Shown: positions 1 to 64,000 of the stretch, one piece after another
Position numbering within the stretch: position 1 is the first letter of the stretch
Layout: each line of letters begins with the position of its first letter
Source of the DNA: Catelliglobosispora koreensis DSM 44566
Lineage (GTDB): Bacteria > Actinomycetota > Actinomycetes > Mycobacteriales > Micromonosporaceae
DNA: 64,000 nucleotides
Direction: 5' to 3'
Assembly (NCBI RefSeq): GCF_000379685.1
Contig: NZ_KB903253.1
Location: forward strand, 62,001-126,000
The notes under the pieces: model-generated
Told to the model about the DNA's origin: nothing
Databases searched by the model: none
What the model saw: the letters and a program-made list of their open reading frames with translations, nothing else
Translations under genes and position numbers: made by a program

Positions 1-1069
1 AGGCCAGGCGGGGTTCGTCACGCACCTGGGTCGCGGCTTGCAAGACGTTCCAGCCGATCTCGTCGTATCGGCTGAGCAGCTGCATTGGTGTGGCCGCCCC
101 GGATTCCACGAGCAGCCGGGCCGTGCCCAGCAATGGGTCGAGGGCCAGGTCGTGTTCGATCTCGGCCGCGGTGCGGTAGCCCTGTTCCGCGTCGGCTCCC
201 GCGTGCCCCATGAGCCGGACGGTACGCAGGTGCAGCACGGCTGGACGGCGATGACGGCGCACCCACGCCACGGCGGAGCGTGCCACCGAGAACGCTTCGG
301 CCACCGAGCATCCGTCGGCGTAGAAGTAGCGCAGCCCCGGCCGTCCCTTCAGCGTCGCCCCGACCCAGCCCGGCGGGGTACGCACGCTGATGCCGAGACC
401 GTTGTCCTCGCAGACGAAAAGCAGCGGAATCCGCAACCCGGTGAAGTCAGCCCAGCCGGCCGTGTTGAAGGCGGCCGTGGCCGAGGCGTGGTTGACGGAG
501 GCGTCGCCGAAGGAGCAGACCGCGATGGCGTCACGTGGCCACGAGACCTTGCCGACCTGAGGGACGTTGCGGTGACGGGCGCGCTCGATGGAGAAGGCGA
601 GACCGACCGCGCGCGGCAGGTGTGAGGCGATGGTGGAAGTCGTGGGAATGATGTGTAACTCAGGGTGGCCAAAGACTTTGTGCCGTCCCCCGGAGATCGG
701 GTCGTTAACCGACGCCACGACCCCGCGCAGCACGTCACGCACGGGGTCCACTTTGGACTCGGCTAGCTGCGAGGCCCGCAGGCAGTAAAACGCCCCGGAG
801 CGGTAGTGCAGCAGGGCGGGGTCCGTGGGGCGCAACGCCAGCGCGACAGCGGCGTTTCCTTCGTGACCGGCCGAGCCGATGGTGTAGTAGCCGGCGTCTG
901 AGGCACGAAGGCGCCGGGCGGCCAAGTCGAGGTGCCGGCTCGTGAGCTGCGCGTCGAACAGCTGCAACGCGAGTGCCTGCGTCAAAGGCGGTTCGAGGGC
1001 CACCGGCTCGGCACCACGGGTCCAGGTCGCCAGGGCTTGCCGAAGACGATCTTCAACGGGCTCAGTCAC
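1..1069 (-). CDS. TPP-dependent 2-oxoacid dehydrogenase E1, alpha region (partial, runs off window start)
   Basis: About 356 codons are visible from a GTG at 1069, and the gene continues beyond position 1. The translation is E1-alpha-like: it has the TPP/Mg motif as GDAS with NHASATAAFNTAG following, then CEDNGLGIS. It ends in a helical stretch (DPLLGTARLLVESG, then SRYDEIGW) typical of the alpha/beta junction in the fused actinobacterial E1 proteins of branched-chain or acetoin-type complexes. It should decarboxylate a 2-oxoacid in the cytoplasm. The beta half would lie outside the window, so the fusion is inferred. A TAGGAT -10-like hexamer ends 7 nt before the GTG and there is no clear ribosome-binding site, so the message may be leaderless. 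It is divergent from the GbsR-type regulator. Confidence 0.8.
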   Translation of the reverse strand, partial: MTEPVEDRLRQALATWTRGAEPVALEPPLTQALALQLFDAQLTSRHLDLAARRLRASDAGYYTIGSAGHEGNAAVALALRPTDPALLHYRSGAFYCLRASQLAESKVDPVRDVLRGVVASVNDPISGGRHKVFGHPELHIIPTTSTIASHLPRAVGLAFSIERARHRNVPQVGKVSWPRDAIAVCSFGDASVNHASATAAFNTAGWADFTGLRIPLLFVCEDNGLGISVRTPPGWVGATLKGRPGLRYFYADGCSVAEAFSVARSAVAWVRRHRRPAVLHLRTVRLMGHAGADAEQGYRTAAEIEHDLALDPLLGTARLLVESGAATPMQLLSRYDEIGWNVLQAATQVRDEPRLA

Positions 1070-1076
1070 GCTCGAA

Positions 1077-1082
1077 ATCCTA
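1077..1082 (-). promoter_or_regulatory. -10-like element of a possible leaderless promoter for the E1 gene
   Basis: Read on the minus strand the hexamer is TAGGAT, 7 nt before the GTG at 1069. No Shine-Dalgarno lies between. No convincing -35 is visible. Confidence 0.4.
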
Positions 1083-1107
1083 GCTGTGTGTTATCGTTCA
1101 GAAAGTT

Positions 1108-1119
1108 CTAAACGTTTAG
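1108..1119. promoter_or_regulatory. Candidate operator, perfect palindrome CTAAACGTTTAG
   Basis: A perfect 12-bp palindrome, extended imperfectly to 16 bp, lies 9-20 nt before the GbsR-type regulator start and overlaps its ribosome-binding site. Position and symmetry suit autorepression by a dimeric winged-helix protein. The link to this regulator is inferred from proximity. Confidence 0.5.
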
Positions 1120-1127
1120 GAGCATGC

Positions 1128-1580
1128 GTGAACGAGCGGGAGTACGCCGAAGAAGTCGGGACGATGCTCGCCCAGATGGGCCTCAGTCCCGCGGTCGGCA
1201 AGTTGCTCGGCTGGCTGCTGATCTGCGACCCGCCCGCCCAGACCAGCGTGCAGCTAGGCGACGCTCTCGGTTTGTCCAAAGGTTCCGTGAGCACGGGCAT
1301 GCGCATGCTCGAACGCATTGGTTTCGTGCGCCGCGTGCCCACCCCCGGCCGGGGTCACGCCTACGAGATCCTGCCCGACGCCATGGTGCGCAGCACGGAT
1401 CCTCGCGCCAAATACCTGCTCATGGAACGGCTGATGCAGCAAGGCATCGACCTGATCGGCGACGAGGATGCCGCCCGCGCGCAACGGCTTCGCATCACCC
1501 GGGATTTCTACGCCTTCGTCGGCGAAAGAGTCCCCGAACTCATCGAAGAATTCATCCAGACGAGGCTGAAGAAGGATTGA
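1128..1580 (+). CDS. GbsR/MarR-type winged-helix transcriptional regulator
   Basis: 150 residues. Residues about 25-90 form a winged helix (LGDALGLSKGSVSTGMRMLE is the recognition region), and the C-terminal helices would dimerise. GbsR-like members often control a neighbouring transporter. The GTG at 1128 is chosen because TTAGGAG sits just upstream and homologous sequence begins there; the open frame extends further back without such support. The stop is 2 bp before the ABC ATPase start, so the three genes form an operon. The palindrome at 1108-1119 is a likely autoregulatory site. Confidence 0.8.
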   Translation: MNEREYAEEVGTMLAQMGLSPAVGKLLGWLLICDPPAQTSVQLGDALGLSKGSVSTGMRMLERIGFVRRVPTPGRGHAYEILPDAMVRSTDPRAKYLLMERLMQQGIDLIGDEDAARAQRLRITRDFYAFVGERVPELIEEFIQTRLKKD

Positions 1581-1582
1581 CC

Positions 1583-2464
1583 GTGGTCATCCAGACAGAG
1601 AACCTCCGCAAACGTTATGGGCGCGGCACCGAGGCGCTCAAAGGCCTGAATCTCAGCGTCAATGAAGGCGAGGTCTTCGGGTTTCTCGGCCCCAACGGCG
1701 CTGGCAAATCCACGACGATCCGCATTCTGCTCGACCTGCTGCGCCCCACGTCGGGAACGGTGAGCGTGCTTGGCCAAAGCCCACATGGCAATGCCGCCAT
1801 GCGCCAGCACATTGGCTACCTGGCCGGTGACTTCGTCGTGAATGGACGCCAGAGCGGGCACGAGTTGCTGCGCTACCTTGGCCGCCTGCGCGGCGGTGTG
1901 CCGCAGGCCCGCATCGACGAGCTGGCCGCGCTGCTCGACTTGGACCTGTCCAAGAAAATCGGCAGCCTCTCCAAGGGCAACAAGCAGAAAGTCGGTGTGG
2001 TGCAAGCGTTCATGCACCGCCCCAAGCTGCTGATCCTCGACGAGCCGACCAGTGGGCTCGACCCGTTCCTGCAACAGCAGTTCGTGCGGCTCGTGCGGGA
2101 AGCCAGTGCCAACGGGCAGACCGTCTTCATGTCCTCGCACGTGATGAGCGAGGTGCAGCAGACGTGCGATCGGGTCGGCATCATCCGGGCCGGCGAACTC
2201 ATCGCGGTGGAACACATCAATGACTTGCGGGCCAAGGCTTTCCGCAAGGTCGAGGTCCGGTTCCAGGCCGCCGTGGACCTTCCTAACATCGCGGGGGTAC
2301 GCGATGAGCACTGGGACGGCAACGTTTGGCGCGCCCAGCTGACGGGCGATGCCGACGCCCTGATCAAGGCGATCGCCCCGCATCACGTCGTGGACATCCT
2401 CAGCGAGGAGCCAGAGCTTGAGGAGCTGTTCTTCAGCTACTACCAAACCGGGGAGGAAAAGTGA
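1583..2464 (+). CDS. ABC transporter ATP-binding protein
   Basis: 293 residues. Walker A GPNGAGKST is at residues 36-44, followed by the signature SLSKGNKQKVG and Walker B LLILDEPTSGLDP. The C-terminal region resembles the drug or antibiotic exporter ATPases of the DrrA/CcmA group. The GTG at 1583 is preceded by GAAGGA, which overlaps the end of the regulator gene. The longer upstream reading frame only shadows the regulator. The stop overlaps the permease start by 4 bp (GTGA), implying translational coupling. The protein energises the permease encoded next. Confidence 0.92.
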   Translation: MVIQTENLRKRYGRGTEALKGLNLSVNEGEVFGFLGPNGAGKSTTIRILLDLLRPTSGTVSVLGQSPHGNAAMRQHIGYLAGDFVVNGRQSGHELLRYLGRLRGGVPQARIDELAALLDLDLSKKIGSLSKGNKQKVGVVQAFMHRPKLLILDEPTSGLDPFLQQQFVRLVREASANGQTVFMSSHVMSEVQQTCDRVGIIRAGELIAVEHINDLRAKAFRKVEVRFQAAVDLPNIAGVRDEHWDGNVWRAQLTGDADALIKAIAPHHVVDILSEEPELEELFFSYYQTGEEK

Positions 2465-3252
2465 GCGTGTTTCTCAAGTCGTTGCGGGACAACCGCCGTG
2501 GCTACCTCGGCTGGTCGGTGGCCTTGACGGCGGTGGCCGCGATGTATGCCAGCTTCTGGCCTACGCTCGGGCAAAACCCTGAGCTGACAAAGGCGATGGA
2601 CAGTTATCCGCAGTCGCTCAAGGAAGCCTTGAACCTGCAGGACATGTCCAAACCGGAAAACTACTTGGGCACCAGTGTGTTCGGGTTGCTCGTGCCGATC
2701 CTGCTGGCCGTGTTCGCCATCGCCGCCGGGACGAAAGCCATCGCGTCCGACGAGGAAGCAGGCACGCTCGATCTCGTGCTCGCCCATCCGGTGACACGTG
2801 TGAAGCTGGCATTGCAGCGCCTGCTCGCGATCGCGACCGCGCTGACGCTCATCACCGGCTTGATGTGGCTCGTGGTCACGGCTTTGCGCGGTCCGTCTGA
2901 GTTCACTTCGGTGTCCCCTGGACGGATCCTCGCGGTCTGTGTGCAGCTCGCGTTCTTCGGGCTGTTCTTCGCCTCGCTGGCCTATGCCGTTGGCGCGTGG
3001 ACGGGACGTAAGGGTCTCGCGATCGGTGCCGGAGCGGCTGTAGCGGTGCTGGCCTATCTGTCCGACTCGTTCCTGCCGCAAGTGGACGGTCTCAAGTGGA
3101 TAGAGCGGTTCAGCCCGTTCGAGTGGTATCTGGGCAACGAGCCGCTGAAGAACGGCATCTCAGGCACGAGTTTGCTGATCTTCGCCGGCCTGAGTGCCGT
3201 CTTCATCGCCTTGGGCACGTGGCGTTTCAACCGCCGCGATGTGGCCGTCTGA
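2461..3252 (+). CDS. ABC-2 type transporter permease
   Basis: 263 residues with about six membrane segments. One full ATPase and one six-helix permease fit the minimal actinobacterial ABC-2 exporter plan. The conserved polar stretch with SDEEAGTLDLVLAHPV after the second helix is typical of ABC-2 permeases. The substrate is unknown; a toxic compound sensed by the upstream GbsR-like regulator is plausible. The gene ends one base before the convergent MuiA-like gene. Confidence 0.88.
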   Translation: MSVFLKSLRDNRRGYLGWSVALTAVAAMYASFWPTLGQNPELTKAMDSYPQSLKEALNLQDMSKPENYLGTSVFGLLVPILLAVFAIAAGTKAIASDEEAGTLDLVLAHPVTRVKLALQRLLAIATALTLITGLMWLVVTALRGPSEFTSVSPGRILAVCVQLAFFGLFFASLAYAVGAWTGRKGLAIGAGAAVAVLAYLSDSFLPQVDGLKWIERFSPFEWYLGNEPLKNGISGTSLLIFAGLSAVFIALGTWRFNRRDVAV

Positions 3253-4785
3253 CTAATCGCGCCATCCGGCTAGTTCGACGCCTTTGGCGCTCTCTACCCG
3301 GTACCCCCACTTGATTTTGGTCTTGGCACCGGGATCGAGTGGGGTCTTCCACGTCGCCACCCCGAGCTCGGACCGTTCCACCGGGGCGGGTTCGGCGATC
3401 GTCTCCTTGACCGTGATCTGGCCATCGCGCGAAACGGGCAGCTGGTCGAGCACGGTCAGGCGGATCGGGCGCGGGCTGTGGTTGGTGACCGTGATGAGGT
3501 ATTCGGCGTCAATGCGCCGTGCTGACCCGAGCGTGGCCTTGCTCGCCGACCGCTTCACCAGCTCGCGCTCGACGCGCACCCGGTCATCGACACCCAGGGC
3601 CAGCTCACGTTCTTCGTCGGGTGCCCAGGCTTCCACTTGCGTCGACCCGACGAAATCGCCCTCGTGAAACAGCGAAGCCATCGCGGGCGGCAGGGTGTGC
3701 GCGGTGCTGTTGCGGACAGTCGCCCGCAGCGTCGCTTCCTCACTGCGCACCGGTGCGGTGATGTGATCCAGCTGGGCTTCCAAAGTGAGCTTGGCGACCA
3801 CGGTCCGGTGCGTGGTGCCGTCTGAACGCACCGCGACCGGCCTGGACGGCGTATAGGTCGCGGCAGCGGGGCCTTGCTCAGCGACCGCGACGGCCTCCCG
3901 CAGCTTCGGCTTGGGAGCGGGAGCGGCTCGCATCATGGTGGCGCCCGGGGCTTGCGGTGCGCCATCGGCCACCTCCATCGCGGCACCGTAAGCCATGGGC
4001 TGAAGCGGGGGCGGTGGCGGCATCGGGCGGAACCGGTCGATGAACCACGGGTCCAGCTCCGGCACTTCGACCGAACCAGATGGGCGAGCGGTCGACAGTT
4101 TGAGGTCGCACTCCGGCCAGTCCTCGCCCGTGAACTGGCTGACCATCCCGTACCAGTTGAGCGTCAGCTGCTCACCGGCCAGCCGCAGATCATAGGTCGA
4201 GTGCCAGCTGGCGCCCGTGGTCACATAGGACAGTTCAAACGCGACTTCGCTGTCCTCATGCGCCTCCAGTGTCACCTCAGCGAGCAGGTCATCAGGCTGA
4301 TTCTGATAGTTGAGGTCATCGATCTGCCGTTTGACGGCACTGACCTCGTCGGCCAGATCCGCGCGCTGACGGTTGCGCCTGGCCACGCCGGTCTTGACCT
4401 CGGCTAGCTGGCTGTCAAACCCCTCGGGCAGCTCACTGGAGCGCACCGCGGCACGGTTGAGGTGCTTCTCCCGCGTCTCGGCGACCTCGTTGGCGATGTC
4501 GATGTCACTGATCAAGTCTTCGATCTCACGCAGCCGGGCTTCCAGTTCAGCGCGGTTCGCGCTCGCGGGACGGGCCAGGCGGCGGGTGATCACATCCACG
4601 CCGAGAACCGTGGCCGGACCCTCACCAGAGATCCGCACCGAATCGCGCAACAGCCCCAAAGGCAGCGGACCGAACACCACCTTCTGCTCGCCCGCGGCCA
4701 GCTTGACCTGGCCACGCCGGGTGACCCGGGCCCGATCGGGATAGACGGTTACCGCTGTAATCGCACCTTCCACAGCCTCGCTCAT
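3253..4785 (-). CDS. MuiA-like protein (DUF4140/DUF4139)
   Basis: 510 residues, close to the usual family length. An N-terminal DUF4140 beta domain is followed by a coiled-coil region (about 85-170), then the DUF4139 beta-sandwich, interrupted by a Pro/Ala-rich insert (about 235-300). The family name comes from a mucoidy inhibitor A annotation; no biochemical activity is established to my knowledge. There is no signal peptide. The ATG overlaps the stop of the upstream membrane-protein gene by 4 bp, so the two form one operon. Confidence 0.82.
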   Translation of the reverse strand: MSEAVEGAITAVTVYPDRARVTRRGQVKLAAGEQKVVFGPLPLGLLRDSVRISGEGPATVLGVDVITRRLARPASANRAELEARLREIEDLISDIDIANEVAETREKHLNRAAVRSSELPEGFDSQLAEVKTGVARRNRQRADLADEVSAVKRQIDDLNYQNQPDDLLAEVTLEAHEDSEVAFELSYVTTGASWHSTYDLRLAGEQLTLNWYGMVSQFTGEDWPECDLKLSTARPSGSVEVPELDPWFIDRFRPMPPPPPLQPMAYGAAMEVADGAPQAPGATMMRAAPAPKPKLREAVAVAEQGPAAATYTPSRPVAVRSDGTTHRTVVAKLTLEAQLDHITAPVRSEEATLRATVRNSTAHTLPPAMASLFHEGDFVGSTQVEAWAPDEERELALGVDDRVRVERELVKRSASKATLGSARRIDAEYLITVTNHSPRPIRLTVLDQLPVSRDGQITVKETIAEPAPVERSELGVATWKTPLDPGAKTKIKWGYRVESAKGVELAGWRD

Positions 4786-5192
4786 GGGTCCACGCTAACT
4801 GGCTCAGGCTCGCTTCGCGCCTTGCGCTCGGTCACGAGCAGCAGGATGCCCAGCGTGATGATGAGAAGCGAGGTGATGGCGGCGACTTGATCGGTATTGC
4901 TGGGCGACAGCACGGCGTAGTCACTCAGCAGGGGGTATTTGTAGGCGTCTGACGCGCTGACGTAATTGACCTTGTCGCCGAACAGCATGCCATCTTCGGA
5001 ACCGGCCCACGACGCGCCACAAGCGCCATAGAGACCGCCGTAGGGAGGTTTGCCCAGTGGCGCCGCGCAGTCCCCCACCCGGACCGTGACCTGCACCTGG
5101 TCACCAGCCAGTTTCCCCACCGTGGGCAGGCCAGTGTTCAGCGCGAGGAGCAGTCCATAAAGGAGGATCAGCAAGCCGGCGAGTGGGCGCAT
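4782..5192 (-). CDS. Small two-helix membrane protein, unknown function
   Basis: About 136 residues with a hydrophobic N-terminal helix, a roughly 75-residue extracytoplasmic loop containing three cysteines (GDCAAP and YGACGAS), and a second helix near the C-terminus. No family was recognised. The start is unsettled. I prefer the ATG at 5192 because a TATATT hexamer ends 8 nt upstream, compatible with a leaderless message. A TTG at 5201 is also open. A strong AGGAGG at 5229-5234 instead precedes an in-frame GTG at 5225 that stops after three codons. The gene is coupled to the MuiA-like gene downstream. Confidence 0.7.
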   Translation of the reverse strand: MRPLAGLLILLYGLLLALNTGLPTVGKLAGDQVQVTVRVGDCAAPLGKPPYGGLYGACGASWAGSEDGMLFGDKVNYVSASDAYKYPLLSDYAVLSPSNTDQVAAITSLLIITLGILLLVTERKARSEPEPVSVDP

Positions 5193-5368
5193 GTAAGCCA
5201 AATATAGTGCCGTTCATCTATTCACGCACCTCCTAGCCACAAAAAGTTACTGGTCAGTACACGTGTCGCGGATCGCATCAAGTGGCGGTACGCGTGACGA
5301 ACCGCCCATCCAAGGGGCAGGATTAGCGGGTTGGGACCAATCAACTAACTGACAACGAGGGAACGCCT

Positions 5369-8104
5369 GTGGCCACCGAACGCAAGCGCCCGGTGATTAG
5401 CGACGGCCTGCCGAGCCAGCTCCCGGATATCGACCCCGAGGAGACGCTGGAGTGGATCCAGTCGCTAGACGGAGTGATCGATGAGCGCGGCGCGAAGCGC
5501 GCACGTTACATCATGCTGCGCCTTCTTGAGCGCGCACGCGAGCGCCAGGTCGGCGTCCCGCCGCTGACCACCACTGACTACATCAACACCATCCCGAGCG
5601 ACCGCGAACCGTGGTTCCCCGGTGATGAGCACGTGGAACGCCGCCTGCGCGCCTACATCAGGTGGAACGCGGCCATGCTGGTCCACCGTGCACAGCGCCC
5701 CGGCATCGGCGTCGGCGGCCACATCTCGACTTACGCTTCGAGCGCTTCGCTTTACGAAGTCGGCTTCAACCACTTCTTCCGGGGCAAGAACCACCCCGGT
5801 GGCGGAGACCACATCTTCTACCAGGGCCACGCCTCGCCCGGCATGTACGCACGTGCCTACCTCGAGGGCCGCCTGTCGGAGAACCAGCTCGACGGCTTCC
5901 GCCAGGAACTGTCGCACCCGGGTGGCGGGCTCCCGTCGTACCCCCATCCCAGGCTGATGCCGGACTTCTGGGAGTTCCCCACGGTCTCGATGGGCCTCGG
6001 CGGCTTGAATGCCATCTACCAAGCGCGCTTCAACCGCTACCTGGCGCACCGCGGCGTCAAGGACACCAGCGACCAGCGAGTATGGGCCTTCCTCGGCGAC
6101 GGCGAGATGGACGAGCCGGAAACCCTTGGCGCTATTGGCCTGGCGGCCCGCGAAGAGCTCGACAACCTGACCTTCGTCATCAACTGCAACCTGCAGCGCC
6201 TTGACGGCCCGGTTCGCGGCAACGGCAAGGTAATCCAGGAACTGGAAGCCTTCTTCCGCGGTGCCGGCTGGAACGTCATCAAGGTCGTCTGGGGCCGCGA
6301 GTGGGACCCGCTGCTCGCCGCCGACACCGACGGCGCTCTGGTCAACCTGATGAACAGCACGCCTGACGGTGACTACCAGACCTACAAGGCCGAGTCTGGC
6401 GCCTACGTTCGCGAGCACTTCTTCGGGCGCGACGCGCGCACCCGCAAGATGGTCGAGCACATGAGCGACGACGAGATCTGGGGCCTCAAGCGCGGCGGCC
6501 ACGACTACCGCAAGGTCTACGCCGCCTACAAGGCCGCGACCGAGCACACCGGCCAGCCGACCGTCATCCTGGCCAAGACCATCAAGGGCTGGACACTCGG
6601 GTCACACTTCGAAGGCCGTAACGCCACGCACCAGATGAAGAAGCTGACCCTTGACGACCTCAAGGCGTTCCGTGACCGGCTGTTCCTCGACATCCCGGAC
6701 TCCGCCCTGGAAGCCGATCCCTATCAGCCGCCTTACTTCCACCCGGGCGCCAAGAGCGACGAGACGGCCTACCTGCTGGAGCGGCGTGCCGCCCTTGGTG
6801 GCTCGATTCCCACGCGCAAGACGACCGGCACCAAGCTGGTCCTGCCGGAGGACAAGTCCTACGCGGACCTGAAGAAGGGCTCCGGCAAGCAGAAGGTCGC
6901 CACCACGATGGCCATCGTGCGGCTTATCAAAGACCTGATGAAAGACAAGAACATCGGGGCCCGCTGGGTGCCGATCATCCCGGACGAGGCGCGCACGTTC
7001 GGCATGGACTCGCTGTTCCCGACCGCGAAGATCTACTCTCCGCACGGCCAGACCTATACGCCGGTCGACCGGGAATTGTTCTTGTCCTACAAGGAATCCA
7101 CCGCCGGGCAGATCCTGCACGAGGGCATCAACGAGGCCGGGTCGGTCGCCTCGTTCACCGCCGTCGGCAGCGCCTACGCCACACACGGCGAGCCGATGAT
7201 CCCGGTCTACATCTTCTACTCGATGTTCGGCTGGCAGCGCACCGCCGACGGCCTGTGGGCGGCGGCCGACCAGATGGTGCGCGGCTTCCTGCTCGGCGCG
7301 ACCGCCGGGCGCACGACGCTCAACGGTGAAGGCCTTCAGCACGAAGACGGGCACTCGCTGCTCATCGCGGCGACCAACCCGGCCGCGGTCGCCTACGACC
7401 CGGCGTTCGGCTTCGAGATCGCGCACATCATGCAAGACGGTCTGCGCCGCATGTATGGCGAGCAGCCTGAGGATATCTTCTACTACCTGACCATCTACAA
7501 CGAGCCGATCTTCCAGCCCGTTGAGCCGTCAGGCGTCGATGTTCCCGGTCTACTCAAGGGTCTTTACCGCTACCAGGGGTCCACAGTGGACGGACCGAAG
7601 GCACAGATCCTCGCCGCCGGCATCAGCATGCAGTGGGCCCTCAAAGCCCAGGAGCTGCTCGCCCAGGACTGGGGTGTGTCGGCCGACGTCTGGTCGGCCA
7701 CCAGCTGGACCGAGCTGCGCCGCGACGCCGTCGACACCGAGCGGTTCAACCTGCTCAACCCGGACAAGCCGGCTCGCGTGCCCTACGTGACTTCCACGTT
7801 GCAGACGACCGAAGGACCGGTGGTCGCGGTTTCGGACTGGATGCGGGCCGTGCCAGACCTCATTTCCCGGTGGGTACCAGGTGACTACGTCTCACTGGGA
7901 ACAGACGGCTTCGGCATGTCCGACACCCGGTCGGCACTGCGGCGCCACTTCAACGTGGACGCGGAGTCCATCGTGGTGGCCGTGCTCAGCCAGCTCGCCC
8001 GCAAGGGTGAAGTCCCGGCTACCGCGCCAGCAGACGCCGCACGCAAATACGCCATTGACGACATCTCAGCCGCACCAGCCGGCGAAACCGGCGGCGACAG
8101 CTAA
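5369..8104 (+). CDS. aceE: Pyruvate dehydrogenase E1 component, homodimeric type
   Basis: 911 residues, the normal AceE length. The TPP-binding motif reads GDGEMDEPE and is followed by NCNLQRLDG. Conserved AceE stretches run the full length, including [19 protein letters not shown] and [12 protein letters not shown]. The enzyme oxidatively decarboxylates pyruvate and acetylates lipoyl-E2, supplying acetyl-CoA. The GTG at 5369 follows a GAGGGA ribosome-binding site. A strong terminator ends the transcript. AceE commonly lies near the fab locus in actinobacteria, and here fabD is about 10 kb downstream. Confidence 0.97.
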
Positions 8105-8124
8105 CCGTTCGCACCAACTTCTGG

Positions 8125-8157
8125 GGCCGGGCCTGCGCTTTCGCAGGCCCGGCCTTT
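8125..8157 (+). terminator. Intrinsic terminator after aceE
   Basis: A perfect 13-bp stem (GGCCGGGCCTGCG with its complement) closes a CTTT loop and is followed by TTT. It starts 20 nt after the aceE stop. Confidence 0.85.
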
Positions 8158-8168
8158 AACATCCTCCG

Positions 8169-9446
8169 GTGCCTCCCTGCCCCCACTGCCACATCGCCCT
8201 CGTGACGGTCAACAACGCGCCGCCCTGGTGTGAACGCTGCGAATTCAACCTTGGCCTCATGGAGCCTGAGCCCGAGGACGGCTTCATCGCCAGGCACATC
8301 AACGTCTGGGCCGCCCGCATGGCGTTTTCGGCGAACCGGAAGTTGTTTGGCGAGCTGGCTGGCCACACCGCCAGCAAGCCTGACGTCAACGCGGCTTTCG
8401 TGCTGCTCTTCGGCATCTCGATCTATGTCATGTGCGCTCTGCTAGCCACGCTCGCAGCCGGGATCTACCTCGTCGTTACCGGTCACATCGTGCTGCAAGT
8501 GCTGGGGGCGATTCTCGTCGGCCTGGCGATTGTCTTACGCCCGCGGCTCGGCACGATGAAACCGTTCCGTGAGAATTTCGACGAGATCACCGCGACGGAT
8601 ACGCCGGCGATGTTCGCCCTTATCGAACGGGCCGTCCACGAGATGGGCGCGCCCATGCCACATCACGTCTTCCTCAGCGACGAATGGAACGCGTCAGCCT
8701 CCGTGGTCGGGTTGCGACGGCGCAGAGTGCTCGTCATAGGCGTTCCGTTATGGATCTGTCTTCAGCCGCAAGAACGGGTGGCGTTGCTAGGACACGAACT
8801 CGGGCATTTCGTCAACCGAGACGTCCGGCGTGGACTGCTGACTCAGCCTGCCTGCACGATCTTCGCTCAGCTCGCCGACCTCGTCCGTCCGGAACGGATC
8901 GTGCACGCTGACGGCGAAGGCGAGGGATTCGGTGGCGGATCGTTCTTCGCGATGCTGGGAATGGCCATCATGAAGCCGTTTCTGTGGACCGCCTTCTACC
9001 TCTTTGTGCTGCTACACATTGCCATCACCGCGGTCGCTGCCCGCGCGACCCAGCGCGCGGAATACTTCGCCGACGCCATCGCGCTTAGGCTCGCCGGCTC
9101 GCGCGCGATGATGTTCGTCGACCTGCTCACCAATGTGGAACAACTGACAACCGTCGTCGGCGCGCGCTCCCGCAATGGTGAAGGCTTCGCCGGGTGGCGC
9201 AAGGGCATCGAGGAAACCCGGATCCGGCGGTCCGAGACGCGGATCCGGCTCTTCCAGTTGTCGATGCGTGACGACGCCTCGCTCTTTAGCACTCATCCGC
9301 CCGCGGGCTACCGCTATCGCATGGCGACGACGCTTCCCTACGCCGAGCCGGTCATCGTGCTGACGGAGTCGGAAGCGGCCACCATCGACATGGAACTCAG
9401 CAAGTTTGAGCAGCGGTACGCCAGGGAAATCGCGCATTCATGGTGA
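8169..9446 (+). CDS. M48-family membrane zinc metalloprotease with N-terminal zinc ribbon
   Basis: 425 residues. Two CxxC pairs (Cys4/Cys7 and Cys21/Cys24) suggest an N-terminal zinc ribbon. Two membrane helices lie at about 75-120, then the catalytic HELGH at residues 209-213, further hydrophobic segments, and a downstream EYFADAIA segment supplying the third zinc ligand. HtpX-like enzymes degrade damaged membrane proteins; the substrate here is unknown. The GTG at 8169 has no Shine-Dalgarno. A TAACAT hexamer 6 nt before it overlaps the aceE terminator tail, so a leaderless transcript is likely. Confidence 0.85.
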   Translation: MPPCPHCHIALVTVNNAPPWCERCEFNLGLMEPEPEDGFIARHINVWAARMAFSANRKLFGELAGHTASKPDVNAAFVLLFGISIYVMCALLATLAAGIYLVVTGHIVLQVLGAILVGLAIVLRPRLGTMKPFRENFDEITATDTPAMFALIERAVHEMGAPMPHHVFLSDEWNASASVVGLRRRRVLVIGVPLWICLQPQERVALLGHELGHFVNRDVRRGLLTQPACTIFAQLADLVRPERIVHADGEGEGFGGGSFFAMLGMAIMKPFLWTAFYLFVLLHIAITAVAARATQRAEYFADAIALRLAGSRAMMFVDLLTNVEQLTTVVGARSRNGEGFAGWRKGIEETRIRRSETRIRLFQLSMRDDASLFSTHPPAGYRYRMATTLPYAEPVIVLTESEAATIDMELSKFEQRYAREIAHSW

Positions 9447-9449
9447 CCA

Positions 9450-9478
9450 TTGACATATAGCGATCAATGGCGTACCTA
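9450..9478 (+). promoter_or_regulatory. Candidate sigma70-type promoter for a leaderless message
   Basis: TTGACA (9450-9455), a 17-nt spacer and TACCTA (9473-9478) precede the ATG at 9484 by 5 nt. This spacing would place transcription start on or next to the start codon. Confidence 0.55.
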
Positions 9479-9483
9479 GAGTT

Positions 9484-10134
9484 ATGGCCCACACATCGCA
9501 GGACTCAACAACGGTCCGCCGCCTCCGGCAGGGCGTCGGAATCGTAGGCATGGCACTCCCGTTCGCGGTGACCATCGGCAATGCCGTGCAGGTAAAGCAG
9601 GCGGTTCTGCTCAGCTCCATTAGCGGCGCCTACTACACCGGCATGCGAGATGTCTTCGTCGGCAGCCTTTGCGCCATCGGCGTTTTCCTCATCTGCTACC
9701 GCTATGCCCGCCCAGACGACATCCTCGGCACCATCGCTGGTTTCGCCGCGATCGTTGTGGCGCTGTTTCCCACCACAGCGCACGACGACCAGCTCCTCGT
9801 GTCCACAGCCGACACACCCAAAGGAGTCGTGCACGGAGTCGCGGCGATCATCCTGTTCCTGGTATTGGCCATTTTCTGCTTCTTCATTTTCCCGCGCTCG
9901 ATCCACCCGCAGGCCATGACGGCACGCAAGAAGGCACGCAACATCACTTACTACATCTGCGGCATTCTCATTGTGCTCGGCCTGGCTACAGCGGCGTTCG
10001 GCAGCAAACTGCTGCCAGCCGACATCGTGAGCTCGGTGCGCCCGATGTTCTGGGGTGAATCGATCGCGGTGCTAGCTTTTGGCGTGGCCTGGTTCGCCAA
10101 GAGCAACACATTCCTGCCGGATATCGAGTCTTAG
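9484..10134 (+). CDS. DUF998-like integral membrane protein
   Basis: 216 residues with about six hydrophobic helices. The loop SSISGAYYTGMRDVFVG is characteristic of the DUF998-type family. Function is unknown. The ATG directly follows the promoter at 9450-9478 and has no ribosome-binding site. The last 4 bp overlap the convergent nitroreductase gene. Confidence 0.72.
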   Translation: MAHTSQDSTTVRRLRQGVGIVGMALPFAVTIGNAVQVKQAVLLSSISGAYYTGMRDVFVGSLCAIGVFLICYRYARPDDILGTIAGFAAIVVALFPTTAHDDQLLVSTADTPKGVVHGVAAIILFLVLAIFCFFIFPRSIHPQAMTARKKARNITYYICGILIVLGLATAAFGSKLLPADIVSSVRPMFWGESIAVLAFGVAWFAKSNTFLPDIES

Positions 10135-10733
10135 CTATTCCACTGTCCACGGTGGATGACCTGGCTGGCCGGTTTGCGGCGGCTTCGGTGATCGCGGGGC
10201 GGCTCATCGGAGTACCCCATGGTCACTACTCCGATGGGGGTGAACTGAGCCGGAATGCCAAACTCGGCCCGCACCGCCGGGATCGCGCCCTTGGGCATGC
10301 CCGACAGGCAGGCACCTAGCCCGGCATCCACCGCCGTCAGCAACGCCATCAGCGTCGCCATGCCCGTGTCGATATCCCAGTAGGGCGCGGGCCACCAGTC
10401 ATCGGAACGGTCCGTGAAACCCTTGTCCGGCTGGGCATAGCGGTCGAGATAAGCGTCCTTATTGGAGCACGGGATAATCATGAAGGGCGCTTTCGCGTTG
10501 GCGGAGAACCAATTCTTCGCCTCTTGCGGCTCAGCGGTGTGCACAGTGGTTTGGTAACGCGCGATATCGGCGGCGTTGTCGAGGACGAGAAAGCCCCAGC
10601 CCTGAGAGAATCCGGCTGACGGAACCTTCACGATATTGCGGAGAATCCGGTCCACCACCTCGGGTGGGATGGGACGGTCCAAGTCGTAGCTGCGGACGGA
10701 ACGGCGACGGCGAACAACCTCCTGAAATTCCAC
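10131..10733 (-). CDS. Nitroreductase-family flavoprotein
   Basis: 200 residues, typical for the family. The N-terminus VRRRRSVRSYDLDRPIPPE carries the FMN-phosphate-binding arginines, and a GLGACLSGMP segment lies near residue 145. Such enzymes are FMN-dependent NAD(P)H oxidoreductases; the substrate cannot be predicted. The start is GTG at 10733. A minus-strand TACCTT (10745-10740) lies 6 nt upstream and there is no Shine-Dalgarno, so the message is probably leaderless. It is divergent from the YjbQ gene across only 17 bp. Confidence 0.85.
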   Translation of the reverse strand: MEFQEVVRRRRSVRSYDLDRPIPPEVVDRILRNIVKVPSAGFSQGWGFLVLDNAADIARYQTTVHTAEPQEAKNWFSANAKAPFMIIPCSNKDAYLDRYAQPDKGFTDRSDDWWPAPYWDIDTGMATLMALLTAVDAGLGACLSGMPKGAIPAVRAEFGIPAQFTPIGVVTMGYSDEPPRDHRSRRKPASQVIHRGQWNS

Positions 10734-10738
10734 CCATT

Positions 10739-10745
10739 TAAGGTA
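10739..10745. promoter_or_regulatory. Symmetric bidirectional -10 element TAAGGTA
   Basis: One 7-bp sequence gives TAAGGT on the plus strand and TACCTT on the minus strand. Each is exactly 6 nt from its own start codon (ATG at 10751, GTG at 10733). This suggests overlapping divergent leaderless promoters. Confidence 0.5.
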
Positions 10746-10750
10746 CCGGT

Positions 10751-11158
10751 ATGGACAGCATCGTGGTGACCGTGCGAACCGGGTCCCAGCCGAGCGTGAC
10801 CGACCTGACGCGCGAAGCCGCCGCCTTCGCCAAGGACAAAGGCGATGGTCTCCTGCACGTCTTCGTCCCGCACGCGACCGCTGGTATCGCCATCATCGAA
10901 ACCGGCGCCGGAAGCGACGACGATCTGCTGACCGCTCTCGACGATGTGCTGCCCGCGCAAGAAGGCAAGTGGGTGCACCGTCACGGCAGCCGTGGCCACG
11001 GGCGCGATCACGTCATGCCAGCCTTCGTCGCGCCTTATGCGACGCTGCCTGTCCTCAATGGACAGATCCTGCTCGGCACCTGGCAATCGATCTGCCTCGT
11101 CGACCCCAACGGGGACAACCCCACGCGGCAAGTCCGCTTCTCTTTCCTAGCCGGGTAG
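10751..11158 (+). CDS. YjbQ family protein (UPF0047)
   Basis: 135 residues, the family norm. The signature is present: FVPHATAGIAIIE, then HRHGSRGHGRDHVMPA with the conserved histidines, and a final GTWQSICLVD strand. YjbQ proteins have weak thiamine-phosphate synthase activity, but their physiological role is unclear. There is no Shine-Dalgarno, and the start lies 6 nt after the shared -10 element. The 3' end overlaps a convergent 57-codon gene by 12 bp. Confidence 0.88.
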   Translation: MDSIVVTVRTGSQPSVTDLTREAAAFAKDKGDGLLHVFVPHATAGIAIIETGAGSDDDLLTALDDVLPAQEGKWVHRHGSRGHGRDHVMPAFVAPYATLPVLNGQILLGTWQSICLVDPNGDNPTRQVRFSFLAG

Positions 11159-11320
11159 CCCGATAGGCGAAGGCAGCTCGGGCCGCGGCGGCGGCACGAC
11201 ACTGTCCTGGATGGTCTGCATTCGCCACTGCCAGAACGGTTCCGCCACGAGCCTGCCAATGGCGAAGGCCAGCAACCCGCTCACCAAAACCGCCGCTGTC
11301 GCGGCAACAACCGGTTTCAT
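11147..11320 (-). CDS. 57-residue membrane-anchored peptide
   Basis: The small ORF encodes a single hydrophobic N-terminal helix (residues 1-25), then WQWRMQ and a proline-rich tail with PPPRPELPSP. Its ATG overlaps the stop of the upstream DUF3558-like gene by 4 bp (ATGA), which supports translation by coupling. The 3' end overlaps yjbQ. No family was recognised; an accessory subunit of the DUF3558-like protein is possible. Confidence 0.6.
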   Translation of the reverse strand: MKPVVAATAAVLVSGLLAFAIGRLVAEPFWQWRMQTIQDSVVPPPRPELPSPIGLPG

Positions 11321-11847
11321 AGTCGCGACAAGACCTCCTGTCCCAAGGCGATCGCGTTGGCGACGAGGACTTTCTCGTCAGCCGCTTCTGGATAGTCCAG
11401 CCCCACGGAGACGGTGTGGATCCCCAAACAGGCCTCGAGCCGGACAGTTCGCTTCCCGGCCGAAGCCACCAGGTAGTAGCTCGCTTTCTCACCCAGCGGT
11501 ACTTCAGTATTGAGCCGGTTGATGGGACGGGTAAGCAGCACGCCGCCACAGCCCGGCCCTCGCCCCTCGGCCCGTCCTCGTGTCCCGACCGCGACCCAGG
11601 CCCAGACCTGTTCGCTCTGCCATTGGCAGGCGGTTGCCCGGACCGCCTCGGCCGTGGCGACAGTGCCCACGACCGCCGCTCCACCGTGTCCCGGCGCGAT
11701 GCGGTCCATCAGCTCGGGACGCACCAGCGAGCACGCGCCCGGCGGCGAAGCAGTGGGCTCATATGAGGTGCTCGTCAGTCCCCATAGGAATCCCACGGCC
11801 GCCATGCCGGCGCAAAGCACGATCGTGATGACCGTCCTCGATTTCAT
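11317..11847 (-). CDS. Secreted or membrane-anchored DUF3558-like protein
   Basis: 176 residues from the ATG at 11847 (an in-frame ATG at 11856 is an alternative; the open frame runs further upstream without support). An N-terminal hydrophobic segment (about 5-25) precedes an exported domain with four cysteines: GACSLVRPELM, ACQWQS, GPGCGG and EACLG. The pattern of C-S-L-V at the domain start and a central C-x-W resembles DUF3558, whose function is unknown. No lipobox is visible. It is coupled to the 57-residue peptide and divergent from the next gene. Confidence 0.6.
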   Translation of the reverse strand: MKSRTVITIVLCAGMAAVGFLWGLTSTSYEPTASPPGACSLVRPELMDRIAPGHGGAAVVGTVATAEAVRATACQWQSEQVWAWVAVGTRGRAEGRGPGCGGVLLTRPINRLNTEVPLGEKASYYLVASAGKRTVRLEACLGIHTVSVGLDYPEAADEKVLVANAIALGQEVLSRL

Positions 11848-11893
11848 GGGACGCATGCTCTCATGGCCATACGCACACTTGCTATAAAGCGGC

Positions 11894-12394
11894 ATGGCTA
11901 TCCGGTTCATCGGGGCGAATCCCGGGATCACGATTCTCAACGGCGACGAGCGCATGGCGTTCGCGAGCGTCTGGCGCGCGGACTGGTCGGAGCAAGGTGC
12001 TGGGCTCGCCATTGTGTTGTGGCATAAGGGGATGACGAAGGTCATCACCTCTAACAGCGTCCTAGGAGACTGGCTTGCGAGTGAGTTCACCCGCCACTTC
12101 CCCGAGGTCGCGGGCCTGCCCTGGCCAACGCCCGCGATCGTCGAGACGCCAGTCAGCCTGGAGCTCGATCTCACCCACGGCATGAAGGCGTCGGGCGGTG
12201 GGGTAACCGTCGAGATAGGACCGCCACAGGACCGGCGTCTGTTCACGACAGACGCCTTCGACCTCGGCGGTCACCTACACGAGTTGTCCACGGTGTTCAT
12301 GCCGTGCGAAACCGGTTCCGTCACGATCGACGGCACGCGGGTTGAGGGCACCGTGAAGGCGTTTATCGCTGATGCGGAAGTGTGGCAGCGCTAG
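11894..12394 (+). CDS. Conserved-looking hypothetical cytoplasmic protein
   Basis: 166 residues with no signal peptide or membrane segment. It is rich in beta strands, with IGANPGITILNGDE near the start and a C-terminal GTVKAFIADAEVW. No family was recognised. TATAAA at 11883-11888 ends 5 nt before the ATG and no ribosome-binding site is seen, suggesting a leaderless message. The 3' end overlaps the convergent ThuA gene by 32 bp. Confidence 0.65.
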   Translation: MAIRFIGANPGITILNGDERMAFASVWRADWSEQGAGLAIVLWHKGMTKVITSNSVLGDWLASEFTRHFPEVAGLPWPTPAIVETPVSLELDLTHGMKASGGGVTVEIGPPQDRRLFTTDAFDLGGHLHELSTVFMPCETGSVTIDGTRVEGTVKAFIADAEVWQR

Positions 12395-13022
12395 CCGCCC
12401 ACAGGATGCCGCGCTCGATCATCGTGCGGATCTCGGGGATATCGAGATCGGGCAGGTGATGTCCCACCGTGTTCACATAGATGCGGCCCTTGCCCCACTG
12501 CCGCGTCCACACCGCTGGATGGGTCACCGGCTCGTTCCACGGCTCCTCGGCGGTGAAAGTGATCGTCGCGAGCACGTCGTTGAGCGGGTCGGTCAGCACC
12601 CAGTACCGCTCGGTGTTCAAATCGACGGTCGTGATGCCCTCCGTGACCGGATGATCTTTGATCACGGTGAGCTGGTGTGGCACGAAGTTTCCGGGGTGGC
12701 ACACGAACCAGCCGCCGGTCATCCACTGGTAGTTGCGGTCGGTGAACGCCGCCACGATGCCGCCGTGCCAGCCGGCGAACCCCACACCCGCTTTGACCGC
12801 CGCTTCCAGGCCGGCTTGCTGAGCCGGCGTCAGGTCGCCTTTGGTCCAGCATTGCAAGATGAGGTGGGTACTCAGTAAGCGCTCTTGATCTTCGTAAACC
12901 GCCAGTGAATCGGCAATTTCCACCTCAAAACCCGCGTCGGCGAGGAACGGCAGAAAGCTATCCGTCGTTTCGACCGGGAAGTGGAAATCCGCGCCACCAC
13001 GAACGATCAAGGCCTTTCGCAT
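12363..13022 (-). CDS. ThuA domain-containing protein
   Basis: 219 residues forming a class I glutamine-amidotransferase-like fold: a first strand with IVRGGADFHFP, then FAGWHGG at the elbow position and WGKGRIYVNTVGHH near the C-terminus. ThuA-like proteins are linked to disaccharide (trehalose) use, but their chemistry is not settled. The ATG at 13022 begins the conserved first strand. It stands alone, divergent from gltX. Confidence 0.82.
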   Translation of the reverse strand: MRKALIVRGGADFHFPVETTDSFLPFLADAGFEVEIADSLAVYEDQERLLSTHLILQCWTKGDLTPAQQAGLEAAVKAGVGFAGWHGGIVAAFTDRNYQWMTGGWFVCHPGNFVPHQLTVIKDHPVTEGITTVDLNTERYWVLTDPLNDVLATITFTAEEPWNEPVTHPAVWTRQWGKGRIYVNTVGHHLPDLDIPEIRTMIERGILWAASAATLPHQR

Positions 13023-13054
13023 GCGCGACAGGTTAGCCGACTACCCTGAGGGGC

Positions 13055-14467
13055 GTGACAGTACGTGTGCGCTTCGCCCCCTCCCCGACCGGGATGTTCC
13101 ACGTCGGTGGTGCCCGGTCAGCCCTGCAAAACTGGATCTTCGCCAAGCAGCACGGTGGTGTCTTCATCCTGCGCATCGAGGACACTGACACCGCGCGCAA
13201 CCGTCCCGAGTGGACCGAAGGCATCCTGACCGCGATGGAGTGGATCGGCATCGAACGCGGCTCCTACGAGGGCCCGCTGTTCCAGTCGTCCTACCTGGCC
13301 GAGCAGCAAAAGGCGATCCAGCAGCTCATTGACGGGGGCAAGGCGTACTACTGCACCTGCACCCGCGACGAGATCAATGAGCGCACCGACAACAAATACG
13401 GCGGCTACGACGGCTTCTGCCGGGACCGTGGGCTGACCAGTGGCGCGATTCGCTTCCGTACGCCCGATGAGGGTGTGACCGTGGTCAAGGACCTCATCCG
13501 CGGCGAACCGTCGTTCGAGAACAAGAACCTCGACGACTTCGTCATCGCGCGTGGCGACGGTTCGCCCGTATTCATGCTGGCCAACGTGGCTGACGACATC
13601 ACGCAGGGCATCACCCACGTGATCCGCGCCGAGGAGCACCTGCCGAACACGCCCAAGCAGCAGCTGCTGTGGGAGGCGCTGGGCAAGACGCCGCCCATCT
13701 GGGCACATGTTCCCGTCGTGGTGAACGAGAAGCGGCAGAAGCTGTCCAAGCGCCGCGACAAGGTGGCCCTGGAGATGTATCGCGACGAGGGCTACCTCGC
13801 CGACGCGATGCGCAACTACTTGATGCTGCTGGGCTGGGCGCCATCAGGCGACCGGGAGATCGTGCCGTGGTCGGTCATCGAGGCCGAGTTCCGCCTCGAA
13901 GACGTGAACCCGTCGCCGGCGTTCTTCGACGAGAAGAAACTGCGTGCCTTCAACGGCGAATACATCCGTGCGCTGACCGTCCCGCAGTTCATCGACGCGT
14001 GCCAGCCTTGGCTGACCGGACCGTTCAAGGAGGAAGGCGCCGAATACGGCATCGCCGCTCCCCCGTGGGCACCGCACGCCTATGACCCAGCCTTGTTCGA
14101 GCAGGTCGCCGAACTGGCACAGACGCGCATCGCCGTGCTGTCGGAGATCGTGCCCAATGTGGATTTCCTGTTCCTCGACCGGCCGCGGCTCGACGACGCG
14201 GCGTGGGCCAAGGCAGGCAAGGACGCTCACATCCTGCCTTCAGTGATCGAGGCGTTCTCGAAGCTGGAGTCCTGGGACGCTCAGTCGTTAAAGGACACCC
14301 TGATCGCGGTCGGTGAGGCCCACGAACTCAAGCTCGGCAAGGCTCAGGCCCCGGTGCGTGTCGCCGTGACCGGCAAAGCGGTCGGGCTTCCGCTGTTCGA
14401 GTCCCTTGAGGTGCTCGGCCGTGAGAAAACCTTGCAGCGCCTAAACGCGCTGGCGTCGGTTTCGTAA
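13055..14467 (+). CDS. gltX: Glutamyl-tRNA synthetase
   Basis: 470 residues, a class I aminoacyl-tRNA synthetase. The HIGH-equivalent motif is in [15 protein letters not shown] at residues 7-21, and the KMSKS-equivalent KLSKRRDK starts near residue 228. It charges tRNA-Glu (and tRNA-Gln if the amidotransferase route is used). The GTG at 13055 begins the conserved [12 protein letters not shown] block. TACCCT 7 nt upstream and the absence of a Shine-Dalgarno again suggest a leaderless transcript. The 3' end overlaps the copC-like gene by 27 bp. Confidence 0.95.
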
Positions 14468-14986
14468 GAAGGAGATCAGCCCGCCGACGACGAGCCCGGC
14501 AACGGCCGCGCCGCCGATCCACGGGAGCCAGGGAGTGTTCTCGCTCTTGGTTTCCGGGGTGGCAGCAGCCGCTGGGCTCGACGCGGCCGGGGTCGGCGAT
14601 TGCGTGAGCTTGACCGGTTCCGGTTCCGGCAAGGTCAGCGTGAAGCCGTAGCTGCCTGTGATCGGGTGGCCGTCATCCGAAGGCACCTCATAGGCGACGG
14701 TGTATTTGCCGCTGGTCTTCCCGGTGAACGGCGCGCTCATGAACTTGCCGTCGATCTTCAGCTCGCCGATCGCGCTCGCGCCGTCGGGGCCGGTGACGGT
14801 CATCTTGGCGGTGGGCTTGAGCGACGCCAGCCAGCGCTGCTTGACCTCAGCGGGCGCCTGGGTCAGCGCCGCGTCCTTTTCCGGCAGCCGCTCCACGAGC
14901 GAGTTGTGGGCGAAAGCTGGTGCCTGCACGCCGAACACGGCGACGGCAAGGGCGGCGATTCCCAGGGCGATGCGCTTCATGAGCAT
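14441..14986 (-). CDS. CopC-domain copper-binding protein, C-terminally membrane anchored
   Basis: About 181 residues. A signal peptide ends at AFAH, so the mature protein would begin with the conserved copper-ligand histidine. The CopC beta-barrel follows, with the second conserved site in [14 protein letters not shown] Pro/Ala/Ser linker and one C-terminal helix with basic residues anchor it. This YcnJ/CopC-type layout binds copper on the outside of the membrane. The start is ATG at 14986 or 14980; further upstream codons are not supported. No CopD gene is adjacent. Confidence 0.85.
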
Positions 14987-15130
14987 TGGTCGACGGTACC
15001 TGGGCGGAAAGTTCCCGGGGAAAAAACAAGATCTATAAAGTGCCGAAACCCGACAGTTCTCCATGCAACTTTCCGGTCAAGCCAGGCGTCTAGGTAGCAA
15101 ATCACGGGGACATAAGAATCGGGGCGAGCG

Positions 15131-15772
15131 ATGGTTCGCAGGCTGCTCTTGTTGGGCGTCACGCTAGTCGGAGCAGCAATGACGCTGCCCTTAGCCACGG
15201 CCTCAGCGGGCACGATGGCCGATCCCATCAAGGTCATCGAAATCACGGGTGAGGGCATCGACACCGCGATCCAGCTCGCCTCCGACAAAGACAAAGCTCG
15301 CTTCAACGTTGTCTTCAGCGAGGTTTCCTGGCTGGCCGGGCAGCGCAGCGTCACGAGTTCCCCGGCACCCGACCGGCTCGGGCCTAAGTACACGCTGGTG
15401 ATTCTGACCGACGGCAAAGCCACCGACACCTATGACCTCTACCCGCAGGCGGCTGGTGGCCCGCGCGCGTTTCGTCCCGACACCCAGCCCGACGGCCGCA
15501 AAGTGGGCGCCGGCTGGTTCTACGGCCGCCTCAGCATGCCAACGACACTCATCAACGTGGGCGTTCCGCTGACGGGCGTGCCCGGCGACCCGGGCATCAA
15601 CGCCGGCCGTGGCGGTGGCGCCGACGTCGCCCCAACCACTTCCGACTCCCCTGATCTGGCCCAGGTGCTCGGCGACTGGACCAAGTTCACCGGCCTCAAC
15701 AGCGCACTGATCATCATCGTCGCGATGGGCATCTTCGTGCTGGCCTTCGTGCTGCGTAAGCAGGGGCGATAG
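15131..15772 (+). CDS. Secreted, C-terminally anchored hypothetical protein
   Basis: 213 residues: a signal peptide (1-26, ending near ASAG), an extracytoplasmic beta-rich domain, a Gly/Asp/Pro-rich low-complexity region (about 155-175) and one C-terminal helix (about 192-209) followed by RKQGR. No family was recognised. The type I membrane topology resembles the neighbouring CopC and LppM-like proteins, so this part of the window is rich in envelope proteins. The LppM-like gene follows after 15 bp. Confidence 0.7.
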   Translation: MVRRLLLLGVTLVGAAMTLPLATASAGTMADPIKVIEITGEGIDTAIQLASDKDKARFNVVFSEVSWLAGQRSVTSSPAPDRLGPKYTLVILTDGKATDTYDLYPQAAGGPRAFRPDTQPDGRKVGAGWFYGRLSMPTTLINVGVPLTGVPGDPGINAGRGGGADVAPTTSDSPDLAQVLGDWTKFTGLNSALIIIVAMGIFVLAFVLRKQGR

Positions 15773-15787
15773 TCCATACTTTCTGCC

Positions 15788-16561
15788 ATGCGACCCCTCC
15801 GAGCGCTTGCCGCGCTGTTGTTTGCCGCGGTCACCCTGACCGGCTGCATGAAGATCGAGATGGATCTGACCGTCTCCAAGTCGGACACGATTAACGGATC
15901 CATGATCTTCGCCATGGAGAAAGTGCTCCTCACCGCTTCGGGCCAGTCCCCGGAGAAGGCGTTCGAGCAGATGTCGAGCGGAAACGACAGCCTGCCCACG
16001 GGCAGCCGGGTCGAGGTCTACGACGACGGAAAGTTCTACGGGCAGCGCATCCTGTTCGAAAACCTGGCGCTGGCCGAGTTCAACAAGTCCAGCGACAAGG
16101 AAGCCGATGCGCCCCGCCTCGTGCACGAGAACGGCCGCTATGTCTTCACGATGAAGGCCAAGGCGGCAAGCGATGAGCTTGGCGCCGAAGGCGCTCAGAT
16201 GGCCGCCATGCTGGCCAACGTCGAGATGAAGTTCACGGTTACCTTCCCTGGCAAGGTGATTGAGCACGACGCTGACGCCAAGGTCGACGGCAACACCGCG
16301 ACGTGGAACCTGCGCATGACCAAGAACTACGAGCTGCGTGCCGTGGCCGAAGAGCCAGCCCTGATCTCGTGGCAGCTCGCCACCATCGTGGGCAGCGTGC
16401 TGTGCGTGGTTCTCGTGGCGGTGCTGATCGTGGTGGCCGTCGTCATCTCCCGCAGGCGCCGGACCCCGCCCGCCGCCGTTACCCAAGAAGGCGTGGTCGT
16501 TCCAGGTCCGCTGCCCCCAACCGCGGCGTATCCAACCATCGATGACAGGCCGGCCCCCTAG
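15788..16561 (+). CDS. LppM-like lipoprotein
   Basis: 257 residues. The signal peptide ends in the lipobox LTGC, giving lipidated Cys20. The exported domain starts with KIEMDLTVSKSDTINGSMIFA, typical of the LppM/DUF3153 group, followed by one transmembrane helix (about 198-222), a basic stop-transfer and a Pro-rich cytoplasmic tail. Mycobacterial LppM affects phagosome interaction; the role in non-pathogens is unknown. TACTTT lies 5 nt before the ATG with no Shine-Dalgarno. The stop codon overlaps the -10-like element of the next gene. Confidence 0.75.
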   Translation: MRPLRALAALLFAAVTLTGCMKIEMDLTVSKSDTINGSMIFAMEKVLLTASGQSPEKAFEQMSSGNDSLPTGSRVEVYDDGKFYGQRILFENLALAEFNKSSDKEADAPRLVHENGRYVFTMKAKAASDELGAEGAQMAAMLANVEMKFTVTFPGKVIEHDADAKVDGNTATWNLRMTKNYELRAVAEEPALISWQLATIVGSVLCVVLVAVLIVVAVVISRRRRTPPAAVTQEGVVVPGPLPPTAAYPTIDDRPAP

Positions 16562-16564
16562 GCT
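16559..16564 (+). promoter_or_regulatory. -10-like TAGGCT for a leaderless fasR message
   Basis: The hexamer ends 6 nt before the fasR ATG at 16571 and overlaps the upstream stop codon. There is no Shine-Dalgarno and no clear -35. Confidence 0.4.
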
Positions 16565-16570
16565 GTCCCC

Positions 16571-17755
16571 ATGACCAGAGGCGGCGCGGCGGGTGAGCCC
16601 TTAGCGGCGACGCTGCGCCAAATCGAGCGGTCGGCGGGTGCTTTGGCCACCGCGAGCGTTTCCAGAATGGACGAATCGCTCGTCTGGTTCCGGGATCTGC
16701 CGGCCGATCAGCGGGCTTGGGTCATGCTCGTGGCCCAGGCCGGCGTTCAGTCCCTCGTGGAGTGGCTGCGCCAAGGCGGCGGCCTAAACGGTGGGCCACA
16801 GGCGGTTTCTGACGAGGTCTTCGACGCCGCTCCCCGGGCCCTGGCCCGCAGCATCAGCCTGCAGCAGACCGTGGCGCTCATTCAGGTCACGATCGAAGTC
16901 GTCGAGGAGCAGGTGCCGACACTGGCCGCCAAGGGCGAGGAAGCCATGTTGCGCGAGGCGGTCCTGCGCTACTCGCGGGAGGTGGCCTTCGCCGCGGCCC
17001 GGGTTTACGCGCGCGCGGCTGAGTCCCGCGGCGCCTGGGACGCCCGGCTCCAAGCCCTCCTCGTGGACGCGTTGCTGCGCGGGGATTCCGCCGATGTCCT
17101 GGCCAGCCGCGCCGCCGCGCTCGGCTGGACGGACGCTCCACCCGTCACTGTCGTGGTTGGACGGTCGCCCGGCGGCGAAGCCGGAGCCGTGCTGCACGGC
17201 GTGGCGCGGGCGGCCCGGCGCGGAAAGTTCGAAGTGCTGGGCGGCGTGCACGGGGATCGGCTCGTGGTCGTGATCGGCGGTGCCGACGACACGCACAAGG
17301 CCGCGAGCACGCTCTTGAGTGCCTTTGGCGAGGGCCCTGTAGTCATTGGCCCGTCCGTGCCCACGCTCGAGGCGGCCACTGACTCAGCCCGGTCCGCGAT
17401 GGCCGGGTTCCGTGCGGCGGGCGCATGGCCTGCCGCTCCCCGTCCCGTCCACGCTGACGATCTCCTGCCCGAGCGGGCGCTATCCGGCGATGGAGAAGCG
17501 CGACGGATCTTGCGGCATGCCGCCTACGGTGCGTTGGTCAAGGCCTCCGGCGAGCTACTGGAGACCCTCGACGCCTTCCTCGCCAACGGTGGCGCCCTGG
17601 AAGCGACCGCTAGAGCGCTGTTCGTTCACCCAAACACGGTGCGCTATAGATTGCGCCGGGTGGCTGAAGTCACAGGCTTCGCCCCGCTCCTGCCCCGCGA
17701 CGCCTTTGCCCTGCGCATTGCCCTTGTCCTCGGGCGCCTGGAGCCTGGTTTGTAG
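16571..17755 (+). CDS. fasR: PucR-family regulator, probable FasR activator of fatty-acid synthesis
   Basis: 394 residues. A central GGDEF-like ligand domain of the CdaR/PucR type (about 190-290) precedes the C-terminal helix-turn-helix (about 335-390, LEATARALFVHPNTVRYRLRR). In Streptomyces a PucR-type protein directly upstream of fabD, FasR, activates fabDHPF. The identical position here supports the same role, though the symbol is assigned by synteny. The start ATG lies 6 nt after TAGGCT. A perfect palindrome between this gene and fabD is its likely binding site. Confidence 0.82.
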   Translation: MTRGGAAGEPLAATLRQIERSAGALATASVSRMDESLVWFRDLPADQRAWVMLVAQAGVQSLVEWLRQGGGLNGGPQAVSDEVFDAAPRALARSISLQQTVALIQVTIEVVEEQVPTLAAKGEEAMLREAVLRYSREVAFAAARVYARAAESRGAWDARLQALLVDALLRGDSADVLASRAAALGWTDAPPVTVVVGRSPGGEAGAVLHGVARAARRGKFEVLGGVHGDRLVVVIGGADDTHKAASTLLSAFGEGPVVIGPSVPTLEAATDSARSAMAGFRAAGAWPAAPRPVHADDLLPERALSGDGEARRILRHAAYGALVKASGELLETLDAFLANGGALEATARALFVHPNTVRYRLRRVAEVTGFAPLLPRDAFALRIALVLGRLEPGL

Positions 17756-17756
17756 A

Positions 17757-17779
17757 CCTCCTACAACAGTTGTAGGAGG
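17757..17779. promoter_or_regulatory. 23-bp perfect palindrome, candidate FasR operator or RNA hairpin
   Basis: The arms CCTCCTACAAC and GTTGTAGGAGG flank a single A. It begins 2 nt after the fasR stop and lies 51 nt before fabD. There is no T-run, so it is not a typical terminator. The right arm contains a GGAGG Shine-Dalgarno sequence, so an RNA hairpin would also mask translation signals. Confidence 0.6.
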
Positions 17780-17791
17780 AATTAGTGAGGC

Positions 17792-17830
17792 ATGACAGAG
17801 GCGTGGAAGGCCGTGATCCAGCAGGGTTAA
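17792..17830 (+). CDS. Possible 12-codon leader ORF before fabD
   Basis: ATG at 17792, 12 sense codons and TAA at 17828-17830, immediately followed by the fabD GTG at 17831. GGAGGA at 17775-17780 lies 11 nt upstream. The abutting stop and start would couple translation. Short enough to be coincidental. Confidence 0.3.
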   Translation: MTEAWKAVIQQG

Positions 17831-19003
17831 GTGGTGCTAGCAGTTCTCTCCCCTGGCCAGGGTGCCCAGAAGCCCGGCTTCCTCACCCCATGGCTCTCTT
17901 TGGAGGGCGCTGAGTCCAAACTTCGCTGGTGGTCCGCCCTGGCAGGCGTCGACCTCATCCACCTTGGCACCGTCGCTGACGCCGACGAAATCAAGGACAC
18001 GGCCAAGACTCAGCCACTCCTCATCGCCGCTGCTCTCCTCGCCGCTGACTACCTGCCGATCGCCGACGTTTCCGTCGCCGCCGGGCACAGCGTCGGCGAG
18101 CTGGGGGCTGCCGCGCTGGCGGGAGTGCTGACACCCGAGTCGGCCATCACGCTCGCCGGCGTGCGTGGCCGCGAAATGGCCGCCGCTTGCGCGCTCGAAC
18201 CCACCGGCATGGCCGCGATCATTGGCGGCGAAGAGCCGGAAATCCTTGCCGCGCTTGAGAAACACGGCCTTTACGCAGCCAACCGCAATGGTGCTGGGCA
18301 GATCGTCGCCGCTGGCGCCCGCGACTCCCTGGACAAGTTCGCCGCGGAACCGCCGTCCAAGTCCAAAGTCATCAAGCTTCAGGTCGCCGGGGCGTTCCAC
18401 ACGCCTTACATGGCGCCCGCTGAGCAGGCCCTCGGCGCCATCGCGGGTGGCATCACGCCCACTCACCCGGCCCGTCTGCTGCTGTCCAACGCCGATGGCG
18501 TCGCCGTGACCGACGGCGACGAGATGCTCGCTCGCCTGGTCCGCCAAGTCACCGCACCGGTCCGCTGGGACCTGTGCATGCGCGGCCTCGCCGACCTCGG
18601 CGTCACCGCCGTCATCGAGCTGCCCCCAGCGGGCACCCTCGCTGGCCTGATCAAGCGCGAACTGCGCGGGCCAGGCCTGCCCGAGATCGTCACCCTGAAC
18701 ACCCCAGATGACCTCCCGGCCGCACGCGACCTGATCGCGCGGCACCGGGCGGCTCACACCAACGAGCCATCCCTTCACTTCGGGGTCGTGGTGACCGCTA
18801 CCGCCGGCACCTTCGTTCCCGCTGACGGCCTCGAAGAGGGTTCACCCATCAAAGCTGGGCAGCTCATCGGGCAGATCAACACCCGGCAGGGCGCGGTCGA
18901 TATCACCGCGCACCAGACCGGTTTTCTTGTCGAGTGGCTGGCGCACCGCGATGACCCGGTTAGCTCCGGGCAGCCACTCGCGCGCATCGGAGAGCTTTCA
19001 TGA
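17831..19003 (+). CDS. fabD: Malonyl-CoA:ACP transacylase with C-terminal biotinyl/lipoyl-like domain
   Basis: 390 residues; typical FabD is about 310. The catalytic Ser87 is in GHSVGEL, the partner His190 in GAFHTPYM, and the conserved N-terminus SPGQGAQ is present. The enzyme loads malonyl groups onto ACP. Residues about 316-390 form an extra domain with the two half-repeats of a biotinyl/lipoyl fold (GTFVPADGLEEGSPIKAGQ, then GFLVEW and SSGQPLARIGE) but without the modifiable Lys. The GTG at 17831 (or 17834) has only a weak ribosome-binding site. First structural gene of the fab operon. Confidence 0.93.
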   Translation: MVLAVLSPGQGAQKPGFLTPWLSLEGAESKLRWWSALAGVDLIHLGTVADADEIKDTAKTQPLLIAAALLAADYLPIADVSVAAGHSVGELGAAALAGVLTPESAITLAGVRGREMAAACALEPTGMAAIIGGEEPEILAALEKHGLYAANRNGAGQIVAAGARDSLDKFAAEPPSKSKVIKLQVAGAFHTPYMAPAEQALGAIAGGITPTHPARLLLSNADGVAVTDGDEMLARLVRQVTAPVRWDLCMRGLADLGVTAVIELPPAGTLAGLIKRELRGPGLPEIVTLNTPDDLPAARDLIARHRAAHTNEPSLHFGVVVTATAGTFVPADGLEEGSPIKAGQLIGQINTRQGAVDITAHQTGFLVEWLAHRDDPVSSGQPLARIGELS

Positions 19004-19082
19004 GCGAGTGCTTGCACGAGCGAATCGGAATCACAGGTTGGCTAGTGCCTCATGGCGTCGGCGACCTAAGGGAGACGGCGAC

Positions 19083-20033
19083 ATGAGCAGCAGTGTTAGC
19101 GGCAGCAAGATCCTGTCGTTCGGCCACTATCAGCCATCACGCATCCTGACCAACGACGACCTCGCTCAGATGGTCGACACCAACGACGAGTGGATCCAGT
19201 CCCGCGTCGGGATCAAAGAGCGGCGGATCGCCGACGGCGAATCCGTCGCTGACATGGCCGCCCTGGCGGCTGAGAAGGCACTGGCCGCGTCGGGGCTTTC
19301 CGCCACCGACATTGACCTGATCGTCGTGGCCACCTGCTCCAACTCTGACCGCAGCCCCAACACGGCGTGCCGTGTAGCGGCCAAGCTTGGCATCGGTGCC
19401 CCGGCCGCTTTCGACCTCAACACCGCTTGCTCCGGCTTTTCCTATGCGCTGGCCAACGCCGACCACGCCATCAAGGCTGGTGCGTCCAAGAACGCGCTAG
19501 TGATCGGTGTGGAGAAGCTTTCCGAGATAACCGACTGGTCCGACCGGTCCACTTGCGTCATCTTCGGTGACGGGGCGGGCGCGGCGGTCGTGACGGCGAT
19601 CAGCGAAGGCGAAGAGCCGGGCATCGGGCCGGTCGTGTGGGGCTCAGATCCCAGTGAGGCGATCGCGATCGAGGGCTGGCGGCCTTACATCGTCCAAGAA
19701 GGACAGAAGGTGTTCCGGTGGGCGACCACCGCAGTACCAGCTATCGCTTTGGCCGCATGCCAGAAAGCCGGTGTCGAGCCGGCTGAGCTGGGCGGGTTTG
19801 TTCCGCACCAGGCCAATCTGCGCATCATCGAGCCACTGGCGCGCAAGATCGGCGTCAATCCCGACGTTCTCGCGCGCGACATCGTGGAGTCCGGAAACAC
19901 TTCGGCGGCAAGCATTCCGCTCGCGCTGTCCAAAATGATCGAACGTGGCGAGGTCAAGTCCGGTGCCTCCGTGCTCCTCGTCGGTTTTGGCGGGGGCCTG
20001 ACCTATGCCGGTCAAGTCATCCGCTGCCCGTAG
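19083..20033 (+). CDS. fabH: 3-oxoacyl-ACP synthase III (KAS III)
   Basis: 316 residues. The catalytic triad is visible: Cys116 in NTACSGF, His242 in PHQANLRI and Asn272 in ESGNTSAASIP. It condenses an acyl-CoA primer with malonyl-ACP; in actinomycetes branched primers are often used. The ATG at 19083 follows GGGAGA. The 79-bp gap after fabD contains no strong signal. Confidence 0.96.
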   Translation: MSSSVSGSKILSFGHYQPSRILTNDDLAQMVDTNDEWIQSRVGIKERRIADGESVADMAALAAEKALAASGLSATDIDLIVVATCSNSDRSPNTACRVAAKLGIGAPAAFDLNTACSGFSYALANADHAIKAGASKNALVIGVEKLSEITDWSDRSTCVIFGDGAGAAVVTAISEGEEPGIGPVVWGSDPSEAIAIEGWRPYIVQEGQKVFRWATTAVPAIALAACQKAGVEPAELGGFVPHQANLRIIEPLARKIGVNPDVLARDIVESGNTSAASIPLALSKMIERGEVKSGASVLLVGFGGGLTYAGQVIRCP

Positions 20034-20060
20034 TTGCAAAACAAACCCGAAAGGAAAGAA

Positions 20061-20300
20061 ATGACCAAGGAAGAGATCGTCACCGGCCTGGCCGAGATTC
20101 TCGAAGAGGTCGCTGGCGTGAACCCTGACGACGTAAGCGAGGAAAAGTCCTTCACCGACGACCTCGACGTCGACTCGCTCTCCATGGTCGAGGTCGTCGT
20201 GGCGGCCGAGGAGCGCTTCGGTGTGAAGATCCCGGACGACGAGGTGCAGAACCTGCGCACCGTGGGTGACGCAGCCGACTTCGTACTCAAGCAAGCCTGA
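20061..20300 (+). CDS. acpP: Acyl carrier protein
   Basis: 79 residues, acidic. Ser39 in the DSL motif (LDVDSLSMVEVV) is the 4'-phosphopantetheine attachment site. It carries growing acyl chains in type II fatty-acid synthesis. The ATG at 20061 follows a good ribosome-binding site (AAAGGAAAG). fabF starts 16 bp after the stop. Confidence 0.97.
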   Translation: MTKEEIVTGLAEILEEVAGVNPDDVSEEKSFTDDLDVDSLSMVEVVVAAEERFGVKIPDDEVQNLRTVGDAADFVLKQA

Positions 20301-20316
20301 GAACTGCGAGATTAAT

Positions 20317-21543
20317 GTGACTAAGCCAGAGGTAGTTGTCACCGGCCTGGGCGCCACTACCCCGCTCGGCGGGGATGTCGCGTCCACTTGGGACGCGATG
20401 CTGGCCGGACGCTCCGGGGTCAGCAAGCTGACCCAGGAGTGGGCCGAACAGTTGCCGGTTCGCATCGCCGCTCAGCTGGTGGTAGAGCCGAGCGAGGTGC
20501 TCGACCGGATCCTGTTGCGCCGGCTCGACCGGTCTGAGGCCCTGGGCCTCATCGCGGCAGCCGAGGCCTGGAAGGACTCCGGCCTAGACCGCGACAGTCT
20601 TGATGGGGAAAGACTCGGTGTCGTGGTTGGTTCTGGCATCGGCGGGGCACAGACCCTGCTTGCCCAGGACGACATTCTTGAAGCTTCCGGGCCGCGGCGG
20701 GTCAGCCCGCACACGGTTCCGATGCTCATGCCCAACGGGCCTGCGGCCTACGTGGGGCTTGAGTACAAAGCCAAGGCCGGGGTGCACGCGCCGACAAGCG
20801 CCTGCGCGACCGGTGCTGAGGCGATCGCCTGGGGCCTGGACATGATCCGTTCCGGCCGGGCCGACGTGGTCATCGCCGGCGGCGTGGAAGCAGTGATCCA
20901 TCCGCTGCCGATCGCCGGGTTCGCCTCGATGCGCGCCATGTCGACGCGCAACGACGATCCCGAAAAGGCTTCCCGCCCATGGGACAAGGGCCGTGACGGC
21001 TTCGTGCTCGGTGAGGGTGCCGGAATCGTCATCCTTGAACGCGCCGACCACGCCGCTGCCCGCGGGGCCCGCGTCTACGCCCGGCTTGCCGGGGCGGGCA
21101 TGACCTCTGATGGGTACGACATCGTGCAGCCGCATCCGGAAGGCGAAGGTGGCGCGCGGGCGATGCGCGTGGCCCTGCGCGATTCCGGCCTCGCTGCCAC
21201 CGATGTCACGCATGTCAACGCGCACGCGACCTCGACGCCGGTCGGAGACATGGCCGAAGTTGGTGCGGTGCAAGGGGTTCTGGGTGCACACCCGGTGCTG
21301 ACGGCGACAAAGTCGATGACCGGTCACCTGCTCGGTGCGGCGGGCGCGCTTGAGTCGATCGCCACGATCCTGGCGATCCGCGACAGTGTTGTCCCTCCGA
21401 CGATCAACCTCGATGACCCCGACGACGCGCTGACCCTGGATGTGGCGGCACACAAAGCCCGTCCCATGCAGATTCCAGCGGCCCTCAACAACTCGTTCGG
21501 TTTTGGCGGCCACAACGTCGCGCTGATCTTCGCGCGGGCGTAG
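20317..21543 (+). CDS. fabF: 3-oxoacyl-ACP synthase II (KAS II)
   Basis: 408 residues. Active-site Cys163 is in TSACATGAEA, the first His in NAHATSTPVGD and the second in TKSMTGHLLGA, giving the Cys-His-His triad. It elongates acyl-ACP with malonyl-ACP. The GTG at 20317 starts the conserved KPEVVVTGLGATTPLG block; its ribosome-binding site is weak, so coupling with acpP is likely. A strong hairpin separates it from the carboxyltransferase gene. Confidence 0.96.
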   Translation: MTKPEVVVTGLGATTPLGGDVASTWDAMLAGRSGVSKLTQEWAEQLPVRIAAQLVVEPSEVLDRILLRRLDRSEALGLIAAAEAWKDSGLDRDSLDGERLGVVVGSGIGGAQTLLAQDDILEASGPRRVSPHTVPMLMPNGPAAYVGLEYKAKAGVHAPTSACATGAEAIAWGLDMIRSGRADVVIAGGVEAVIHPLPIAGFASMRAMSTRNDDPEKASRPWDKGRDGFVLGEGAGIVILERADHAAARGARVYARLAGAGMTSDGYDIVQPHPEGEGGARAMRVALRDSGLAATDVTHVNAHATSTPVGDMAEVGAVQGVLGAHPVLTATKSMTGHLLGAAGALESIATILAIRDSVVPPTINLDDPDDALTLDVAAHKARPMQIPAALNNSFGFGGHNVALIFARA

Positions 21544-21579
21544 CCCGTGCGAAGCAGTCAGCACAGTGCCAAAGCGTGC

Positions 21580-21615
21580 GCGGCGAAGCCGCGAGAAACA
21601 ACGCGGCTTCGCCGC
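21580..21615 (+). other. Intercistronic hairpin between fabF and accD6
   Basis: A perfect 14-bp stem (GCGGCGAAGCCGCG and its complement) encloses an 8-nt loop AGAAACAA. Outer AAGCG and CGCTT arms may extend it. No T-run follows. It could set the ratio of upstream to downstream message by stabilising 3' ends or by attenuation. Confidence 0.6.
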
Positions 21616-21635
21616 ATCAGCGCTTGGAGAATGTC

Positions 21636-23048
21636 ATGACGATAACCTCCACCCCGCTTGACGAGTCCACTGTGGACTTTCGCGACCCGCTGGTGCGGCT
21701 AAGGACGCTGTTCGACAAGGGCACCGTCAAGACGCTCACCGGCAAGGACGACTCCGGTGTGCTGACCGCCCGCGGTCTCATCGACGGGACGCCAGCGATC
21801 GCCTATGCCACCGACGCCACGAAAATGGGCGGTGCCATGGGCGTCGAGGGTTGCCAGCACATCGTGGACGCTATTGACGCGGCTGTGCGTGAGCGCGTCC
21901 CGGTGGTCGGGGTGTGGCACTCCGGTGGTGCCCGGCTAGCCGAAGGCGTTGTCGCGCTTGATGGTGTGGGCCAGGTCTTCGCGGCGATGGTCCGGGCCTC
22001 CGGCCGCGTGCCGCAGATCTCGGTCGTGCTCGGGCCGGCCGCCGGTGGCGGCGCTTACGGCCCAGCACTGACCGACATCGTCATTATGAGCGGAGCGGGA
22101 CGCATCTTCGTCACCGGTCCCGAGGTGGTCCGCAGTGTCACCGGCGAACAGGTCGACATGGAACGCCTGGGCGGCCCCGAGCCGCACGGGCGGCGGTCCG
22201 GCGTAGCTCATATCACCACGAAGGACGAATCTTCCGCGCTGGAAGAGGCGCGCAAGGTCGCCAAACTCCTTGGCGCCCAAGGCCGGATCAGTCCAGCCGA
22301 CGTCGCCGACGACCGGGACCTGTCGGCCTCCATGCCGCCAGAAGCCACACGTGCCTACGACGTCAAGCCCGTCGTCAAGGCGCTTTTGGACGAGCCCGGC
22401 GTGGAACTGCACGCCAAGTGGTCGCCCAACATCGTCACCACGCTCGGCCGGTTCGCTGGCCGGACCGTCGGCGTCATCGCCAACAACCCGCTGCGCCTAG
22501 GCGGATGCCTGGATGCCTCCAGCGCGGAGAAGGCGGCTCGTTTCGTGCGCATGTGCGACTCCCTCGGCGTCCCGCTGATCGTGCTCGTGGACGTGCCGGG
22601 CTACCTGCCCGGTCTCGGCCAGGAGTGGGAAGGAGTGGTGCGCCGCGGCGCGAAACTCCTGCACGCGTTCGCCGAAGCGGTCGTCCCGCGGGTAACCCTG
22701 GTGACCCGCAAGGCCTACGGCGGCGCCTACATCGCCATGAACTCGCGTTCCCTTGGCGCCACAGCGGTTTTCGCCTGGCCCAGCGCCGAGATCGCGGTCA
22801 TGGGAGCGTCAGCCGCGGTCAACGTGCTGCACCGCAAGAAGCTTGCCGCCTGCCCGCCAGAAGAGCGCGAAACGTTGCGCGCCAAGCTCGTCGAGCAACA
22901 GCTCGCCGAAGCCGGCGGCGTCAACCGCGCACTCGAGATCGGCGTCGTCGACGACATCATCAAGCCCGCCGAAACCCGCAAACGGATCGCAGGCGCCCTG
23001 TCAGACGCTCCGGCGGCTCGGGGTGCACACGGCAACATACCGTTATGA
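21636..23048 (+). CDS. accD6: Acyl-CoA carboxylase carboxyltransferase (beta) subunit, AccD6-type
   Basis: 470 residues, matching AccD6 length. It contains two crotonase-like halves: the N-half has GVWHSGGARLAEGV and GPAAGGGAYGPAL, and the C-half DVPGYLPGLGQEWEGVVRRG and TRKAYGGAYIAM. It transfers the carboxyl from biotin-BCCP to acetyl- or propionyl-CoA, giving the malonyl-CoA used by FabD. An accD directly after the KAS genes is the mycobacterial arrangement. The biotin-carrier alpha subunit must be encoded elsewhere. The ATG at 21636 follows GGAGA. Confidence 0.92.
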   Translation: MTITSTPLDESTVDFRDPLVRLRTLFDKGTVKTLTGKDDSGVLTARGLIDGTPAIAYATDATKMGGAMGVEGCQHIVDAIDAAVRERVPVVGVWHSGGARLAEGVVALDGVGQVFAAMVRASGRVPQISVVLGPAAGGGAYGPALTDIVIMSGAGRIFVTGPEVVRSVTGEQVDMERLGGPEPHGRRSGVAHITTKDESSALEEARKVAKLLGAQGRISPADVADDRDLSASMPPEATRAYDVKPVVKALLDEPGVELHAKWSPNIVTTLGRFAGRTVGVIANNPLRLGGCLDASSAEKAARFVRMCDSLGVPLIVLVDVPGYLPGLGQEWEGVVRRGAKLLHAFAEAVVPRVTLVTRKAYGGAYIAMNSRSLGATAVFAWPSAEIAVMGASAAVNVLHRKKLAACPPEERETLRAKLVEQQLAEAGGVNRALEIGVVDDIIKPAETRKRIAGALSDAPAARGAHGNIPL

Positions 23049-23203
23049 CGCCTCCTTTGTGGGGTCCACCTGTCCGTGTGCAAGCGGTGCGAGGTTCGCG
23101 CTACTCGGCGTGAAAATTATGCCTGCAAGTGACCGGCCGTAAATCCGCCGCCTTAGAGCGGATCGGCTGTCCGTACAAAGCGGCGCGAGATTCTGTGGTG
23201 AGG

Positions 23204-23237
23204 GGCCGCTGTCTGGGGTGGACAGCGGCCGTTTGTT
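23204..23237. terminator. Bidirectional terminator between accD6 and the MFS gene
   Basis: A 10-bp stem (GGCCGCTGTC with its complement), a 7-nt loop and a GTTTGTT tail lie between convergent genes. The preceding 155 bp (23049-23203) hold no convincing gene. Confidence 0.8.
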
Positions 23238-24465
23238 ATGCGGTGCGCAGACGGGTGACTGGGGAGAGCACTAGGGCGACGATGACGGCGGCGGAGCCTA
23301 GGGCGGCGACGGTGAGGGCGCGTTTGGCGCCGAGTTCGCCTGCGAGCAGGCCGGCGAAGAGTCCGCCGAGGGCTCCTCCTCCGAACAGGAGCGTGCGGAA
23401 TGCCGCTGTCATCCGGCCCATCATTGTTTGCGGGGTGACTGACTGACGCAGACTGACGATGATGACGCCGGCGACCCCGAGTCCAAGGTAGGTAAGGAAG
23501 AACGAGGCGACGAACATCCCGACCATCATCTGCCGCGGGCCACCGGCGAGCACGATCAGGCTTGGACCCAGCAGCAGAGCCGACTGGGCCACCAGGTAAA
23601 CGCGGCCCAGGGGAAACCGCCGGATCACCTTCTGTGAGATCAGCGCTCCCGTCAGGCCGCCCACGGAAGCGGCAGCCAGGATGGTGCCGAGCGTCGCCGA
23701 GCTCAGCCCCAAGTCACGGGTGCCGTAGAGCAGGAACATCGTCCACACCGAAATCATCGAGAAGTTGACGCAGAAGCCGATGAGCGCCAGCCAGCGCAGG
23801 ATGGGATCGCGGATGACCCAGCGCATGCCGTCACGAAGTTCGGTGAGCAGATGGCGTTCCGCGACCGGTTCCGGCGCCTCTTCACGTGTGCGGATCACGA
23901 GCAATAGCACCGCTGAAAACGCATAGCTCACGGCATCGACGATGAGTGCCACCGGTGCGGTCAGCATGCTCACCAGCAAGCCTGCCAACCCCGGTCCAGC
24001 GATGTCCGCTGAGGACGAACTGACGCCCATCTTGGCGCTCGCCTCGACATAGTTGCGGCGATCCCGCACCAGCACGGGCACGAAGGCCATCCAGCTCACG
24101 TCGAAAAGAACCGAGGCGATGCCCACCGCCGCCGCGATCGCCAGCAGCACGACCAGATTGAGCCATCCCAGCCACCACAGCACCGGGATCAGTCCAATGA
24201 GGACCATCCGCGTGACGTTGGCTGCCAGCATCACGGGCTTACGGCGTACCCGGTCGACCCAAACGCCGAACACCATGGCCAGACCGAGGTAAGGCACGAG
24301 TTGCAGGAACCGCAGCAACCCCACCTGCTCATCAGTGGCGCCAAAGATGTAGATCGCGGTGAGGGGCAGCGCGAGGTTCGTGATCTGTGTGCCCAGCAAC
24401 GATATGGTCTCGCCTGCCCAGAATTTCAGGAAATCCCTGTTGTGCCAAAGGCTTTGCTCAGCCAT
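23236..24465 (-). CDS. MFS transporter (EntS/MFS_3 type exporter)
   Basis: 409 residues with about 12 helices. FWAGETISLLGTQITNLALPL near the N-terminus and FGVWVDRVRRKPVML in the loop between helices 2 and 3 are typical of the MFS_3 exporters. The substrate is unknown. Its start overlaps the end of the PLP-enzyme gene by 8 bp, so the two are co-transcribed and may act on the same compound, under the divergent MocR regulator. Confidence 0.88.
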   Translation of the reverse strand: MAEQSLWHNRDFLKFWAGETISLLGTQITNLALPLTAIYIFGATDEQVGLLRFLQLVPYLGLAMVFGVWVDRVRRKPVMLAANVTRMVLIGLIPVLWWLGWLNLVVLLAIAAAVGIASVLFDVSWMAFVPVLVRDRRNYVEASAKMGVSSSSADIAGPGLAGLLVSMLTAPVALIVDAVSYAFSAVLLLVIRTREEAPEPVAERHLLTELRDGMRWVIRDPILRWLALIGFCVNFSMISVWTMFLLYGTRDLGLSSATLGTILAAASVGGLTGALISQKVIRRFPLGRVYLVAQSALLLGPSLIVLAGGPRQMMVGMFVASFFLTYLGLGVAGVIIVSLRQSVTPQTMMGRMTAAFRTLLFGGGALGGLFAGLLAGELGAKRALTVAALGSAAVIVALVLSPVTRLRTA

Positions 24466-25678
24466 CGGCGCCAGTTCCCGCTAACTGGGCCACGGCGTCA
24501 GCGACGGCGGCGATTTCGCCGCCCGTGTTGTAGTAGTGCGGCGAAAGCCGAAGGCACCAGTCAATGTTCTTGTCCCCGAAGTCGAGCTGAGCGAACTCAC
24601 GGAAACTCAACGCTGAGTTGATGTTTCGCGCGTCGAGCGCGGCTTTGAACGGCTGTGCTTCCCACCCCTCGATGGCAAACGTGACGAGCGCGCCCAGTTG
24701 TGGCCCGCGATCCAGGACGCGCACGCCTGGTATGACAGCGAGCTGGTCGCGTAGATCCGCGGCGAGGGCTGGGGTGCGGCGTGCGATCGCTGGCATGCCG
24801 ACTTGGCGGGCATAGTGTGCGGCTTCGGCGCAGCCGAGCAGAGTTGAGTACGGAAACTCCCAGTCTTCAAAGCGTGCCGCGGTTGGCGCTGGCTCATACC
24901 GGTCGGGCGCTACCCAGCGCGAGCCATGCATGTCAATGAAAAGCGGCTCGTATCCGGCTTGCAGCACACGATCCGAGACGAAGAGGAAGCCGGATCCCCG
25001 TGGCCCGCGCAGGAACTTGCGGCAGGTCGCCGTCAGCAGATCGCAGCCGATCGCTTCAACGTCAAGTTCGTACTGCCCCAGGGACTGGCACGCGTCGACG
25101 ATGTAGAGCAGGTCGAGCTCACGGCAGTGGCGTCCGATCTCGGCGACTGGCTGCACGAGTCCGGAGTTCGTCGGGATGTGTGTCGCGGCCACCAGACGCG
25201 GACGGTCCGTTCGCATCAGCGCGGCCATAGCCGCGACGTCAACACCGCCGCCCGGCAGATCGGGCGCGTGGACAATCCTGACGCCGAACCGCTTGCGCAG
25301 GGACAGAAACGCGATCTGGTTGGAGACGAAGTCATCGCGCGTGGTGAGGATGGTGTCCCCGGGCGAGAAGGGGATCGCCGATAGCGCTGTGGCATAGGCG
25401 TGAGTAGCACTGCCCGCGAATGCGATGTTCTCCGGCTTCGCGTTGATCAGAGCGGCGGTTTCGCGGTAGAACCCGGCTACCTGGTCAGCGCGCAGCGCGG
25501 AAGCCTCGTACCCACCGATGTTGGCTTCTAGGTTGAGATGTTCCAGCATCGTGGACAGCACCGGCTTGGCCAGCAGCCCGCAGCCCGCGTTGTTGAAGTG
25601 AATGACGTTGCCACAGCCGGGAGTGTCCGACCGTAGCGCTGCGATATCTAGATCAGTAGCGCTATCATGTTCTCTCAT
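24458..25678 (-). CDS. Class V aminotransferase-fold PLP enzyme (isopenicillin N epimerase/cysteine desulfurase-like)
   Basis: 406 residues from the ATG at 25678. FNNAGCGLLAKP near residue 28 and the PLP lysine Lys221 in CRKFLRGPRGSGF place it in the class V group, and YIVDACQSLGQ supplies the PLP-pyridine Asp. The exact reaction is unclear: epimerase, beta-lyase or desulfurase are possible. The frame also allows ATG/GTG starts up to 25714 within the divergent gene. A minus-strand TATCGT lies 5 nt before 25678, so a leaderless start is plausible. The start codon overlaps that of the divergent mocR gene. Confidence 0.85.
   Translation of the reverse strand: MREHDSATDLDIAALRSDTPGCGNVIHFNNAGCGLLAKPVLSTMLEHLNLEANIGGYEASALRADQVAGFYRETAALINAKPENIAFAGSATHAYATALSAIPFSPGDTILTTRDDFVSNQIAFLSLRKRFGVRIVHAPDLPGGGVDVAAMAALMRTDRPRLVAATHIPTNSGLVQPVAEIGRHCRELDLLYIVDACQSLGQYELDVEAIGCDLLTATCRKFLRGPRGSGFLFVSDRVLQAGYEPLFIDMHGSRWVAPDRYEPAPTAARFEDWEFPYSTLLGCAEAAHYARQVGMPAIARRTPALAADLRDQLAVIPGVRVLDRGPQLGALVTFAIEGWEAQPFKAALDARNINSALSFREFAQLDFGDKNIDWCLRLSPHYYNTGGEIAAVADAVAQLAGTGADG
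25633..25663. promoter_or_regulatory. Two direct repeats GTAGCGCT, candidate MocR-type operator
   Basis: Copies at 25633-25640 and 25656-25663 lie 23 bp apart, about two helical turns, on the same face of the helix. They sit just before the mocR start. GabR and PdxR-type regulators bind spaced direct repeats, so this is a reasonable site. Confidence 0.45.
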
Positions 25679-27068
25679 GGAGAACGATAGCACTTTCGCC
25701 GGGCTCATCTCCACGCTGCGTTCGGCCGTCGATGAGCTGTCTCCTGGCGACCGTCTTCCCAGCAGTCGCGTCCTGGTGGAGCGCTACCGGGTCAGCCCCG
25801 TGACAGTCGCACGCGCCGTGGCACAGCTAGCGGCGGAAGGAGCCGTGGTCACGCGACCCGGCAGTGGCACCTATGTCGCCCCACGGGCCCGCGCGGCCAA
25901 GGACACCATCGACACCGGCTGGCAGACGGTCGCGCTGACTGATCGCGCCGTGGACATCCGGTCGCTTTCGGACGCTCTCTCACCGGTGCTGCCGGGATCG
26001 ATTCTCCTGGACGGCGGCTACCTGCACCGCTCGCTACAGTCCGGAAACGCGCTCAGCGCGGCTTTGGCCCGAGCCGGCCGGCGTCCTGACGCCTGGGAGC
26101 GCACTCCTCCCAACGGCCTGCCCGAGTTGCGGGCGATCTTCGCCGCGTATACCGGACTGGCCGCCGACGATGTCCTCATCACCGCTGGCGGACAGAGCGC
26201 ACTGTCGATGGCCTTCCGTGCGATAGCCGCGCCCGGGAGCCCGATTCTCGTTGAGTCACCAACGTATCCGGGCGCGCTCGCTGCCGCTCGCGCCGCCGGT
26301 TTGCGGCCGGTACCCGTACCCATCGATGAGGAAGGACTGCGGCCGGATCTGCTCGCCGACGCCTTCGCGATGACCGGCGCGCGGGTCCTGTTTTGCCAGC
26401 CGTGCTATCAGAACCCAACGGGGGCAACGCTTTCAGCCGATAGGCGCAAGCAGATCCTCGACATCGCCCGCGCGAGTGGTGCCTTTGTCATCGAGGATGA
26501 CTTCGCGCGGCACTTGGCACACCACGAGACCCCGCCGCGGCCGCTCATCACCGACGATCGCGACGGTCACGTCGTTTACGTGACGTCACTGTCCAAACCG
26601 GCCGCACCGAGCCTGCGGATCGGGGCCATCATCGCCCGTGGCCCGGTCATGGAACGCCTGCGGGCGATCCGCCAAGTCGACGACTTCTTCATCACGCGCC
26701 CGATGCAGGAGGCGACGCTGGAGCTGCTCAGCTCGCCCGCCTGGGACCGGCATCTGCGCGTGCTGTCAGTGGCGCTGCGGGACCGGTGCCGTGACCTGTC
26801 GCAGGCGATCGCCCACCATTGTCCAAACTGGACAGTGAGCCGCCCCGCCGGCGGCCTGCACTTGTGGGTGACCCTGCCGCCCGGCGTTGACGACACGGCA
26901 CTGGCCAACGCCGCGCGGCAGCAACTAGTGACCGCCTGCGTGGGGCGGCGCTACTTCGCCGCCGAGCCGCCGGGTGCCTATCTCCGCCTGTCATTCGCCG
27001 AAGCGGCCGACTCCAGTGAGCTCGCGGAAGGGGCACGAAGGCTGGGCGCGGCTAGCCTGCGCGGGTAA
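25677..27068 (+). CDS. MocR-type regulator (GntR helix-turn-helix fused to aminotransferase domain)
   Basis: 463 residues. A GntR winged helix (about 10-75, RYRVSPVTVARAVAQLAAEG) precedes a fold-type I aminotransferase domain (about 110-460) with the PLP lysine in TSLSKPAAPSLRIG. MocR proteins use PLP or a PLP adduct as effector and usually control an adjacent, divergent gene for amine, amino-acid or vitamin B6 metabolism. The likely target here is the PLP-enzyme/MFS operon. TATCAT ends 8 nt before the ATG, with no Shine-Dalgarno. Confidence 0.88.
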   Translation: MENDSTFAGLISTLRSAVDELSPGDRLPSSRVLVERYRVSPVTVARAVAQLAAEGAVVTRPGSGTYVAPRARAAKDTIDTGWQTVALTDRAVDIRSLSDALSPVLPGSILLDGGYLHRSLQSGNALSAALARAGRRPDAWERTPPNGLPELRAIFAAYTGLAADDVLITAGGQSALSMAFRAIAAPGSPILVESPTYPGALAAARAAGLRPVPVPIDEEGLRPDLLADAFAMTGARVLFCQPCYQNPTGATLSADRRKQILDIARASGAFVIEDDFARHLAHHETPPRPLITDDRDGHVVYVTSLSKPAAPSLRIGAIIARGPVMERLRAIRQVDDFFITRPMQEATLELLSSPAWDRHLRVLSVALRDRCRDLSQAIAHHCPNWTVSRPAGGLHLWVTLPPGVDDTALANAARQQLVTACVGRRYFAAEPPGAYLRLSFAEAADSSELAEGARRLGAASLRG

Positions 27069-27543
27069 GAAGGGTGATCGGGGCGCCCTCAGCGGCATAC
27101 CGATAGGGCTCAAGCTCGGTGTCCCAGTCGGTACCCATAGCGGTGTCGAGCGCGAAAGACAGGGCTTCGGGGCTACGCGACTGCGCGATGATCGTGCGCA
27201 GTCGGTCTTCCCCGATCTGGATGTCCCCGGCCGCTCCCGTTGTCGCGCGAAACAGCCCACGAGACGGCACGTGCATGAACCGCTCGCCGTCGCAGCCTGG
27301 CGAGGGCTCTTCCGTGACCTCGAACCGGATCATCGACCACTGCCGTAGTTCGTGGGCGATTTGCGCGGCTGTGCCAGGACGGCCGGACCAGCCGCACTCG
27401 GCTCGGCGGGAACTTGGCTCGACCGGCTGCACCGTCCAGGGCAAGGACACTGGAATTGCCAGGGCACGCGACATCGCCCACTCCACGTGCTGGCACACAG
27501 CGAGCGGGCTCGAGTGGACGTATACAACGCCACGCGTCGGCAC
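27052..27543 (-). CDS. DUF3145 family protein
   Basis: 163 residues, the usual length. The family signature is clear: PTRGVVYVHSSPLAVCQHVEW at the start (GTG at 27543, preceded by GGGAGG), then GRPGTAAQIAHELRQW, RFEVTEEPSPGCDGE and DWDTELEPYRYAAEGAP. Function is unknown, but as I recall the family sits near the fab locus in many actinobacteria. Here the MFS/MocR module separates it from accD6. The longer upstream frame is not supported. Its 3' end overlaps the mocR gene by 17 bp. Confidence 0.88.
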   Translation of the reverse strand: MPTRGVVYVHSSPLAVCQHVEWAMSRALAIPVSLPWTVQPVEPSSRRAECGWSGRPGTAAQIAHELRQWSMIRFEVTEEPSPGCDGERFMHVPSRGLFRATTGAAGDIQIGEDRLRTIIAQSRSPEALSFALDTAMGTDWDTELEPYRYAAEGAPITLLTRAG

Positions 27544-27737
27544 TTCGTTGACCTCCCGGACAAAGACAGGCACGTCTTCCCCTACGGCCTGACTTTTTCC
27601 CTCCGGGTGAGACCCATGATGACGGCGATAGCGGTGTGACGCCAGTGACGCGCCAAGATCTGGACCGACTTTTTCTTCTCCGGGGAGTGTCGTGTAAAGT
27701 TTCAGGGTCAATCGACTTTGCAATCAAGGAGCAGCAC

Positions 27738-28070
27738 GTGGCGACAAGCACCTCAAAGACCGCGCGCGCGTCAGTCCGTGCCGGGCAGGCAGGCAAAGAT
27801 GGCGCCCTGAGCGTGCTCGGTGAGTTCAAGTACCTCATCCCCCTCAACGGTGGCAAGCACGTCTACGTGCGCAACCTCACCAATGGCAAGACGACGCACC
27901 TGAGCACCACGTCGGATGCCTTCGTCGAGGAGATCCGCGTCCTGGCCGGTGCCGGTCACGCCGCGAAGATCCGCGCGGAGCTCGTCACGCTGAACGAGTC
28001 CTACCCGGCCCACGGCTGGGACGCGACCGAGAAGCGGCTTGCCGACGCGGGTGTGTTCGAGACCGCCTAA
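27738..28070 (+). CDS. Small cytoplasmic protein, unknown function
   Basis: 110 residues. A basic, Ser/Thr/Ala-rich N-terminus (about 1-25) is followed by a compact mixed domain (GEFKYLIPLNGGKHVYVRNLTNG). No family was recognised. GTG at 27738 has a strong AAGGAGC ribosome-binding site, and a good terminator follows, so this is a well-signalled monocistronic gene. It is divergent from the DUF3145 gene. High expression is possible but not shown. Confidence 0.78.
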   Translation: MATSTSKTARASVRAGQAGKDGALSVLGEFKYLIPLNGGKHVYVRNLTNGKTTHLSTTSDAFVEEIRVLAGAGHAAKIRAELVTLNESYPAHGWDATEKRLADAGVFETA

Positions 28071-28082
28071 GCACGTAACATG

Positions 28083-28126
28083 AAAGGCCGCCCTGGCCGC
28101 CGATGCGCCAGGGACGGCCTTTATTT
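28083..28126 (+). terminator. Intrinsic terminator
   Basis: AAAGGCCG pairs with CGGCCTTT and an inner CCCTGGC pairs with GCCAGGG, with one bulged A and a 9-nt loop. A T-rich tail follows. Confidence 0.8.
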
Positions 28127-28143
28127 CTGCGAAGGGGCAAGCG

Positions 28144-28788
28144 GTGGAGCAGGTAACGCAGTGGCTGCAAGACTTTCCACCGATTGTCATCTATCTCATC
28201 GTTGGCGGCGTCATCGGCCTGGAGAGCATGGGCATCCCGCTCCCAGGCGAAATCACGCTCGTGAGTGCGGCCCTGCTGACCGTTAAGGGAGTCGGGACGC
28301 CGCTGGGTGTGGCGACTTTCGCCGCGGTCGGCGCGATCGTCGGTGACTCGATTGGCTATGCGGTGGGCAAGCGCGGCGGCCGCCCGATGCTGGAGCGCCT
28401 GGGCCGCAGATTCCCCAAACACCTCGGCCCTGCCCAGCTCGCGCGTGCTGAAGGCATGTTCGCGCGCTGGGGCACCTGGGCCGTCTTCTTTGGACGCTTC
28501 GTCGCCCTCTTGCGCATCCTTGCCGGGCCTATGGCTGGCGCCCTCAAGGTCCCCTACCGCAAGTTCCTCCTGGCCAACGCGACCGGCGGCCTGGTCTGGG
28601 CCTACGGAACGGTTTACGTCCTTTACTGGCTCGGTGAGGTGGCCGAGACGTGGCTCAAGCGGTTCTCCTGGGCAGCGCTCCTGCTGGCCGTCCTTTGTGG
28701 GGTAGCGACCACCATGTGGTTCAAGTACCGCGCGAAGAAGGCACTGGCGCAGCCCGCGCCGGAGCTAGCAGAGGATGCGGTCGGCTAG
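28144..28788 (+). CDS. DedA family membrane protein
   Basis: 214 residues. The DedA/VTT pattern is present: an N-terminal amphipathic helix, GLESMGIPLPGEITLVSAALL, the conserved GDSIGYAVGKRGGRP region, and FFGRFVALLRILAGPMAG with the key arginines. DedA proteins are probable lipid flippases (undecaprenyl-phosphate or phospholipid recycling) and affect membrane potential. The GTG at 28144 follows GAAGGGG. helD starts 7 bp downstream, suggesting an operon. Confidence 0.9.
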   Translation: MEQVTQWLQDFPPIVIYLIVGGVIGLESMGIPLPGEITLVSAALLTVKGVGTPLGVATFAAVGAIVGDSIGYAVGKRGGRPMLERLGRRFPKHLGPAQLARAEGMFARWGTWAVFFGRFVALLRILAGPMAGALKVPYRKFLLANATGGLVWAYGTVYVLYWLGEVAETWLKRFSWAALLLAVLCGVATTMWFKYRAKKALAQPAPELAEDAVG

Positions 28789-28795
28789 CAAGAAG

Positions 28796-30910
28796 ATGAG
28801 CGACTCCACCTTGCACGATGAGATCGTCCTGGAACAGAAACATGTCGACCGGGTCTACTCCCGGCTAGCCAGGTTGCGCGCTGACGCCAAGCAGGCCGAA
28901 GCTGACGGCTACCAGCTGGCCAAGGTCGGCAACTTTGGCTCGCTGGTCGAGCGCGACGCGATGGTCTTCCACGCGGCGCGGCGCCGGCACACGTTTGACT
29001 CGCAGCACGAGGGCCTCGTCTTCGGCCGCCTTGACCTGCGTCCTGACTTTGAAGCCAGCGACGATCCGGAAGAGCAGGCCTGGGCCAACCGCGCCAGATA
29101 CGTTGGGCGCCTTGGGGTCCGGGGCGAAGACGGCGAGCCACTGCTGATCGACTGGCGGGCTCCCGCCGCCGCCGCGTTCTACCGCGCCACGGCCGCCCGC
29201 CCCCTCGGCGTGATCCGCCGCCGGATGATCACCTCGTTCGGCGAGAAAGTCACCTCGCTCGATGACGATCTGCTCGACCCGTCGGCCGAAGCCGCAGCCG
29301 AGCTGCGTGTCGTCGGCGATGGTGCCCTCATGGCCGCGCTGAGCCGTGCCAAGGGGACGGGCATGCGCGACATCGTCGCCACGATTCAGCATGAGCAGGA
29401 TCTCGCGATCCGCTCCCCCGCCAACGGTGTCACCGTCGTGGAGGGCGGTCCCGGCACGGGCAAGACCGCTGTGGCCCTGCACCGCGCCGCGTTCCTGCTC
29501 TACACCGACCGGCAACGGTTCGCCGGCGGCGGTGTCCTGATCGTTGGCCCGTCACCGGTCTTCGTGCAATACATCGAAACGGTTCTTCCCGCGCTCGGCG
29601 AGGATTCCGCGACTTTGCGCTCGCTCGGCCAGCTCGTCGAGGGTGTCAACGCGACCCGCGAGGAGACCGCCGCCGTGCGGGCCGTCAAGGGTTCGCTGCG
29701 GATGCGTAAGGTGCTGCGCCGCGCCGCGGAAGACGAGCCCGCCGACAGCCCCGACGGTCTGCGGATGCGTTATCGCGGCACCTGGCTCACGCTTTCCAAA
29801 CGCGATGCCGAAAACATCAGGCGCAAAATCGGGCGAGGTTCGCGGCGCAACGAGGTCCGCGGCCGGGCATTCGGCGAGATTCTCGACCACCTTTTTTCGG
29901 GGGTACGCGATGAGCTGCGCATCGAGCAGTCAAGGTTCGATGACGAACTGTCCGATCACGAGGAATTTCGCACGTTCCTGAGAAGGTGGTGGCCGATCGT
30001 CACGCCCGCCACCGTGCTGAGCTGGCTGGGCGACCCGCGACGGCTGCGCCGTTATGCCGACGGCATCCTGAGCCATGACGAGCAGCGGCTCTTGGCTCGC
30101 AGCATCAAGAACGAGCCGAGCATCGACGATGTGCCGTTGCTCGACGAGATCGCCGAACTCATCGGCACACAGCCAAAACCCAAGGCCCGCAAGCAACGTC
30201 AACAGCAAGCCCTAGGTCTCGTAGGCGGACAGTCCCGCGAACGCGCCATCCGTGGCGCCGACTACCGCGATTACGCCCACGTCGTGGTCGACGAATCGCA
30301 GGACGTCACGCCCATGCAGTGGCGGATGATCGGCCGTCGAGGCGGGGCCGCCAGCTGGACGATCGTCGGCGACCCGGCCCAGTCGGCGTGGGCGGGCAAC
30401 GCGGGCGAGCCAGCTCGCGCGCGTGACGAGGCCATCAGTTCCCGGGCCCGGCACGAGCACCGCCTCACGACGAACTACCGCAACTCGGCGGAGATCTTCG
30501 AAGTCGCGGCCGAAGTGATTCGCAAGGTCCAGCCTGATCTTCCGCTGCCCGTGGCTGTGCGCTCGACGGGCATCGCGCCTAAGCACATTCTCGTCGGCGG
30601 CGAAGACCTGCGTCCCACCGTGGTCGCGGCGGTCACCGAGCTGCTCAGCGAGGTCGAAGGCACCGTGGGCGTCATCGCCCCCGAGGCTCAGGCTCGCGAC
30701 CGTATCAAGTCGTGGCTGCGGCACGGGCTGCCCGCTGAGGCGCTCGAAGCACGCGTCAGCGTGGTGACCGCGCTGGCGGCTAAGGGTATGGAGTACGACG
30801 CGGTCGCTCTGATCGAGCCGGCCGGGGTCGAGAACGCCCGCACGCTTTATGTCGCCTTGTCCCGGGCGACGCAGCGCTTGACGACCATCGCGACCAGACA
30901 GTGGCGTTGA
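28796..30910 (+). CDS. helD: HelD-type superfamily 1 helicase-like ATPase (RNA polymerase recycling factor)
   Basis: 704 residues from the ATG at 28796; an ATG at 28775 inside dedA is possible. An N-terminal coiled coil (HDEIVLEQKHVDRVYSRLARL) would enter the RNA polymerase secondary channel. Motif I is GGPGTGKTAVALHR, motif II VVVDESQDVTPMQW, then TTNYRN, TALAAKGMEYDAV and YVALSRATQRL. HelD removes RNA polymerase from stalled or post-termination complexes, and some actinobacterial forms protect against rifampicin. Class II (mycobacterial) architecture is likely. Confidence 0.88.
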   Translation: MSDSTLHDEIVLEQKHVDRVYSRLARLRADAKQAEADGYQLAKVGNFGSLVERDAMVFHAARRRHTFDSQHEGLVFGRLDLRPDFEASDDPEEQAWANRARYVGRLGVRGEDGEPLLIDWRAPAAAAFYRATAARPLGVIRRRMITSFGEKVTSLDDDLLDPSAEAAAELRVVGDGALMAALSRAKGTGMRDIVATIQHEQDLAIRSPANGVTVVEGGPGTGKTAVALHRAAFLLYTDRQRFAGGGVLIVGPSPVFVQYIETVLPALGEDSATLRSLGQLVEGVNATREETAAVRAVKGSLRMRKVLRRAAEDEPADSPDGLRMRYRGTWLTLSKRDAENIRRKIGRGSRRNEVRGRAFGEILDHLFSGVRDELRIEQSRFDDELSDHEEFRTFLRRWWPIVTPATVLSWLGDPRRLRRYADGILSHDEQRLLARSIKNEPSIDDVPLLDEIAELIGTQPKPKARKQRQQQALGLVGGQSRERAIRGADYRDYAHVVVDESQDVTPMQWRMIGRRGGAASWTIVGDPAQSAWAGNAGEPARARDEAISSRARHEHRLTTNYRNSAEIFEVAAEVIRKVQPDLPLPVAVRSTGIAPKHILVGGEDLRPTVVAAVTELLSEVEGTVGVIAPEAQARDRIKSWLRHGLPAEALEARVSVVTALAAKGMEYDAVALIEPAGVENARTLYVALSRATQRLTTIATRQWR

Positions 30911-30962
30911 TCCGACAGACGGCCTATCGATCTCAAGGCCGCCCTGTTGGCAGACTCTACGG

Positions 30963-33500
30963 GTGAGATTCCCCCTCCTGCGGACGGTTTGGTCTGGCCT
31001 GCGTGTCCAGGCCGGGCGGCTCATGCTGACGGCTGCCGCGATCGCTGGCGGGGCGGGTTTCCTGTCGGGCACCTTCGTCTACGCCGACACGGCCACGGCC
31101 GCCTTCTATGACGCGCTGGCGCGCTCAGCCCGCAACGTCGATATCGTCGTCATGCCGCCCAAGGATGACGACCTCGCCCGGATCGACGGGCAGACCGCCG
31201 CCGCGATCGCCGGGTTGCCGCAACTGTCCGCTGTGGACACTCGGGTTAGCGAAGTGTTCGGTCTGCTCGACCAGCACGGGCGGCTCATCTCCAACTATGG
31301 CCAGGCCGGTTATGCCATCAGCATTGGTGACGTCGCGGAACTGCGGCGCTTTGATCTCGTGGACGGGCGCTTGCCTGCCAGTCCCGGCGAAGTGGCCGTC
31401 GACCGCGCGACCGTCGAGCGGCACGGGCTGAAACTAAACGGGGTAGCCGAATTCGCCACTGACGACGGCACCGTGCACCGCATGACCATCACGGGTCTGC
31501 TCGACTTCGGTATCCACCGCGGGATCTCTGGGCTGTCAGTCGCCGCTTTGCACCCATCCGACCTGGAACGCCTCGTCAAACCGGCTGGTGCCACGGAAGT
31601 CGTCGCGCGGGTCGCTCCGGGGACCTCACCGTCGGAGGCCCGCGACGCCGTACAAGCCGTTGTCCCTCAAGGTTTCCGGGTCTTGACCGGCGACGCGTGG
31701 CGCCATCAGCTCGCCGTTGACGCCGGGAAGTATGTCGACGGCTTCCACCAGATCCTGTTTGGCTTCAGCCTGATCGCGCTCGCCGTGGCGGTGTTCGTCA
31801 TCTACAACACGTTCACGATCCTGACCGCGCGGCGCTACCGCGAACTGGGCATGTGGCGCTGCCTCGGCGCGAGCCGCAAACAGGTTGGCCTTCTCGTGCT
31901 CGCTGAGGCCGCCGGCCTGGGCATCGCTGGCTCGCTGGCGGGTGTGCTTGTCAGCGCCGCGATCGGCTGGGGCCTTGTCATCGGGCGCGGCGCGACCGGC
32001 GGCACCACCGTCCCGGATCACTCGCTTGTGTTGCGGCCCTTCCCTATCCTGCTTACCTTCGCCGTCGGCGTACTAACCGCGGTCGTCGCCGCTCTCCTGC
32101 CCGCATGGCGCGCGGCTCGGATCTCGCCGCTGCAAGCACTGCAGATCGCTCCTTTGCGCGAGCTGCGTCCCGCTGGCCGCCACGCGTTCTTGCGAGTCGC
32201 GGCTGCCCTGGCGTTGGCCGCTTTCGCCGCCTGGCTCATGCGCCGGGGACTTCCGTGGGGCTTTGACGGTCTGCCGTGGGTCTTCGGCGGAGCCGTGATC
32301 CTGTTCGGCGGACTCATCCTGCTGCTGCCCGTTGTCATCGGCCCGCTAACGGTGGCGGCAGGCTGGTTGCCGTCCAAGCTGTTCGGTGCGAGTGGACGGC
32401 TCGCCCTCGGGCAAGCCCGCCACCAACCCCGCCGCGCGGCAGCGACCGCTAGCGCTCTCATGGTGGGCGTCGGCGTCCTCGCCACGGTCAGCGTGCTGCT
32501 CGCCACCGCCTCGGAGCAGGCTCGCAAGGAACTCAACGAGAACTTCGCGGTCGACTTTCAGCTCACTTCAGTGGACGTCAAAATGGGCAACGGCAAGGCG
32601 ACCGTCCCGCCCGCGCTCATCACCGCGCTACGGGACAATCCCGCTTTCGCCGCCGTCACCGGTGTCCGCGGCGAGCTAGGCACCGTGAACAACTCAGGCA
32701 TCTACATTTGGTCGGCACAGGAACTCACGGGACCGTTTCTGCCCGAGGTGCTCCACGGCTCGATCGATGAGCTAGGCAACGGAAACGTCGCCATCGACCG
32801 CAGCTATGCCGACGAGCGCGGCACCAAACTCGGTGACACTCTGGAGATTGACAACGGGAAGTTCACGGTCGTCTCTATCTATGACGACGCGCCAAACACC
32901 GCTGTCGTCCTTCTTAGCTGGGACGACTTCGCCGCCCTGCACGGACAGTCCGCTCCGGAAGCCATCATCCTTTCCCTGGCACCAGGTTTGACCGCCGCTC
33001 AGGGACAGGCTGTGCTGGATGGAGTGCTTACTGAGTACCCCCTGATCGAAGTTTCTGGAAAAGCTCAGGCACGCGCGGAGCTGACGGAAACCTTCGACCG
33101 GCTGCTCGGGATTTTCACTGCCCTGCTGGGGGTTTCGCTGTTGATCGCGGTGTTTGGCATCGGCAACACGCTGGCACTCTCGGTGTGGGAACGCACGCGC
33201 GAGTCGGCGACGTTGCGTGCGCTCGGCCTGAGCCGGGCTGGCCTGCGAGCGATGCTGCTGCTCGAGGCGATCCTCATGGCCATCGTCGGCGGCGGTGCCG
33301 GGCTCGTCTTCGGCGGAGCCGTGGGATGGGTCGCTTCGCTTGGCTTGATTAGCTTCTACGGGCACGGCTCACCCGTTGTCCCGTTTGGACAGTTCGCGCT
33401 CTACCTCGCGGTCGCCGCACTGGCGGCAGCCGTGGCCGCCCTTCTACCCGCCCGCCTGGCAGCCCGCGCCTCCATCACCGCCGGCCTCGCCTCTGAATAA
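30963..33500 (+). CDS. FtsX-like ABC transporter permease, large form
   Basis: 845 residues. The layout is an N-terminal helix, an extracytoplasmic domain (about 45-255), three helices (FtsX domain, about 260-390), a central two-helix region, a second extracytoplasmic domain (about 495-690) and three C-terminal helices. This is the duplicated permease of actinobacterial MacB/FtsX-type systems, often involved in lipoprotein or peptide export. No ATPase gene is adjacent, so it must pair with one encoded elsewhere. Start GTG at 30963. Confidence 0.88.
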   Translation: MRFPLLRTVWSGLRVQAGRLMLTAAAIAGGAGFLSGTFVYADTATAAFYDALARSARNVDIVVMPPKDDDLARIDGQTAAAIAGLPQLSAVDTRVSEVFGLLDQHGRLISNYGQAGYAISIGDVAELRRFDLVDGRLPASPGEVAVDRATVERHGLKLNGVAEFATDDGTVHRMTITGLLDFGIHRGISGLSVAALHPSDLERLVKPAGATEVVARVAPGTSPSEARDAVQAVVPQGFRVLTGDAWRHQLAVDAGKYVDGFHQILFGFSLIALAVAVFVIYNTFTILTARRYRELGMWRCLGASRKQVGLLVLAEAAGLGIAGSLAGVLVSAAIGWGLVIGRGATGGTTVPDHSLVLRPFPILLTFAVGVLTAVVAALLPAWRAARISPLQALQIAPLRELRPAGRHAFLRVAAALALAAFAAWLMRRGLPWGFDGLPWVFGGAVILFGGLILLLPVVIGPLTVAAGWLPSKLFGASGRLALGQARHQPRRAAATASALMVGVGVLATVSVLLATASEQARKELNENFAVDFQLTSVDVKMGNGKATVPPALITALRDNPAFAAVTGVRGELGTVNNSGIYIWSAQELTGPFLPEVLHGSIDELGNGNVAIDRSYADERGTKLGDTLEIDNGKFTVVSIYDDAPNTAVVLLSWDDFAALHGQSAPEAIILSLAPGLTAAQGQAVLDGVLTEYPLIEVSGKAQARAELTETFDRLLGIFTALLGVSLLIAVFGIGNTLALSVWERTRESATLRALGLSRAGLRAMLLLEAILMAIVGGGAGLVFGGAVGWVASLGLISFYGHGSPVVPFGQFALYLAVAALAAAVAALLPARLAARASITAGLASE

Positions 33501-33517
33501 CCTGAATCGCCGCTTAC

Positions 33518-34837
33518 CTACGGGGGTTCGGGTTCGACTTCGTAGATCCGGCCGAGTGGGCTTCGCCAGACATAGCCGCCTCGCTTCGTGCGGCGGTAGC
33601 GCCAGCCGCCTTCATGCCTAGCACGGTGGTGATAGCGGCACAGCGGTGCGAGATTGCACGGTTCGGATCGCCCGCCTCTGACCCAGCTTTGCCGGTGGTC
33701 GAGATCGCATCGTGAAGCGGGAACACGGCAACCAGGCGCACGGCACCTCCGGTCGCGTGCCCGCACGATCCTTGCGACTTCAGCCGTCGCCCGACGAGCT
33801 TCCGCTGTGCTCTCCACCTGCCGACGGCGAACCTCGGCCTTGTCTCCTGGCACCGTCATGCGCTCGGTCGGTTGACTGCGGCTGGCAGTTCCGCCGCACC
33901 GTGTCTGTTCGCGGTCGCCGGAATTGCTCTGCCGAGAAGCCTGCGTTGCGGTGCCGGGCGACGAACGCTGTGGGCGCTGGAGGTCTGGTTGCGTGGGGCG
34001 GGCGCGGGTGGTGCCGTGAAAGGCTTCGGCAGTCTCTGGGTCGTGGACAGTGTAGGTCCACGACGCTTTTCCTTGCTGCGCCGCGACTTTTCGGGCCACG
34101 TCGGCGATCACGGGACCGTAGCCAGCGAGGTCGCCAGGTGTCTCGGCTAGTTGAGTAAGCATCTGCAGCGATGCCGTCAGCTCGACGATGCCACCGCGAC
34201 CGCTGGAAGGCTTGCCCGACAACAGGTCTAGGAAGATGTCCGCACGCAGCTGACCCATCGAGCGTGTGTCGCCATTCGCGCGAGCCAATCGAGCTTGGGT
34301 GTGGACAGCGTTCGCAGCGGCACGGGCTCTGTCGGCAGGCAGATCTAGCCCGAGCAAACTGGCACAGCCATCGCGATCGGGCTCGAAGACAAGGCGTCGT
34401 GAGGCAGTCTTTTGCTTGTGGCGCATGGCTGCCGCATCGGGATCCGTGCTGAGAACGAGACGGGCGAGCTTCGCGCGCAGCTGGCCCGTAGTAAGGCGAA
34501 GTGCTTCGGGCAGCAACTGGTCGCACACGTGACCTGCGGTGTCGCGGGGCAGGACTCTTGTCTCCTCACAGAACACGCGGGCCTTCGGCAGGTCGATGGC
34601 GCCGCGACTCAGCGAGCTGTAGACGTTAGGCAGCTCAAGCATTTCGCGAGCGAGGGCAAGCTTCGCCGTAGCGGCTTGACGCGACCAAGCGACTGCGGAG
34701 GCGACCTCCATCGGCGCAAACTCACGCACAGGAGTGACTTCTTCGACCAGCGTTAGCGCCTTCAGCACGCGCGCCTCAGCCGAAGCGGCGGCACGGACAG
34801 CGGCGATCAGTTCGTCAACCGCCCCCTCAACCGCCAC
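33518..34837 (-). CDS. DUF222/HNH endonuclease domain protein (13E12-like)
   Basis: 439 residues: an N-terminal helical DUF222 domain (about 1-220), a variable linker, and a C-terminal HNH domain (about 365-425) with ARDRRCRAPGCR, CDLDHRQSW and LCRYHHRARHEGGW. The metal-binding cysteines and catalytic histidines are intact. Such proteins are multicopy in many actinobacteria, and some reside in REP13E12 prophage-like elements. No integrase or flanking repeats are seen here, so a mobile context is not supported. Confidence 0.88.
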   Translation of the reverse strand: MAVEGAVDELIAAVRAAASAEARVLKALTLVEEVTPVREFAPMEVASAVAWSRQAATAKLALAREMLELPNVYSSLSRGAIDLPKARVFCEETRVLPRDTAGHVCDQLLPEALRLTTGQLRAKLARLVLSTDPDAAAMRHKQKTASRRLVFEPDRDGCASLLGLDLPADRARAAANAVHTQARLARANGDTRSMGQLRADIFLDLLSGKPSSGRGGIVELTASLQMLTQLAETPGDLAGYGPVIADVARKVAAQQGKASWTYTVHDPETAEAFHGTTRARPTQPDLQRPQRSSPGTATQASRQSNSGDREQTRCGGTASRSQPTERMTVPGDKAEVRRRQVESTAEARRATAEVARIVRARDRRCRAPGCRVPASRCDLDHRQSWVRGGRSEPCNLAPLCRYHHRARHEGGWRYRRTKRGGYVWRSPLGRIYEVEPEPP

Positions 34838-34928
34838 ACCAGAATTCTAAGCAACCGCGACGACAATTCCCCGCCGCGATTCCAGCGGAAAACCGCATAG
34901 CCGCAAGCCTTCTCGGCATCTCACCGCA

Positions 34929-36212
34929 CTAGCGAGCGGGTGGTGGCTGGAAGGGGTGGCCGAGTGCTTCGGAGAGGCCGACGAAGACGCGCGTGGCTGG
35001 AGCCGAGCAAGGCAGGTCGGATGGATTGTCTGACAGCGTTGGAGATTCGGTGCAGCCGCCGGAGGCGATGTCGCTGTTGACCATCACGACCACGGAGGTA
35101 TCCGTTGTGGTGTCGTAGAACTGCGAGGTGTTGAAGCCGGGCAGTTCGCCTGTGTGGCCGACCCAGCCATCGAAGCAGCCAAGGGCGATGCCATAGCCGG
35201 TTGGTTCGGGCCAGGAGGTTAGCCGCTCGACTTGCGTTTCGGGCGACAGGAGTCCTTGGCCCGTCCCGAGAGCGCGGTTGTACGTGAGGATGTCGCCAAG
35301 GGTCGAGATCATGCCGCCGGCGGTCCAGCCGAAGGAAGGGCTCCAGTTGGTGGCGTTGATGGGCACGCCTGGTTCCTTGGCTCCCTGCAAGGTGTAGCCC
35401 TGCGGGTGCGGTGCCGGAATTTCCAGTGACACATCGGGGAGCGAGGTTTCGGTCAGGCCCAGCGGGTCGTAGACGCGTTGCTGGAAGACTTCCTGAACCG
35501 GCTGGCCGGTAACGGATTCGATGACTTTTCCGAGCAGGATCGTGTTGGTGTTGGAGTAGTTGAACTGAGCACCGGGCTCGAAGATGGGCGATGCCGCGAC
35601 GCCGTAGGCGATCAGTTCGTCAGGCGTGAACGTCGTTTCGGGGTTCCCGAAATAGCGTTCCAGGAACGGCTCGGTGTAGTAGGTCGAGATTCCGCTGGTC
35701 ATGTTGGCCAGTTGCCGGAGCGTGATCTGGTCGCCGTTCGGGATGCCTTGGTAGTACTTGTCTATCGGGTCATCCAGGGACAACTTCGCTTCCTGGGCGA
35801 GCTGCAAGAGCACGGTGCCGGTGAAAGTCTTGGTCACAGAACCGATGCGCATGTGCATGTCGGTCGACATCGGCGCCTGGATTTCTGGGTTGGCATAACC
35901 GTAAGCCGCCGTCCAGGTTCCCTGTGGGGTGCGAACGCCAACAAGAGCACCGGGAGCGGCTGCTTCGGCAAACGAAGCTTGCGCGGCCGCGTCCAGTTTG
36001 GACACCAGATCCGCGGGTAGCGTGGCCGACGGGGATCCGGGGGCCTTAGAGGCCACGCTGGCCGGGTCCGCGACGCACTGATCAGCCACAACCGCGGCGG
36101 CAGGATTGGCCGCGGGTGCAACCGTGGCTGATGCCGCGGACGGCACGGCCGCTCCGAGCGAAATCGCAAGGCACAACACTGCGGAAAGGGCCAACCCCCG
36201 TCGGGTCCACAT
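34929..36212 (-). CDS. Secreted serine hydrolase (class C beta-lactamase/DD-peptidase fold)
   Basis: 427 residues. A signal peptide (1-29) and an Ala/Pro-rich spacer precede the catalytic domain. The SxxK motif is Ser125-Val-Thr-Lys128, the Tyr-Ser-Asn motif lies in FNYSNTN, and the third motif is HTGELPGF. It probably hydrolyses a D-amino-acid peptide or an ester; D-alanyl-D-alanine carboxypeptidase is the nearest common annotation. Monocistronic. Confidence 0.87.
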   Translation of the reverse strand: MWTRRGLALSAVLCLAISLGAAVPSAASATVAPAANPAAAVVADQCVADPASVASKAPGSPSATLPADLVSKLDAAAQASFAEAAAPGALVGVRTPQGTWTAAYGYANPEIQAPMSTDMHMRIGSVTKTFTGTVLLQLAQEAKLSLDDPIDKYYQGIPNGDQITLRQLANMTSGISTYYTEPFLERYFGNPETTFTPDELIAYGVAASPIFEPGAQFNYSNTNTILLGKVIESVTGQPVQEVFQQRVYDPLGLTETSLPDVSLEIPAPHPQGYTLQGAKEPGVPINATNWSPSFGWTAGGMISTLGDILTYNRALGTGQGLLSPETQVERLTSWPEPTGYGIALGCFDGWVGHTGELPGFNTSQFYDTTTDTSVVVMVNSDIASGGCTESPTLSDNPSDLPCSAPATRVFVGLSEALGHPFQPPPAR

Positions 36213-36313
36213 GCCGCAACCATAGGCAATAGCTGATGAGCCCCAACGGTGTTTCGCCGAATCTGGTCCGTTTGGCTGACGCGAAACCCCGGCACACCAA
36301 CCGAAACGAACCT

Positions 36314-36736
36314 TTACACCCCAGACGTGAAGCAGCCGAGGACGAAATCCCAGCCGGAGTCGTAGTTGTCGCGTGCCGCCGCGTCGCGTGCTTCCCAGCC
36401 TGTGTGCACGAGCTCGACGCGGGTTCCGGTGCCGTCAGCGGTGAAGCTGACTTCGACCTGCGTGGCTTCGCTGGCTGTGCGCCCCGGGTGCCACGTGAAC
36501 GCCACGACGGCGGGCGGATCCCACTTGGTTACCGTTCCCCAGACGCTGGTGGTGTTGTCCCGTAAGGTTTCCACGATCTCGCCGCCAACGCGGCCTTCGA
36601 GCGTGACATCTGTGGCGTCAGCTGCCCCGACCGAGTGAGTGGCCAAGGGCCACCACTCCCCCATGCGCGCGGTGAACAAGGCGAACGCGCGGTCTGGCGC
36701 GACCTGAACACGGACAGTCTTAATCAGCGGTTCCAT
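36314..36736 (-). CDS. SRPBCC/AHSA1-like protein
   Basis: 140 residues with the START-like helix-grip pattern: IKTVRVQVAPDRAFALFT at the N-terminus, GGEIVET and the strand pair around VVAFTWHPG. These proteins bind hydrophobic ligands; no ligand can be inferred. AAGGAG precedes the ATG. The gene overlaps the end of the ArsR regulator by 17 bp, a very common actinobacterial ArsR-SRPBCC pair. Confidence 0.85.
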   Translation of the reverse strand: MEPLIKTVRVQVAPDRAFALFTARMGEWWPLATHSVGAADATDVTLEGRVGGEIVETLRDNTTSVWGTVTKWDPPAVVAFTWHPGRTASEATQVEVSFTADGTGTRVELVHTGWEARDAAARDNYDSGWDFVLGCFTSGV

Positions 36737-37040
36737 CGCTACTCTCCTTATCGGCGAAGGCGGCGAAACTTTCCAGCGCCGTGCCCCAGAAGTCGTCGAG
36801 CCAGTCCCGCAACACGGTCAGCCCACGGGAGTCGACGCGATAGAAGTTGCGCGTTCCCACGGTTTCGTGCGCGACCAGTCCCGACTCCTGGAGCACGCGC
36901 AAGTGCTGCGACACCGCGGGACGGCTGACGGGCAGCCGCGCGGCCAGCTCGCCGACGGTGACCGGACCTTCGCGCAGCAGCTCAAGGATGCTGCGCCTAG
37001 TCCGGTCACCGAGTGCGTCCAGCACTTGGTAAGTCTCCAC
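36720..37040 (-). CDS. ArsR-family transcriptional repressor
   Basis: 106 residues from the GTG at 37040. The winged helix includes LGDRTRRSILELL, GELAARLPVSRPAVSQHLRVL and a VGTRNFYRVD wing. No metal-binding CxC motif is present, as is typical for ArsR partners of SRPBCC proteins. The open frame extends to 37076, but that would place the symmetric operator inside the coding region, so the shorter start is preferred. Confidence 0.83.
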   Translation of the reverse strand: METYQVLDALGDRTRRSILELLREGPVTVGELAARLPVSRPAVSQHLRVLQESGLVAHETVGTRNFYRVDSRGLTVLRDWLDDFWGTALESFAAFADKESSDGTAD

Positions 37041-37045
37041 GAACC

Positions 37046-37061
37046 GTAAGTTACCACTTAC
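37046..37061. promoter_or_regulatory. Candidate ArsR operator GTAAGT-N4-ACTTAC
   Basis: Perfect 6-bp inverted repeats separated by TACC lie 5 nt before the preferred ArsR start. The placement suits autorepression of the ArsR-SRPBCC operon. Confidence 0.55.
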
Positions 37062-37085
37062 CGTTGGCGGAGACAACAGCCCAAG

Positions 37086-39107
37086 CTACTTCCAGGTCGT
37101 GGAAATCGTGGCGGCGCAGGGACTCGTGCCGGTGGAGTAAGTGCGGTTGGCGCCGCTTTCCCACACAACACCGCCCGAGCCGTCCTTCTTGATGAATTTG
37201 AATTCGAAAGCCGTGCCCGGCGGGATATTGATAACCCCGCGCCACAGTGGGTACGCAGCAGAGCTCAGCAAAGGCGCCGATCCCGTGTTCCAAGACGACA
37301 GCGGAGCGATGCTGCCCACGACATGCACGTTCTGTCCCCACGTCGTGGTCGCGTTCACCTCAAACGTCACAGCGATCGAGGTGCACGATGAACCTGGCCC
37401 GTTCCACGTTTCGGCATAGGCCACCGAACAAGCCGTCGCCGTGCTGTGACTGCGATTCGGGTCGTATTCCCACGTGACGTTGCCGGCGGCGTCCTTGCGG
37501 ATGTACTTGTATTGGTACGTCGTGTTGAACGGAATGTTCACCGTGCCCGGAACGGGAATCGCGGCGGCCGTGTTCCAGCTGCCCAATGCTGGGATGGAGC
37601 CGACGATGTAGGCGTTCTCGCTGAAACTAAACGTGGTCGCCGTTGAGGTGCACCCGGTAGGAGTTGGCGTCGGTGAAGGTGTGCCGCCACTGAGAGCACC
37701 AACGTGCAGCGCGATCATCCCGTTGGCCGGAACGGTTGCCGTGAACTGACCGCCGCTGACACTGATGACTGAGCACCCGTCCAGAGCCACGTTGCAGTAG
37801 TTGCCGTTGGGCAACTGCGTGCTAAACGTTGTGCTCCAAGCGCTTCCAGACCGGTTGAAGGCAGTGTGACCCTTGTTGCCGCGACCAAAGGCGATCCGGT
37901 TGGATTGCGGCGACGTCCAGTTGGTGACCGCCGTGCCGTTGACCTGATTGTGGAATCCAACCAGGTTCGCCACGACCGTACGCCGGTGCTCGCACTCCCA
38001 GCCCGCACCGCACGTGACCTGATTGGTGATCCCGCTGCCGTTGGCTGGCGGGCCGGCTTCATTGTTCGTGAAACTGAAGCTGCTCATCAGCTGTGGCGTG
38101 CCATAGGGATAGGCAAGGCTGAAAGCCTGTGCCAGCGCGTGGGTCTGGCCGTCCTTATAGGTCAGTCGCGCCCGGCCGTTGCGCTGGGTGTCGTGATTAT
38201 CCACGAAATTGACCGCGTCACCGTGCGATAGCAGCATGCCGCCGAAGTCGTTGAGACCGCTCAAGTTGGCGTCCCGGAACGCGTTGCCGACCTTATCGCC
38301 GTAACGGAATTCGGTGACGTCGCCGAGGCCGGTGTATTCGCTCGGGCTGATTTCGCCGGGTCCGCCTTCAATGACTTCGGAGAAGATGTACGGGCTGCCG
38401 GACAGTCCGCTCAAGACGGCCTGCAGATCGGCGACGGGAGTGTGCTTCGCCGCGTCGATCCGGAATCCGTCAACGCCAAGGCCGATGAGGTCGTTTAGAT
38501 AGGCGGTGAGTTTGCCGCGCACGTGAGACGACTCCGTCTTGAGGTCAGACAGATCGACGAGTTCACAGTTCTGCACTTCCCAACGGTCCGTCCAGCTGCG
38601 AATGTCGTCGTTGCCGTTGCGGCCGCAGTGATGGAAGTCGTCGAAACCATAAGGCACGGCAGGATAACTGTATTGCGTGTAGGTGCTGCCAGCACTTCCC
38701 GGGCCAGTCGACGCCCCGCCTGCCATGTGGTTCACGACAGCGTCGACGTAAATCTTCACGCCCGCGGCGTGGCACGTCTGCACCATGCTCGCGAACGCGG
38801 CTCGGTCACCACGTCGTGACACGATTTGATAGCTGACCGGCTGATAGTCCTGCCACCACGGGAAGCCGTGGCCAGGCAACACGACGTGCTCCTGGGGCGG
38901 GGAAACTTGGACCGCACCAAAACCCTTGGGCCCCAGCACATTCGTGCATTCGGAAGCGATCGACGTCCACGGCCACTCAAACAGATGCACGATGACGTCG
39001 CGGGGACCAGGGTTCGCATCCACTTTGGCTTCAGTAAGCGTTGGTATGAATAGCACGGCCGCGGCTGCCGTAGCCACGGCGGCCATGACGGAACGAGGGA
39101 CGGACAT
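37086..39107 (-). CDS. Secreted alpha-amylase (GH13) with two C-terminal starch-binding (CBM20-like) domains
   Basis: 673 residues. A signal peptide (1-27) precedes the GH13 barrel, with nucleophile Asp218 in GFRIDAAKH, acid/base Glu244 in SEVIEG and Asp306 in FVDNHD. A C-terminal beta domain is followed by a Thr/Pro linker and two CBM20-like modules, each with a VVGSI or IVGSI strand, a WN pair and a YKYIRKD or FKFIKKD strand. It digests starch outside the cell. GAGGAGG precedes the ATG. Symmetric CTTGC-containing sites upstream may mediate maltose-type repression. Confidence 0.93.
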   Translation of the reverse strand: MSVPRSVMAAVATAAAAVLFIPTLTEAKVDANPGPRDVIVHLFEWPWTSIASECTNVLGPKGFGAVQVSPPQEHVVLPGHGFPWWQDYQPVSYQIVSRRGDRAAFASMVQTCHAAGVKIYVDAVVNHMAGGASTGPGSAGSTYTQYSYPAVPYGFDDFHHCGRNGNDDIRSWTDRWEVQNCELVDLSDLKTESSHVRGKLTAYLNDLIGLGVDGFRIDAAKHTPVADLQAVLSGLSGSPYIFSEVIEGGPGEISPSEYTGLGDVTEFRYGDKVGNAFRDANLSGLNDFGGMLLSHGDAVNFVDNHDTQRNGRARLTYKDGQTHALAQAFSLAYPYGTPQLMSSFSFTNNEAGPPANGSGITNQVTCGAGWECEHRRTVVANLVGFHNQVNGTAVTNWTSPQSNRIAFGRGNKGHTAFNRSGSAWSTTFSTQLPNGNYCNVALDGCSVISVSGGQFTATVPANGMIALHVGALSGGTPSPTPTPTGCTSTATTFSFSENAYIVGSIPALGSWNTAAAIPVPGTVNIPFNTTYQYKYIRKDAAGNVTWEYDPNRSHSTATACSVAYAETWNGPGSSCTSIAVTFEVNATTTWGQNVHVVGSIAPLSSWNTGSAPLLSSAAYPLWRGVINIPPGTAFEFKFIKKDGSGGVVWESGANRTYSTGTSPCAATISTTWK

Positions 39108-39122
39108 GGAGCCTCCTCATTG

Positions 39123-39142
39123 GAAACTCTTGCGAAAGTTTC
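39123..39142. promoter_or_regulatory. Candidate operator upstream of the amylase gene
   Basis: GAAACT and AGTTTC flank CTTGCGAA; the core CTTGCGAAAG is a near-palindrome with a central CG, as in LacI-family sites. It lies 15-35 nt before the ATG. A second related site, ATCTT-GCA-AAGAT, is at 39256-39268. Control by a MalR-like repressor is inferred. Confidence 0.45.
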
Positions 39143-39271
39143 ACCGAGGTTAGCCCCGCGTTGCGGAGATGTGAAGAGTCGCTGAGCTGGGCCTTTCAGT
39201 TTCAGCCGCAGGTAATAGGTGGTGCCGCAGGTCGGGCTTATGGCGTACCAGCAAAATCTTGCAAAGATCTT

Positions 39272-40537
39272 TTAGCGAGGGCGAGTGAACCTCTCTGATG
39301 CCGGCACCACGAGCAAGACGAGGGTGGCGATCGCGGCGAGGGCGATGAGACCACGGATGGCGAACCACGCCATGAAGACGAATGGTCCGGCGAGCGTGTC
39401 GTCCAGCCCCAAGAGCGGCGAACCGCAGGGGCACAACGCGGCGAACAAGACGAGTCCGGAAAGGACAGCCAGGCCAAGGCGCGCCGGATCGGCACCTCGG
39501 CTGACCTGCTTGGCCAGGACGACCGCGATGGCGCCGGCCAACAGCGCGGCAGCGACTTCGGCGGCACCGTAAATCGTGAACATAGCAAGGCTGCCGTCTA
39601 CATCCGTGGGCGTCAGTTCGGGATCGGCCGCCAGGAGTTCGTCGCCGAACACCCGCATCAGCACGAGATCGGCCACGGCGGTAAGCACACCAAGCAATAC
39701 ACCGGCATAAGTTGTCCACACGGCGATAGCGATGGTGAGTGGGCGCGATGGTTTCACCTCGGCGCGAATCTCAAACCGTCCTGTGAGACGGTCGTGTTCG
39801 GCTTCGGTTCCGATCGCGGCGCGGTCTTCTGGATGCTCGGCGTACCAACGGATCGCGTCGGCGATTAGCCAGCGATGGGTCTTGGTTTGCAGCGGCAGCG
39901 TCGGCGCCGTCGTCGGCCCCATGCTGGCTTGAAATCCGCGCTGCTGAACGAGATCGGGCCGGACGATCGCGAGCCGGATTTGCTGGCCATTCCAGCCCAG
40001 CGACGGCCGCGGCGGCCCACCGGAAGCCAATGCCTCCCAAGGGATAAAGCGATGGGCGAACGGTGTCGTGACACCAATGCCTTCGGGCGTCAGCTCCGTC
40101 CCACCCGGACGCAACGCTGTGCTGGCGATGAGCACGCCGAGGGCCAGGAAGGGAAGTACACACGCGATGCTGACAACCGTGAGCGTCAGCCGCACCGGCG
40201 GCGGGGTGTCGGGGGCGAGCAACCCGTGCCCGCCAATGAGCATCGAGATCGCGGCCGCGACAAGCGTCAAGGTCCCGATAGCGGGCAGCAGCGGATCGCT
40301 CGCGGGAATCAAGCGAAAGCCGGACGCCGTGATCTGAAAACGGATCTGCCGGCGGTTAGCCCAAATCAGCGGAATGTTGGCGAAAGATATCACGATCGAT
40401 AGTCCGAAGAGGACGAACGCGACGAGCGAACTTGCCGGAAACGCTTCGGGGGGCTGCACCGCCTGTGCCCAGATGCCAGCCACCACAACGGCTAACAGGA
40501 CGCCACCGGTCACGGCGATGGCGGTGCGCTTCGTCAT
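39272..40537 (-). CDS. Polytopic membrane protein with DUF-like core, unknown function
   Basis: 421 residues from the ATG at 40537. Four N-terminal helices (about 5-150) are followed by a roughly 100-residue soluble domain with a bPH-like segment (LRPGGTELTPEGIGVTTPF, then FIPWEAL). Four C-terminal helices lie at about 275-415. No specific family is claimed. The longer frame to 40597 lacks support. It stands alone between the amylase and the penicillin acylase. Confidence 0.75.
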   Translation of the reverse strand: MTKRTAIAVTGGVLLAVVVAGIWAQAVQPPEAFPASSLVAFVLFGLSIVISFANIPLIWANRRQIRFQITASGFRLIPASDPLLPAIGTLTLVAAAISMLIGGHGLLAPDTPPPVRLTLTVVSIACVLPFLALGVLIASTALRPGGTELTPEGIGVTTPFAHRFIPWEALASGGPPRPSLGWNGQQIRLAIVRPDLVQQRGFQASMGPTTAPTLPLQTKTHRWLIADAIRWYAEHPEDRAAIGTEAEHDRLTGRFEIRAEVKPSRPLTIAIAVWTTYAGVLLGVLTAVADLVLMRVFGDELLAADPELTPTDVDGSLAMFTIYGAAEVAAALLAGAIAVVLAKQVSRGADPARLGLAVLSGLVLFAALCPCGSPLLGLDDTLAGPFVFMAWFAIRGLIALAAIATLVLLVVPASERFTRPR

Positions 40538-40567
40538 GCTGCTGGTATAGCACCTTTGAGCAAACTG

Positions 40568-40597
40568 GTGGGGCCCGCCTCTGAGAGCGGGCCCCAC
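40568..40597. terminator. Terminator after the penicillin acylase gene
   Basis: A perfect 11-bp stem (GTGGGGCCCGC with its complement) and an 8-nt loop lie 7 nt past the stop at 40604. The tail on the minus strand is CAGTTTGCTC, only moderately T-rich. Confidence 0.7.
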
Positions 40598-40603
40598 TTT
40601 GCT

Positions 40604-43600
40604 TCACTTCGCGTAGATATCGAATTCGTATAGTGAGAATCCGTAGGACGTCGCCCGCGTCACGCCATACATCCGCACGTAGCGGGCATTGACGGCGTTG
40701 AACTGGACGTTGTCGGTTCCTCCATTGCCGGCGGTGGTCGAGAAAACCGTTGTCCACGTTGAATTGTCAGTGGACACCTCAATCCGGTAGGCCGTGGCGT
40801 AGGCCGACTCCCAGTTCAAAATCACGCGTTTGACACTCTGCGCTGAGCCAAGGTCCACTTTGAGCCACTGGTTGTTGCTCCACGAACTCGCCCACCGGGT
40901 GCCATCGTTGGCATCGACAGCTTTGCCCGGCGTGTGACTCGTGAGGAACTGTGTGCTCGACGCACTAGCTGACTTGTTGTGCGCGAGGTTGGCGATATTG
41001 TCGCCGCGCCGCGCGGGGAACTGCACGACCTGCTGATAGGTCGGGCGGTTCTGCCAGCTGATCGGGTCTTGCCCGATGCCGCCGAGCGCCGAATGAATGA
41101 TGGTGTCCGCGCACCACTGGTCGCCTGCGGCGCAATCACCATCGCCAGGATAAACCTGATTCGCTGGTACTCCGGCCGCCTGCGTCAGGCTGGTGAGGAG
41201 CGCGTTGCGGCAGTTGGCCAGATCGCCGTTGCCACAATAGGTCGCGGCCAGCGGTCCGCTCACGGGCTGCCCGAGAACAGAGCGCAGATCTTTCGACACG
41301 TAGCCCCACCATCCATATTGGAACGCGGAACCCTTATGCGGCTGACCGTGATCCGATGGCGACTCGTCCACGCCGAGCGCGTTGGTTAGCGATCCGTAGA
41401 GTTCCGCGCCCAACGCTGGCTTGAACATAGCCTCCACGAGCTTTGGCCACCAGGCGTCCAGGATTCTGATGGCGTCAGCGTGCTGATACACCTTGCTTCC
41501 CGGGCTTGTCTCGGTGCGGCGGCCGCCCGCGTTCAGCCACGCCTCCAGTTTGGCGACGTTGGGATCGCCGGTGGGCTTGAGGATTTGCAGCAGCAACGGG
41601 AGCAACGATGTCGCTCGCAGATCCTCGTGCGCGGCCGCTTCCGCTATCTTGACCACCGCCGCGCGGTCGAGCTTTTGCCCGTTCGCTATGCCTGCCTTGA
41701 CTTTCTTGTCCAGCAGATCGCCGCGGTGCACAGGGCCGAAGCTGAAGTTTCCGTCGGAGGCGCTGTAATCCTTGGCCTGCTTGTTGTTCCAGGAGATGTA
41801 ATAGTCCTGGTTCACCGACTGCGGATGCGCGCTGGCAGGCGTGTACTGAGCGGTGTTGTTCTCCGGGTTCCACCCGGTCCACTCATTGGCCTGCGTTGCC
41901 GCGATCGGCAGGTTCGGGTCAACGTGCGCTGGACGCACCGGGTTTGAACCCGAGTTGAAGTACGCCGCTTCGCGTGAGTTGACATAGAACCAGTTGAACG
42001 CGTAGCCAATGTTGTGCGCCGAGTTCATGAACGCGCTCGCGGTGCCCATTTGCGCCGGGTCGTTGAACATCTGGAACCCGATCGCCGAGTCCGCCTCGTG
42101 CCGGTAGGTCGAGCGCAGAGAGGCGAACGCCGTCGGGACACCGTTTACCATGCCGCGCCACAACACCAGGCCGTACCTGGTGCGATACGTGATGAGGGAA
42201 TACGATCCGGCCGGGGTGCCGTCGGCGAGCGTTGGTGTCCAAGAGTTGTCTTGGCGCAGCACGTCCATCGGGGTGCAGACACCACGGAACTTGTAGACGT
42301 TACTGTTGATGTCTCCGCAAAGCTCTACGGCGTACGTGTCGGTGATGTCCTGACTCGCACTCGTGGCGCTCCACGCATAATCTTGCCCGCGTCCTAATTG
42401 GACATAGAGATTGACTCCGGCGAAGGACGCGCCCCGTGCGCTGATGCCCGGGCCCTGAAGCTCTTGCAGCATCAGCAGTTGCGGCGAGAAGTAGGCCGTC
42501 TGCGGCCCAAATACCGCGATCGGGTTGCCGGTCGTCGTGTGCGCTCCGGAGACGACAACGGCGTTCGACATACCCCTTCGCTGCTCCGTCAGGGTTTGCG
42601 CGCTCGCGCCGCCGGTTTGGTTATACACAACGGGGACCGGATGCGCCGTGCCTCGATCCGGCAGCACGGTTCCGCTCGGGCTCGCCGGCGTCTGGCCATA
42701 CGGGAACGATTGCCCGTTGTGTAGCGTTTGCACGGTCTCCGGGTCGTTCTGCTCCCGGAACGCCCGCCAAACCTGGTCACCCACGACCGGGCCGTACTTG
42801 ATCCGGGCTTCGACACGCACCAGCGCCGAGCGCATCTCAGCCCCGCCGCCCCCGCCGAACAGCCCGCCCACGACACCGCTGATCGCGACGACGTCAGTCA
42901 CCTTAAACGGCACCGGGCCACCCTCGTTCGTGATCGCGTCCAGGTGTCCGGTCAGGACATACTCCCCTGGGCAATTCACGGGCCGCGCCGCCATGCATTG
43001 AGCGATGTAGGCATTGACGCCGGCGATGTATTCCGTGATATCGCTGTAGAGCAGTTGCCCCCGCGGACCGCTATCGCGCAGCGCGTCGACCTGCGCCTGC
43101 AAGTCAGCCTCGGTGTAGGGCGAGTTGCGCCAGACCTGCTGCTCCAGCGCCTGATTGCCGGGCGCCCCGCCAGCGAACGAGGTCAGGTTTCCCCGGCCGA
43201 CGTGCCGAAGCAGGTCCATCAGGAACAGCCGGTCATTGGCACCGGCGAACCCGGCCCCAAACATCGTGCCGCCACGTGTCGTCCCATAGATGTGCGGGAC
43301 GCCCGTTGCCTTATCACGCACGATCCTGACATCGGACCGCGGCGTAATCGTGCTCTCCACCTGCGACGCGGGCACGCCGAAGGAGGCATCGTTGTAGAAC
43401 TGCCCAATCTGCTCGTTCGTCAGCCCCGTATAGGCGCTGAGCAGGTTGTTGTATTTCGCGATCTGATCCGCGTTGTGCGGAGGTTTCAGGCCGAACGCCT
43501 GTGCCGCAAGGATTTCCGCCAACGTAGCGTTCCCATTCTGCCCGGGCGGCAGAATATCGTCACACTGATCCAGGCAGAAGTCATTGGGCTGCAGATATGC

Positions 43601-43693
43601 GCTGGCAGCGACAGCCGGGGCGGCGGGAGCGAGCACCAATGCACTGGTGACAAGCACAAGCGCCATTCCGGCCCGCGTCACTTTGCTGAACAC
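40604..43693 (-). CDS. Secreted penicillin-acylase-family Ntn hydrolase with C-terminal F5/8C (discoidin) domain
   Basis: 1029 residues. A signal peptide (1-30) precedes the alpha-chain region. The expected autocleavage site is before Ser376 in RRGMSNAVVVSGAHT, which would be the catalytic N-terminal nucleophile of the beta chain. The relatives are the acylases of acyl-homoserine lactones, aculeacin and penicillin. The last 130 or so residues form an F5/8C beta-sandwich (NKSASASS, then WASSWSNNQWLKVDLG), likely binding sugar or cell-wall polymer. Possible substrates are quorum signals, lipopeptides or beta-lactams. Confidence 0.9.
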   Translation of the reverse strand: MFSKVTRAGMALVLVTSALVLAPAAPAVAASAYLQPNDFCLDQCDDILPPGQNGNATLAEILAAQAFGLKPPHNADQIAKYNNLLSAYTGLTNEQIGQFYNDASFGVPASQVESTITPRSDVRIVRDKATGVPHIYGTTRGGTMFGAGFAGANDRLFLMDLLRHVGRGNLTSFAGGAPGNQALEQQVWRNSPYTEADLQAQVDALRDSGPRGQLLYSDITEYIAGVNAYIAQCMAARPVNCPGEYVLTGHLDAITNEGGPVPFKVTDVVAISGVVGGLFGGGGGAEMRSALVRVEARIKYGPVVGDQVWRAFREQNDPETVQTLHNGQSFPYGQTPASPSGTVLPDRGTAHPVPVVYNQTGGASAQTLTEQRRGMSNAVVVSGAHTTTGNPIAVFGPQTAYFSPQLLMLQELQGPGISARGASFAGVNLYVQLGRGQDYAWSATSASQDITDTYAVELCGDINSNVYKFRGVCTPMDVLRQDNSWTPTLADGTPAGSYSLITYRTRYGLVLWRGMVNGVPTAFASLRSTYRHEADSAIGFQMFNDPAQMGTASAFMNSAHNIGYAFNWFYVNSREAAYFNSGSNPVRPAHVDPNLPIAATQANEWTGWNPENNTAQYTPASAHPQSVNQDYYISWNNKQAKDYSASDGNFSFGPVHRGDLLDKKVKAGIANGQKLDRAAVVKIAEAAAHEDLRATSLLPLLLQILKPTGDPNVAKLEAWLNAGGRRTETSPGSKVYQHADAIRILDAWWPKLVEAMFKPALGAELYGSLTNALGVDESPSDHGQPHKGSAFQYGWWGYVSKDLRSVLGQPVSGPLAATYCGNGDLANCRNALLTSLTQAAGVPANQVYPGDGDCAAGDQWCADTIIHSALGGIGQDPISWQNRPTYQQVVQFPARRGDNIANLAHNKSASASSTQFLTSHTPGKAVDANDGTRWASSWSNNQWLKVDLGSAQSVKRVILNWESAYATAYRIEVSTDNSTWTTVFSTTAGNGGTDNVQFNAVNARYVRMYGVTRATSYGFSLYEFDIYAK

Positions 43694-43854
43694 GGGCTAT
43701 CCCCTCTCGGGACGGTGTATGTGAAGGGTGCTCACATCCTAGGGATGACCCCACCGTCTACAACAGAGGGAAATTCATCTTTGCCGGTCTAGCACACGCT
43801 GCAGAAAATTAGAACCTGTTGCAATTTTGATCGAGTATCTTAAGATCTTGACTC

Positions 43855-44868
43855 ATGAAATCTGTTCACCGCATACTGCGGATACCTCTCGCCCTGGTCA
43901 TAGCCTCGGCGGCCGTCCTATTCGGACAGTCCCCGGCTCAGGCCGCGCCACCACCACAGTCGGTCAATGGCTGGCTTCAGGTCTGGAACTACAACACGGC
44001 ACGCATGTCGACCGGCCCCGACACCGACTGGCGCCAATTCATTTACTACATCACCGATGCTGGCCGGGTCAGCTACCGCCCCGACATCGTCACCGTTCAG
44101 GAAGTAGGCACCGACTATCTGAACCTCCCGGGCTGCGAGAACATCGCGAACCTGCTGCAATCGCGGACCGGCGAGGACTACCACTGCTACGAGACCAACG
44201 ACACCGGTGGATCCTCAATCGTCTACCGGACCGGCAGGCTCTCCAAAGTTGGCGAGGCTACGATCCCGCTCAAGTACCGCGAGTTCGAGTCCGAGACCGA
44301 CTGCAAGAACAGCACCTGGACGGCACAAGCCCTGAGGCTTTCAGACGACAAGGTCGCCGGGAAGTACGTCAACGTCGCCTCGGTGCACCTTCCCTACAAC
44401 GGGAACGCCCAGGACGCTGACTGCGCCTGGGACAACTCGAAGATCATCAGCTCCGCGCTGGCCAATCTCGGCTCATCGCAGATGCAGATCATGGGCGGCG
44501 ACTGGAACCACGTTGACGCGGCCGTCAGCGGCACCTCGGTGAACTGGGAGTGCTGGTACGAAGGGACTACCACCACCGCGGGCGGTGCACTCGGCAACTG
44601 CGGCGGTTCCAACCTCGGCTGGAAAGACCCGCAATACCGCAAGTGCGACGAGACCAACGACGGCGCGTACAACATCTGGAAGTGCATGGACAACGTCCAC
44701 CGCACCCACGGCGGCACGAGAATCGACTTCCTGCTCGCGAAGGCGCACACCGCCTCCGGCTCGGGCACCGTCGACTATTACCAAGCCTGGCAAGCCGCTG
44801 GCAGCCCAGGCGGGCCCCAGAAATACTCTGACCACCGTGGTCAGGGCGCCGCACTGAAGTACTACTAG
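43855..44868 (+). CDS. Secreted endonuclease/exonuclease/phosphatase-family protein (DNase I-like)
   Basis: 337 residues. A signal peptide ends near AQA (residue 31). The fold's landmarks are VTVQEVGTD (metal-binding Glu), GGDWNHV (the Asn and Asp site) and the terminal SDHRGQG with the catalytic Asp-His. Six or more cysteines suggest extracellular disulfides. It may be a nuclease, a sphingomyelinase-like enzyme or a phosphatase; nuclease is favoured. Confidence 0.85.
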   Translation: MKSVHRILRIPLALVIASAAVLFGQSPAQAAPPPQSVNGWLQVWNYNTARMSTGPDTDWRQFIYYITDAGRVSYRPDIVTVQEVGTDYLNLPGCENIANLLQSRTGEDYHCYETNDTGGSSIVYRTGRLSKVGEATIPLKYREFESETDCKNSTWTAQALRLSDDKVAGKYVNVASVHLPYNGNAQDADCAWDNSKIISSALANLGSSQMQIMGGDWNHVDAAVSGTSVNWECWYEGTTTTAGGALGNCGGSNLGWKDPQYRKCDETNDGAYNIWKCMDNVHRTHGGTRIDFLLAKAHTASGSGTVDYYQAWQAAGSPGGPQKYSDHRGQGAALKYY

Positions 44869-44876
44869 GTCCACAA

Positions 44877-44917
44877 GAGACAGCCGCCCTGCGAGGCAGG
44901 GTGGCGGCGGCTGTCTC
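44877..44917. terminator. Bidirectional terminator between convergent genes
   Basis: GAGACAGCCGCC pairs with GGCGGCTGTCTC, and an internal CCCTGC/GCAGGG stem lies within the loop. It sits between the nuclease (ends 44868) and the DUF6328 gene (ends 44930). Confidence 0.75.
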
Positions 44918-44929
44918 CCGGCATGTGCT

Positions 44930-45388
44930 TTAGTCGCGGTCGACCGCTGGAAGCACATACCAGAGCAGCACGTAGACGAGAACCGTTGCGGCGCAGAGTA
45001 TCGCGGCCCAGGTGAGGCCCGCTACCACGTCGATCACGAGGAACACCGCACCAGACAGAGCCACGAGGAACGCGCCGAGCCCAGCCTGCGCCAGCGTCGA
45101 TGCCGTGGTCACGAGTTGCGGCTTACGCCCTTGCCGGAACACCTGCCGGTGATAGCTCACGGGAGCGATAAGAAGCGCCATGGAGGCCGTGGCGGCTAGC
45201 AGCGTCAGAACATAAACAACCTTGTCAACGCCGTCAATCTCCCCGAAGCGGTTGTAGAACGGCAGCGTCAACAGGAACGCGAACAGAATCTGACCGCCGG
45301 TCTGCGCTACCCGAATCTCCTGCAACAGTTCGGCAAATCGCCTGTCCCACTGCTCTTTACTGTCATCCTGCAGCCCGCCATCCTTCAT
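44930..45388 (-). CDS. DUF6328 family membrane protein
   Basis: 152 residues. ELLQEIRVAQTGGQILFAFLL before the first helix and LLIAPVSYHRQVFR after the second are the family hallmarks. Four membrane helices are predicted. Function is unknown. Confidence 0.82.
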   Translation of the reverse strand: MKDGGLQDDSKEQWDRRFAELLQEIRVAQTGGQILFAFLLTLPFYNRFGEIDGVDKVVYVLTLLAATASMALLIAPVSYHRQVFRQGRKPQLVTTASTLAQAGLGAFLVALSGAVFLVIDVVAGLTWAAILCAATVLVYVLLWYVLPAVDRD

Positions 45389-45492
45389 CCACTTTCATTA
45401 CCCGGCCAAGTGTGCCGGTAACCGCCGCATACCTTGACAGCCTCAAATCTTTCAATAAAGTTTACTAATAAATTCTCGAACTCGGAGGCATC

Positions 45493-47550
45493 ATGGTTTT
45501 CCGGCGTTCGCGCGCCGCCGTCGGGGCCAGTGCGCTGGTCATCGCCGGGGCAGCAATGTGGACGATGGTGGCGGCCCCGGCCACTGCCGCGATTGGTTCC
45601 CTTGGCCATTTAGTCCCTGTGCCTGCTTCTGTTCAGGCGACAGCGGGCGTGACCTACACCCTGCCGTCATCGGCAAGCATCTTCACGGGCACCGGTGCTA
45701 CCGAGGTCGGCAACTATGCCGCCTCGATTCTGCGCCGTTCCACCGGGTACGCGTTGCCCGTGACCACGGCACCCGGTACGCCCACGAGCGGGATCAATCT
45801 GCTGCTCAGCGGTGCGGACCCGTCCGTCGGCACGGAAGGCTACACCCTCGACATCACCGCCTCGATGGTTGTCATCCGCGCACAAACCGCCGCCGGACTT
45901 TTCTATGGCGTGCAGACATTGCGGCAGATCATGCCGGCTGAGATCGAAGCGGCGACGGTCCAAGCCGGGCCTTGGCAGATCCCAGGCGTCCGTATTGTCG
46001 ACAAGCCACGTTTCGGTTATCGCGGCACGATGCTAGACGTAGCAAGGCATTTCCATCCGGTCAGCACGATCAAGGAGCACATCGACCGGGTCGCGCTGTA
46101 CAAGATTAACCAGCTGCACCTGCATCTTTCAGATGACCAGGGCTGGCGGATCGTCATCGACTCCTACCCACGGCTGGCGACCCACGGTGGTTCCACGCAG
46201 GTTGGTGGCGGGCCGGGCGGCTACTACACCAAGGCACAGTTCCAGGACATCGTCGCCTATGCGGCGTCACGGTTCATCACGGTGATTCCCGAGATCGACA
46301 TGCCGGGACACACCAACGCCGCGTTGTCTTCTTATGCCGAACTGAACTGCAACAACACCGCACCGCCCCTCTACACCGGCATTGAAGTCGGGTTCTCTTC
46401 CTTGTGTACGACGAAGGAAGTCACCTACACGTTCGTGAACCAGGTTCTGGGCGAGCTCGCGGCGATGACGCCGGGGCCGTTCCTGCACATCGGCGGGGAC
46501 GAAGCCAACGTGACACCAGCGGATCAATACGCCACGTTCATCAACCGGGTTCAGCCGATGGTGACCGCGCGAAGCAAAGCCGTGATGGGCTGGCACCAGA
46601 TCGGCGCTTCTGCCGTGCAGCACTCGTCAAACCGGGTAGTGCAGTACTGGGGACTGTCCACATCAGACAGTCTCGTATCCACTGCCGTGTCACGCGGCGC
46701 GAAGGTCGTCATGTCCCCGGCCAACAAGGCTTACCTGGACATGAAGTACAACTCGTCGACCCCGCTTGGACTTTCGTGGGCTGGACTCATCGAGGTGCAG
46801 ACCGCCTATGAGTGGAACCCGGGGACGCACTTGAGCGGCGTAGCCGAATCCGCGGTCCTCGGCGTTGAAGCTCCATTGTGGACAGAAACAATCGTCACAC
46901 CGGAGCACGTCGAATACATGGCGTTCCCGAGGCTGCCAGCCATCGCGGAACTCGGCTGGTCGCCGTGGTCCACACACAGCTGGACCTCCTTCCGCACCAG
47001 GCTCGGCGCGCATGGCCCGCGCTGGACCATCATGGGAATTGGCTACTATCCCTCGACGCAAATCCCTTGGGGCCCACCGGCATCGCCAACCGCGTCGCCG
47101 ACGGCCAGCCCGACCACAAGCCCCACAACGAGTCCGACGTCCAGCCCACCTCCGGGAGGCGGGATTGTCAACGGAGGCTTCGAGTCCGGCTCACTCAGCC
47201 CGTGGACCGGCGGTCAGTGCAGTGTCGTGACGAGCCCGGTGAAGTCCGGAACTCGCGCGCTGCGTGGCGCGACATCGTCGTCAGACAACGCCAGGTGTCA
47301 GCAAGTCATTGCGGTGCAACCGAACCGGACGTATCAGCTGCGCGCCTTCGTCAACGGTTCTTACATTTTCCTAGGCGTTGCCGGCACCGGAACCACTGAC
47401 ACGAACACCTGGACGCCGGGAACCGGAGGCGCCTACTCCCAACTCAGCGTCGGCTTCACCACCGGCCCGAGCACCACTTCGGTGACGGTCTACCTCCACG
47501 GCTGGTACGGCCAGCCGGCCTACCACGCCGACGACGTCACCCTGTCCTAA
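45493..47550 (+). CDS. Secreted beta-N-acetylhexosaminidase (GH20) with C-terminal carbohydrate-binding module
   Basis: 685 residues. A signal peptide (1-32) leads into the GH20b domain (about 35-165) and then the GH20 barrel, with the catalytic Asp336-Glu337 pair in HIGGDEANVTP. An SPTASPT-type linker (about 530-555) joins a C-terminal jelly-roll module (NGGFESGSLSPW onward). It releases GlcNAc or GalNAc from chitin oligomers or glycans outside the cell. GGAGG precedes the ATG. No DasR-type site was recognised in the AT-rich upstream region. Confidence 0.93.
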   Translation: MVFRRSRAAVGASALVIAGAAMWTMVAAPATAAIGSLGHLVPVPASVQATAGVTYTLPSSASIFTGTGATEVGNYAASILRRSTGYALPVTTAPGTPTSGINLLLSGADPSVGTEGYTLDITASMVVIRAQTAAGLFYGVQTLRQIMPAEIEAATVQAGPWQIPGVRIVDKPRFGYRGTMLDVARHFHPVSTIKEHIDRVALYKINQLHLHLSDDQGWRIVIDSYPRLATHGGSTQVGGGPGGYYTKAQFQDIVAYAASRFITVIPEIDMPGHTNAALSSYAELNCNNTAPPLYTGIEVGFSSLCTTKEVTYTFVNQVLGELAAMTPGPFLHIGGDEANVTPADQYATFINRVQPMVTARSKAVMGWHQIGASAVQHSSNRVVQYWGLSTSDSLVSTAVSRGAKVVMSPANKAYLDMKYNSSTPLGLSWAGLIEVQTAYEWNPGTHLSGVAESAVLGVEAPLWTETIVTPEHVEYMAFPRLPAIAELGWSPWSTHSWTSFRTRLGAHGPRWTIMGIGYYPSTQIPWGPPASPTASPTASPTTSPTTSPTSSPPPGGGIVNGGFESGSLSPWTGGQCSVVTSPVKSGTRALRGATSSSDNARCQQVIAVQPNRTYQLRAFVNGSYIFLGVAGTGTTDTNTWTPGTGGAYSQLSVGFTTGPSTTSVTVYLHGWYGQPAYHADDVTLS

Positions 47551-47564
47551 CCCATCGCTCACCC

Positions 47565-47630
47565 GTGATCCACATCCCCACAGACGTGATCAAAGCGCCT
47601 TTCGATCACGTCTCCACGGATGTGGATCAC
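47565..47630. repeat. 66-bp composite extragenic palindrome
   Basis: GTGATCCACATCC and GGATGTGGATCAC form the outer arms and AGACGTGATC with GATCACGTCT the inner arms. CCAC faces CCAC as a symmetric 4x4 internal loop, and the 12-nt apical loop is AAAGCGCCTTTC. The half-motif recurs just after it as TGTGGATCATGCTT (47640-47653). It may terminate the hexosaminidase transcript, but the arm length and recurring motif suggest a REP-like element. Confidence 0.75.
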
Positions 47631-47986
47631 GCTTTGGGCTGTGGATCATGCTTAAGTCCCGCACCAAGGCACGCGACGACGCCGGAAAGATCGGGCGCGA
47701 GGAAGAGCTGGAAGTGGTAGCCCGCAGGCCCGTCATCAACGTACCCGAGCGCAACTTCAGGACCCTCAAACCGCCCGAGCGCCTCAGCCGCCTCATCCAT
47801 CCCCATCGCGGGCACATTTCGCTTACGCGCCAACGCCGCCCGGAGCGAGTAAATCCTGGCTAAAGCCTTACGCTCGACCAGTCCGGGCCAGATCTCGAAT
47901 CTGGCGCCGGCCAGCAACGCCTCACGGCAAAGCTCGAACACCTCGCCGTCACGAGACAGCAAGCGGGCCAGTTCAACGCGCCTCAC
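47627..47986 (-). CDS. Hypothetical protein, 119 residues
   Basis: GTG at 47986 overlaps the stop of a 20-codon ORF by 4 bp (GTGA). The protein begins VRRVELARLLSRD, contains ARIYSLRAALARKRN and ends with a strand-rich region (GYVDDGPAGYHFQLFLAP). No family was recognised. Its last codons lie in the downstream repeat, so the end may have been altered by that element. Another GTG at 47998 is possible. Confidence 0.55.
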   Translation of the reverse strand: MRRVELARLLSRDGEVFELCREALLAGARFEIWPGLVERKALARIYSLRAALARKRNVPAMGMDEAAEALGRFEGPEVALGYVDDGPAGYHFQLFLAPDLSGVVACLGAGLKHDPQPKA

Positions 47987-48045
47987 AGTAATGCACACAC
48001 CACGCTGCTATCGAGCAGCAATCGGGTCAGCTCAGTGCGCTTCAT
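47983..48045 (-). pseudogene. 20-codon ORF, apparent truncated copy of the next gene's start
   Basis: ATG at 48045 encodes MKRTELTRLLLDS and a short hydrophobic tail, then stops at 47983. Its first 13 codons match those of the 119-codon gene (VRRVELARLLSRD). GAGGA precedes it. It may be a duplicated leader, or the stub of a PIN-type toxin (LLLDSSVV resembles the PIN first strand). Confidence 0.4.
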
Positions 48046-48197
48046 CAGAGGTCCTCAACAGCCCGGGAAGCGCGGACCTTGACGGCCTCGCGGGAGGGAC
48101 GGTCGCGCCCACGACGGACATCGGAAATATTTGTTGCCCTTAAAGGTTTTTCAAGCCTGACCCCCGAATTAAGCCAGGCATATTTTCTTCCTGACAT
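48045..48197 (-). CDS. Possible 50-codon ORF, antitoxin-like tail
   Basis: The ATG at 48197 opens a 50-residue frame ending RPSREAVKVRASRAVEDL, whose stop overlaps the next ATG (TGATG). The overlap and the charged C-terminus resemble an antitoxin gene, but no complete toxin-antitoxin pair is present. The 5' part (48125-48200) is AT-rich compared with its surroundings. Confidence 0.3.
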   Translation of the reverse strand: MSGRKYAWLNSGVRLEKPLRATNISDVRRGRDRPSREAVKVRASRAVEDL

Positions 48198-48200
48198 GGC

Positions 48201-48242
48201 GCGGCCCCTCGCCGTTGACTTACGGTCAACAAGAGGGGCCGC
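48201..48242 (-). terminator. Terminator of the glycan cluster, after the PhyH gene
   Basis: GCGGCCCCTC pairs with GAGGGGCCGC, and an inner GTTGAC pairs with GTCAAC. It begins about 30 nt after the last gene of the cluster. Confidence 0.7.
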
Positions 48243-48271
48243 AACGCAGCTCAGGGAGGAAATAGGCCGGA

Positions 48272-49129
48272 TTAATTGCCGTCGTTGCCGGCCCACTTGG
48301 TTAGCCACCGCGGGTCGGGCTCGACCGACTTCGGCAGGAAGCGGAGGTCGACGGACATGCGCATCGCGTCGGTCTGGGTGTCGAGCGACGCGTGCACCAG
48401 GTGAGGCGAGTGGATGGCGACGTCGCCGGCCTTGTAGTCGGCGTAGAGCCAGCGGCCGCCGAGTTGTTCCTGGGTCCAGCCGAGGTCATGGCTGATGGGG
48501 CGCAGGTCGCCGGAGCGGTCCGTGCGCTTGCCCTTGAGCACGTCTAGCTTGGACTTCTCGATGGTGTGTGAACCCTCGAGGTAGGTCAGGCCGCCGGACT
48601 CAGGCGGGCAGTCGCCGATGGGGAGCCACATGGTGATGATGCTGGCGGAGCCGCGGTCCATGTAGTCGAAGTCGGTGTGTGCGCGCGAGGACAGCGGGCC
48701 CTTGTTGAAGTGGCGCACGATCTGGCGCGGCAGCTGGAAGACCTCGTCCTCGCCGAGCAGGATCTGCGCGAGGTTGGCCAGCTCGGGTGAGGCGGCGAAG
48801 TCCTCGAAATACGGCGAGCGGACCAGTGTGTGAGCCGGGTGGCCTTCGACGCCGTGGGGCAGGGCGTTGGCCGGCGCGGAGCCGGACCAGATGCCCGCGG
48901 AACGATCGGTGCCGGAGGCGAAGTAGGCGTCGTCGAACATGCCGAAGTAGTGGCCGCGCAGGTTGATGACCTTCTCGCGGTCGAGCACTCCGCGCAGGTA
49001 GACGTAACCGTCCTGCTGGAAGCGGTCCCGCAGCGCAGCGGGGTCGTTCAGCAGAGCTGTGCTGTCCTGCATCGGTGCAAAGTGCTCGGAGTCGGTTGGA
49101 ACGGGAACCCCGTTCGAAAGAACCTGCAT
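48272..49129 (-). CDS. PhyH-family Fe(II)/2-oxoglutarate dioxygenase
   Basis: 285 residues. The metal triad is visible: His151-x-Asp153 in RAHTDFDYM, with the distal histidine in IHSPHLVHASLD (most likely His246), and Arg257 nearby for 2-oxoglutarate. It would hydroxylate an unactivated carbon. It ends a run of sugar-nucleotide genes, 36 bp after the aminotransferase fusion, so the substrate may be the sugar or its N-acyl group. This is inferred from context only. Confidence 0.85.
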   Translation of the reverse strand: MQVLSNGVPVPTDSEHFAPMQDSTALLNDPAALRDRFQQDGYVYLRGVLDREKVINLRGHYFGMFDDAYFASGTDRSAGIWSGSAPANALPHGVEGHPAHTLVRSPYFEDFAASPELANLAQILLGEDEVFQLPRQIVRHFNKGPLSSRAHTDFDYMDRGSASIITMWLPIGDCPPESGGLTYLEGSHTIEKSKLDVLKGKRTDRSGDLRPISHDLGWTQEQLGGRWLYADYKAGDVAIHSPHLVHASLDTQTDAMRMSVDLRFLPKSVEPDPRWLTKWAGNDGN

Positions 49130-49165
49130 TACCTCAGTCCTTCGCTTGTGTTGCCGGCTTGCGGG

Positions 49166-50992
49166 TCAGGATAGAACACTACGCAGGGCGTTTAGAACAT
49201 GCTCCTGCTCACGGGTCGTCATTGACGGGAACGCGGGCAGGCAAATGTGGTGTTTCGTAAACCAGAGTGCCTTTTCAAAGGTCCGGCCCTCGAAACGTGA
49301 AGCGTAGTAAGGCTGGTCGCTCAGCAGCACGTCGTAGACCTCGCCAGCCAGGGAGACGCCGTGCTTTTCGCGCAGCTCCTTCTTCAGCTCAGCGCGGTCG
49401 ATCGACGGGTCGAGGAACGCCATGTACTTGTAGTAGTTGCTCTCGACGCCAGCCGGGATGTCGTAGCGCTTGACGTGCGGCACCGTGTTGAGGTGCTCGT
49501 CGTACCAGCTGGCCAGGGCGCGGCGCATCTCCAGCAGCTCGTCGAGCCGGGCGAAGTGGGCCAGGCCGACCGCCGCGTGGACCTCGCTGAGCCGCCAGTT
49601 GTTGCCGAGGCGGTCGTGGATGTTCTGCGAAATCGAGATCTTGCCGTGGTCACGCAGCTTGCGGGCGGCGTCGCGGTGCTCGGCCGAGACAGCCGTGAAC
49701 AGGCCTCCTTCGCCGGAGGTCGCGACCTTAGCCGGGTGCAGGCTGTAAGTTCCCATGGCGCCAAAGGATCCGGCGAGCTGACCGTCCAAAGAGGCGCCCA
49801 GTGCGTGCGCGGTGTCCTCGATGACCGGGATGCCGCGCGCCTGACACTCCTTGAGCACCTCGCGGAACGACGGCGCGACGATGCCACCGATGTGCACGAC
49901 CGCCACGGCGGCGACGTCGTCGTGCTTTTCCAAAGCAGACCGCAGCGCGATCGGGTCCATACCGAAGCCGTCGAGCTCGATATCGACGAATTCCACCTTG
50001 CCGCCATTGCGCTCCACCGAGGCCGCGGTGGCGAAGAACGTGTTGACTGGTACCAGGACCGTGCGCCCCGTGACGTTGAGCAGCTGGTAGGCGATATCCA
50101 ACGCCGCCGTCCCCGTGGACACCGCGATCGTGTCATCGGAACCGGTGAATTTGTTGGCTAGCTTCTCAAACTTGCCGACGAGCTGACCCTGGGTCAGCAT
50201 CCCGCTGGCGAGCACCTGGTCGAGGTTGTCGGCCACTTCTACACGGGCCGAGATGTCGAAGAGCACCTTCAGCGGCGGAATGCTGAACTTCGCCTCAGTG
50301 GCGAAGGCGGCCTTGAAGAAGTCGACGGTCGGCCCGCCAACGGTCAGCGGGCCGTCGCCATAGGCGGCCGTAACCGTCTCGTGCGCGGACCGCAAATACA
50401 ACGGGCGCGGGGCGAGCGCCGCCACGAGGTCGGGCAGATCGGCCACCCGCAGGATGCCCGGCAGGGCAAGGTAACCGCTGTTGAGGTAAGGCTGAACTGG
50501 CAGCTCAAAGGCGACCGGCTCGGAGCCGCCGAGCACGAGTGCCGCGTGCAGAGCGGTTTCGCCGCCAGCCAGACCGATCTGGTTGATCCCACCGTCGCTT
50601 AGCCACTCCCGCACCGCGAGCACATCGTCAACGGCGGCAGCCAGAACTGACCGTCCATTGAGGACAAGCTCTTGCTCACGCTCAGGGGCGACCGTTGCCG
50701 GCATGCTCACCGAGATGAGCCCATCGCCAAGCGGTGCCCCAGAATCGACGCCAATCACGGCCGGGTAGATGGCGGTGTCGTCAGGGCGGCGAACGCTCAC
50801 TGAGAAAGCCGTGCCATCGGGACGCCGCAGTGAGTATTGCTCCTCGCGCCAGCCACGCTGCGTTTCCGTCGACGTGAGCGTGGGCACCAGGGCCACCCGG
50901 GCCGGCAACGCGAGACGCTGAACCGCCGCGCGCACGCTGTTGGCCCAGGGACGCACATCGCTGCCGGACTGGAACTGATACTGAGGTGCCAC
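49166..50992 (-). CDS. Fusion of a degenerate alpha/beta-hydrolase domain and a DegT/DnrJ/EryC1 aminotransferase
   Basis: 608 residues from the GTG at 50992. Residues about 30-220 resemble an acetyl-esterase-like alpha/beta hydrolase (DDVLAVREWL, then ALAPRPLYLRSAHE), but the nucleophile elbow reads G-L-A-G-G (140-144) with no Ser, so it is probably inactive. Residues about 240-608 form a complete DegT aminotransferase with PLP-binding Lys422 in HPAKVATSGEGG and IEDTAHALGA. The enzyme would aminate a keto-sugar nucleotide. Upstream in-frame sequence to 51238 only shadows galE. Confidence 0.85.
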   Translation of the reverse strand: MAPQYQFQSGSDVRPWANSVRAAVQRLALPARVALVPTLTSTETQRGWREEQYSLRRPDGTAFSVSVRRPDDTAIYPAVIGVDSGAPLGDGLISVSMPATVAPEREQELVLNGRSVLAAAVDDVLAVREWLSDGGINQIGLAGGETALHAALVLGGSEPVAFELPVQPYLNSGYLALPGILRVADLPDLVAALAPRPLYLRSAHETVTAAYGDGPLTVGGPTVDFFKAAFATEAKFSIPPLKVLFDISARVEVADNLDQVLASGMLTQGQLVGKFEKLANKFTGSDDTIAVSTGTAALDIAYQLLNVTGRTVLVPVNTFFATAASVERNGGKVEFVDIELDGFGMDPIALRSALEKHDDVAAVAVVHIGGIVAPSFREVLKECQARGIPVIEDTAHALGASLDGQLAGSFGAMGTYSLHPAKVATSGEGGLFTAVSAEHRDAARKLRDHGKISISQNIHDRLGNNWRLSEVHAAVGLAHFARLDELLEMRRALASWYDEHLNTVPHVKRYDIPAGVESNYYKYMAFLDPSIDRAELKKELREKHGVSLAGEVYDVLLSDQPYYASRFEGRTFEKALWFTKHHICLPAFPSMTTREQEHVLNALRSVLS

Positions 50993-51008
50993 GGAGACAG
51001 ACCCTTTC

Positions 51009-51989
51009 TTAAGCGGACAGTTCCAGCGCTTTCCGCGCTGACCAAGCGGAAGAAACCATGTCCATGAGATCGCGCTGAGCCGACCAGCCGAGGTCGGTGC
51101 GGATGCGCTCGACGGAGGCCACCACCGAGGCGGGGTCACCGGGGCGGCGTGGGCCAACCGTGTACGGAACCTCTTCGCCCGTGACCTCACGCAGTGCCGC
51201 CAGCACATCAAGCACGGAGTAGCCCTGCCCGGTGCCAACGTTGTAGAAGTCAGCGGCGGCGCCCTTGTTCAGCCGCTCGACCGCGGCGACGTGAGCGTCG
51301 GCGAGGTCGGCGACGTGAATGTAGTCGCGCACACCGGTGCCATCGTGGGTGTCGAAGTCGTCGCCCGTCACCAGGGCCGGCTTGCCAGCGGCGAAGGCCC
51401 GGAAGATGAGCGGGAACAGATTGGAGATGCCGCGATCGGCCAGGGCCGGGTCATCGGCGCCGACGGCGTTGAAGTAACGCAACGCCAGCCACGAGATCCC
51501 GTGCGCCTCGCCCGCCGCGCGCACCATCTGCTCGCAGATGAGTTTGGTGTGCCCGTAGGGATTGATGGGCGCCGTTGGCGTGTCCTCGGTGACGATCGGG
51601 TCCTGCACCATGCCGTAAACGGCGGCGGTGCTGGAGATGACGATCTTCTTCACCCCGGTTTCGACCATTGCCCCGAGGAGGCTGGTCATGCCGCCAAGGT
51701 TCTCGCGGTAGTAGAGGATCGGGTCAGCCATCGACTCGGGCACGGACTTCTTCGCCGCGAAGTGGATGACTCCAGTGACTTTGTGCTCACGCAACGCTTC
51801 GGCGACGGCCGCAAGGTCCTGCACCGCGGCGTTCACGAACGGCACCCCGTCAGGAACGCGGTGCGCCAGCCCACTGGACAGATCGTCGAGCACGACAACC
51901 GCGTGCCCCTGCGCGTGCAACCGGGCGACGGTGTGCCCGCCGATATAACCGGCACCGCCCGTGACTAGCCAAACGTCCTTCTCGGTCAC
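51009..51989 (-). CDS. galE: UDP-glucose 4-epimerase-like NAD-dependent epimerase
   Basis: 326 residues. The nucleotide-binding motif is GGAGYIGGH, and the catalytic Ser/Tyr/Lys set lies in SSTAAVYG and YGHTK. IHFAAKKSVPES and the C-terminal GWSAQRDL block are GalE features. It interconverts UDP-Glc/UDP-Gal or the N-acetyl forms, supplying sugars for the glycan. The GTG start overlaps the preceding glycosyltransferase stop by 4 bp. Confidence 0.9.
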   Translation of the reverse strand: MTEKDVWLVTGGAGYIGGHTVARLHAQGHAVVVLDDLSSGLAHRVPDGVPFVNAAVQDLAAVAEALREHKVTGVIHFAAKKSVPESMADPILYYRENLGGMTSLLGAMVETGVKKIVISSTAAVYGMVQDPIVTEDTPTAPINPYGHTKLICEQMVRAAGEAHGISWLALRYFNAVGADDPALADRGISNLFPLIFRAFAAGKPALVTGDDFDTHDGTGVRDYIHVADLADAHVAAVERLNKGAAADFYNVGTGQGYSVLDVLAALREVTGEEVPYTVGPRRPGDPASVVASVERIRTDLGWSAQRDLMDMVSSAWSARKALELSA

Positions 51990-52978
51990 TTGTTAAGCAC
52001 CTGCCGATACACCTCGAGGACACGCTCAGCCACCTGTTCGGAGCTGAACCATGCGTTTTGTTCCCGCCCATTTGAGCGGCTGCCCGCCGCCAGCACATCA
52101 GCCGTGCGGTCAGCCAGTAAGCGGATCAGTTTAGCCTTGGCTTCTTCATCGCCCCAAGGCTCTGGAAAATCAACGATTTCTGACGGCTCGACGCCATTGA
52201 GCAGCTTCTCCGCGTCGCCAACGTTGACGCTGACCACGGGAAGGTTCATCGCCGTCGCCTCTTTGATGACACTCGGCGAACCCTCAGAGCCTTTGCGTGA
52301 CGTGAACAGCAGCACATCGGCCGCGTCGAACTTGCCCGGCACCGCCGCACGCGGCTGGTTCGGGCCGACGATCGTCAGCTCACGGGCGTTGATGCCGCGC
52401 TGCTGCAGCTCTTTGAGCACGGCGCTGTAGACGTCGTATCCCTTGACCCAGTTATCCGGGTGGCCACCGAACAAGACGACTCGTTCGCTTTCTGAAAAGC
52501 CGTAAAGGTCGCGGGCCGCCAGCCGGTCGCCCGGCTTGAACAGCTCGAAATCAACGCCGTCGGCGATGACCGTCCCGTTAGGCTCCCCCGCGTTGATGGC
52601 GAGGTTCTGCGAGACATAGATGCGCGCCGACACACCTTTGAGCCCGGCTTTAGTGAGCGCCCGCTGATAGCCGACGTTGATGTCACTGCCGTAGAGCGAA
52701 AGCACGCGGGGGACGGTGCCGCCCGCGAGCCGTGCGGCCAGAGCCGACATTCCATAGTGGACGTGCACGATGTCGTAGCGACCGCGCTTGAGCAAAGACC
52801 GGATCCGTTGCGCGGCAAGGAAGTAGTCCCCCTTGCCGCGTGCCTGCGCGACAACTTCGACGTCAACGTGCACACCGAGCCGCCGCAGCGCCTCGATCTG
52901 CTCCTTGACGAAGATGCCACGGAAGCTCTCACCAACCGGCCAGAGGTTGGTGACAGCCAGGACCCGAAGATTCGTCAT
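51986..52978 (-). CDS. Glycosyltransferase, family 4 (GT-B fold)
   Basis: 330 residues. AVTNLWPVGESFRGIFVKEQ is the N-terminal acceptor domain and YDIVHVHYGMSALAARL its GT4 signature. The donor domain has FGGHPDNWVKGYD and the E-x7-E-like segment GSEGSPSVIKEA. It transfers a sugar from a nucleotide donor on the cytoplasmic side of the membrane. The ATG overlaps the aminotransferase stop by 4 bp. Confidence 0.88.
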   Translation of the reverse strand: MTNLRVLAVTNLWPVGESFRGIFVKEQIEALRRLGVHVDVEVVAQARGKGDYFLAAQRIRSLLKRGRYDIVHVHYGMSALAARLAGGTVPRVLSLYGSDINVGYQRALTKAGLKGVSARIYVSQNLAINAGEPNGTVIADGVDFELFKPGDRLAARDLYGFSESERVVLFGGHPDNWVKGYDVYSAVLKELQQRGINARELTIVGPNQPRAAVPGKFDAADVLLFTSRKGSEGSPSVIKEATAMNLPVVSVNVGDAEKLLNGVEPSEIVDFPEPWGDEEAKAKLIRLLADRTADVLAAGSRSNGREQNAWFSSEQVAERVLEVYRQVLNK

Positions 52979-54099
52979 ACCGTCTCGAAGAAGCTCTTGA
53001 CCGTCGCGACGACCCGCTCCAGCTGCTCTTCGGTCAGCTCCGGGTAGATCGGCAGGGACAGGCACTCCTTGGCGTAGGCCTCGCCCACCGGGAAGTCGCC
53101 TTCCTTGTGCCCGAGGAACGCGTAGGCAGGCTGAAGGTGCAGCGGGATCGGGTAGTGGATGCCCGCCTCGACCTCGTTTTCCTTCAGGAAAGCCAGAAGC
53201 GCGTCACGGTGGTGCGTGCGCACGACGTAGTGGTGCATGACCGACACCTGGCCCGGCGTCACCGGCGGCAGCCGCAGGTCGCCAATGCCAAGCAGCGCTT
53301 GCGAATACAGCCCTGCGAGCTCACGCCGGCGCTGGTTGCCCGCGTCCAAAGTGGTCAGCTTGACGTTGAGCACCGCCGCTTGCAGGGTGTCGAGGCGATG
53401 GGCATAACCAACAATCTCATGGGAGTACTTGGTGGTGCGCCCGTGATCGCGCAGCATCCGCAGCTTCGCCGCGAAGTCGTCGTCGTTCGTCGTGATGCCA
53501 CCAGCGTCACCAAACGCGCCCAGGTTCTTGCCCGGGAAGAACGAGAAGCAGCCCGCGATGCCGTAACCACCGGCGCGCACGACGGTGCCGTCGGTCTTGA
53601 TGATCTCAGCGCCCTGAGACTGAGCGGCGTCCTCGATGACCGGCACGCCAGCGTCGGCGGCGATGGCCGAGATGGTCTCCATGTCGACCGGGCGGCCGTG
53701 AATGTGCACCGGCATGACCGCGGAAACGCCGTCCATCAAGCCTTTCAGCTCGGCCGGGTCCATGTTGCCGGTCTCGGGGTCCACGTCGATGAAGCGGGGC
53801 TTGGCGCCCAGCCAGCTCACCGGCTCAGCCGTGGCGATGAACGTGTGCACCGGCACCGCGACCTCATCGCCCGGGCCGATGCCCAGCGCGGCGAGCACCA
53901 GGTGCAGGGCGGCCGTTCCCGAGCCGACACCGATGGAGTGCTTGGTGCCGCAGAACGCGGCGTAAGCGGCGTCGAAGTCCTTGACTTCCTTGCCCTGAAT
54001 GAACCGGGTGTTGGTGACGACCTCTTGGATGGCCGCGTCGATCTCGGCCTTCTGCCGGGCATAGCCCGCCTTGAGATCGACCAGGGGAATCTTAGACAC
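52975..54099 (-). CDS. DegT/DnrJ/EryC1/StrS-family sugar aminotransferase
   Basis: 374 residues, the family norm. PLP-binding Lys191 is in SFFPGKNLGAFGDAGG and the cofactor Asp in IEDAAQSQGA. It aminates a 3- or 4-keto-sugar nucleotide, with the keto-sugar probably made by the Gfo/Idh oxidoreductase (a WlbA-WlbE-like pair). It starts 9 bp after the lipoyl-acyltransferase stop, placing amination next to acylation. Confidence 0.92.
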   Translation of the reverse strand: MSKIPLVDLKAGYARQKAEIDAAIQEVVTNTRFIQGKEVKDFDAAYAAFCGTKHSIGVGSGTAALHLVLAALGIGPGDEVAVPVHTFIATAEPVSWLGAKPRFIDVDPETGNMDPAELKGLMDGVSAVMPVHIHGRPVDMETISAIAADAGVPVIEDAAQSQGAEIIKTDGTVVRAGGYGIAGCFSFFPGKNLGAFGDAGGITTNDDDFAAKLRMLRDHGRTTKYSHEIVGYAHRLDTLQAAVLNVKLTTLDAGNQRRRELAGLYSQALLGIGDLRLPPVTPGQVSVMHHYVVRTHHRDALLAFLKENEVEAGIHYPIPLHLQPAYAFLGHKEGDFPVGEAYAKECLSLPIYPELTEEQLERVVATVKSFFETV

Positions 54100-54108
54100 G
54101 CTTTACTC

Positions 54109-55227
54109 CTACTTGCTCCGGGCCGGGACGACGGTGGTCGTCACAACCTTGGTCTTCACGACATGGTCTGCGGGAACAGAACGGACAATGGTCGCTCCGG
54201 ACGCCACTTGAACCCGGTCTCCCAGCTCGACGCCGGGTTCAATGTGTATACCGGTGCCCAGCCGCACCTGGTTACCCAACTTGACCCGCGAAGAGGTCAG
54301 GTTTCCAGGACCGGTTGAGCAGTCGTTCGCGATCACGTTGTGATGGTCGAACGAGTTGTATGCCGAGAAGAAGTTGTTGTCACCGATCTGCGCTTCGAAG
54401 CCGAAGTGGCAGAAGGCGCAGATGACGTTGCCGGTGCCGATGACGACGCCGGTCGCGATCTTCGAGGTGGGGTCGATCGCGTTAGCCAGCGGGATGCCGA
54501 GCTTTTCGCAGAGTTCACGGAACTTCTTGCGCGCGGCGACACTGGTGCTGATGGCGATGACCGCGGCGTCGAAAGCTTGCTCCTGCCACAGCGCGGCGAG
54601 CCGGTCCGGACCACCGACGACGGGCACGCCGACGACGTCGCTTCCCCACTTGTCGCGCTTGTCATCGAGAACCGCGACGGCCTGCTGTGTCGTTGACCCG
54701 GCGAAGATGTCGATGACCTGGGTCGCCCCGAGTCCGCCACCGATCAGCAGAACCCGCTGCACGCCTTCTTTTGTTTGCAACGGCCGTGGCAGGTCGCTGT
54801 AGTCCACCGGCTGGATAGCGGCGAACGCGGCCTCAACGTCTTTGACCGTAATCAGATGCGAACTGTCCAGTGTGGACAGATCGATGCCGAGCTCTTCGGC
54901 TCGCTGGATCGCCTTGAGGCTCGCGCGCGGGCCTTCGGCCTTCAGCGCTTCGCGTTGCGCGGCAAGGGCCGCCTCGTGTGCCTTGAGCGCGTCGAGGTCA
55001 TCGAAGAGCAACGCGACGGGAGCCGTCAGCGTGATCTCGTCCTTGACGTTGGCCAAGTGCAGGACGTAGCCGCTGTCCGGCGCGGTGACTTCGAGAACCG
55101 CTTTGCTGGTCTCGACTTCGGCCAGATCGGCGCTAGCGTCCACCCACGCGTGGTTGTCGGCGAACCAGGCCACGACAACGCCATGCTCACTGTTCACGTC
55201 GGGCGTGGGAATGATGACCGGCTTCAC
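54109..55227 (-). CDS. Lipoyl domain + E1/E3-binding domain + PglD/NeuD-type acyltransferase fusion
   Basis: 372 residues. Residues 1-76 form a lipoyl domain with Lys42 in the canonical VETSKAV. Residues about 102-136 match a peripheral subunit-binding domain (ASLKAIQRAEELGIDLS, then LITVKDVEAAF). Residues about 157-255 form the PglD/NeuD Rossmann-like domain (VLLIGGGLGATQVIDIFAG), and about 256-365 a left-handed beta-helix with the catalytic-type His in NSFDHHNVI. The first two domains are the front half of an E2; its usual catalytic domain is absent. GTG at 55227 overlaps E1-beta by 4 bp. Biotin instead of lipoate is less likely given adjacent E1 genes. Confidence 0.9.
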   Translation of the reverse strand: MKPVIIPTPDVNSEHGVVVAWFADNHAWVDASADLAEVETSKAVLEVTAPDSGYVLHLANVKDEITLTAPVALLFDDLDALKAHEAALAAQREALKAEGPRASLKAIQRAEELGIDLSTLDSSHLITVKDVEAAFAAIQPVDYSDLPRPLQTKEGVQRVLLIGGGLGATQVIDIFAGSTTQQAVAVLDDKRDKWGSDVVGVPVVGGPDRLAALWQEQAFDAAVIAISTSVAARKKFRELCEKLGIPLANAIDPTSKIATGVVIGTGNVICAFCHFGFEAQIGDNNFFSAYNSFDHHNVIANDCSTGPGNLTSSRVKLGNQVRLGTGIHIEPGVELGDRVQVASGATIVRSVPADHVVKTKVVTTTVVPARSK

Positions 55228-56207
55228 TTGGCGGCCTCCCGGATGGCGGTTTCGATCTGCGGCGAGCCGACGAGCATGCGGCCTTCCTTGGCACGTGAGG
55301 ACGGAATGACAGTCTTCTCGCTGGCGACGACACTCACCGGGCGGCGCAGCAACCCGAACAGGCGCTCCGACATGACCGCGGAAACCTCGGTGCCCCAGGA
55401 CCAGCCCGCCGTGCCTTCTTCCACCGTGACAAGGCTTCCCGTCGCCTTGGCGGACACCTCTACCGGAGCCCAGTCCATCGGCGACAGTTCGGCCGGGACG
55501 AGCAGCTCGACGAAGATTTCCTCTTCCACCGCGAGCTTTTCCACGATGTCGGCGGCCAGCCCGGCCTGATAGCCGTAGGCCAAAACCGTTGCGGTGCAAT
55601 CCTCGCGGGGCACAGCTGACAGGCGAACCGTTGAGCCTTCTCGTGTGGTGATAAGGCCGTTGGGTGCGAGCCGCATGTGCTGCGGGTAGAGGAGTTTGTG
55701 CTCGACGTAAAGCACAGGGGTGTTCTGGCTCAAAAAGTCACGGAACGCATCACGCGGGTCATGGAAGAGACTTGCCGCGACAACCCTTAGATGGGGTACT
55801 CCGAAGAAATGCTTTTCCAGGCTCTGGCTGTGCGTCGGGCCGTAACCCCGGTGCCCACCGCTCGGCACCCGGAACACCGCCGGGCACGTGGCTTTGCCGT
55901 TGTACATCGCCTCGTATTTGGTGATGTGATTGACGATCTGGTCGAAGCACAGCGTGATGAAGTCGCCGAACATGACTTCGGCGATCGGGCGCATCCCGGC
56001 GAGGGCCAGGCCGGCCGAGAACCCGGCGATGGCACCCTCGGAGATCGGCGTCGTGCGCACCCGCGACGGAAAGTCCGTCGATAGTCCCCGGGTCACCTTG
56101 AACGCCCCGCCATAGGGGTCGATGATGTCTTCCCCGATCAGCACGACCCGCTCATCGGTCTCCAGGGATTCGCGCAGTGCGGCGCCAAGCTCTTTAGCGA
56201 AAATCAC
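55224..56207 (-). CDS. 2-oxoacid dehydrogenase E1 beta subunit
   Basis: 327 residues, the standard length. GEDIIDPYGGAFKVTRGL, PISEGAIAGFSAGLALAG and VPSGGHRGYGPTHSQSLE are E1-beta landmarks, and the C-terminal transketolase domain has FVELLVPAELSP and VEEGTAGWSWG. With E1-alpha it decarboxylates a 2-oxoacid and acylates the lipoyl group. The GTG start at 56207 overlaps E1-alpha by 4 bp. Confidence 0.92.
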   Translation of the reverse strand: MIFAKELGAALRESLETDERVVLIGEDIIDPYGGAFKVTRGLSTDFPSRVRTTPISEGAIAGFSAGLALAGMRPIAEVMFGDFITLCFDQIVNHITKYEAMYNGKATCPAVFRVPSGGHRGYGPTHSQSLEKHFFGVPHLRVVAASLFHDPRDAFRDFLSQNTPVLYVEHKLLYPQHMRLAPNGLITTREGSTVRLSAVPREDCTATVLAYGYQAGLAADIVEKLAVEEEIFVELLVPAELSPMDWAPVEVSAKATGSLVTVEEGTAGWSWGTEVSAVMSERLFGLLRRPVSVVASEKTVIPSSRAKEGRMLVGSPQIETAIREAAK

Positions 56208-57337
56208 GGCAGCGCCCTCGCCTTCGCGACAATGCCTGCCAGCTCTTCTTCCACCGACGCGTCGATCGCCTGCCAGTCGGCTTCGGCGAGCCGCTGACGG
56301 TGCACGGCAAGCGGTTCGGTCTGCCAGCGCAGCGCGACTTCCTCCTCGGGACGGTGATCGTCGCTTTTGGAGTGATGGCACAGCCGGTAAGTGTGGATGA
56401 CCAAAACGTGGGTCTTGCCGGTGGTGCGCACGGCTTCGACGAGTTCTTCGGCGTGCGAGCTGATTTCCAAGACGTCCGTGGATTCCACTTCGGACACTGG
56501 CAATCCGAAAGCTTCGAACCGCGCCCGCATGCTGCCCGCGGTGTTCAGCGCGACCGGCGTGGACTGGGCCCACTCGTTGTCTTCCAGCACGATCAGCAAC
56601 GGCAGCTCCCACAGCGACGCCATGTTCAGCGTCTCGTAGACAGCACCTTCCCCCAGCGTCCCGTCACCCATGAACACGACACTGATCGTGTCTTCGCCCT
56701 TGAGTTTCTTCGCCAGGGCGATCCCTGCCGCGGTCGGCAAAATGCCCCCTTGCACACCGTTGGACATGAAGCCCTCGGCGCAGATGTGCTGACTGCCACC
56801 GATTCCGGCGCAGACACCGGCTTCCTTGCCCATGATCTCGGCCATCAAGCCCAGGGCATCGCCCGTCCAAGCGAGATAGTGGCCGTGACAGCGGTGGTTG
56901 CTGAAGATGTGGTCGCCCTCGCGCAGATGCTCGATGACCCCGGCGGCGTCGGCTTCCTGCCCGATGCACGCGTGCGTGGTGCCGTTGAGGATGCCTTCCT
57001 CAAACAGGCCAAGCAGTGTCTCCTCGAAGCGGCGGATGAACCGCATTCCCCGGTAGAGCCCCAACTCCCGCGAACCCGCTACCACTGTTTGCCGTGTTAC
57101 CCACGCCGCGCCTTCTGCCGCAACCGCGCTTTCAGCCGCGGCCTCGCTTTCGTTGACGGCCGCTTCCTGGCTGAGCGTTGCTGCTTCACCTTCACCGAGC
57201 GGGACTGTCACGGCTTTGCTGAGCGTCGTGGCGCCGGTGATGGCCGCTTCGGGCTCGGCCGGAAGCGGGATTGCCGGCGCTGCCGGGTTCTCCTTCTCCG
57301 GTTCCGGGCTCAGGAAGTTGGGCAGGGTGATCGTCAT
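56204..57337 (-). CDS. 2-oxoacid dehydrogenase E1 alpha subunit with Ala/Glu-rich N-terminal extension
   Basis: 377 residues. The conserved core starts near residue 92. The TPP motif is GDGTLGEG (224-231) ending in EDN at 252-254, and NHRCHGHYLAW and IGGSQHICAEGF are typical of PDH/acetoin E1-alpha. Residues about 12-80 are a low-complexity Ala/Glu/Pro segment, unusual for E1-alpha and reminiscent of E2 linkers. The substrate (pyruvate or branched 2-oxoacid) cannot be read off. The ATG overlaps the Gfo/Idh stop by 4 bp. Confidence 0.9.
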   Translation of the reverse strand: MTITLPNFLSPEPEKENPAAPAIPLPAEPEAAITGATTLSKAVTVPLGEGEAATLSQEAAVNESEAAAESAVAAEGAAWVTRQTVVAGSRELGLYRGMRFIRRFEETLLGLFEEGILNGTTHACIGQEADAAGVIEHLREGDHIFSNHRCHGHYLAWTGDALGLMAEIMGKEAGVCAGIGGSQHICAEGFMSNGVQGGILPTAAGIALAKKLKGEDTISVVFMGDGTLGEGAVYETLNMASLWELPLLIVLEDNEWAQSTPVALNTAGSMRARFEAFGLPVSEVESTDVLEISSHAEELVEAVRTTGKTHVLVIHTYRLCHHSKSDDHRPEEEVALRWQTEPLAVHRQRLAEADWQAIDASVEEELAGIVAKARALP

Positions 57338-58353
57338 TGGACGGTCCCGATATCGATGCGGGCGCCATCGGCGTGCAGCGAACGGTCGACCGCCTCGAGC
57401 ACGGCGACGGTCCGCGCACCGTTCCATCCGTCGACGTCGGGACGGCGGCCCGTGTCCACGCACTCAATGAAGTGGCGCAGCTCGGTCGACAGCGGCTCGA
57501 CCATCGGCAGCGACGGCACGTGCATGGCCCCATCGCGCAGGCGGTATTGGTAGGCGCCGTAAGCGTCAGGGTCGAGGCGATCGGCGCCCTTGTCGAAGAT
57601 CTTCAGGCGGCCGTCTTGGTCCATGTCGTCATAGACCAGCATCTTCTTGGAGCCCACCACGGTGGTGCGGCGGGTCTTTGACGGGTCGAGCCAGCTCACG
57701 TGCATATGCACGAGGACGCCGCCCGGGTAGGAGGCGGTCACGAACATGACGTCGTCAACCGTGTCATTGAGATAGCGAGCCCCGCGAGCGGACACCCATT
57801 GGGGCGACGAGCCGAGCAAGTAGTTCGCGATCGAGACGTCGTGCGGCCCGATCGACCAGAAAGCATTGATGTCGCTCTGGATCCGGCCCAGGTTCAGCCG
57901 CTGCGAGTGCAGGTAAAGCACCTCACCGATCTCGCCAGAGTCGATGTATTCCTTCATCGCGCGCACGGCCGGGTTGAACTCGAACGTGTGACCCACCATC
58001 AGGGTCACGCCCTTTTCGTCGGCGGTGCGGGCCAGCTCGACGGCGTCTTCAGTAGACAACGCGAGCGGCTTTTCCACGAAGACGTGCTTGCCAGCGGCCA
58101 GGGCCCGGCGCGCTAGCGGGGCGTGCGAGGCCGCCGGGGTCGCGACGATGACCGCGCTGACCTGATCGTCAGCCAGCACCGCGTCAAGATCGTCGGTCAC
58201 GTTCACCTGCGGGTAAAGCGAGGCCGCCTTCTCGCGCCGCTCCGGCGACAGGTCCACCAGGTAACGCCAGCGTGGCCCGGCCAGGGTGCCCAGGTTCCGG
58301 GCGAGGTTTGGCCCCCAGTACCCAAAACCAATCTGGGCGAATCCACCCGTCAT
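57334..58353 (-). CDS. Gfo/Idh/MocA-family sugar oxidoreductase
   Basis: 339 residues. The N-terminal Rossmann motif is GFGYWGPNLARN, and the catalytic Lys95 is in the FVEKPLAL signature. NLGRIQSDINAFWSIGPHDVSI in the C-terminal domain is typical of nucleotide-sugar dehydrogenases of the WlbA type. It likely oxidises C3 of a UDP-sugar to supply the ketone for the aminotransferase. Overlaps both neighbours by 4 bp. Confidence 0.9.
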   Translation of the reverse strand: MTGGFAQIGFGYWGPNLARNLGTLAGPRWRYLVDLSPERREKAASLYPQVNVTDDLDAVLADDQVSAVIVATPAASHAPLARRALAAGKHVFVEKPLALSTEDAVELARTADEKGVTLMVGHTFEFNPAVRAMKEYIDSGEIGEVLYLHSQRLNLGRIQSDINAFWSIGPHDVSIANYLLGSSPQWVSARGARYLNDTVDDVMFVTASYPGGVLVHMHVSWLDPSKTRRTTVVGSKKMLVYDDMDQDGRLKIFDKGADRLDPDAYGAYQYRLRDGAMHVPSLPMVEPLSTELRHFIECVDTGRRPDVDGWNGARTVAVLEAVDRSLHADGARIDIGTVQ

Positions 58354-59792
58354 GTCCGATCCACCTCTCTGCCTTCAGACGCGACCGCGCCAATGGTGCC
58401 CGCTGAACTCAGCAGTGCCCAGCCGAAGCCCAGCACCGAGAACATAAGCGGCGGAAAGAGCGGGTCCTCAAGTGAGGGTGACCACGCCGCGATAACCACC
58501 GCGAAAATCACCGTACCGGCTGCCCAGAGCGGGAAAGTCCCGCCCCTGTCCCGCCAGGCCGACCGCACTAGTGGCGCCACCATCAGGCCCAGCCAGACCA
58601 GATAGGCCAATATGCCGAGCGCTCCCGCTTCCACGAGTAAATGGAGCCAGAACATGTCGACCGAGGTCGCCTCGAAGTTGAGCTTGTCGAAGCCTTTGCC
58701 GCCGAGCACTTCAACGAACCGAGGGTCTTCATTCCACGCTGGGTCGGCTTTAACCGCGACGATGCCGCCAAATTGGCCGACGCCGTAACCCAGCACCGGG
58801 CTCGCCGCCCACAACTTGGCGCCCTGCTTGGCGTAAAGGATGCGGATTTCCTGGTCATTGCTGGTCTGCGGCTTGCCCCATTTGATGCCTAGGGCGTTGA
58901 ACAGCCCTTCGAAGCGGTACGACAGCTGATAGCGCACTTCTGGGGAGAAGGCCATGGGCGCGCCGCCGATCACGGCGACGATGAGCCCTAGAGCGATCGC
59001 CCGCTTGAACCGGCCGCGCCGCAACACCGCGATGACCCCGAGCCCGGCCACAGCGGCCAGCAGCGAGTGTTTCGAGCTGGCAACCGACAGACCGGCCGCG
59101 ATCAAGACGAACAGCGCCCACCAGCGCCGCTTCATGTTCTCGCGGCTGAGCATCCACGCGGCGAGTCCCAGGACCATCAGGCCGGTCACGTGGCCGAGAT
59201 CGTTTGGGTGCGGCAGGAATCCCTGTGCCCGGCCCTCATCGGCCCACTGCAGATTCGGCCAGCCGACGGCGGTGTAAGCCGAACGGCCCGCCAGGAACTG
59301 CCACAAGGCCGCTAAGACGTTGAGCACCACGAGCCCGCCCCCGAGCCAGAACAGCGGGCGCGCCTGCTCCCAGCTCGGCTTCAGGGCGCGCCAGGCGTAA
59401 AAGACGATGGCGCCGCGGAAATAGACGAACAGCGCCTGGCCGATCAAGGTGGCCGACGACCCGCCAGCCAGCCCTGCCGCGATGAGAACCAACGCGAGCA
59501 CCGCGAGCGCTATGTCCACTTTGGAGCGCAGCATGCCCCAGGAGCGATCGATGGTGAGTTTGGCCACGGTCACGCCGAACAGCGCGAAGTAGATCACGCT
59601 TTTGAGGGTTTTAGGCCACCCTGCCTCATCGATGACTGTTTTCTGGGTACCCGCGTTGAAATGGCTCGAACCAAAGATGGTGACGAGCCATCCTTCGGCC
59701 ATGACCAGCACAAGGAGTAAGCCCAGAAGGACAAAGATCGATTTCCCCAGCAAGGTGGCGGCACTACGCGTAGCTACACCGCTCGACTGCAC
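58350..59792 (-). CDS. O-antigen ligase/polymerase-like membrane protein (Wzy/WaaL type)
   Basis: 480 residues with about 12 helices. The large extracytoplasmic loop (about 290-385) carries SPVLGYGVGQFGGIV, the common motif of the Wzy_C/O-antigen ligase family. It polymerises or transfers lipid-linked glycan outside the membrane. GAGGAG precedes the GTG at 59792. The 92-bp gap (59793-59884) to the flippase contains no obvious signal. Confidence 0.87.
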   Translation of the reverse strand: MQSSGVATRSAATLLGKSIFVLLGLLLVLVMAEGWLVTIFGSSHFNAGTQKTVIDEAGWPKTLKSVIYFALFGVTVAKLTIDRSWGMLRSKVDIALAVLALVLIAAGLAGGSSATLIGQALFVYFRGAIVFYAWRALKPSWEQARPLFWLGGGLVVLNVLAALWQFLAGRSAYTAVGWPNLQWADEGRAQGFLPHPNDLGHVTGLMVLGLAAWMLSRENMKRRWWALFVLIAAGLSVASSKHSLLAAVAGLGVIAVLRRGRFKRAIALGLIVAVIGGAPMAFSPEVRYQLSYRFEGLFNALGIKWGKPQTSNDQEIRILYAKQGAKLWAASPVLGYGVGQFGGIVAVKADPAWNEDPRFVEVLGGKGFDKLNFEATSVDMFWLHLLVEAGALGILAYLVWLGLMVAPLVRSAWRDRGGTFPLWAAGTVIFAVVIAAWSPSLEDPLFPPLMFSVLGFGWALLSSAGTIGAVASEGREVDRT

Positions 59793-59884
59793 ACCAGCTC
59801 CTCATCCCGCAGCACCGACCCGCCAGACGTGCGCGAAAAGGACGCTAGCAGCCAGGTCTTGGGCGGTGCAAACCTATCGTTTAG

Positions 59885-61321
59885 TCACCGGCGGTGACGG
59901 AGGATGTCCCTAATGTCCTTGTAGAGCACAACGACAGCCGCCGCACCAGCGATAAGTGCGCCGATGACACTCGGTATCCACCCGTCTTTGAGGAATTGTG
60001 CGATCGCCACGGCGAGGGCAATAGCCAGCACTGAGCGGATCACTGGGCCATACCAGGCGAGCTGATGCCGGCGGGCGATGACCACGAGTGGCCACGCCGC
60101 ACTGACGACGGCGGCCAGCAAATAGGAAGCTCCCACGCCCAGCCCGCCGATCCAGATGCCGAGCGGCACAGCGGCGATCACAGCCGCGAACCAGCCCACG
60201 ACCGCCGACCCTACGGGAATCCGCACATCGCGAGCGTCCCCACTGGACAGTGCGTTCACGGCACCTACTTGCGACACCATGAAGAAGCTCGCGACGAGGA
60301 GCGCTTGCAGAACCGTGGCGCCAGCCGCGTATTCGGCCCCATAGAGCGTGCTGAGGACCGGCTGCGCCAGCACCACGGCCACGGCGAAAAGAGGTGCCAG
60401 GAGGACGAACAGCGCCCGGGTCGTCAGATCGGCGTGCCGCTTGACGGTCTCCGCGTCGCCGGCTCCGTGCGCGTGCGCCATCGCCGGGAACAAAGCCATG
60501 CTGAGCGCCCGCGGCAAGAAGTAAAGCGGAGCGACGAGCGCGACGGATACCCCGAAGTAGGCCACCTCTTGCTGGGACGTGACGATCTCAGCGATGACCG
60601 GCAGGGCTTGCAGCAGACCGGCACTGGCGAAGCCGCCAAGGCTGGCCAGGCCGACGAAGCCCCAGATCTCACGTCTTTCCGCCGCCGATACCAGGGACAC
60701 CGGTGCTTTGGGCTGGCCCCGGCGCAACATGAACCACGCGCCGAAGATGAGAACGGTGTAGCCGAGCGCTAGCGGAAGTAGATAGGCCGTCCACCCCGCC
60801 GACACGACAAGGATCATCAGGCCGATGGCGACGACCGAGCCCGCCAGCTCCAGCCGGACGTATCCAGCGACCCGGTCGAAACCGTAGAGCGCCTGTTTCT
60901 CAATGCTGTAAAGGGAGAAGGCCAGCGTCAGTAAACCCGTGGCCGCCGCGTCCGCGATGGACGCTCCCCACAGGTAGATCCCCGCGCCCGTGAGCAAGGA
61001 CAGCAGCACCGACGCCAGGAGCCCGGCCCGCGAGATGAGGCGGTAAACCGCTTGTGCGGTAAGCGAGTTTCCCCGTCCTAAGTGGAACGGGATGAACTTG
61101 CCGGCCGCGCTCGATAGACCGCCGGGCAGGAAGAGACCGGCCATCATCGTCGCACCGATCATGACGCTCACCTGCGCCACGATCTCCTTGGTGGTGGCGT
61201 GCGCCAGCAGCAGGTTGTGCACGAGCCGCGTCACGCCGAGTGCCGCGATGGCCAGCATTGACAGCAAGCTCGTCCTGATGACCGTGCCGGAACGCCTGTT
61301 CACGACGGCGGCCTCAGCCAC
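59885..61321 (-). CDS. Wzx-like polysaccharide flippase (MOP superfamily)
   Basis: 478 residues with about 14 helices. LFLPGGLSSAAGKFIPFHLGRG and PLYFLPRALSMALFPAMAHAHG are typical of oligosaccharide flippases. It should move a lipid-linked repeat unit across the membrane for the Wzy/WaaL-like protein. The GTG at 61321 overlaps the end of the upstream glycosyltransferase by 8 bp. Confidence 0.88.
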   Translation of the reverse strand: MAEAAVVNRRSGTVIRTSLLSMLAIAALGVTRLVHNLLLAHATTKEIVAQVSVMIGATMMAGLFLPGGLSSAAGKFIPFHLGRGNSLTAQAVYRLISRAGLLASVLLSLLTGAGIYLWGASIADAAATGLLTLAFSLYSIEKQALYGFDRVAGYVRLELAGSVVAIGLMILVVSAGWTAYLLPLALGYTVLIFGAWFMLRRGQPKAPVSLVSAAERREIWGFVGLASLGGFASAGLLQALPVIAEIVTSQQEVAYFGVSVALVAPLYFLPRALSMALFPAMAHAHGAGDAETVKRHADLTTRALFVLLAPLFAVAVVLAQPVLSTLYGAEYAAGATVLQALLVASFFMVSQVGAVNALSSGDARDVRIPVGSAVVGWFAAVIAAVPLGIWIGGLGVGASYLLAAVVSAAWPLVVIARRHQLAWYGPVIRSVLAIALAVAIAQFLKDGWIPSVIGALIAGAAAVVVLYKDIRDILRHRR

Positions 61322-62504
61322 GGCGCAGGGCCGCCATCCGGTCGATGACGTCGTAGTAGTGCTCCCGCTGATAGCGCCATGTGCGCCCGGTCATGACTTC
61401 CCGGGCGCGCTCGGCTTGGATGCGTGCCTTCTCCGGTTCGCGGATGAGACGCAGCATCGCTTCACGCAGGTTCTCCGGGCTGGCGGGATCGACGAAAGTC
61501 ACCGCGTCATCCGGGAAGTAGTGCTCGATGGTCGGATTGCGGAACGTGATCACCGGGATGCCCATCACGGCGTATTCCATCAGCTTGTTCGGCAGGACAT
61601 TGGCGGTCCACGGGTCGAGCTGACTCGCCAGGATGCCAACGTGAATCTTGTCCAGCTCGCGCGTCATCTCGTTGATGGGCAACAGTTTCGTGGGCAGTTG
61701 CACGGCGTCACTGAGGTCTAGCTCGGTGACTCGCTCGCGCAATGGCGTGATGCCATCGCCGCTGCCCCACACGCGCATCTTGGCGGCGGGTGCTTCCGCG
61801 TGCACCATCTTGAGCGCTTCGGCGACCTGCACCAAGCCGTGCCTTGGCGCGATAAGGCCGTGATAACCGAAGACGACTTCGCCACCGGGCTCCCAGCCCT
61901 TCCACGGGCGAGCCTGGAAGTGGCGGTCGTCCGGGCAATTCATCACCGTCGTCACGCGCGTGCTGGTCATCGACCGCAGCATCTCCGCGTATTTCTCGTG
62001 CGGGCTTAGTACCTCGTTGGCGAATTTGAACGAGGCACGCTCGCTGAAGCGCACCGCGGCCATGAGGGCGTTCTTGTTCTCGAACTTGGAGGAGAACAGT
62101 TCAGAGGTCAGGTCGTGGACGTCGAGCACCACGGGCACCCGCAGCGCACGCTGCCACGTCGCCGAGAACACCAGCGCTTCAGGCATGGAGTGGGCCTGAA
62201 CGACGTCGAACTTGCGGCCCCAGCGCACCATCCGCGCCGCGGCACGGGCCGCGAAACCGCCGTAGAGCTTGATGTAGGACATGCTGGACTCGCCGCGGTA
62301 CTTCTGCGTCGGCAGGTGAACGACTTTCACTCCGTCGATCATCTCGACCTCGGGCCTGCCCGGGGAGTGCAAAGCGAGCACGGTAACTTCGTCACCGCGC
62401 TCAACGAGGGCTTCAGCTTGCCGTCGCACTCGCGCGTCCGACTCGTACTCGCTGATGACGAGCATGCCCACGCGCACTGGGCGCCGCTGCGTTGCTTCCA
62501 CCAC
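61314..62504 (-). CDS. Glycosyltransferase, family 4 (GT-B fold)
   Basis: 396 residues from GTG 62504 (62501 also possible). Acceptor-domain motifs are SEYESDARVRRQAEALVERG and FDVVQAHSMPEALV. The donor domain has GYHGLIAPRHGL and PWTANVLPNKLMEYAVMGIP, the E-containing nucleotide-sugar site. This is the first gene of the cluster; it begins 28 bp after the AidB-like gene, with no clear promoter between, so read-through is possible. Upstream in-frame codons lie inside that gene. Confidence 0.88.
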   Translation of the reverse strand: MVEATQRRPVRVGMLVISEYESDARVRRQAEALVERGDEVTVLALHSPGRPEVEMIDGVKVVHLPTQKYRGESSMSYIKLYGGFAARAAARMVRWGRKFDVVQAHSMPEALVFSATWQRALRVPVVLDVHDLTSELFSSKFENKNALMAAVRFSERASFKFANEVLSPHEKYAEMLRSMTSTRVTTVMNCPDDRHFQARPWKGWEPGGEVVFGYHGLIAPRHGLVQVAEALKMVHAEAPAAKMRVWGSGDGITPLRERVTELDLSDAVQLPTKLLPINEMTRELDKIHVGILASQLDPWTANVLPNKLMEYAVMGIPVITFRNPTIEHYFPDDAVTFVDPASPENLREAMLRLIREPEKARIQAERAREVMTGRTWRYQREHYYDVIDRMAALRRG

Positions 62505-62532
62505 GCGAGGATAGCGCCTCGGCGTTTGTTCG

Positions 62533-64000
62533 CTAGCGTGCCCCAAATGCCCGGTCTGTGATCGCGGAGGCAGGGGTGCCCGGCGGCAGCGTGCCGAAGA
62601 CACCGCTCCAGTCCCCTTCCAGGCGTGTGGCGCAGAACGCGTCAGCGATGTCGGCAGGAGCCTGGCGCACGAGCAGCGAACCCTGCAAACACACCGCCAT
62701 GAGCGCTGTGATGCGCCGGGCACTGGACTGATCCGCCGTCAGCAGCAAGGTTTGCAGCCGCTTGACGGCAGCGTCCAAACGCGCGTCAGCGCCCTCGGAC
62801 AGCGCCAGCTCGGCGAAGAAAGCCGAAACGCTCTCGGGCTGCTTTGCCATGGCACGCAACGTGTCTAGCGCGATGACGTTGCCCGAGCCCTCCCAGATGG
62901 AGTTCAGCGGTGCTTCGCGGTAGAGCCGGGGCAGGCCGCTGTCTTCGACATAACCGTTGCCGCCCAGGCATTCCAGAGCTTCAGCGGCGACCATCGGCCC
63001 GCGCTTGCACACCCAGAACTTGCCCACCGCGGTGGCGAGCCGTCCAAACGCGACTTCGCCGGTGTCCACCGCGTTGGCCAGGCGCAGCATCAACGCCGTG
63101 GCCGCTTCGCTTTCCACGGCTAAATCGGCGAGCACACTGGTCATGGCGGGCTGGTCGACGAGCAGCTCCCCAAAAGCGCGGCGGTGCCGGGCGTGGTGGA
63201 TCGCCTGCACGAGCGCGGCACGCATGAGCCCGGCCGAGCCGATGACACAGTCGAGCCGTGTCATCTGGACCATCTCGATGATGGTGGCGACGCCCCGGCC
63301 TTCCGGGCCGGCCCGCCACGCGACGGTGTCGTCAAACTCCACTTCGGACGAGGCGTTGGACCGGTTGCCCAGCTTGTCTTTCAAGCGCTGCAAGCGAAAC
63401 GTGTTGCGGGTGCCGTCGGGCAGCACACGGGGCAGCAGGAAACACGTCAGCCCACCGGGCGCTTGCGCGAGCACCAGGAACACATCGCTCATCGGTGCCG
63501 AGCAGAACCACTTATGCCCGGTCAGCAAATAGTGATCGCCCGTGGGCACAGCCCGCGTCGTGTTGGCGCGAACGTCGGAGCCGCCTTGCTTCTCCGTCAT
63601 CGCCATGCCAGCGATGAGACCGTCCTTTTCCAAAGGCGGGCGAAGCCCGAAATCGTAGGTACGGCTTGCCAGCTTCGCCTCGTACAAGGACGCGAGCGAC
63701 GGCTCGTGCCGCAACGCGGGCAGGATCGCATAGGTCATCGAGATCGGACAGCCATGGCCCGCTTCCACTTGTGCCCCAAGGTAAGCCAGTGCCGCGCGCT
63801 TGACATGACTTCCGCCAGCCGCCCACGGCGCCCCGGCGGCACCGGCTTCGACCGCGCGGCGCATCAGCTCGTGCCAGGCCGGATGGAACTCGACTTCGTC
63901 GATGCGGTTGCCGAAGCGGTCATGGGTGCGCAGCACGGGTGGGTAGGAGTGCGCGAGCCGCGCCAGCTCCTGGGCCTGCTCCGAGCCGAAGAAGCTGCCA
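62533..64000 (-). CDS. AidB-like acyl-CoA dehydrogenase (partial, runs off window end)
   Basis: At least 489 codons. The frame continues past 64000 with sequence upstream of RTHDRFGNRIDEVEFHPAWHELM. The AidB features are AMTEKQGGSDVRANTT (substrate- and FAD-binding loop), HKWFCSAPMSD and ECLGGNGYVEDSGLPRLYREAP, the last containing the Glu of the active site. AidB proteins are FAD-dependent and linked to alkylation damage; many actinobacterial homologues may be true acyl-CoA dehydrogenases. Confidence 0.9.
   Translation of the reverse strand, partial: GSFFGSEQAQELARLAHSYPPVLRTHDRFGNRIDEVEFHPAWHELMRRAVEAGAAGAPWAAGGSHVKRAALAYLGAQVEAGHGCPISMTYAILPALRHEPSLASLYEAKLASRTYDFGLRPPLEKDGLIAGMAMTEKQGGSDVRANTTRAVPTGDHYLLTGHKWFCSAPMSDVFLVLAQAPGGLTCFLLPRVLPDGTRNTFRLQRLKDKLGNRSNASSEVEFDDTVAWRAGPEGRGVATIIEMVQMTRLDCVIGSAGLMRAALVQAIHHARHRRAFGELLVDQPAMTSVLADLAVESEAATALMLRLANAVDTGEVAFGRLATAVGKFWVCKRGPMVAAEALECLGGNGYVEDSGLPRLYREAPLNSIWEGSGNVIALDTLRAMAKQPESVSAFFAELALSEGADARLDAAVKRLQTLLLTADQSSARRITALMAVCLQGSLLVRQAPADIADAFCATRLEGDWSGVFGTLPPGTPASAITDRAFGAR

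Follow-up and report, generated by a model that had tools for sequence, protein, structure and literature searches.

The textbook 2-oxoacid dehydrogenases hand over their acyl group to CoA, and the beta-helix enzymes LpxA and LpxD, instead of using CoA, accept acyl thioesters carried on a protein arm (acyl-ACP). A protein with features of both, as well as of the NeuD/PglD-type sugar acyltransferases, is encoded in the genome of Catelliglobosispora koreensis DSM 44566, in a stretch of 64,000 nucleotides which was analysed as a whole and is referred to here as the window. It resembles the E2 subunits of 2-oxoacid dehydrogenases (PDH, BCKDH, acetoin DH) in carrying a lipoyl lysine within an ETSKA motif and a segment similar to a peripheral subunit-binding domain (PSBD), and in being encoded next to genes for E1-alpha and E1-beta, whereas its catalytic domain is a NeuD/PglD beta-helix instead of the usual PF00198 domain, and its expected acceptor is a sugar amine instead of CoA. 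With PerB, PglD, PglB-ATD, and VioB (TIGR03570), it shares a PglD_N-like part and a left-handed beta-helix including a His at the position of PerB H141, but it adds the lipoyl and PSBD-like part and scores below the TIGR03570 cut-off; moreover, the C-terminal GxPA end is gone in 30 of the 31 NeuD-type fusions considered here, and the PglD_N His is mostly lost. As to LpxA and LpxD, the arm of the fusion differs in being a lipoyl group on the same chain, and its acyl group is expected to come from a 2-oxoacid by way of E1. The initial annotation of the locus knew of no described example of such a protein, and a literature search at the level of abstracts likewise found no description of a lipoyl-fused sugar acyltransferase.

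The genes for E1-alpha, E1-beta, and the fusion protein all lie on the minus strand. E1-alpha, the ThDP-dependent 2-oxoacid decarboxylase subunit (56204..57337, ATG start; PF00676, 156.5 bits), has some 85-90 extra N-terminal residues, rich in Ala and Glu, followed by the motifs RCHG from residue 149 and GDG...N from residue 224. Its best phmmer match is human PDH E1-alpha (6cer), and it scores 138.7 bits against human PDH E1-alpha and 54.7 against BCKDH, values which do not settle the acyl group. E1-beta (55224..56207, GTG start; PF02779, 84.6 bits; PF02780, 55.7 bits) contains the motifs PISEGAI (starting at residue 54) and GPTHSQ (starting at residue 123), with 1ik6 as best match among solved structures. 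The fusion gene (54109..55227, GTG start) codes for 372 amino acids and was assigned from Pfam, AlphaFold, and Foldseek results. The coordinates agree with the tight gene order described initially, with overlaps of 4 bp between E1-alpha and E1-beta (56204-56207) and between E1-beta and the fusion gene (55224-55227), and with 9 bp from the latter to the start of a gene for a DegT-family aminotransferase (52975..54099, minus strand; PF01041, 362.3 bits; 244 bits against the PseC model, under its cut-off of 423.5), which is the expected source of the amine acceptor. Upstream, a gene for a Gfo/Idh/MocA sugar dehydrogenase (57334..58353, minus strand; PF01408, 86.1 bits; 147.1 bits against the UDP-GlcNAc 3-dehydrogenase model, cut-off 450) overlaps that for E1-alpha by 4 bp (57334-57337). 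The surrounding minus-strand genes code for a glycosyltransferase (51986..53008; Glyco_transf_4/Glycos_transf_1), UDP-glucose 4-epimerase GalE (51009..51989; TIGR01179, 348 bits, cut-off 262.3), a Wzy-like polymerase or ligase (58350..59792; PF04932, 31.0 bits, just below the cut-off of 31.7), and a Wzx/MATE-like flippase (59885..61321; MurJ, 26.2 bits, cut-off 27.4; MatE, 25.2 bits, cut-off 24.9). In the same genome, two places exceed the TIGR01350 cut-off for E3 and LipA is found above its cut-off, which fits the earlier proposal of a housekeeping E3 for the window; in a relative from the Pseudomonadota (locus L183), the E3 gene lies inside the operon itself.

The fusion protein consists of a lipoyl domain (residues ~1-78), a PSBD-like segment (~100-138), a PglD_N-like domain (~158-240), and a left-handed beta-helix (~246-358). 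Lys42 sits in the ETSKA motif, as had been read from the sequence at the outset, and PF00364 (Biotin_lipoyl) matches above its cut-off (23.2 versus 22.1 bits). Biotin in place of lipoyl was rejected, since AMKM-type motifs mark biotin and ETSKA-like ones lipoyl, and E1 genes are close by. Hexapep repeats are recognized with 46.8 bits (cut-off 27); PglD_N (PF17836) scores 22.4 bits, slightly under its cut-off of 23.4, and the NCBIfam NeuD model TIGR03570 stays below its own with 114.3 bits (cut-off 160.8). The Pfam search returned no match to the CAT-like E2 catalytic domain PF00198. The replacement of this domain by a PglD/NeuD beta-helix, as first described, also agrees with the best AlphaFold model (pLDDT 83.6), which shows a PglD_N plus beta-helix fold and retrieves PerB, PglB, and PglD in Foldseek (4eab with E 1.4e-14 and TMt 0.88); further matches, 4ihf-4ihh, mention acyl carrier protein in their titles. 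His295 aligns with PerB H141, the residue mutated in 4eaa/4eab, and the beta-helix is a trimer in relatives. As to the proposed subunit-binding domain, residues 96-140 (54808..54942, minus strand) align by hhalign to canonical PSBDs of the same genome (96.6%, E 5.7e-10), and AlphaFold models two helices here, but PF02817 gives no match in the window protein up to E 1, a limit at which the HMMER filters discard most matches above about 0.1, and the fusion family is devoid of the GTGxGGR loop seen in canonical PSBDs. The PSBD of the fusion is a divergent one; a single member of the wider class, L185, passes PF02817 (25.0 versus 23.7 bits).

Full-length homologues of the fusion occur in at least 17 of 299 other Micromonosporaceae genomes, with E1-alpha and E1-beta directly preceding the fusion in 17/17 of these loci and a DegT homologue nearby in all of them (within 600 bp in 15, at about 4.4 kb in two). 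At least five of 396 genomes of the phylum sample around the window, its own included, contain a match; two of the matches are near-full-length distant fusions (G442, residues 27-359; G474, residues 32-357; these genomes are judged identical to those of L051 and L048) and another two are plain NeuD-like proteins. Full fusions were also found in at least one of 246 genomes of Planctomycetota, namely the centre genome of that search, and in at least five of 398 Pseudomonadota genomes, centre included. All these genome counts are lower bounds because few candidates were scored per genome (six in the family, five in the phylum, eight in the Planctomycetota, four in the Pseudomonadota, and six in the KASIII search), and the contig scan undercounts because it used the single pattern ETSK[AS], matching 98 stretches and yielding 32 loci. 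A plasmid search with the fusion protein gave no match at E 1e-15, possibly leaving out records very near to the window's genome, and a PHROGs search returned three weak families of unknown function. The 31 NeuD-type fusions examined come from Actinomycetota (including Thermoleophilia), Planctomycetota, and Pseudomonadota, and 18 of them are close relatives of the Micromonosporaceae type, the window included. Regarding the question, raised with the initial annotation, of whether the fusion always neighbours E1, such genes lie within about 1.2 kb of 29/31 fusions, but L048 and L050 show none within 8 kb. An annotation accident or assembly artefact is ruled out by the one domain order shared by all 31 fusions, and the earlier caveat of a rare accident not found in homologous clusters by their wide occurrence and linkage to E1.

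The amino-sugar setting proposed for the window recurs at some of these loci. A DegT gene is found near 18/18 Micromonosporaceae-type fusions (window counted) as well as at L180 and L181. The L183 operon, which includes sialic-acid genes, encodes E3 (447.1 bits, cut-off 408.8), E1, the fusion, NeuC, a NeuB-like protein, a cytidylyltransferase, and a polysaccharide deacetylase; among the other Pseudomonadota, the L181 fusion lies within a pseudaminic-type PseB/PseC/cytidylyltransferase cluster and that of L180 adjoins two flagellin genes. The setting did not extend, however, to the Thermoleophilia-type loci and L182, where a limited check recognized no amino-sugar gene. At the former, a sulfotransferase gene precedes the fusion in 7/7 cases, and the E1 genes are on the opposite strand in 5/7, with the sulfotransferase gene lying in between at L049.

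Comparison of the fusions with plain NeuD proteins reveals both strictly kept and altered positions. The lipoyl Lys is present in 31/31 fusions, and the column of His295 contains His in 31/31 fused and 57/57 plain proteins. In contrast, the C-terminal GxP[AG] motif occurs in 55/64 plain NeuD proteins (frames guided by tblastn, L088 dropped; last 70 residues searched) versus 1/31 fusions (last 60 residues searched); the window protein is without it, and the Fisher p for this contrast takes no account of relatedness. The rarity of the motif, which presumably lines the CoA site, in the fusions suggests a changed donor site. Among the nine plain proteins without the motif, all counted in the 64, L116 and L139 look misread and L084-L086 and L089 do not appear NeuD-like, while L142, L164, and L171 are genuine exceptions. 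After removal of the former six and of one row below 150 amino acids, 57 plain proteins were used for column counts and the LbH tree; column 343 is Ala in 54/57 plain versus 0/31 fused proteins and column 359 Gly in 56/57 versus 1/31. As the PglD_N His is kept in just 4/31 fusions versus 49/57 plain proteins, their acceptor may also differ from that of plain NeuD. Since 18/31 fusions are close relatives, and since the best LbH tree (20 of 31 fusions used) has four fusion lineages but its strongly supported branches are compatible with a single origin, the motif may not have been lost several times independently. Another fused hexapeptide type (L064, L077, L174, L175) retains a GxPA-like end in 4/4 cases, as does L055.

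Taken from gene context and motifs, the system is probably a dedicated 2-oxoacid dehydrogenase whose E2 targets an amino sugar and not CoA. E1-alpha and E1-beta would decarboxylate a small 2-oxoacid and load the acyl group by reductive acylation onto a lipoyl group on Lys42, and the acylated lipoyl domain would swing into the active site of the beta-helix, where His295 may act as base in transferring the acyl group to the amine of a nucleotide sugar without free acyl-CoA. The acceptor amine would be supplied by the neighbouring Gfo/Idh and DegT pair, the dihydrolipoyl group would be reoxidized by the housekeeping E3, and the resulting N-acylated sugar should be built into the polysaccharide that the products of the nearby Wzx/Wzy-like and glycosyltransferase genes assemble. 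If true, bacteria have turned the lipoyl arm towards acceptors other than CoA, such that surface sugars obtain their N-acyl group directly from a 2-oxoacid. This would enable genome-based prediction of unusual N-acylation in flagellar glycans and capsules, open a route for installing chosen acyl groups from cheap 2-oxoacids, and demonstrate the modularity of E2.

Alternatively, the beta-helix may pass the acyl group from lipoyl to CoA, as ordinary E2s do, making up a small acyl-CoA-forming dehydrogenase for a cluster which could need a special acyl-CoA, with another enzyme acylating the sugar. The GxPA end kept in the Maa-like fusions would be in line with this, but its near-complete loss from the NeuD-type fusions is not, and PerB-type enzymes themselves acylate sugars (titles of 4ea7 and 4eab); furthermore, no second acyltransferase was recognized among 12 further window genes scanned from 48272 to 63936, and a second NeuD-like match is present at L028/L063 only among the family loci, searched for NeuD-like types with the fusion itself as query. 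We regard this route as unlikely. Somewhat less probable still, the enzyme may use acyl-CoA in the normal way and be merely tethered by its lipoyl and PSBD parts to E1/E3 or a dehydrogenase complex, with channelling or regulation as the purpose: the retained catalytic His and overall NeuD fold would suit such an arrangement, yet the invariant lipoyl Lys, the E1 genes close to 29/31 fusions, and the altered C-terminal motif argue against it.

Two further readings concern the substrates. E1-like pairs are known from gene clusters for branched sugars of the avilamycin type, where they perform acyloin condensations, so E1 might extend a keto sugar by two carbons, with the lipoyl-acyltransferase as a side partner; this is very improbable, since a conserved lipoyl fusion would be needless for such a reaction, yet the lipoyl Lys is found in 31/31 cases, and the E3 gene in the L183 operon is what a lipoyl cycle requires. 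An acceptor other than a sugar amine, such as a lipid, peptide, or hydroxyl group, would accommodate the rarely kept PglD_N His as well as the sulfotransferase genes of the Thermoleophilia-type loci and the fact that no amino-sugar gene was recognized there or at L182 in the limited check, but is opposed by the DegT genes of the 18 Micromonosporaceae-type loci, L180, and L181, by NeuB-like/NeuC at L183, and by PseB/PseC at L181, and appears the most improbable of these alternatives.

The front half of the amino-sugar-directed E2 proposed here is not confined to NeuD-type proteins. The E1-beta proteins of the fusion loci split from nine further E1-beta sequences encoded in the genomes that carry fusions with a tree support of 100/100, in a sample that leans towards separation because these copies are other, lower-scoring matches; a housekeeping PDH paralogue was rejected on the basis of this split. 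The same lipoyl plus short-PSBD front half is also joined to Maa-like hexapeptide, KASIII, and CAT back halves, which differ from the NeuD-type fusion in the catalytic part; in the E1 tree, the E1-beta proteins of their loci group with those of the NeuD-type loci. Whether acyl-lipoyl serves more generally as a CoA-free biosynthetic acyl currency in several phyla, with a separate E1 lineage and a back half swapped according to the acceptor (NeuD type for sugar amines, another hexapeptide acyltransferase, KASIII for chain starters), appears evenly balanced to us. The KASIII fusion is rare, as it was found in at least two of 246 Planctomycetota genomes, the two being 95% identical to each other. 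At L185, E1 is encoded together with a lipoyl-PSBD-KASIII protein, and this type of fusion shows the same front half on a different enzyme using acyl thioesters.

The fusion gene of the window (54109-55227, minus strand) lies in a run of minus-strand genes coding for Wzx-like and Wzy-like proteins, a Gfo/Idh-type sugar dehydrogenase, E1-alpha, E1-beta, the fusion, a DegT aminotransferase, a glycosyltransferase, GalE, a second DegT and PhyH, in this order. Overlaps of 4 bp join Gfo to E1-alpha, E1-alpha to E1-beta and E1-beta to the fusion, and 9 bp separate the fusion from DegT. E1-alpha retains RCHG and the ThDP motif GDG...N, and E1-beta retains PISEGAI and GPTHSQ; E3 and LipA are both encoded in the same genome. 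The second DegT (49166-51238, minus strand) shares its open frame with an N-terminal region of weak similarity to alpha/beta hydrolases (PF12715, 21.2; cut-off 21), and matches to both parts also adjoin each other at loci L023 and L024. Elsewhere in the window, a FabD-like acyltransferase (17831-19003, plus strand) carries at its C-terminus a domain of biotinyl/lipoyl-like type (21.7 bits; cut-off 22.1), in which the modifiable Lys is absent by eye.

In the fusion protein, Pfam recognizes Biotin_lipoyl (residues 7-59) and Hexapep, with PglD_N 1 bit below its cut-off, and the NeuD model TIGR03570 matches residues 159-358 with 114.3 bits (cut-off 160.8). The best AlphaFold model (pLDDT 83.6, pTM 0.60, from an alignment of 10 sequences; the remaining four models 66.8-73.4) consists of a beta domain in the lipoyl region, a long helix, two helices at 104-138 and, beyond them, an alpha/beta domain plus a regular beta-helix. 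Foldseek searches with it returned PerB first and PglB-ATD next, with VioB and PglD within the top 20; the match to 4eab reached an E-value of 1.4e-14 and a TM-score by target of 0.88, and PerB H141, the residue mutated in 4eaa and 4eab, aligns with H295 of the fusion in a profile alignment. The initial annotation had also assigned a PSBD, which is divergent and falls short of the Pfam threshold: PF02817 gave no match to the window fusion up to an E-value of 1. In a profile comparison, 29 fusion segments (27 NeuD-type, 2 Maa-like) matched four canonical PSBDs encoded in that genome with 96.6% (E 5.7e-10). The GTGxGGR loop of canonical PSBDs is absent from the fusion segments, sub-threshold PF02817 matches occur in L008, L055 and L077, and L185 of the wider class described below exceeds the cut-off (25.0 vs 23.7). 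As judged from these sequences, the segment is regarded as a divergent PSBD. An E2 encoded in the own genome (L003, C41) bears a tandem pair of PSBDs.

Full-length matches to the fusion are present in 18 of 300 family genomes, own included, and all 17 other family loci carry E1-alpha and E1-beta directly 5' of it. A homologue of the adjacent DegT lies within 600 bp in 15 of these 17 loci and about 4.4 kb away in two (L025, L028); Gfo/Idh homologues are near the fusion in four. Two distant fusions of near full length were found in a phylum sample of 396 genomes. A scan of named genomes for ETSK[AS] yielded 32 loci, 16 of them other lipoyl proteins, with NeuD-type fusions in seven Micromonosporaceae, Gaiellaceae, other Thermoleophilia, Miltoncostaeaceae, an Actinomycetes-labelled MAG, Magnetococcales and Planctomycetaceae; further scans gave 1 of 246 Planctomycetota genomes (the centre genome) and 5 of 398 Pseudomonadota genomes, centre counted. 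The resulting 31 NeuD-type fusions comprise 18 of Micromonosporaceae type, seven of Thermoleophilia type (L048-L054), L055, L056 and L180-L183. E1 lies within about 1.2 kb in 29 of the 31, including L055 with E1-beta alone, where the contig begins. In the five Thermoleophilia-type loci of this set, the E1 genes run on the strand opposite the fusion, and at L049 a sulfotransferase gene lies in between. No E1 was found within 8 kb of the fusion at L048 and L050; each of the two genomes does encode a near E1, adjoining a second, Maa-like lipoyl fusion. The lipoyl-armed NeuD-type fusion behind E1 is confirmed for the window.

The lipoyl Lys is kept in all 31 fusions, and the catalytic His in 31/31 fused and 57/57 plain NeuD proteins. 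The C-terminal GxP[AG] is present in 55 of 64 plain proteins vs one of 31 fusions (L055), Ala at column 343 in 54/57 vs 0/31, Gly at column 359 in 56/57 vs 1/31, and the PglD_N His in 49/57 vs 4/31. In hexapeptide acetyltransferases, residues of the GxPA end line the CoA-binding site; if so here, its loss suggests that the donor site of the NeuD-type fusions is remodelled, as an arm-bound donor would predict. However, the Maa-like fusions L064, L077, L174 and L175 retain a GxPA-like end, which counts against a simple rule. In a beta-helix tree of 20 fusions and 57 plain proteins, the window type groups with L180 and L181 (support 100/100); the best tree requires four changes of the fused label, and its well-supported branches are compatible with one.

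The best reading is acyl transfer from an E1-loaded lipoyl arm onto an amino sugar. In the most likely scheme, E1 would charge Lys42 with an acyl group derived from a small 2-oxoacid, the arm would carry it to the beta-helix active site, and His295 would activate the amine that Gfo/Idh and DegT provide; the resulting N-acyl nucleotide sugar would enter a polysaccharide and E3 would reset the arm. The sequences establish domain make-up, linkage and conservation, and from these we infer that Lys42 is lipoylated, that transfer is direct, and which acyl group and acceptor take part. LpxA and LpxD are precedents of beta-helix enzymes accepting a thioester from a carrier protein. No description of a lipoyl-fused sugar acyltransferase was found in a literature search covering few subscription journals.

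The fusion, first noted as a feature of the window, is real, but it is no lone oddity: it is one case within a family of acyltransferases with a lipoyl arm. The lipoyl plus short-PSBD front half also occurs with a different hexapeptide acyltransferase bearing a C-terminal extension (L064/L178, L077/L179, L174, L175), Maa/WbbJ-like by eye and beside E1 (L064:7983-9581, L077:6875-8443, L174:8067-9632, L175:5703-7274). In the planctomycete G797, E1-alpha and E1-beta accompany a fusion to a FabH-like KASIII (L185:6362-7855; ACP_syn_III 83.5 bits, ACP_syn_III_C 115.9 bits), found in 2 of 246 genomes, the G709 copy being 95% identical. L071, L184 and L178:1766-2935 combine the front half with a 2-oxoacid_dh domain. 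E1 adjoins the wider-class fusions save L178:1766-2935, which lies at a distance of about 6 kb from E1 in its locus. In a tree, E1-beta of fusion loci splits (100/100) from nine E1-beta copies that the fusion genomes carry in addition, and one supported E1 clade holds both NeuD-type and Maa-like partners. CAT-type E2s usually carry the active-site motif DHRxxDG; by eye, DHR..NG replaces it in 12 of 17 carrying this short PSBD (L065-L067, L069, L070, L074-L076, L078, L079, L184, L178:1766-2935), while L068, L071, L072, L073 and L186 have D or E at that position. The former may likewise use a non-CoA acceptor.

Among the relatives, L183 encodes a cytidylyltransferase, NeuB-like protein (389.3; cut-off 399.65), NeuC (417.4; cut-off 235.9), E3 (447.1; cut-off 408.8), a polysaccharide deacetylase, E1-alpha and E1-beta within a single frame, the lipoyl-NeuD fusion and an ABC exporter. 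L181 contains PseB (559.7; cut-off 407.75), PseC (506.1; cut-off 423.5), a cytidylyltransferase, another DegT, E1 and the fusion, and L180 two flagellin genes, one-frame E1, the fusion, DegT and a methyltransferase. A polysaccharide deacetylase also adjoins L025, and one may speculate that at L025 and L183 acetyl is removed before another acyl group is added. L182 is flanked by MFS and LuxR-type genes, with no amino-sugar gene recognized in a limited scan around it; an MFS exporter adjoins DegT in the two genus-g29 loci checked (L029, L035). A sulfotransferase gene lies 5' of the fusion in all seven Thermoleophilia-type loci (two by Pfam, the rest by tblastn), where no amino-sugar gene was recognized among the few genes scanned. 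At the pseudomonadotal L180, L181 and L183, E1-alpha and E1-beta share one open frame of about 640 amino acids (domains checked for L180). In Micromonospora globbae (L028/L063), the fusion has another NeuD-like stretch and additional DegT genes beside it.
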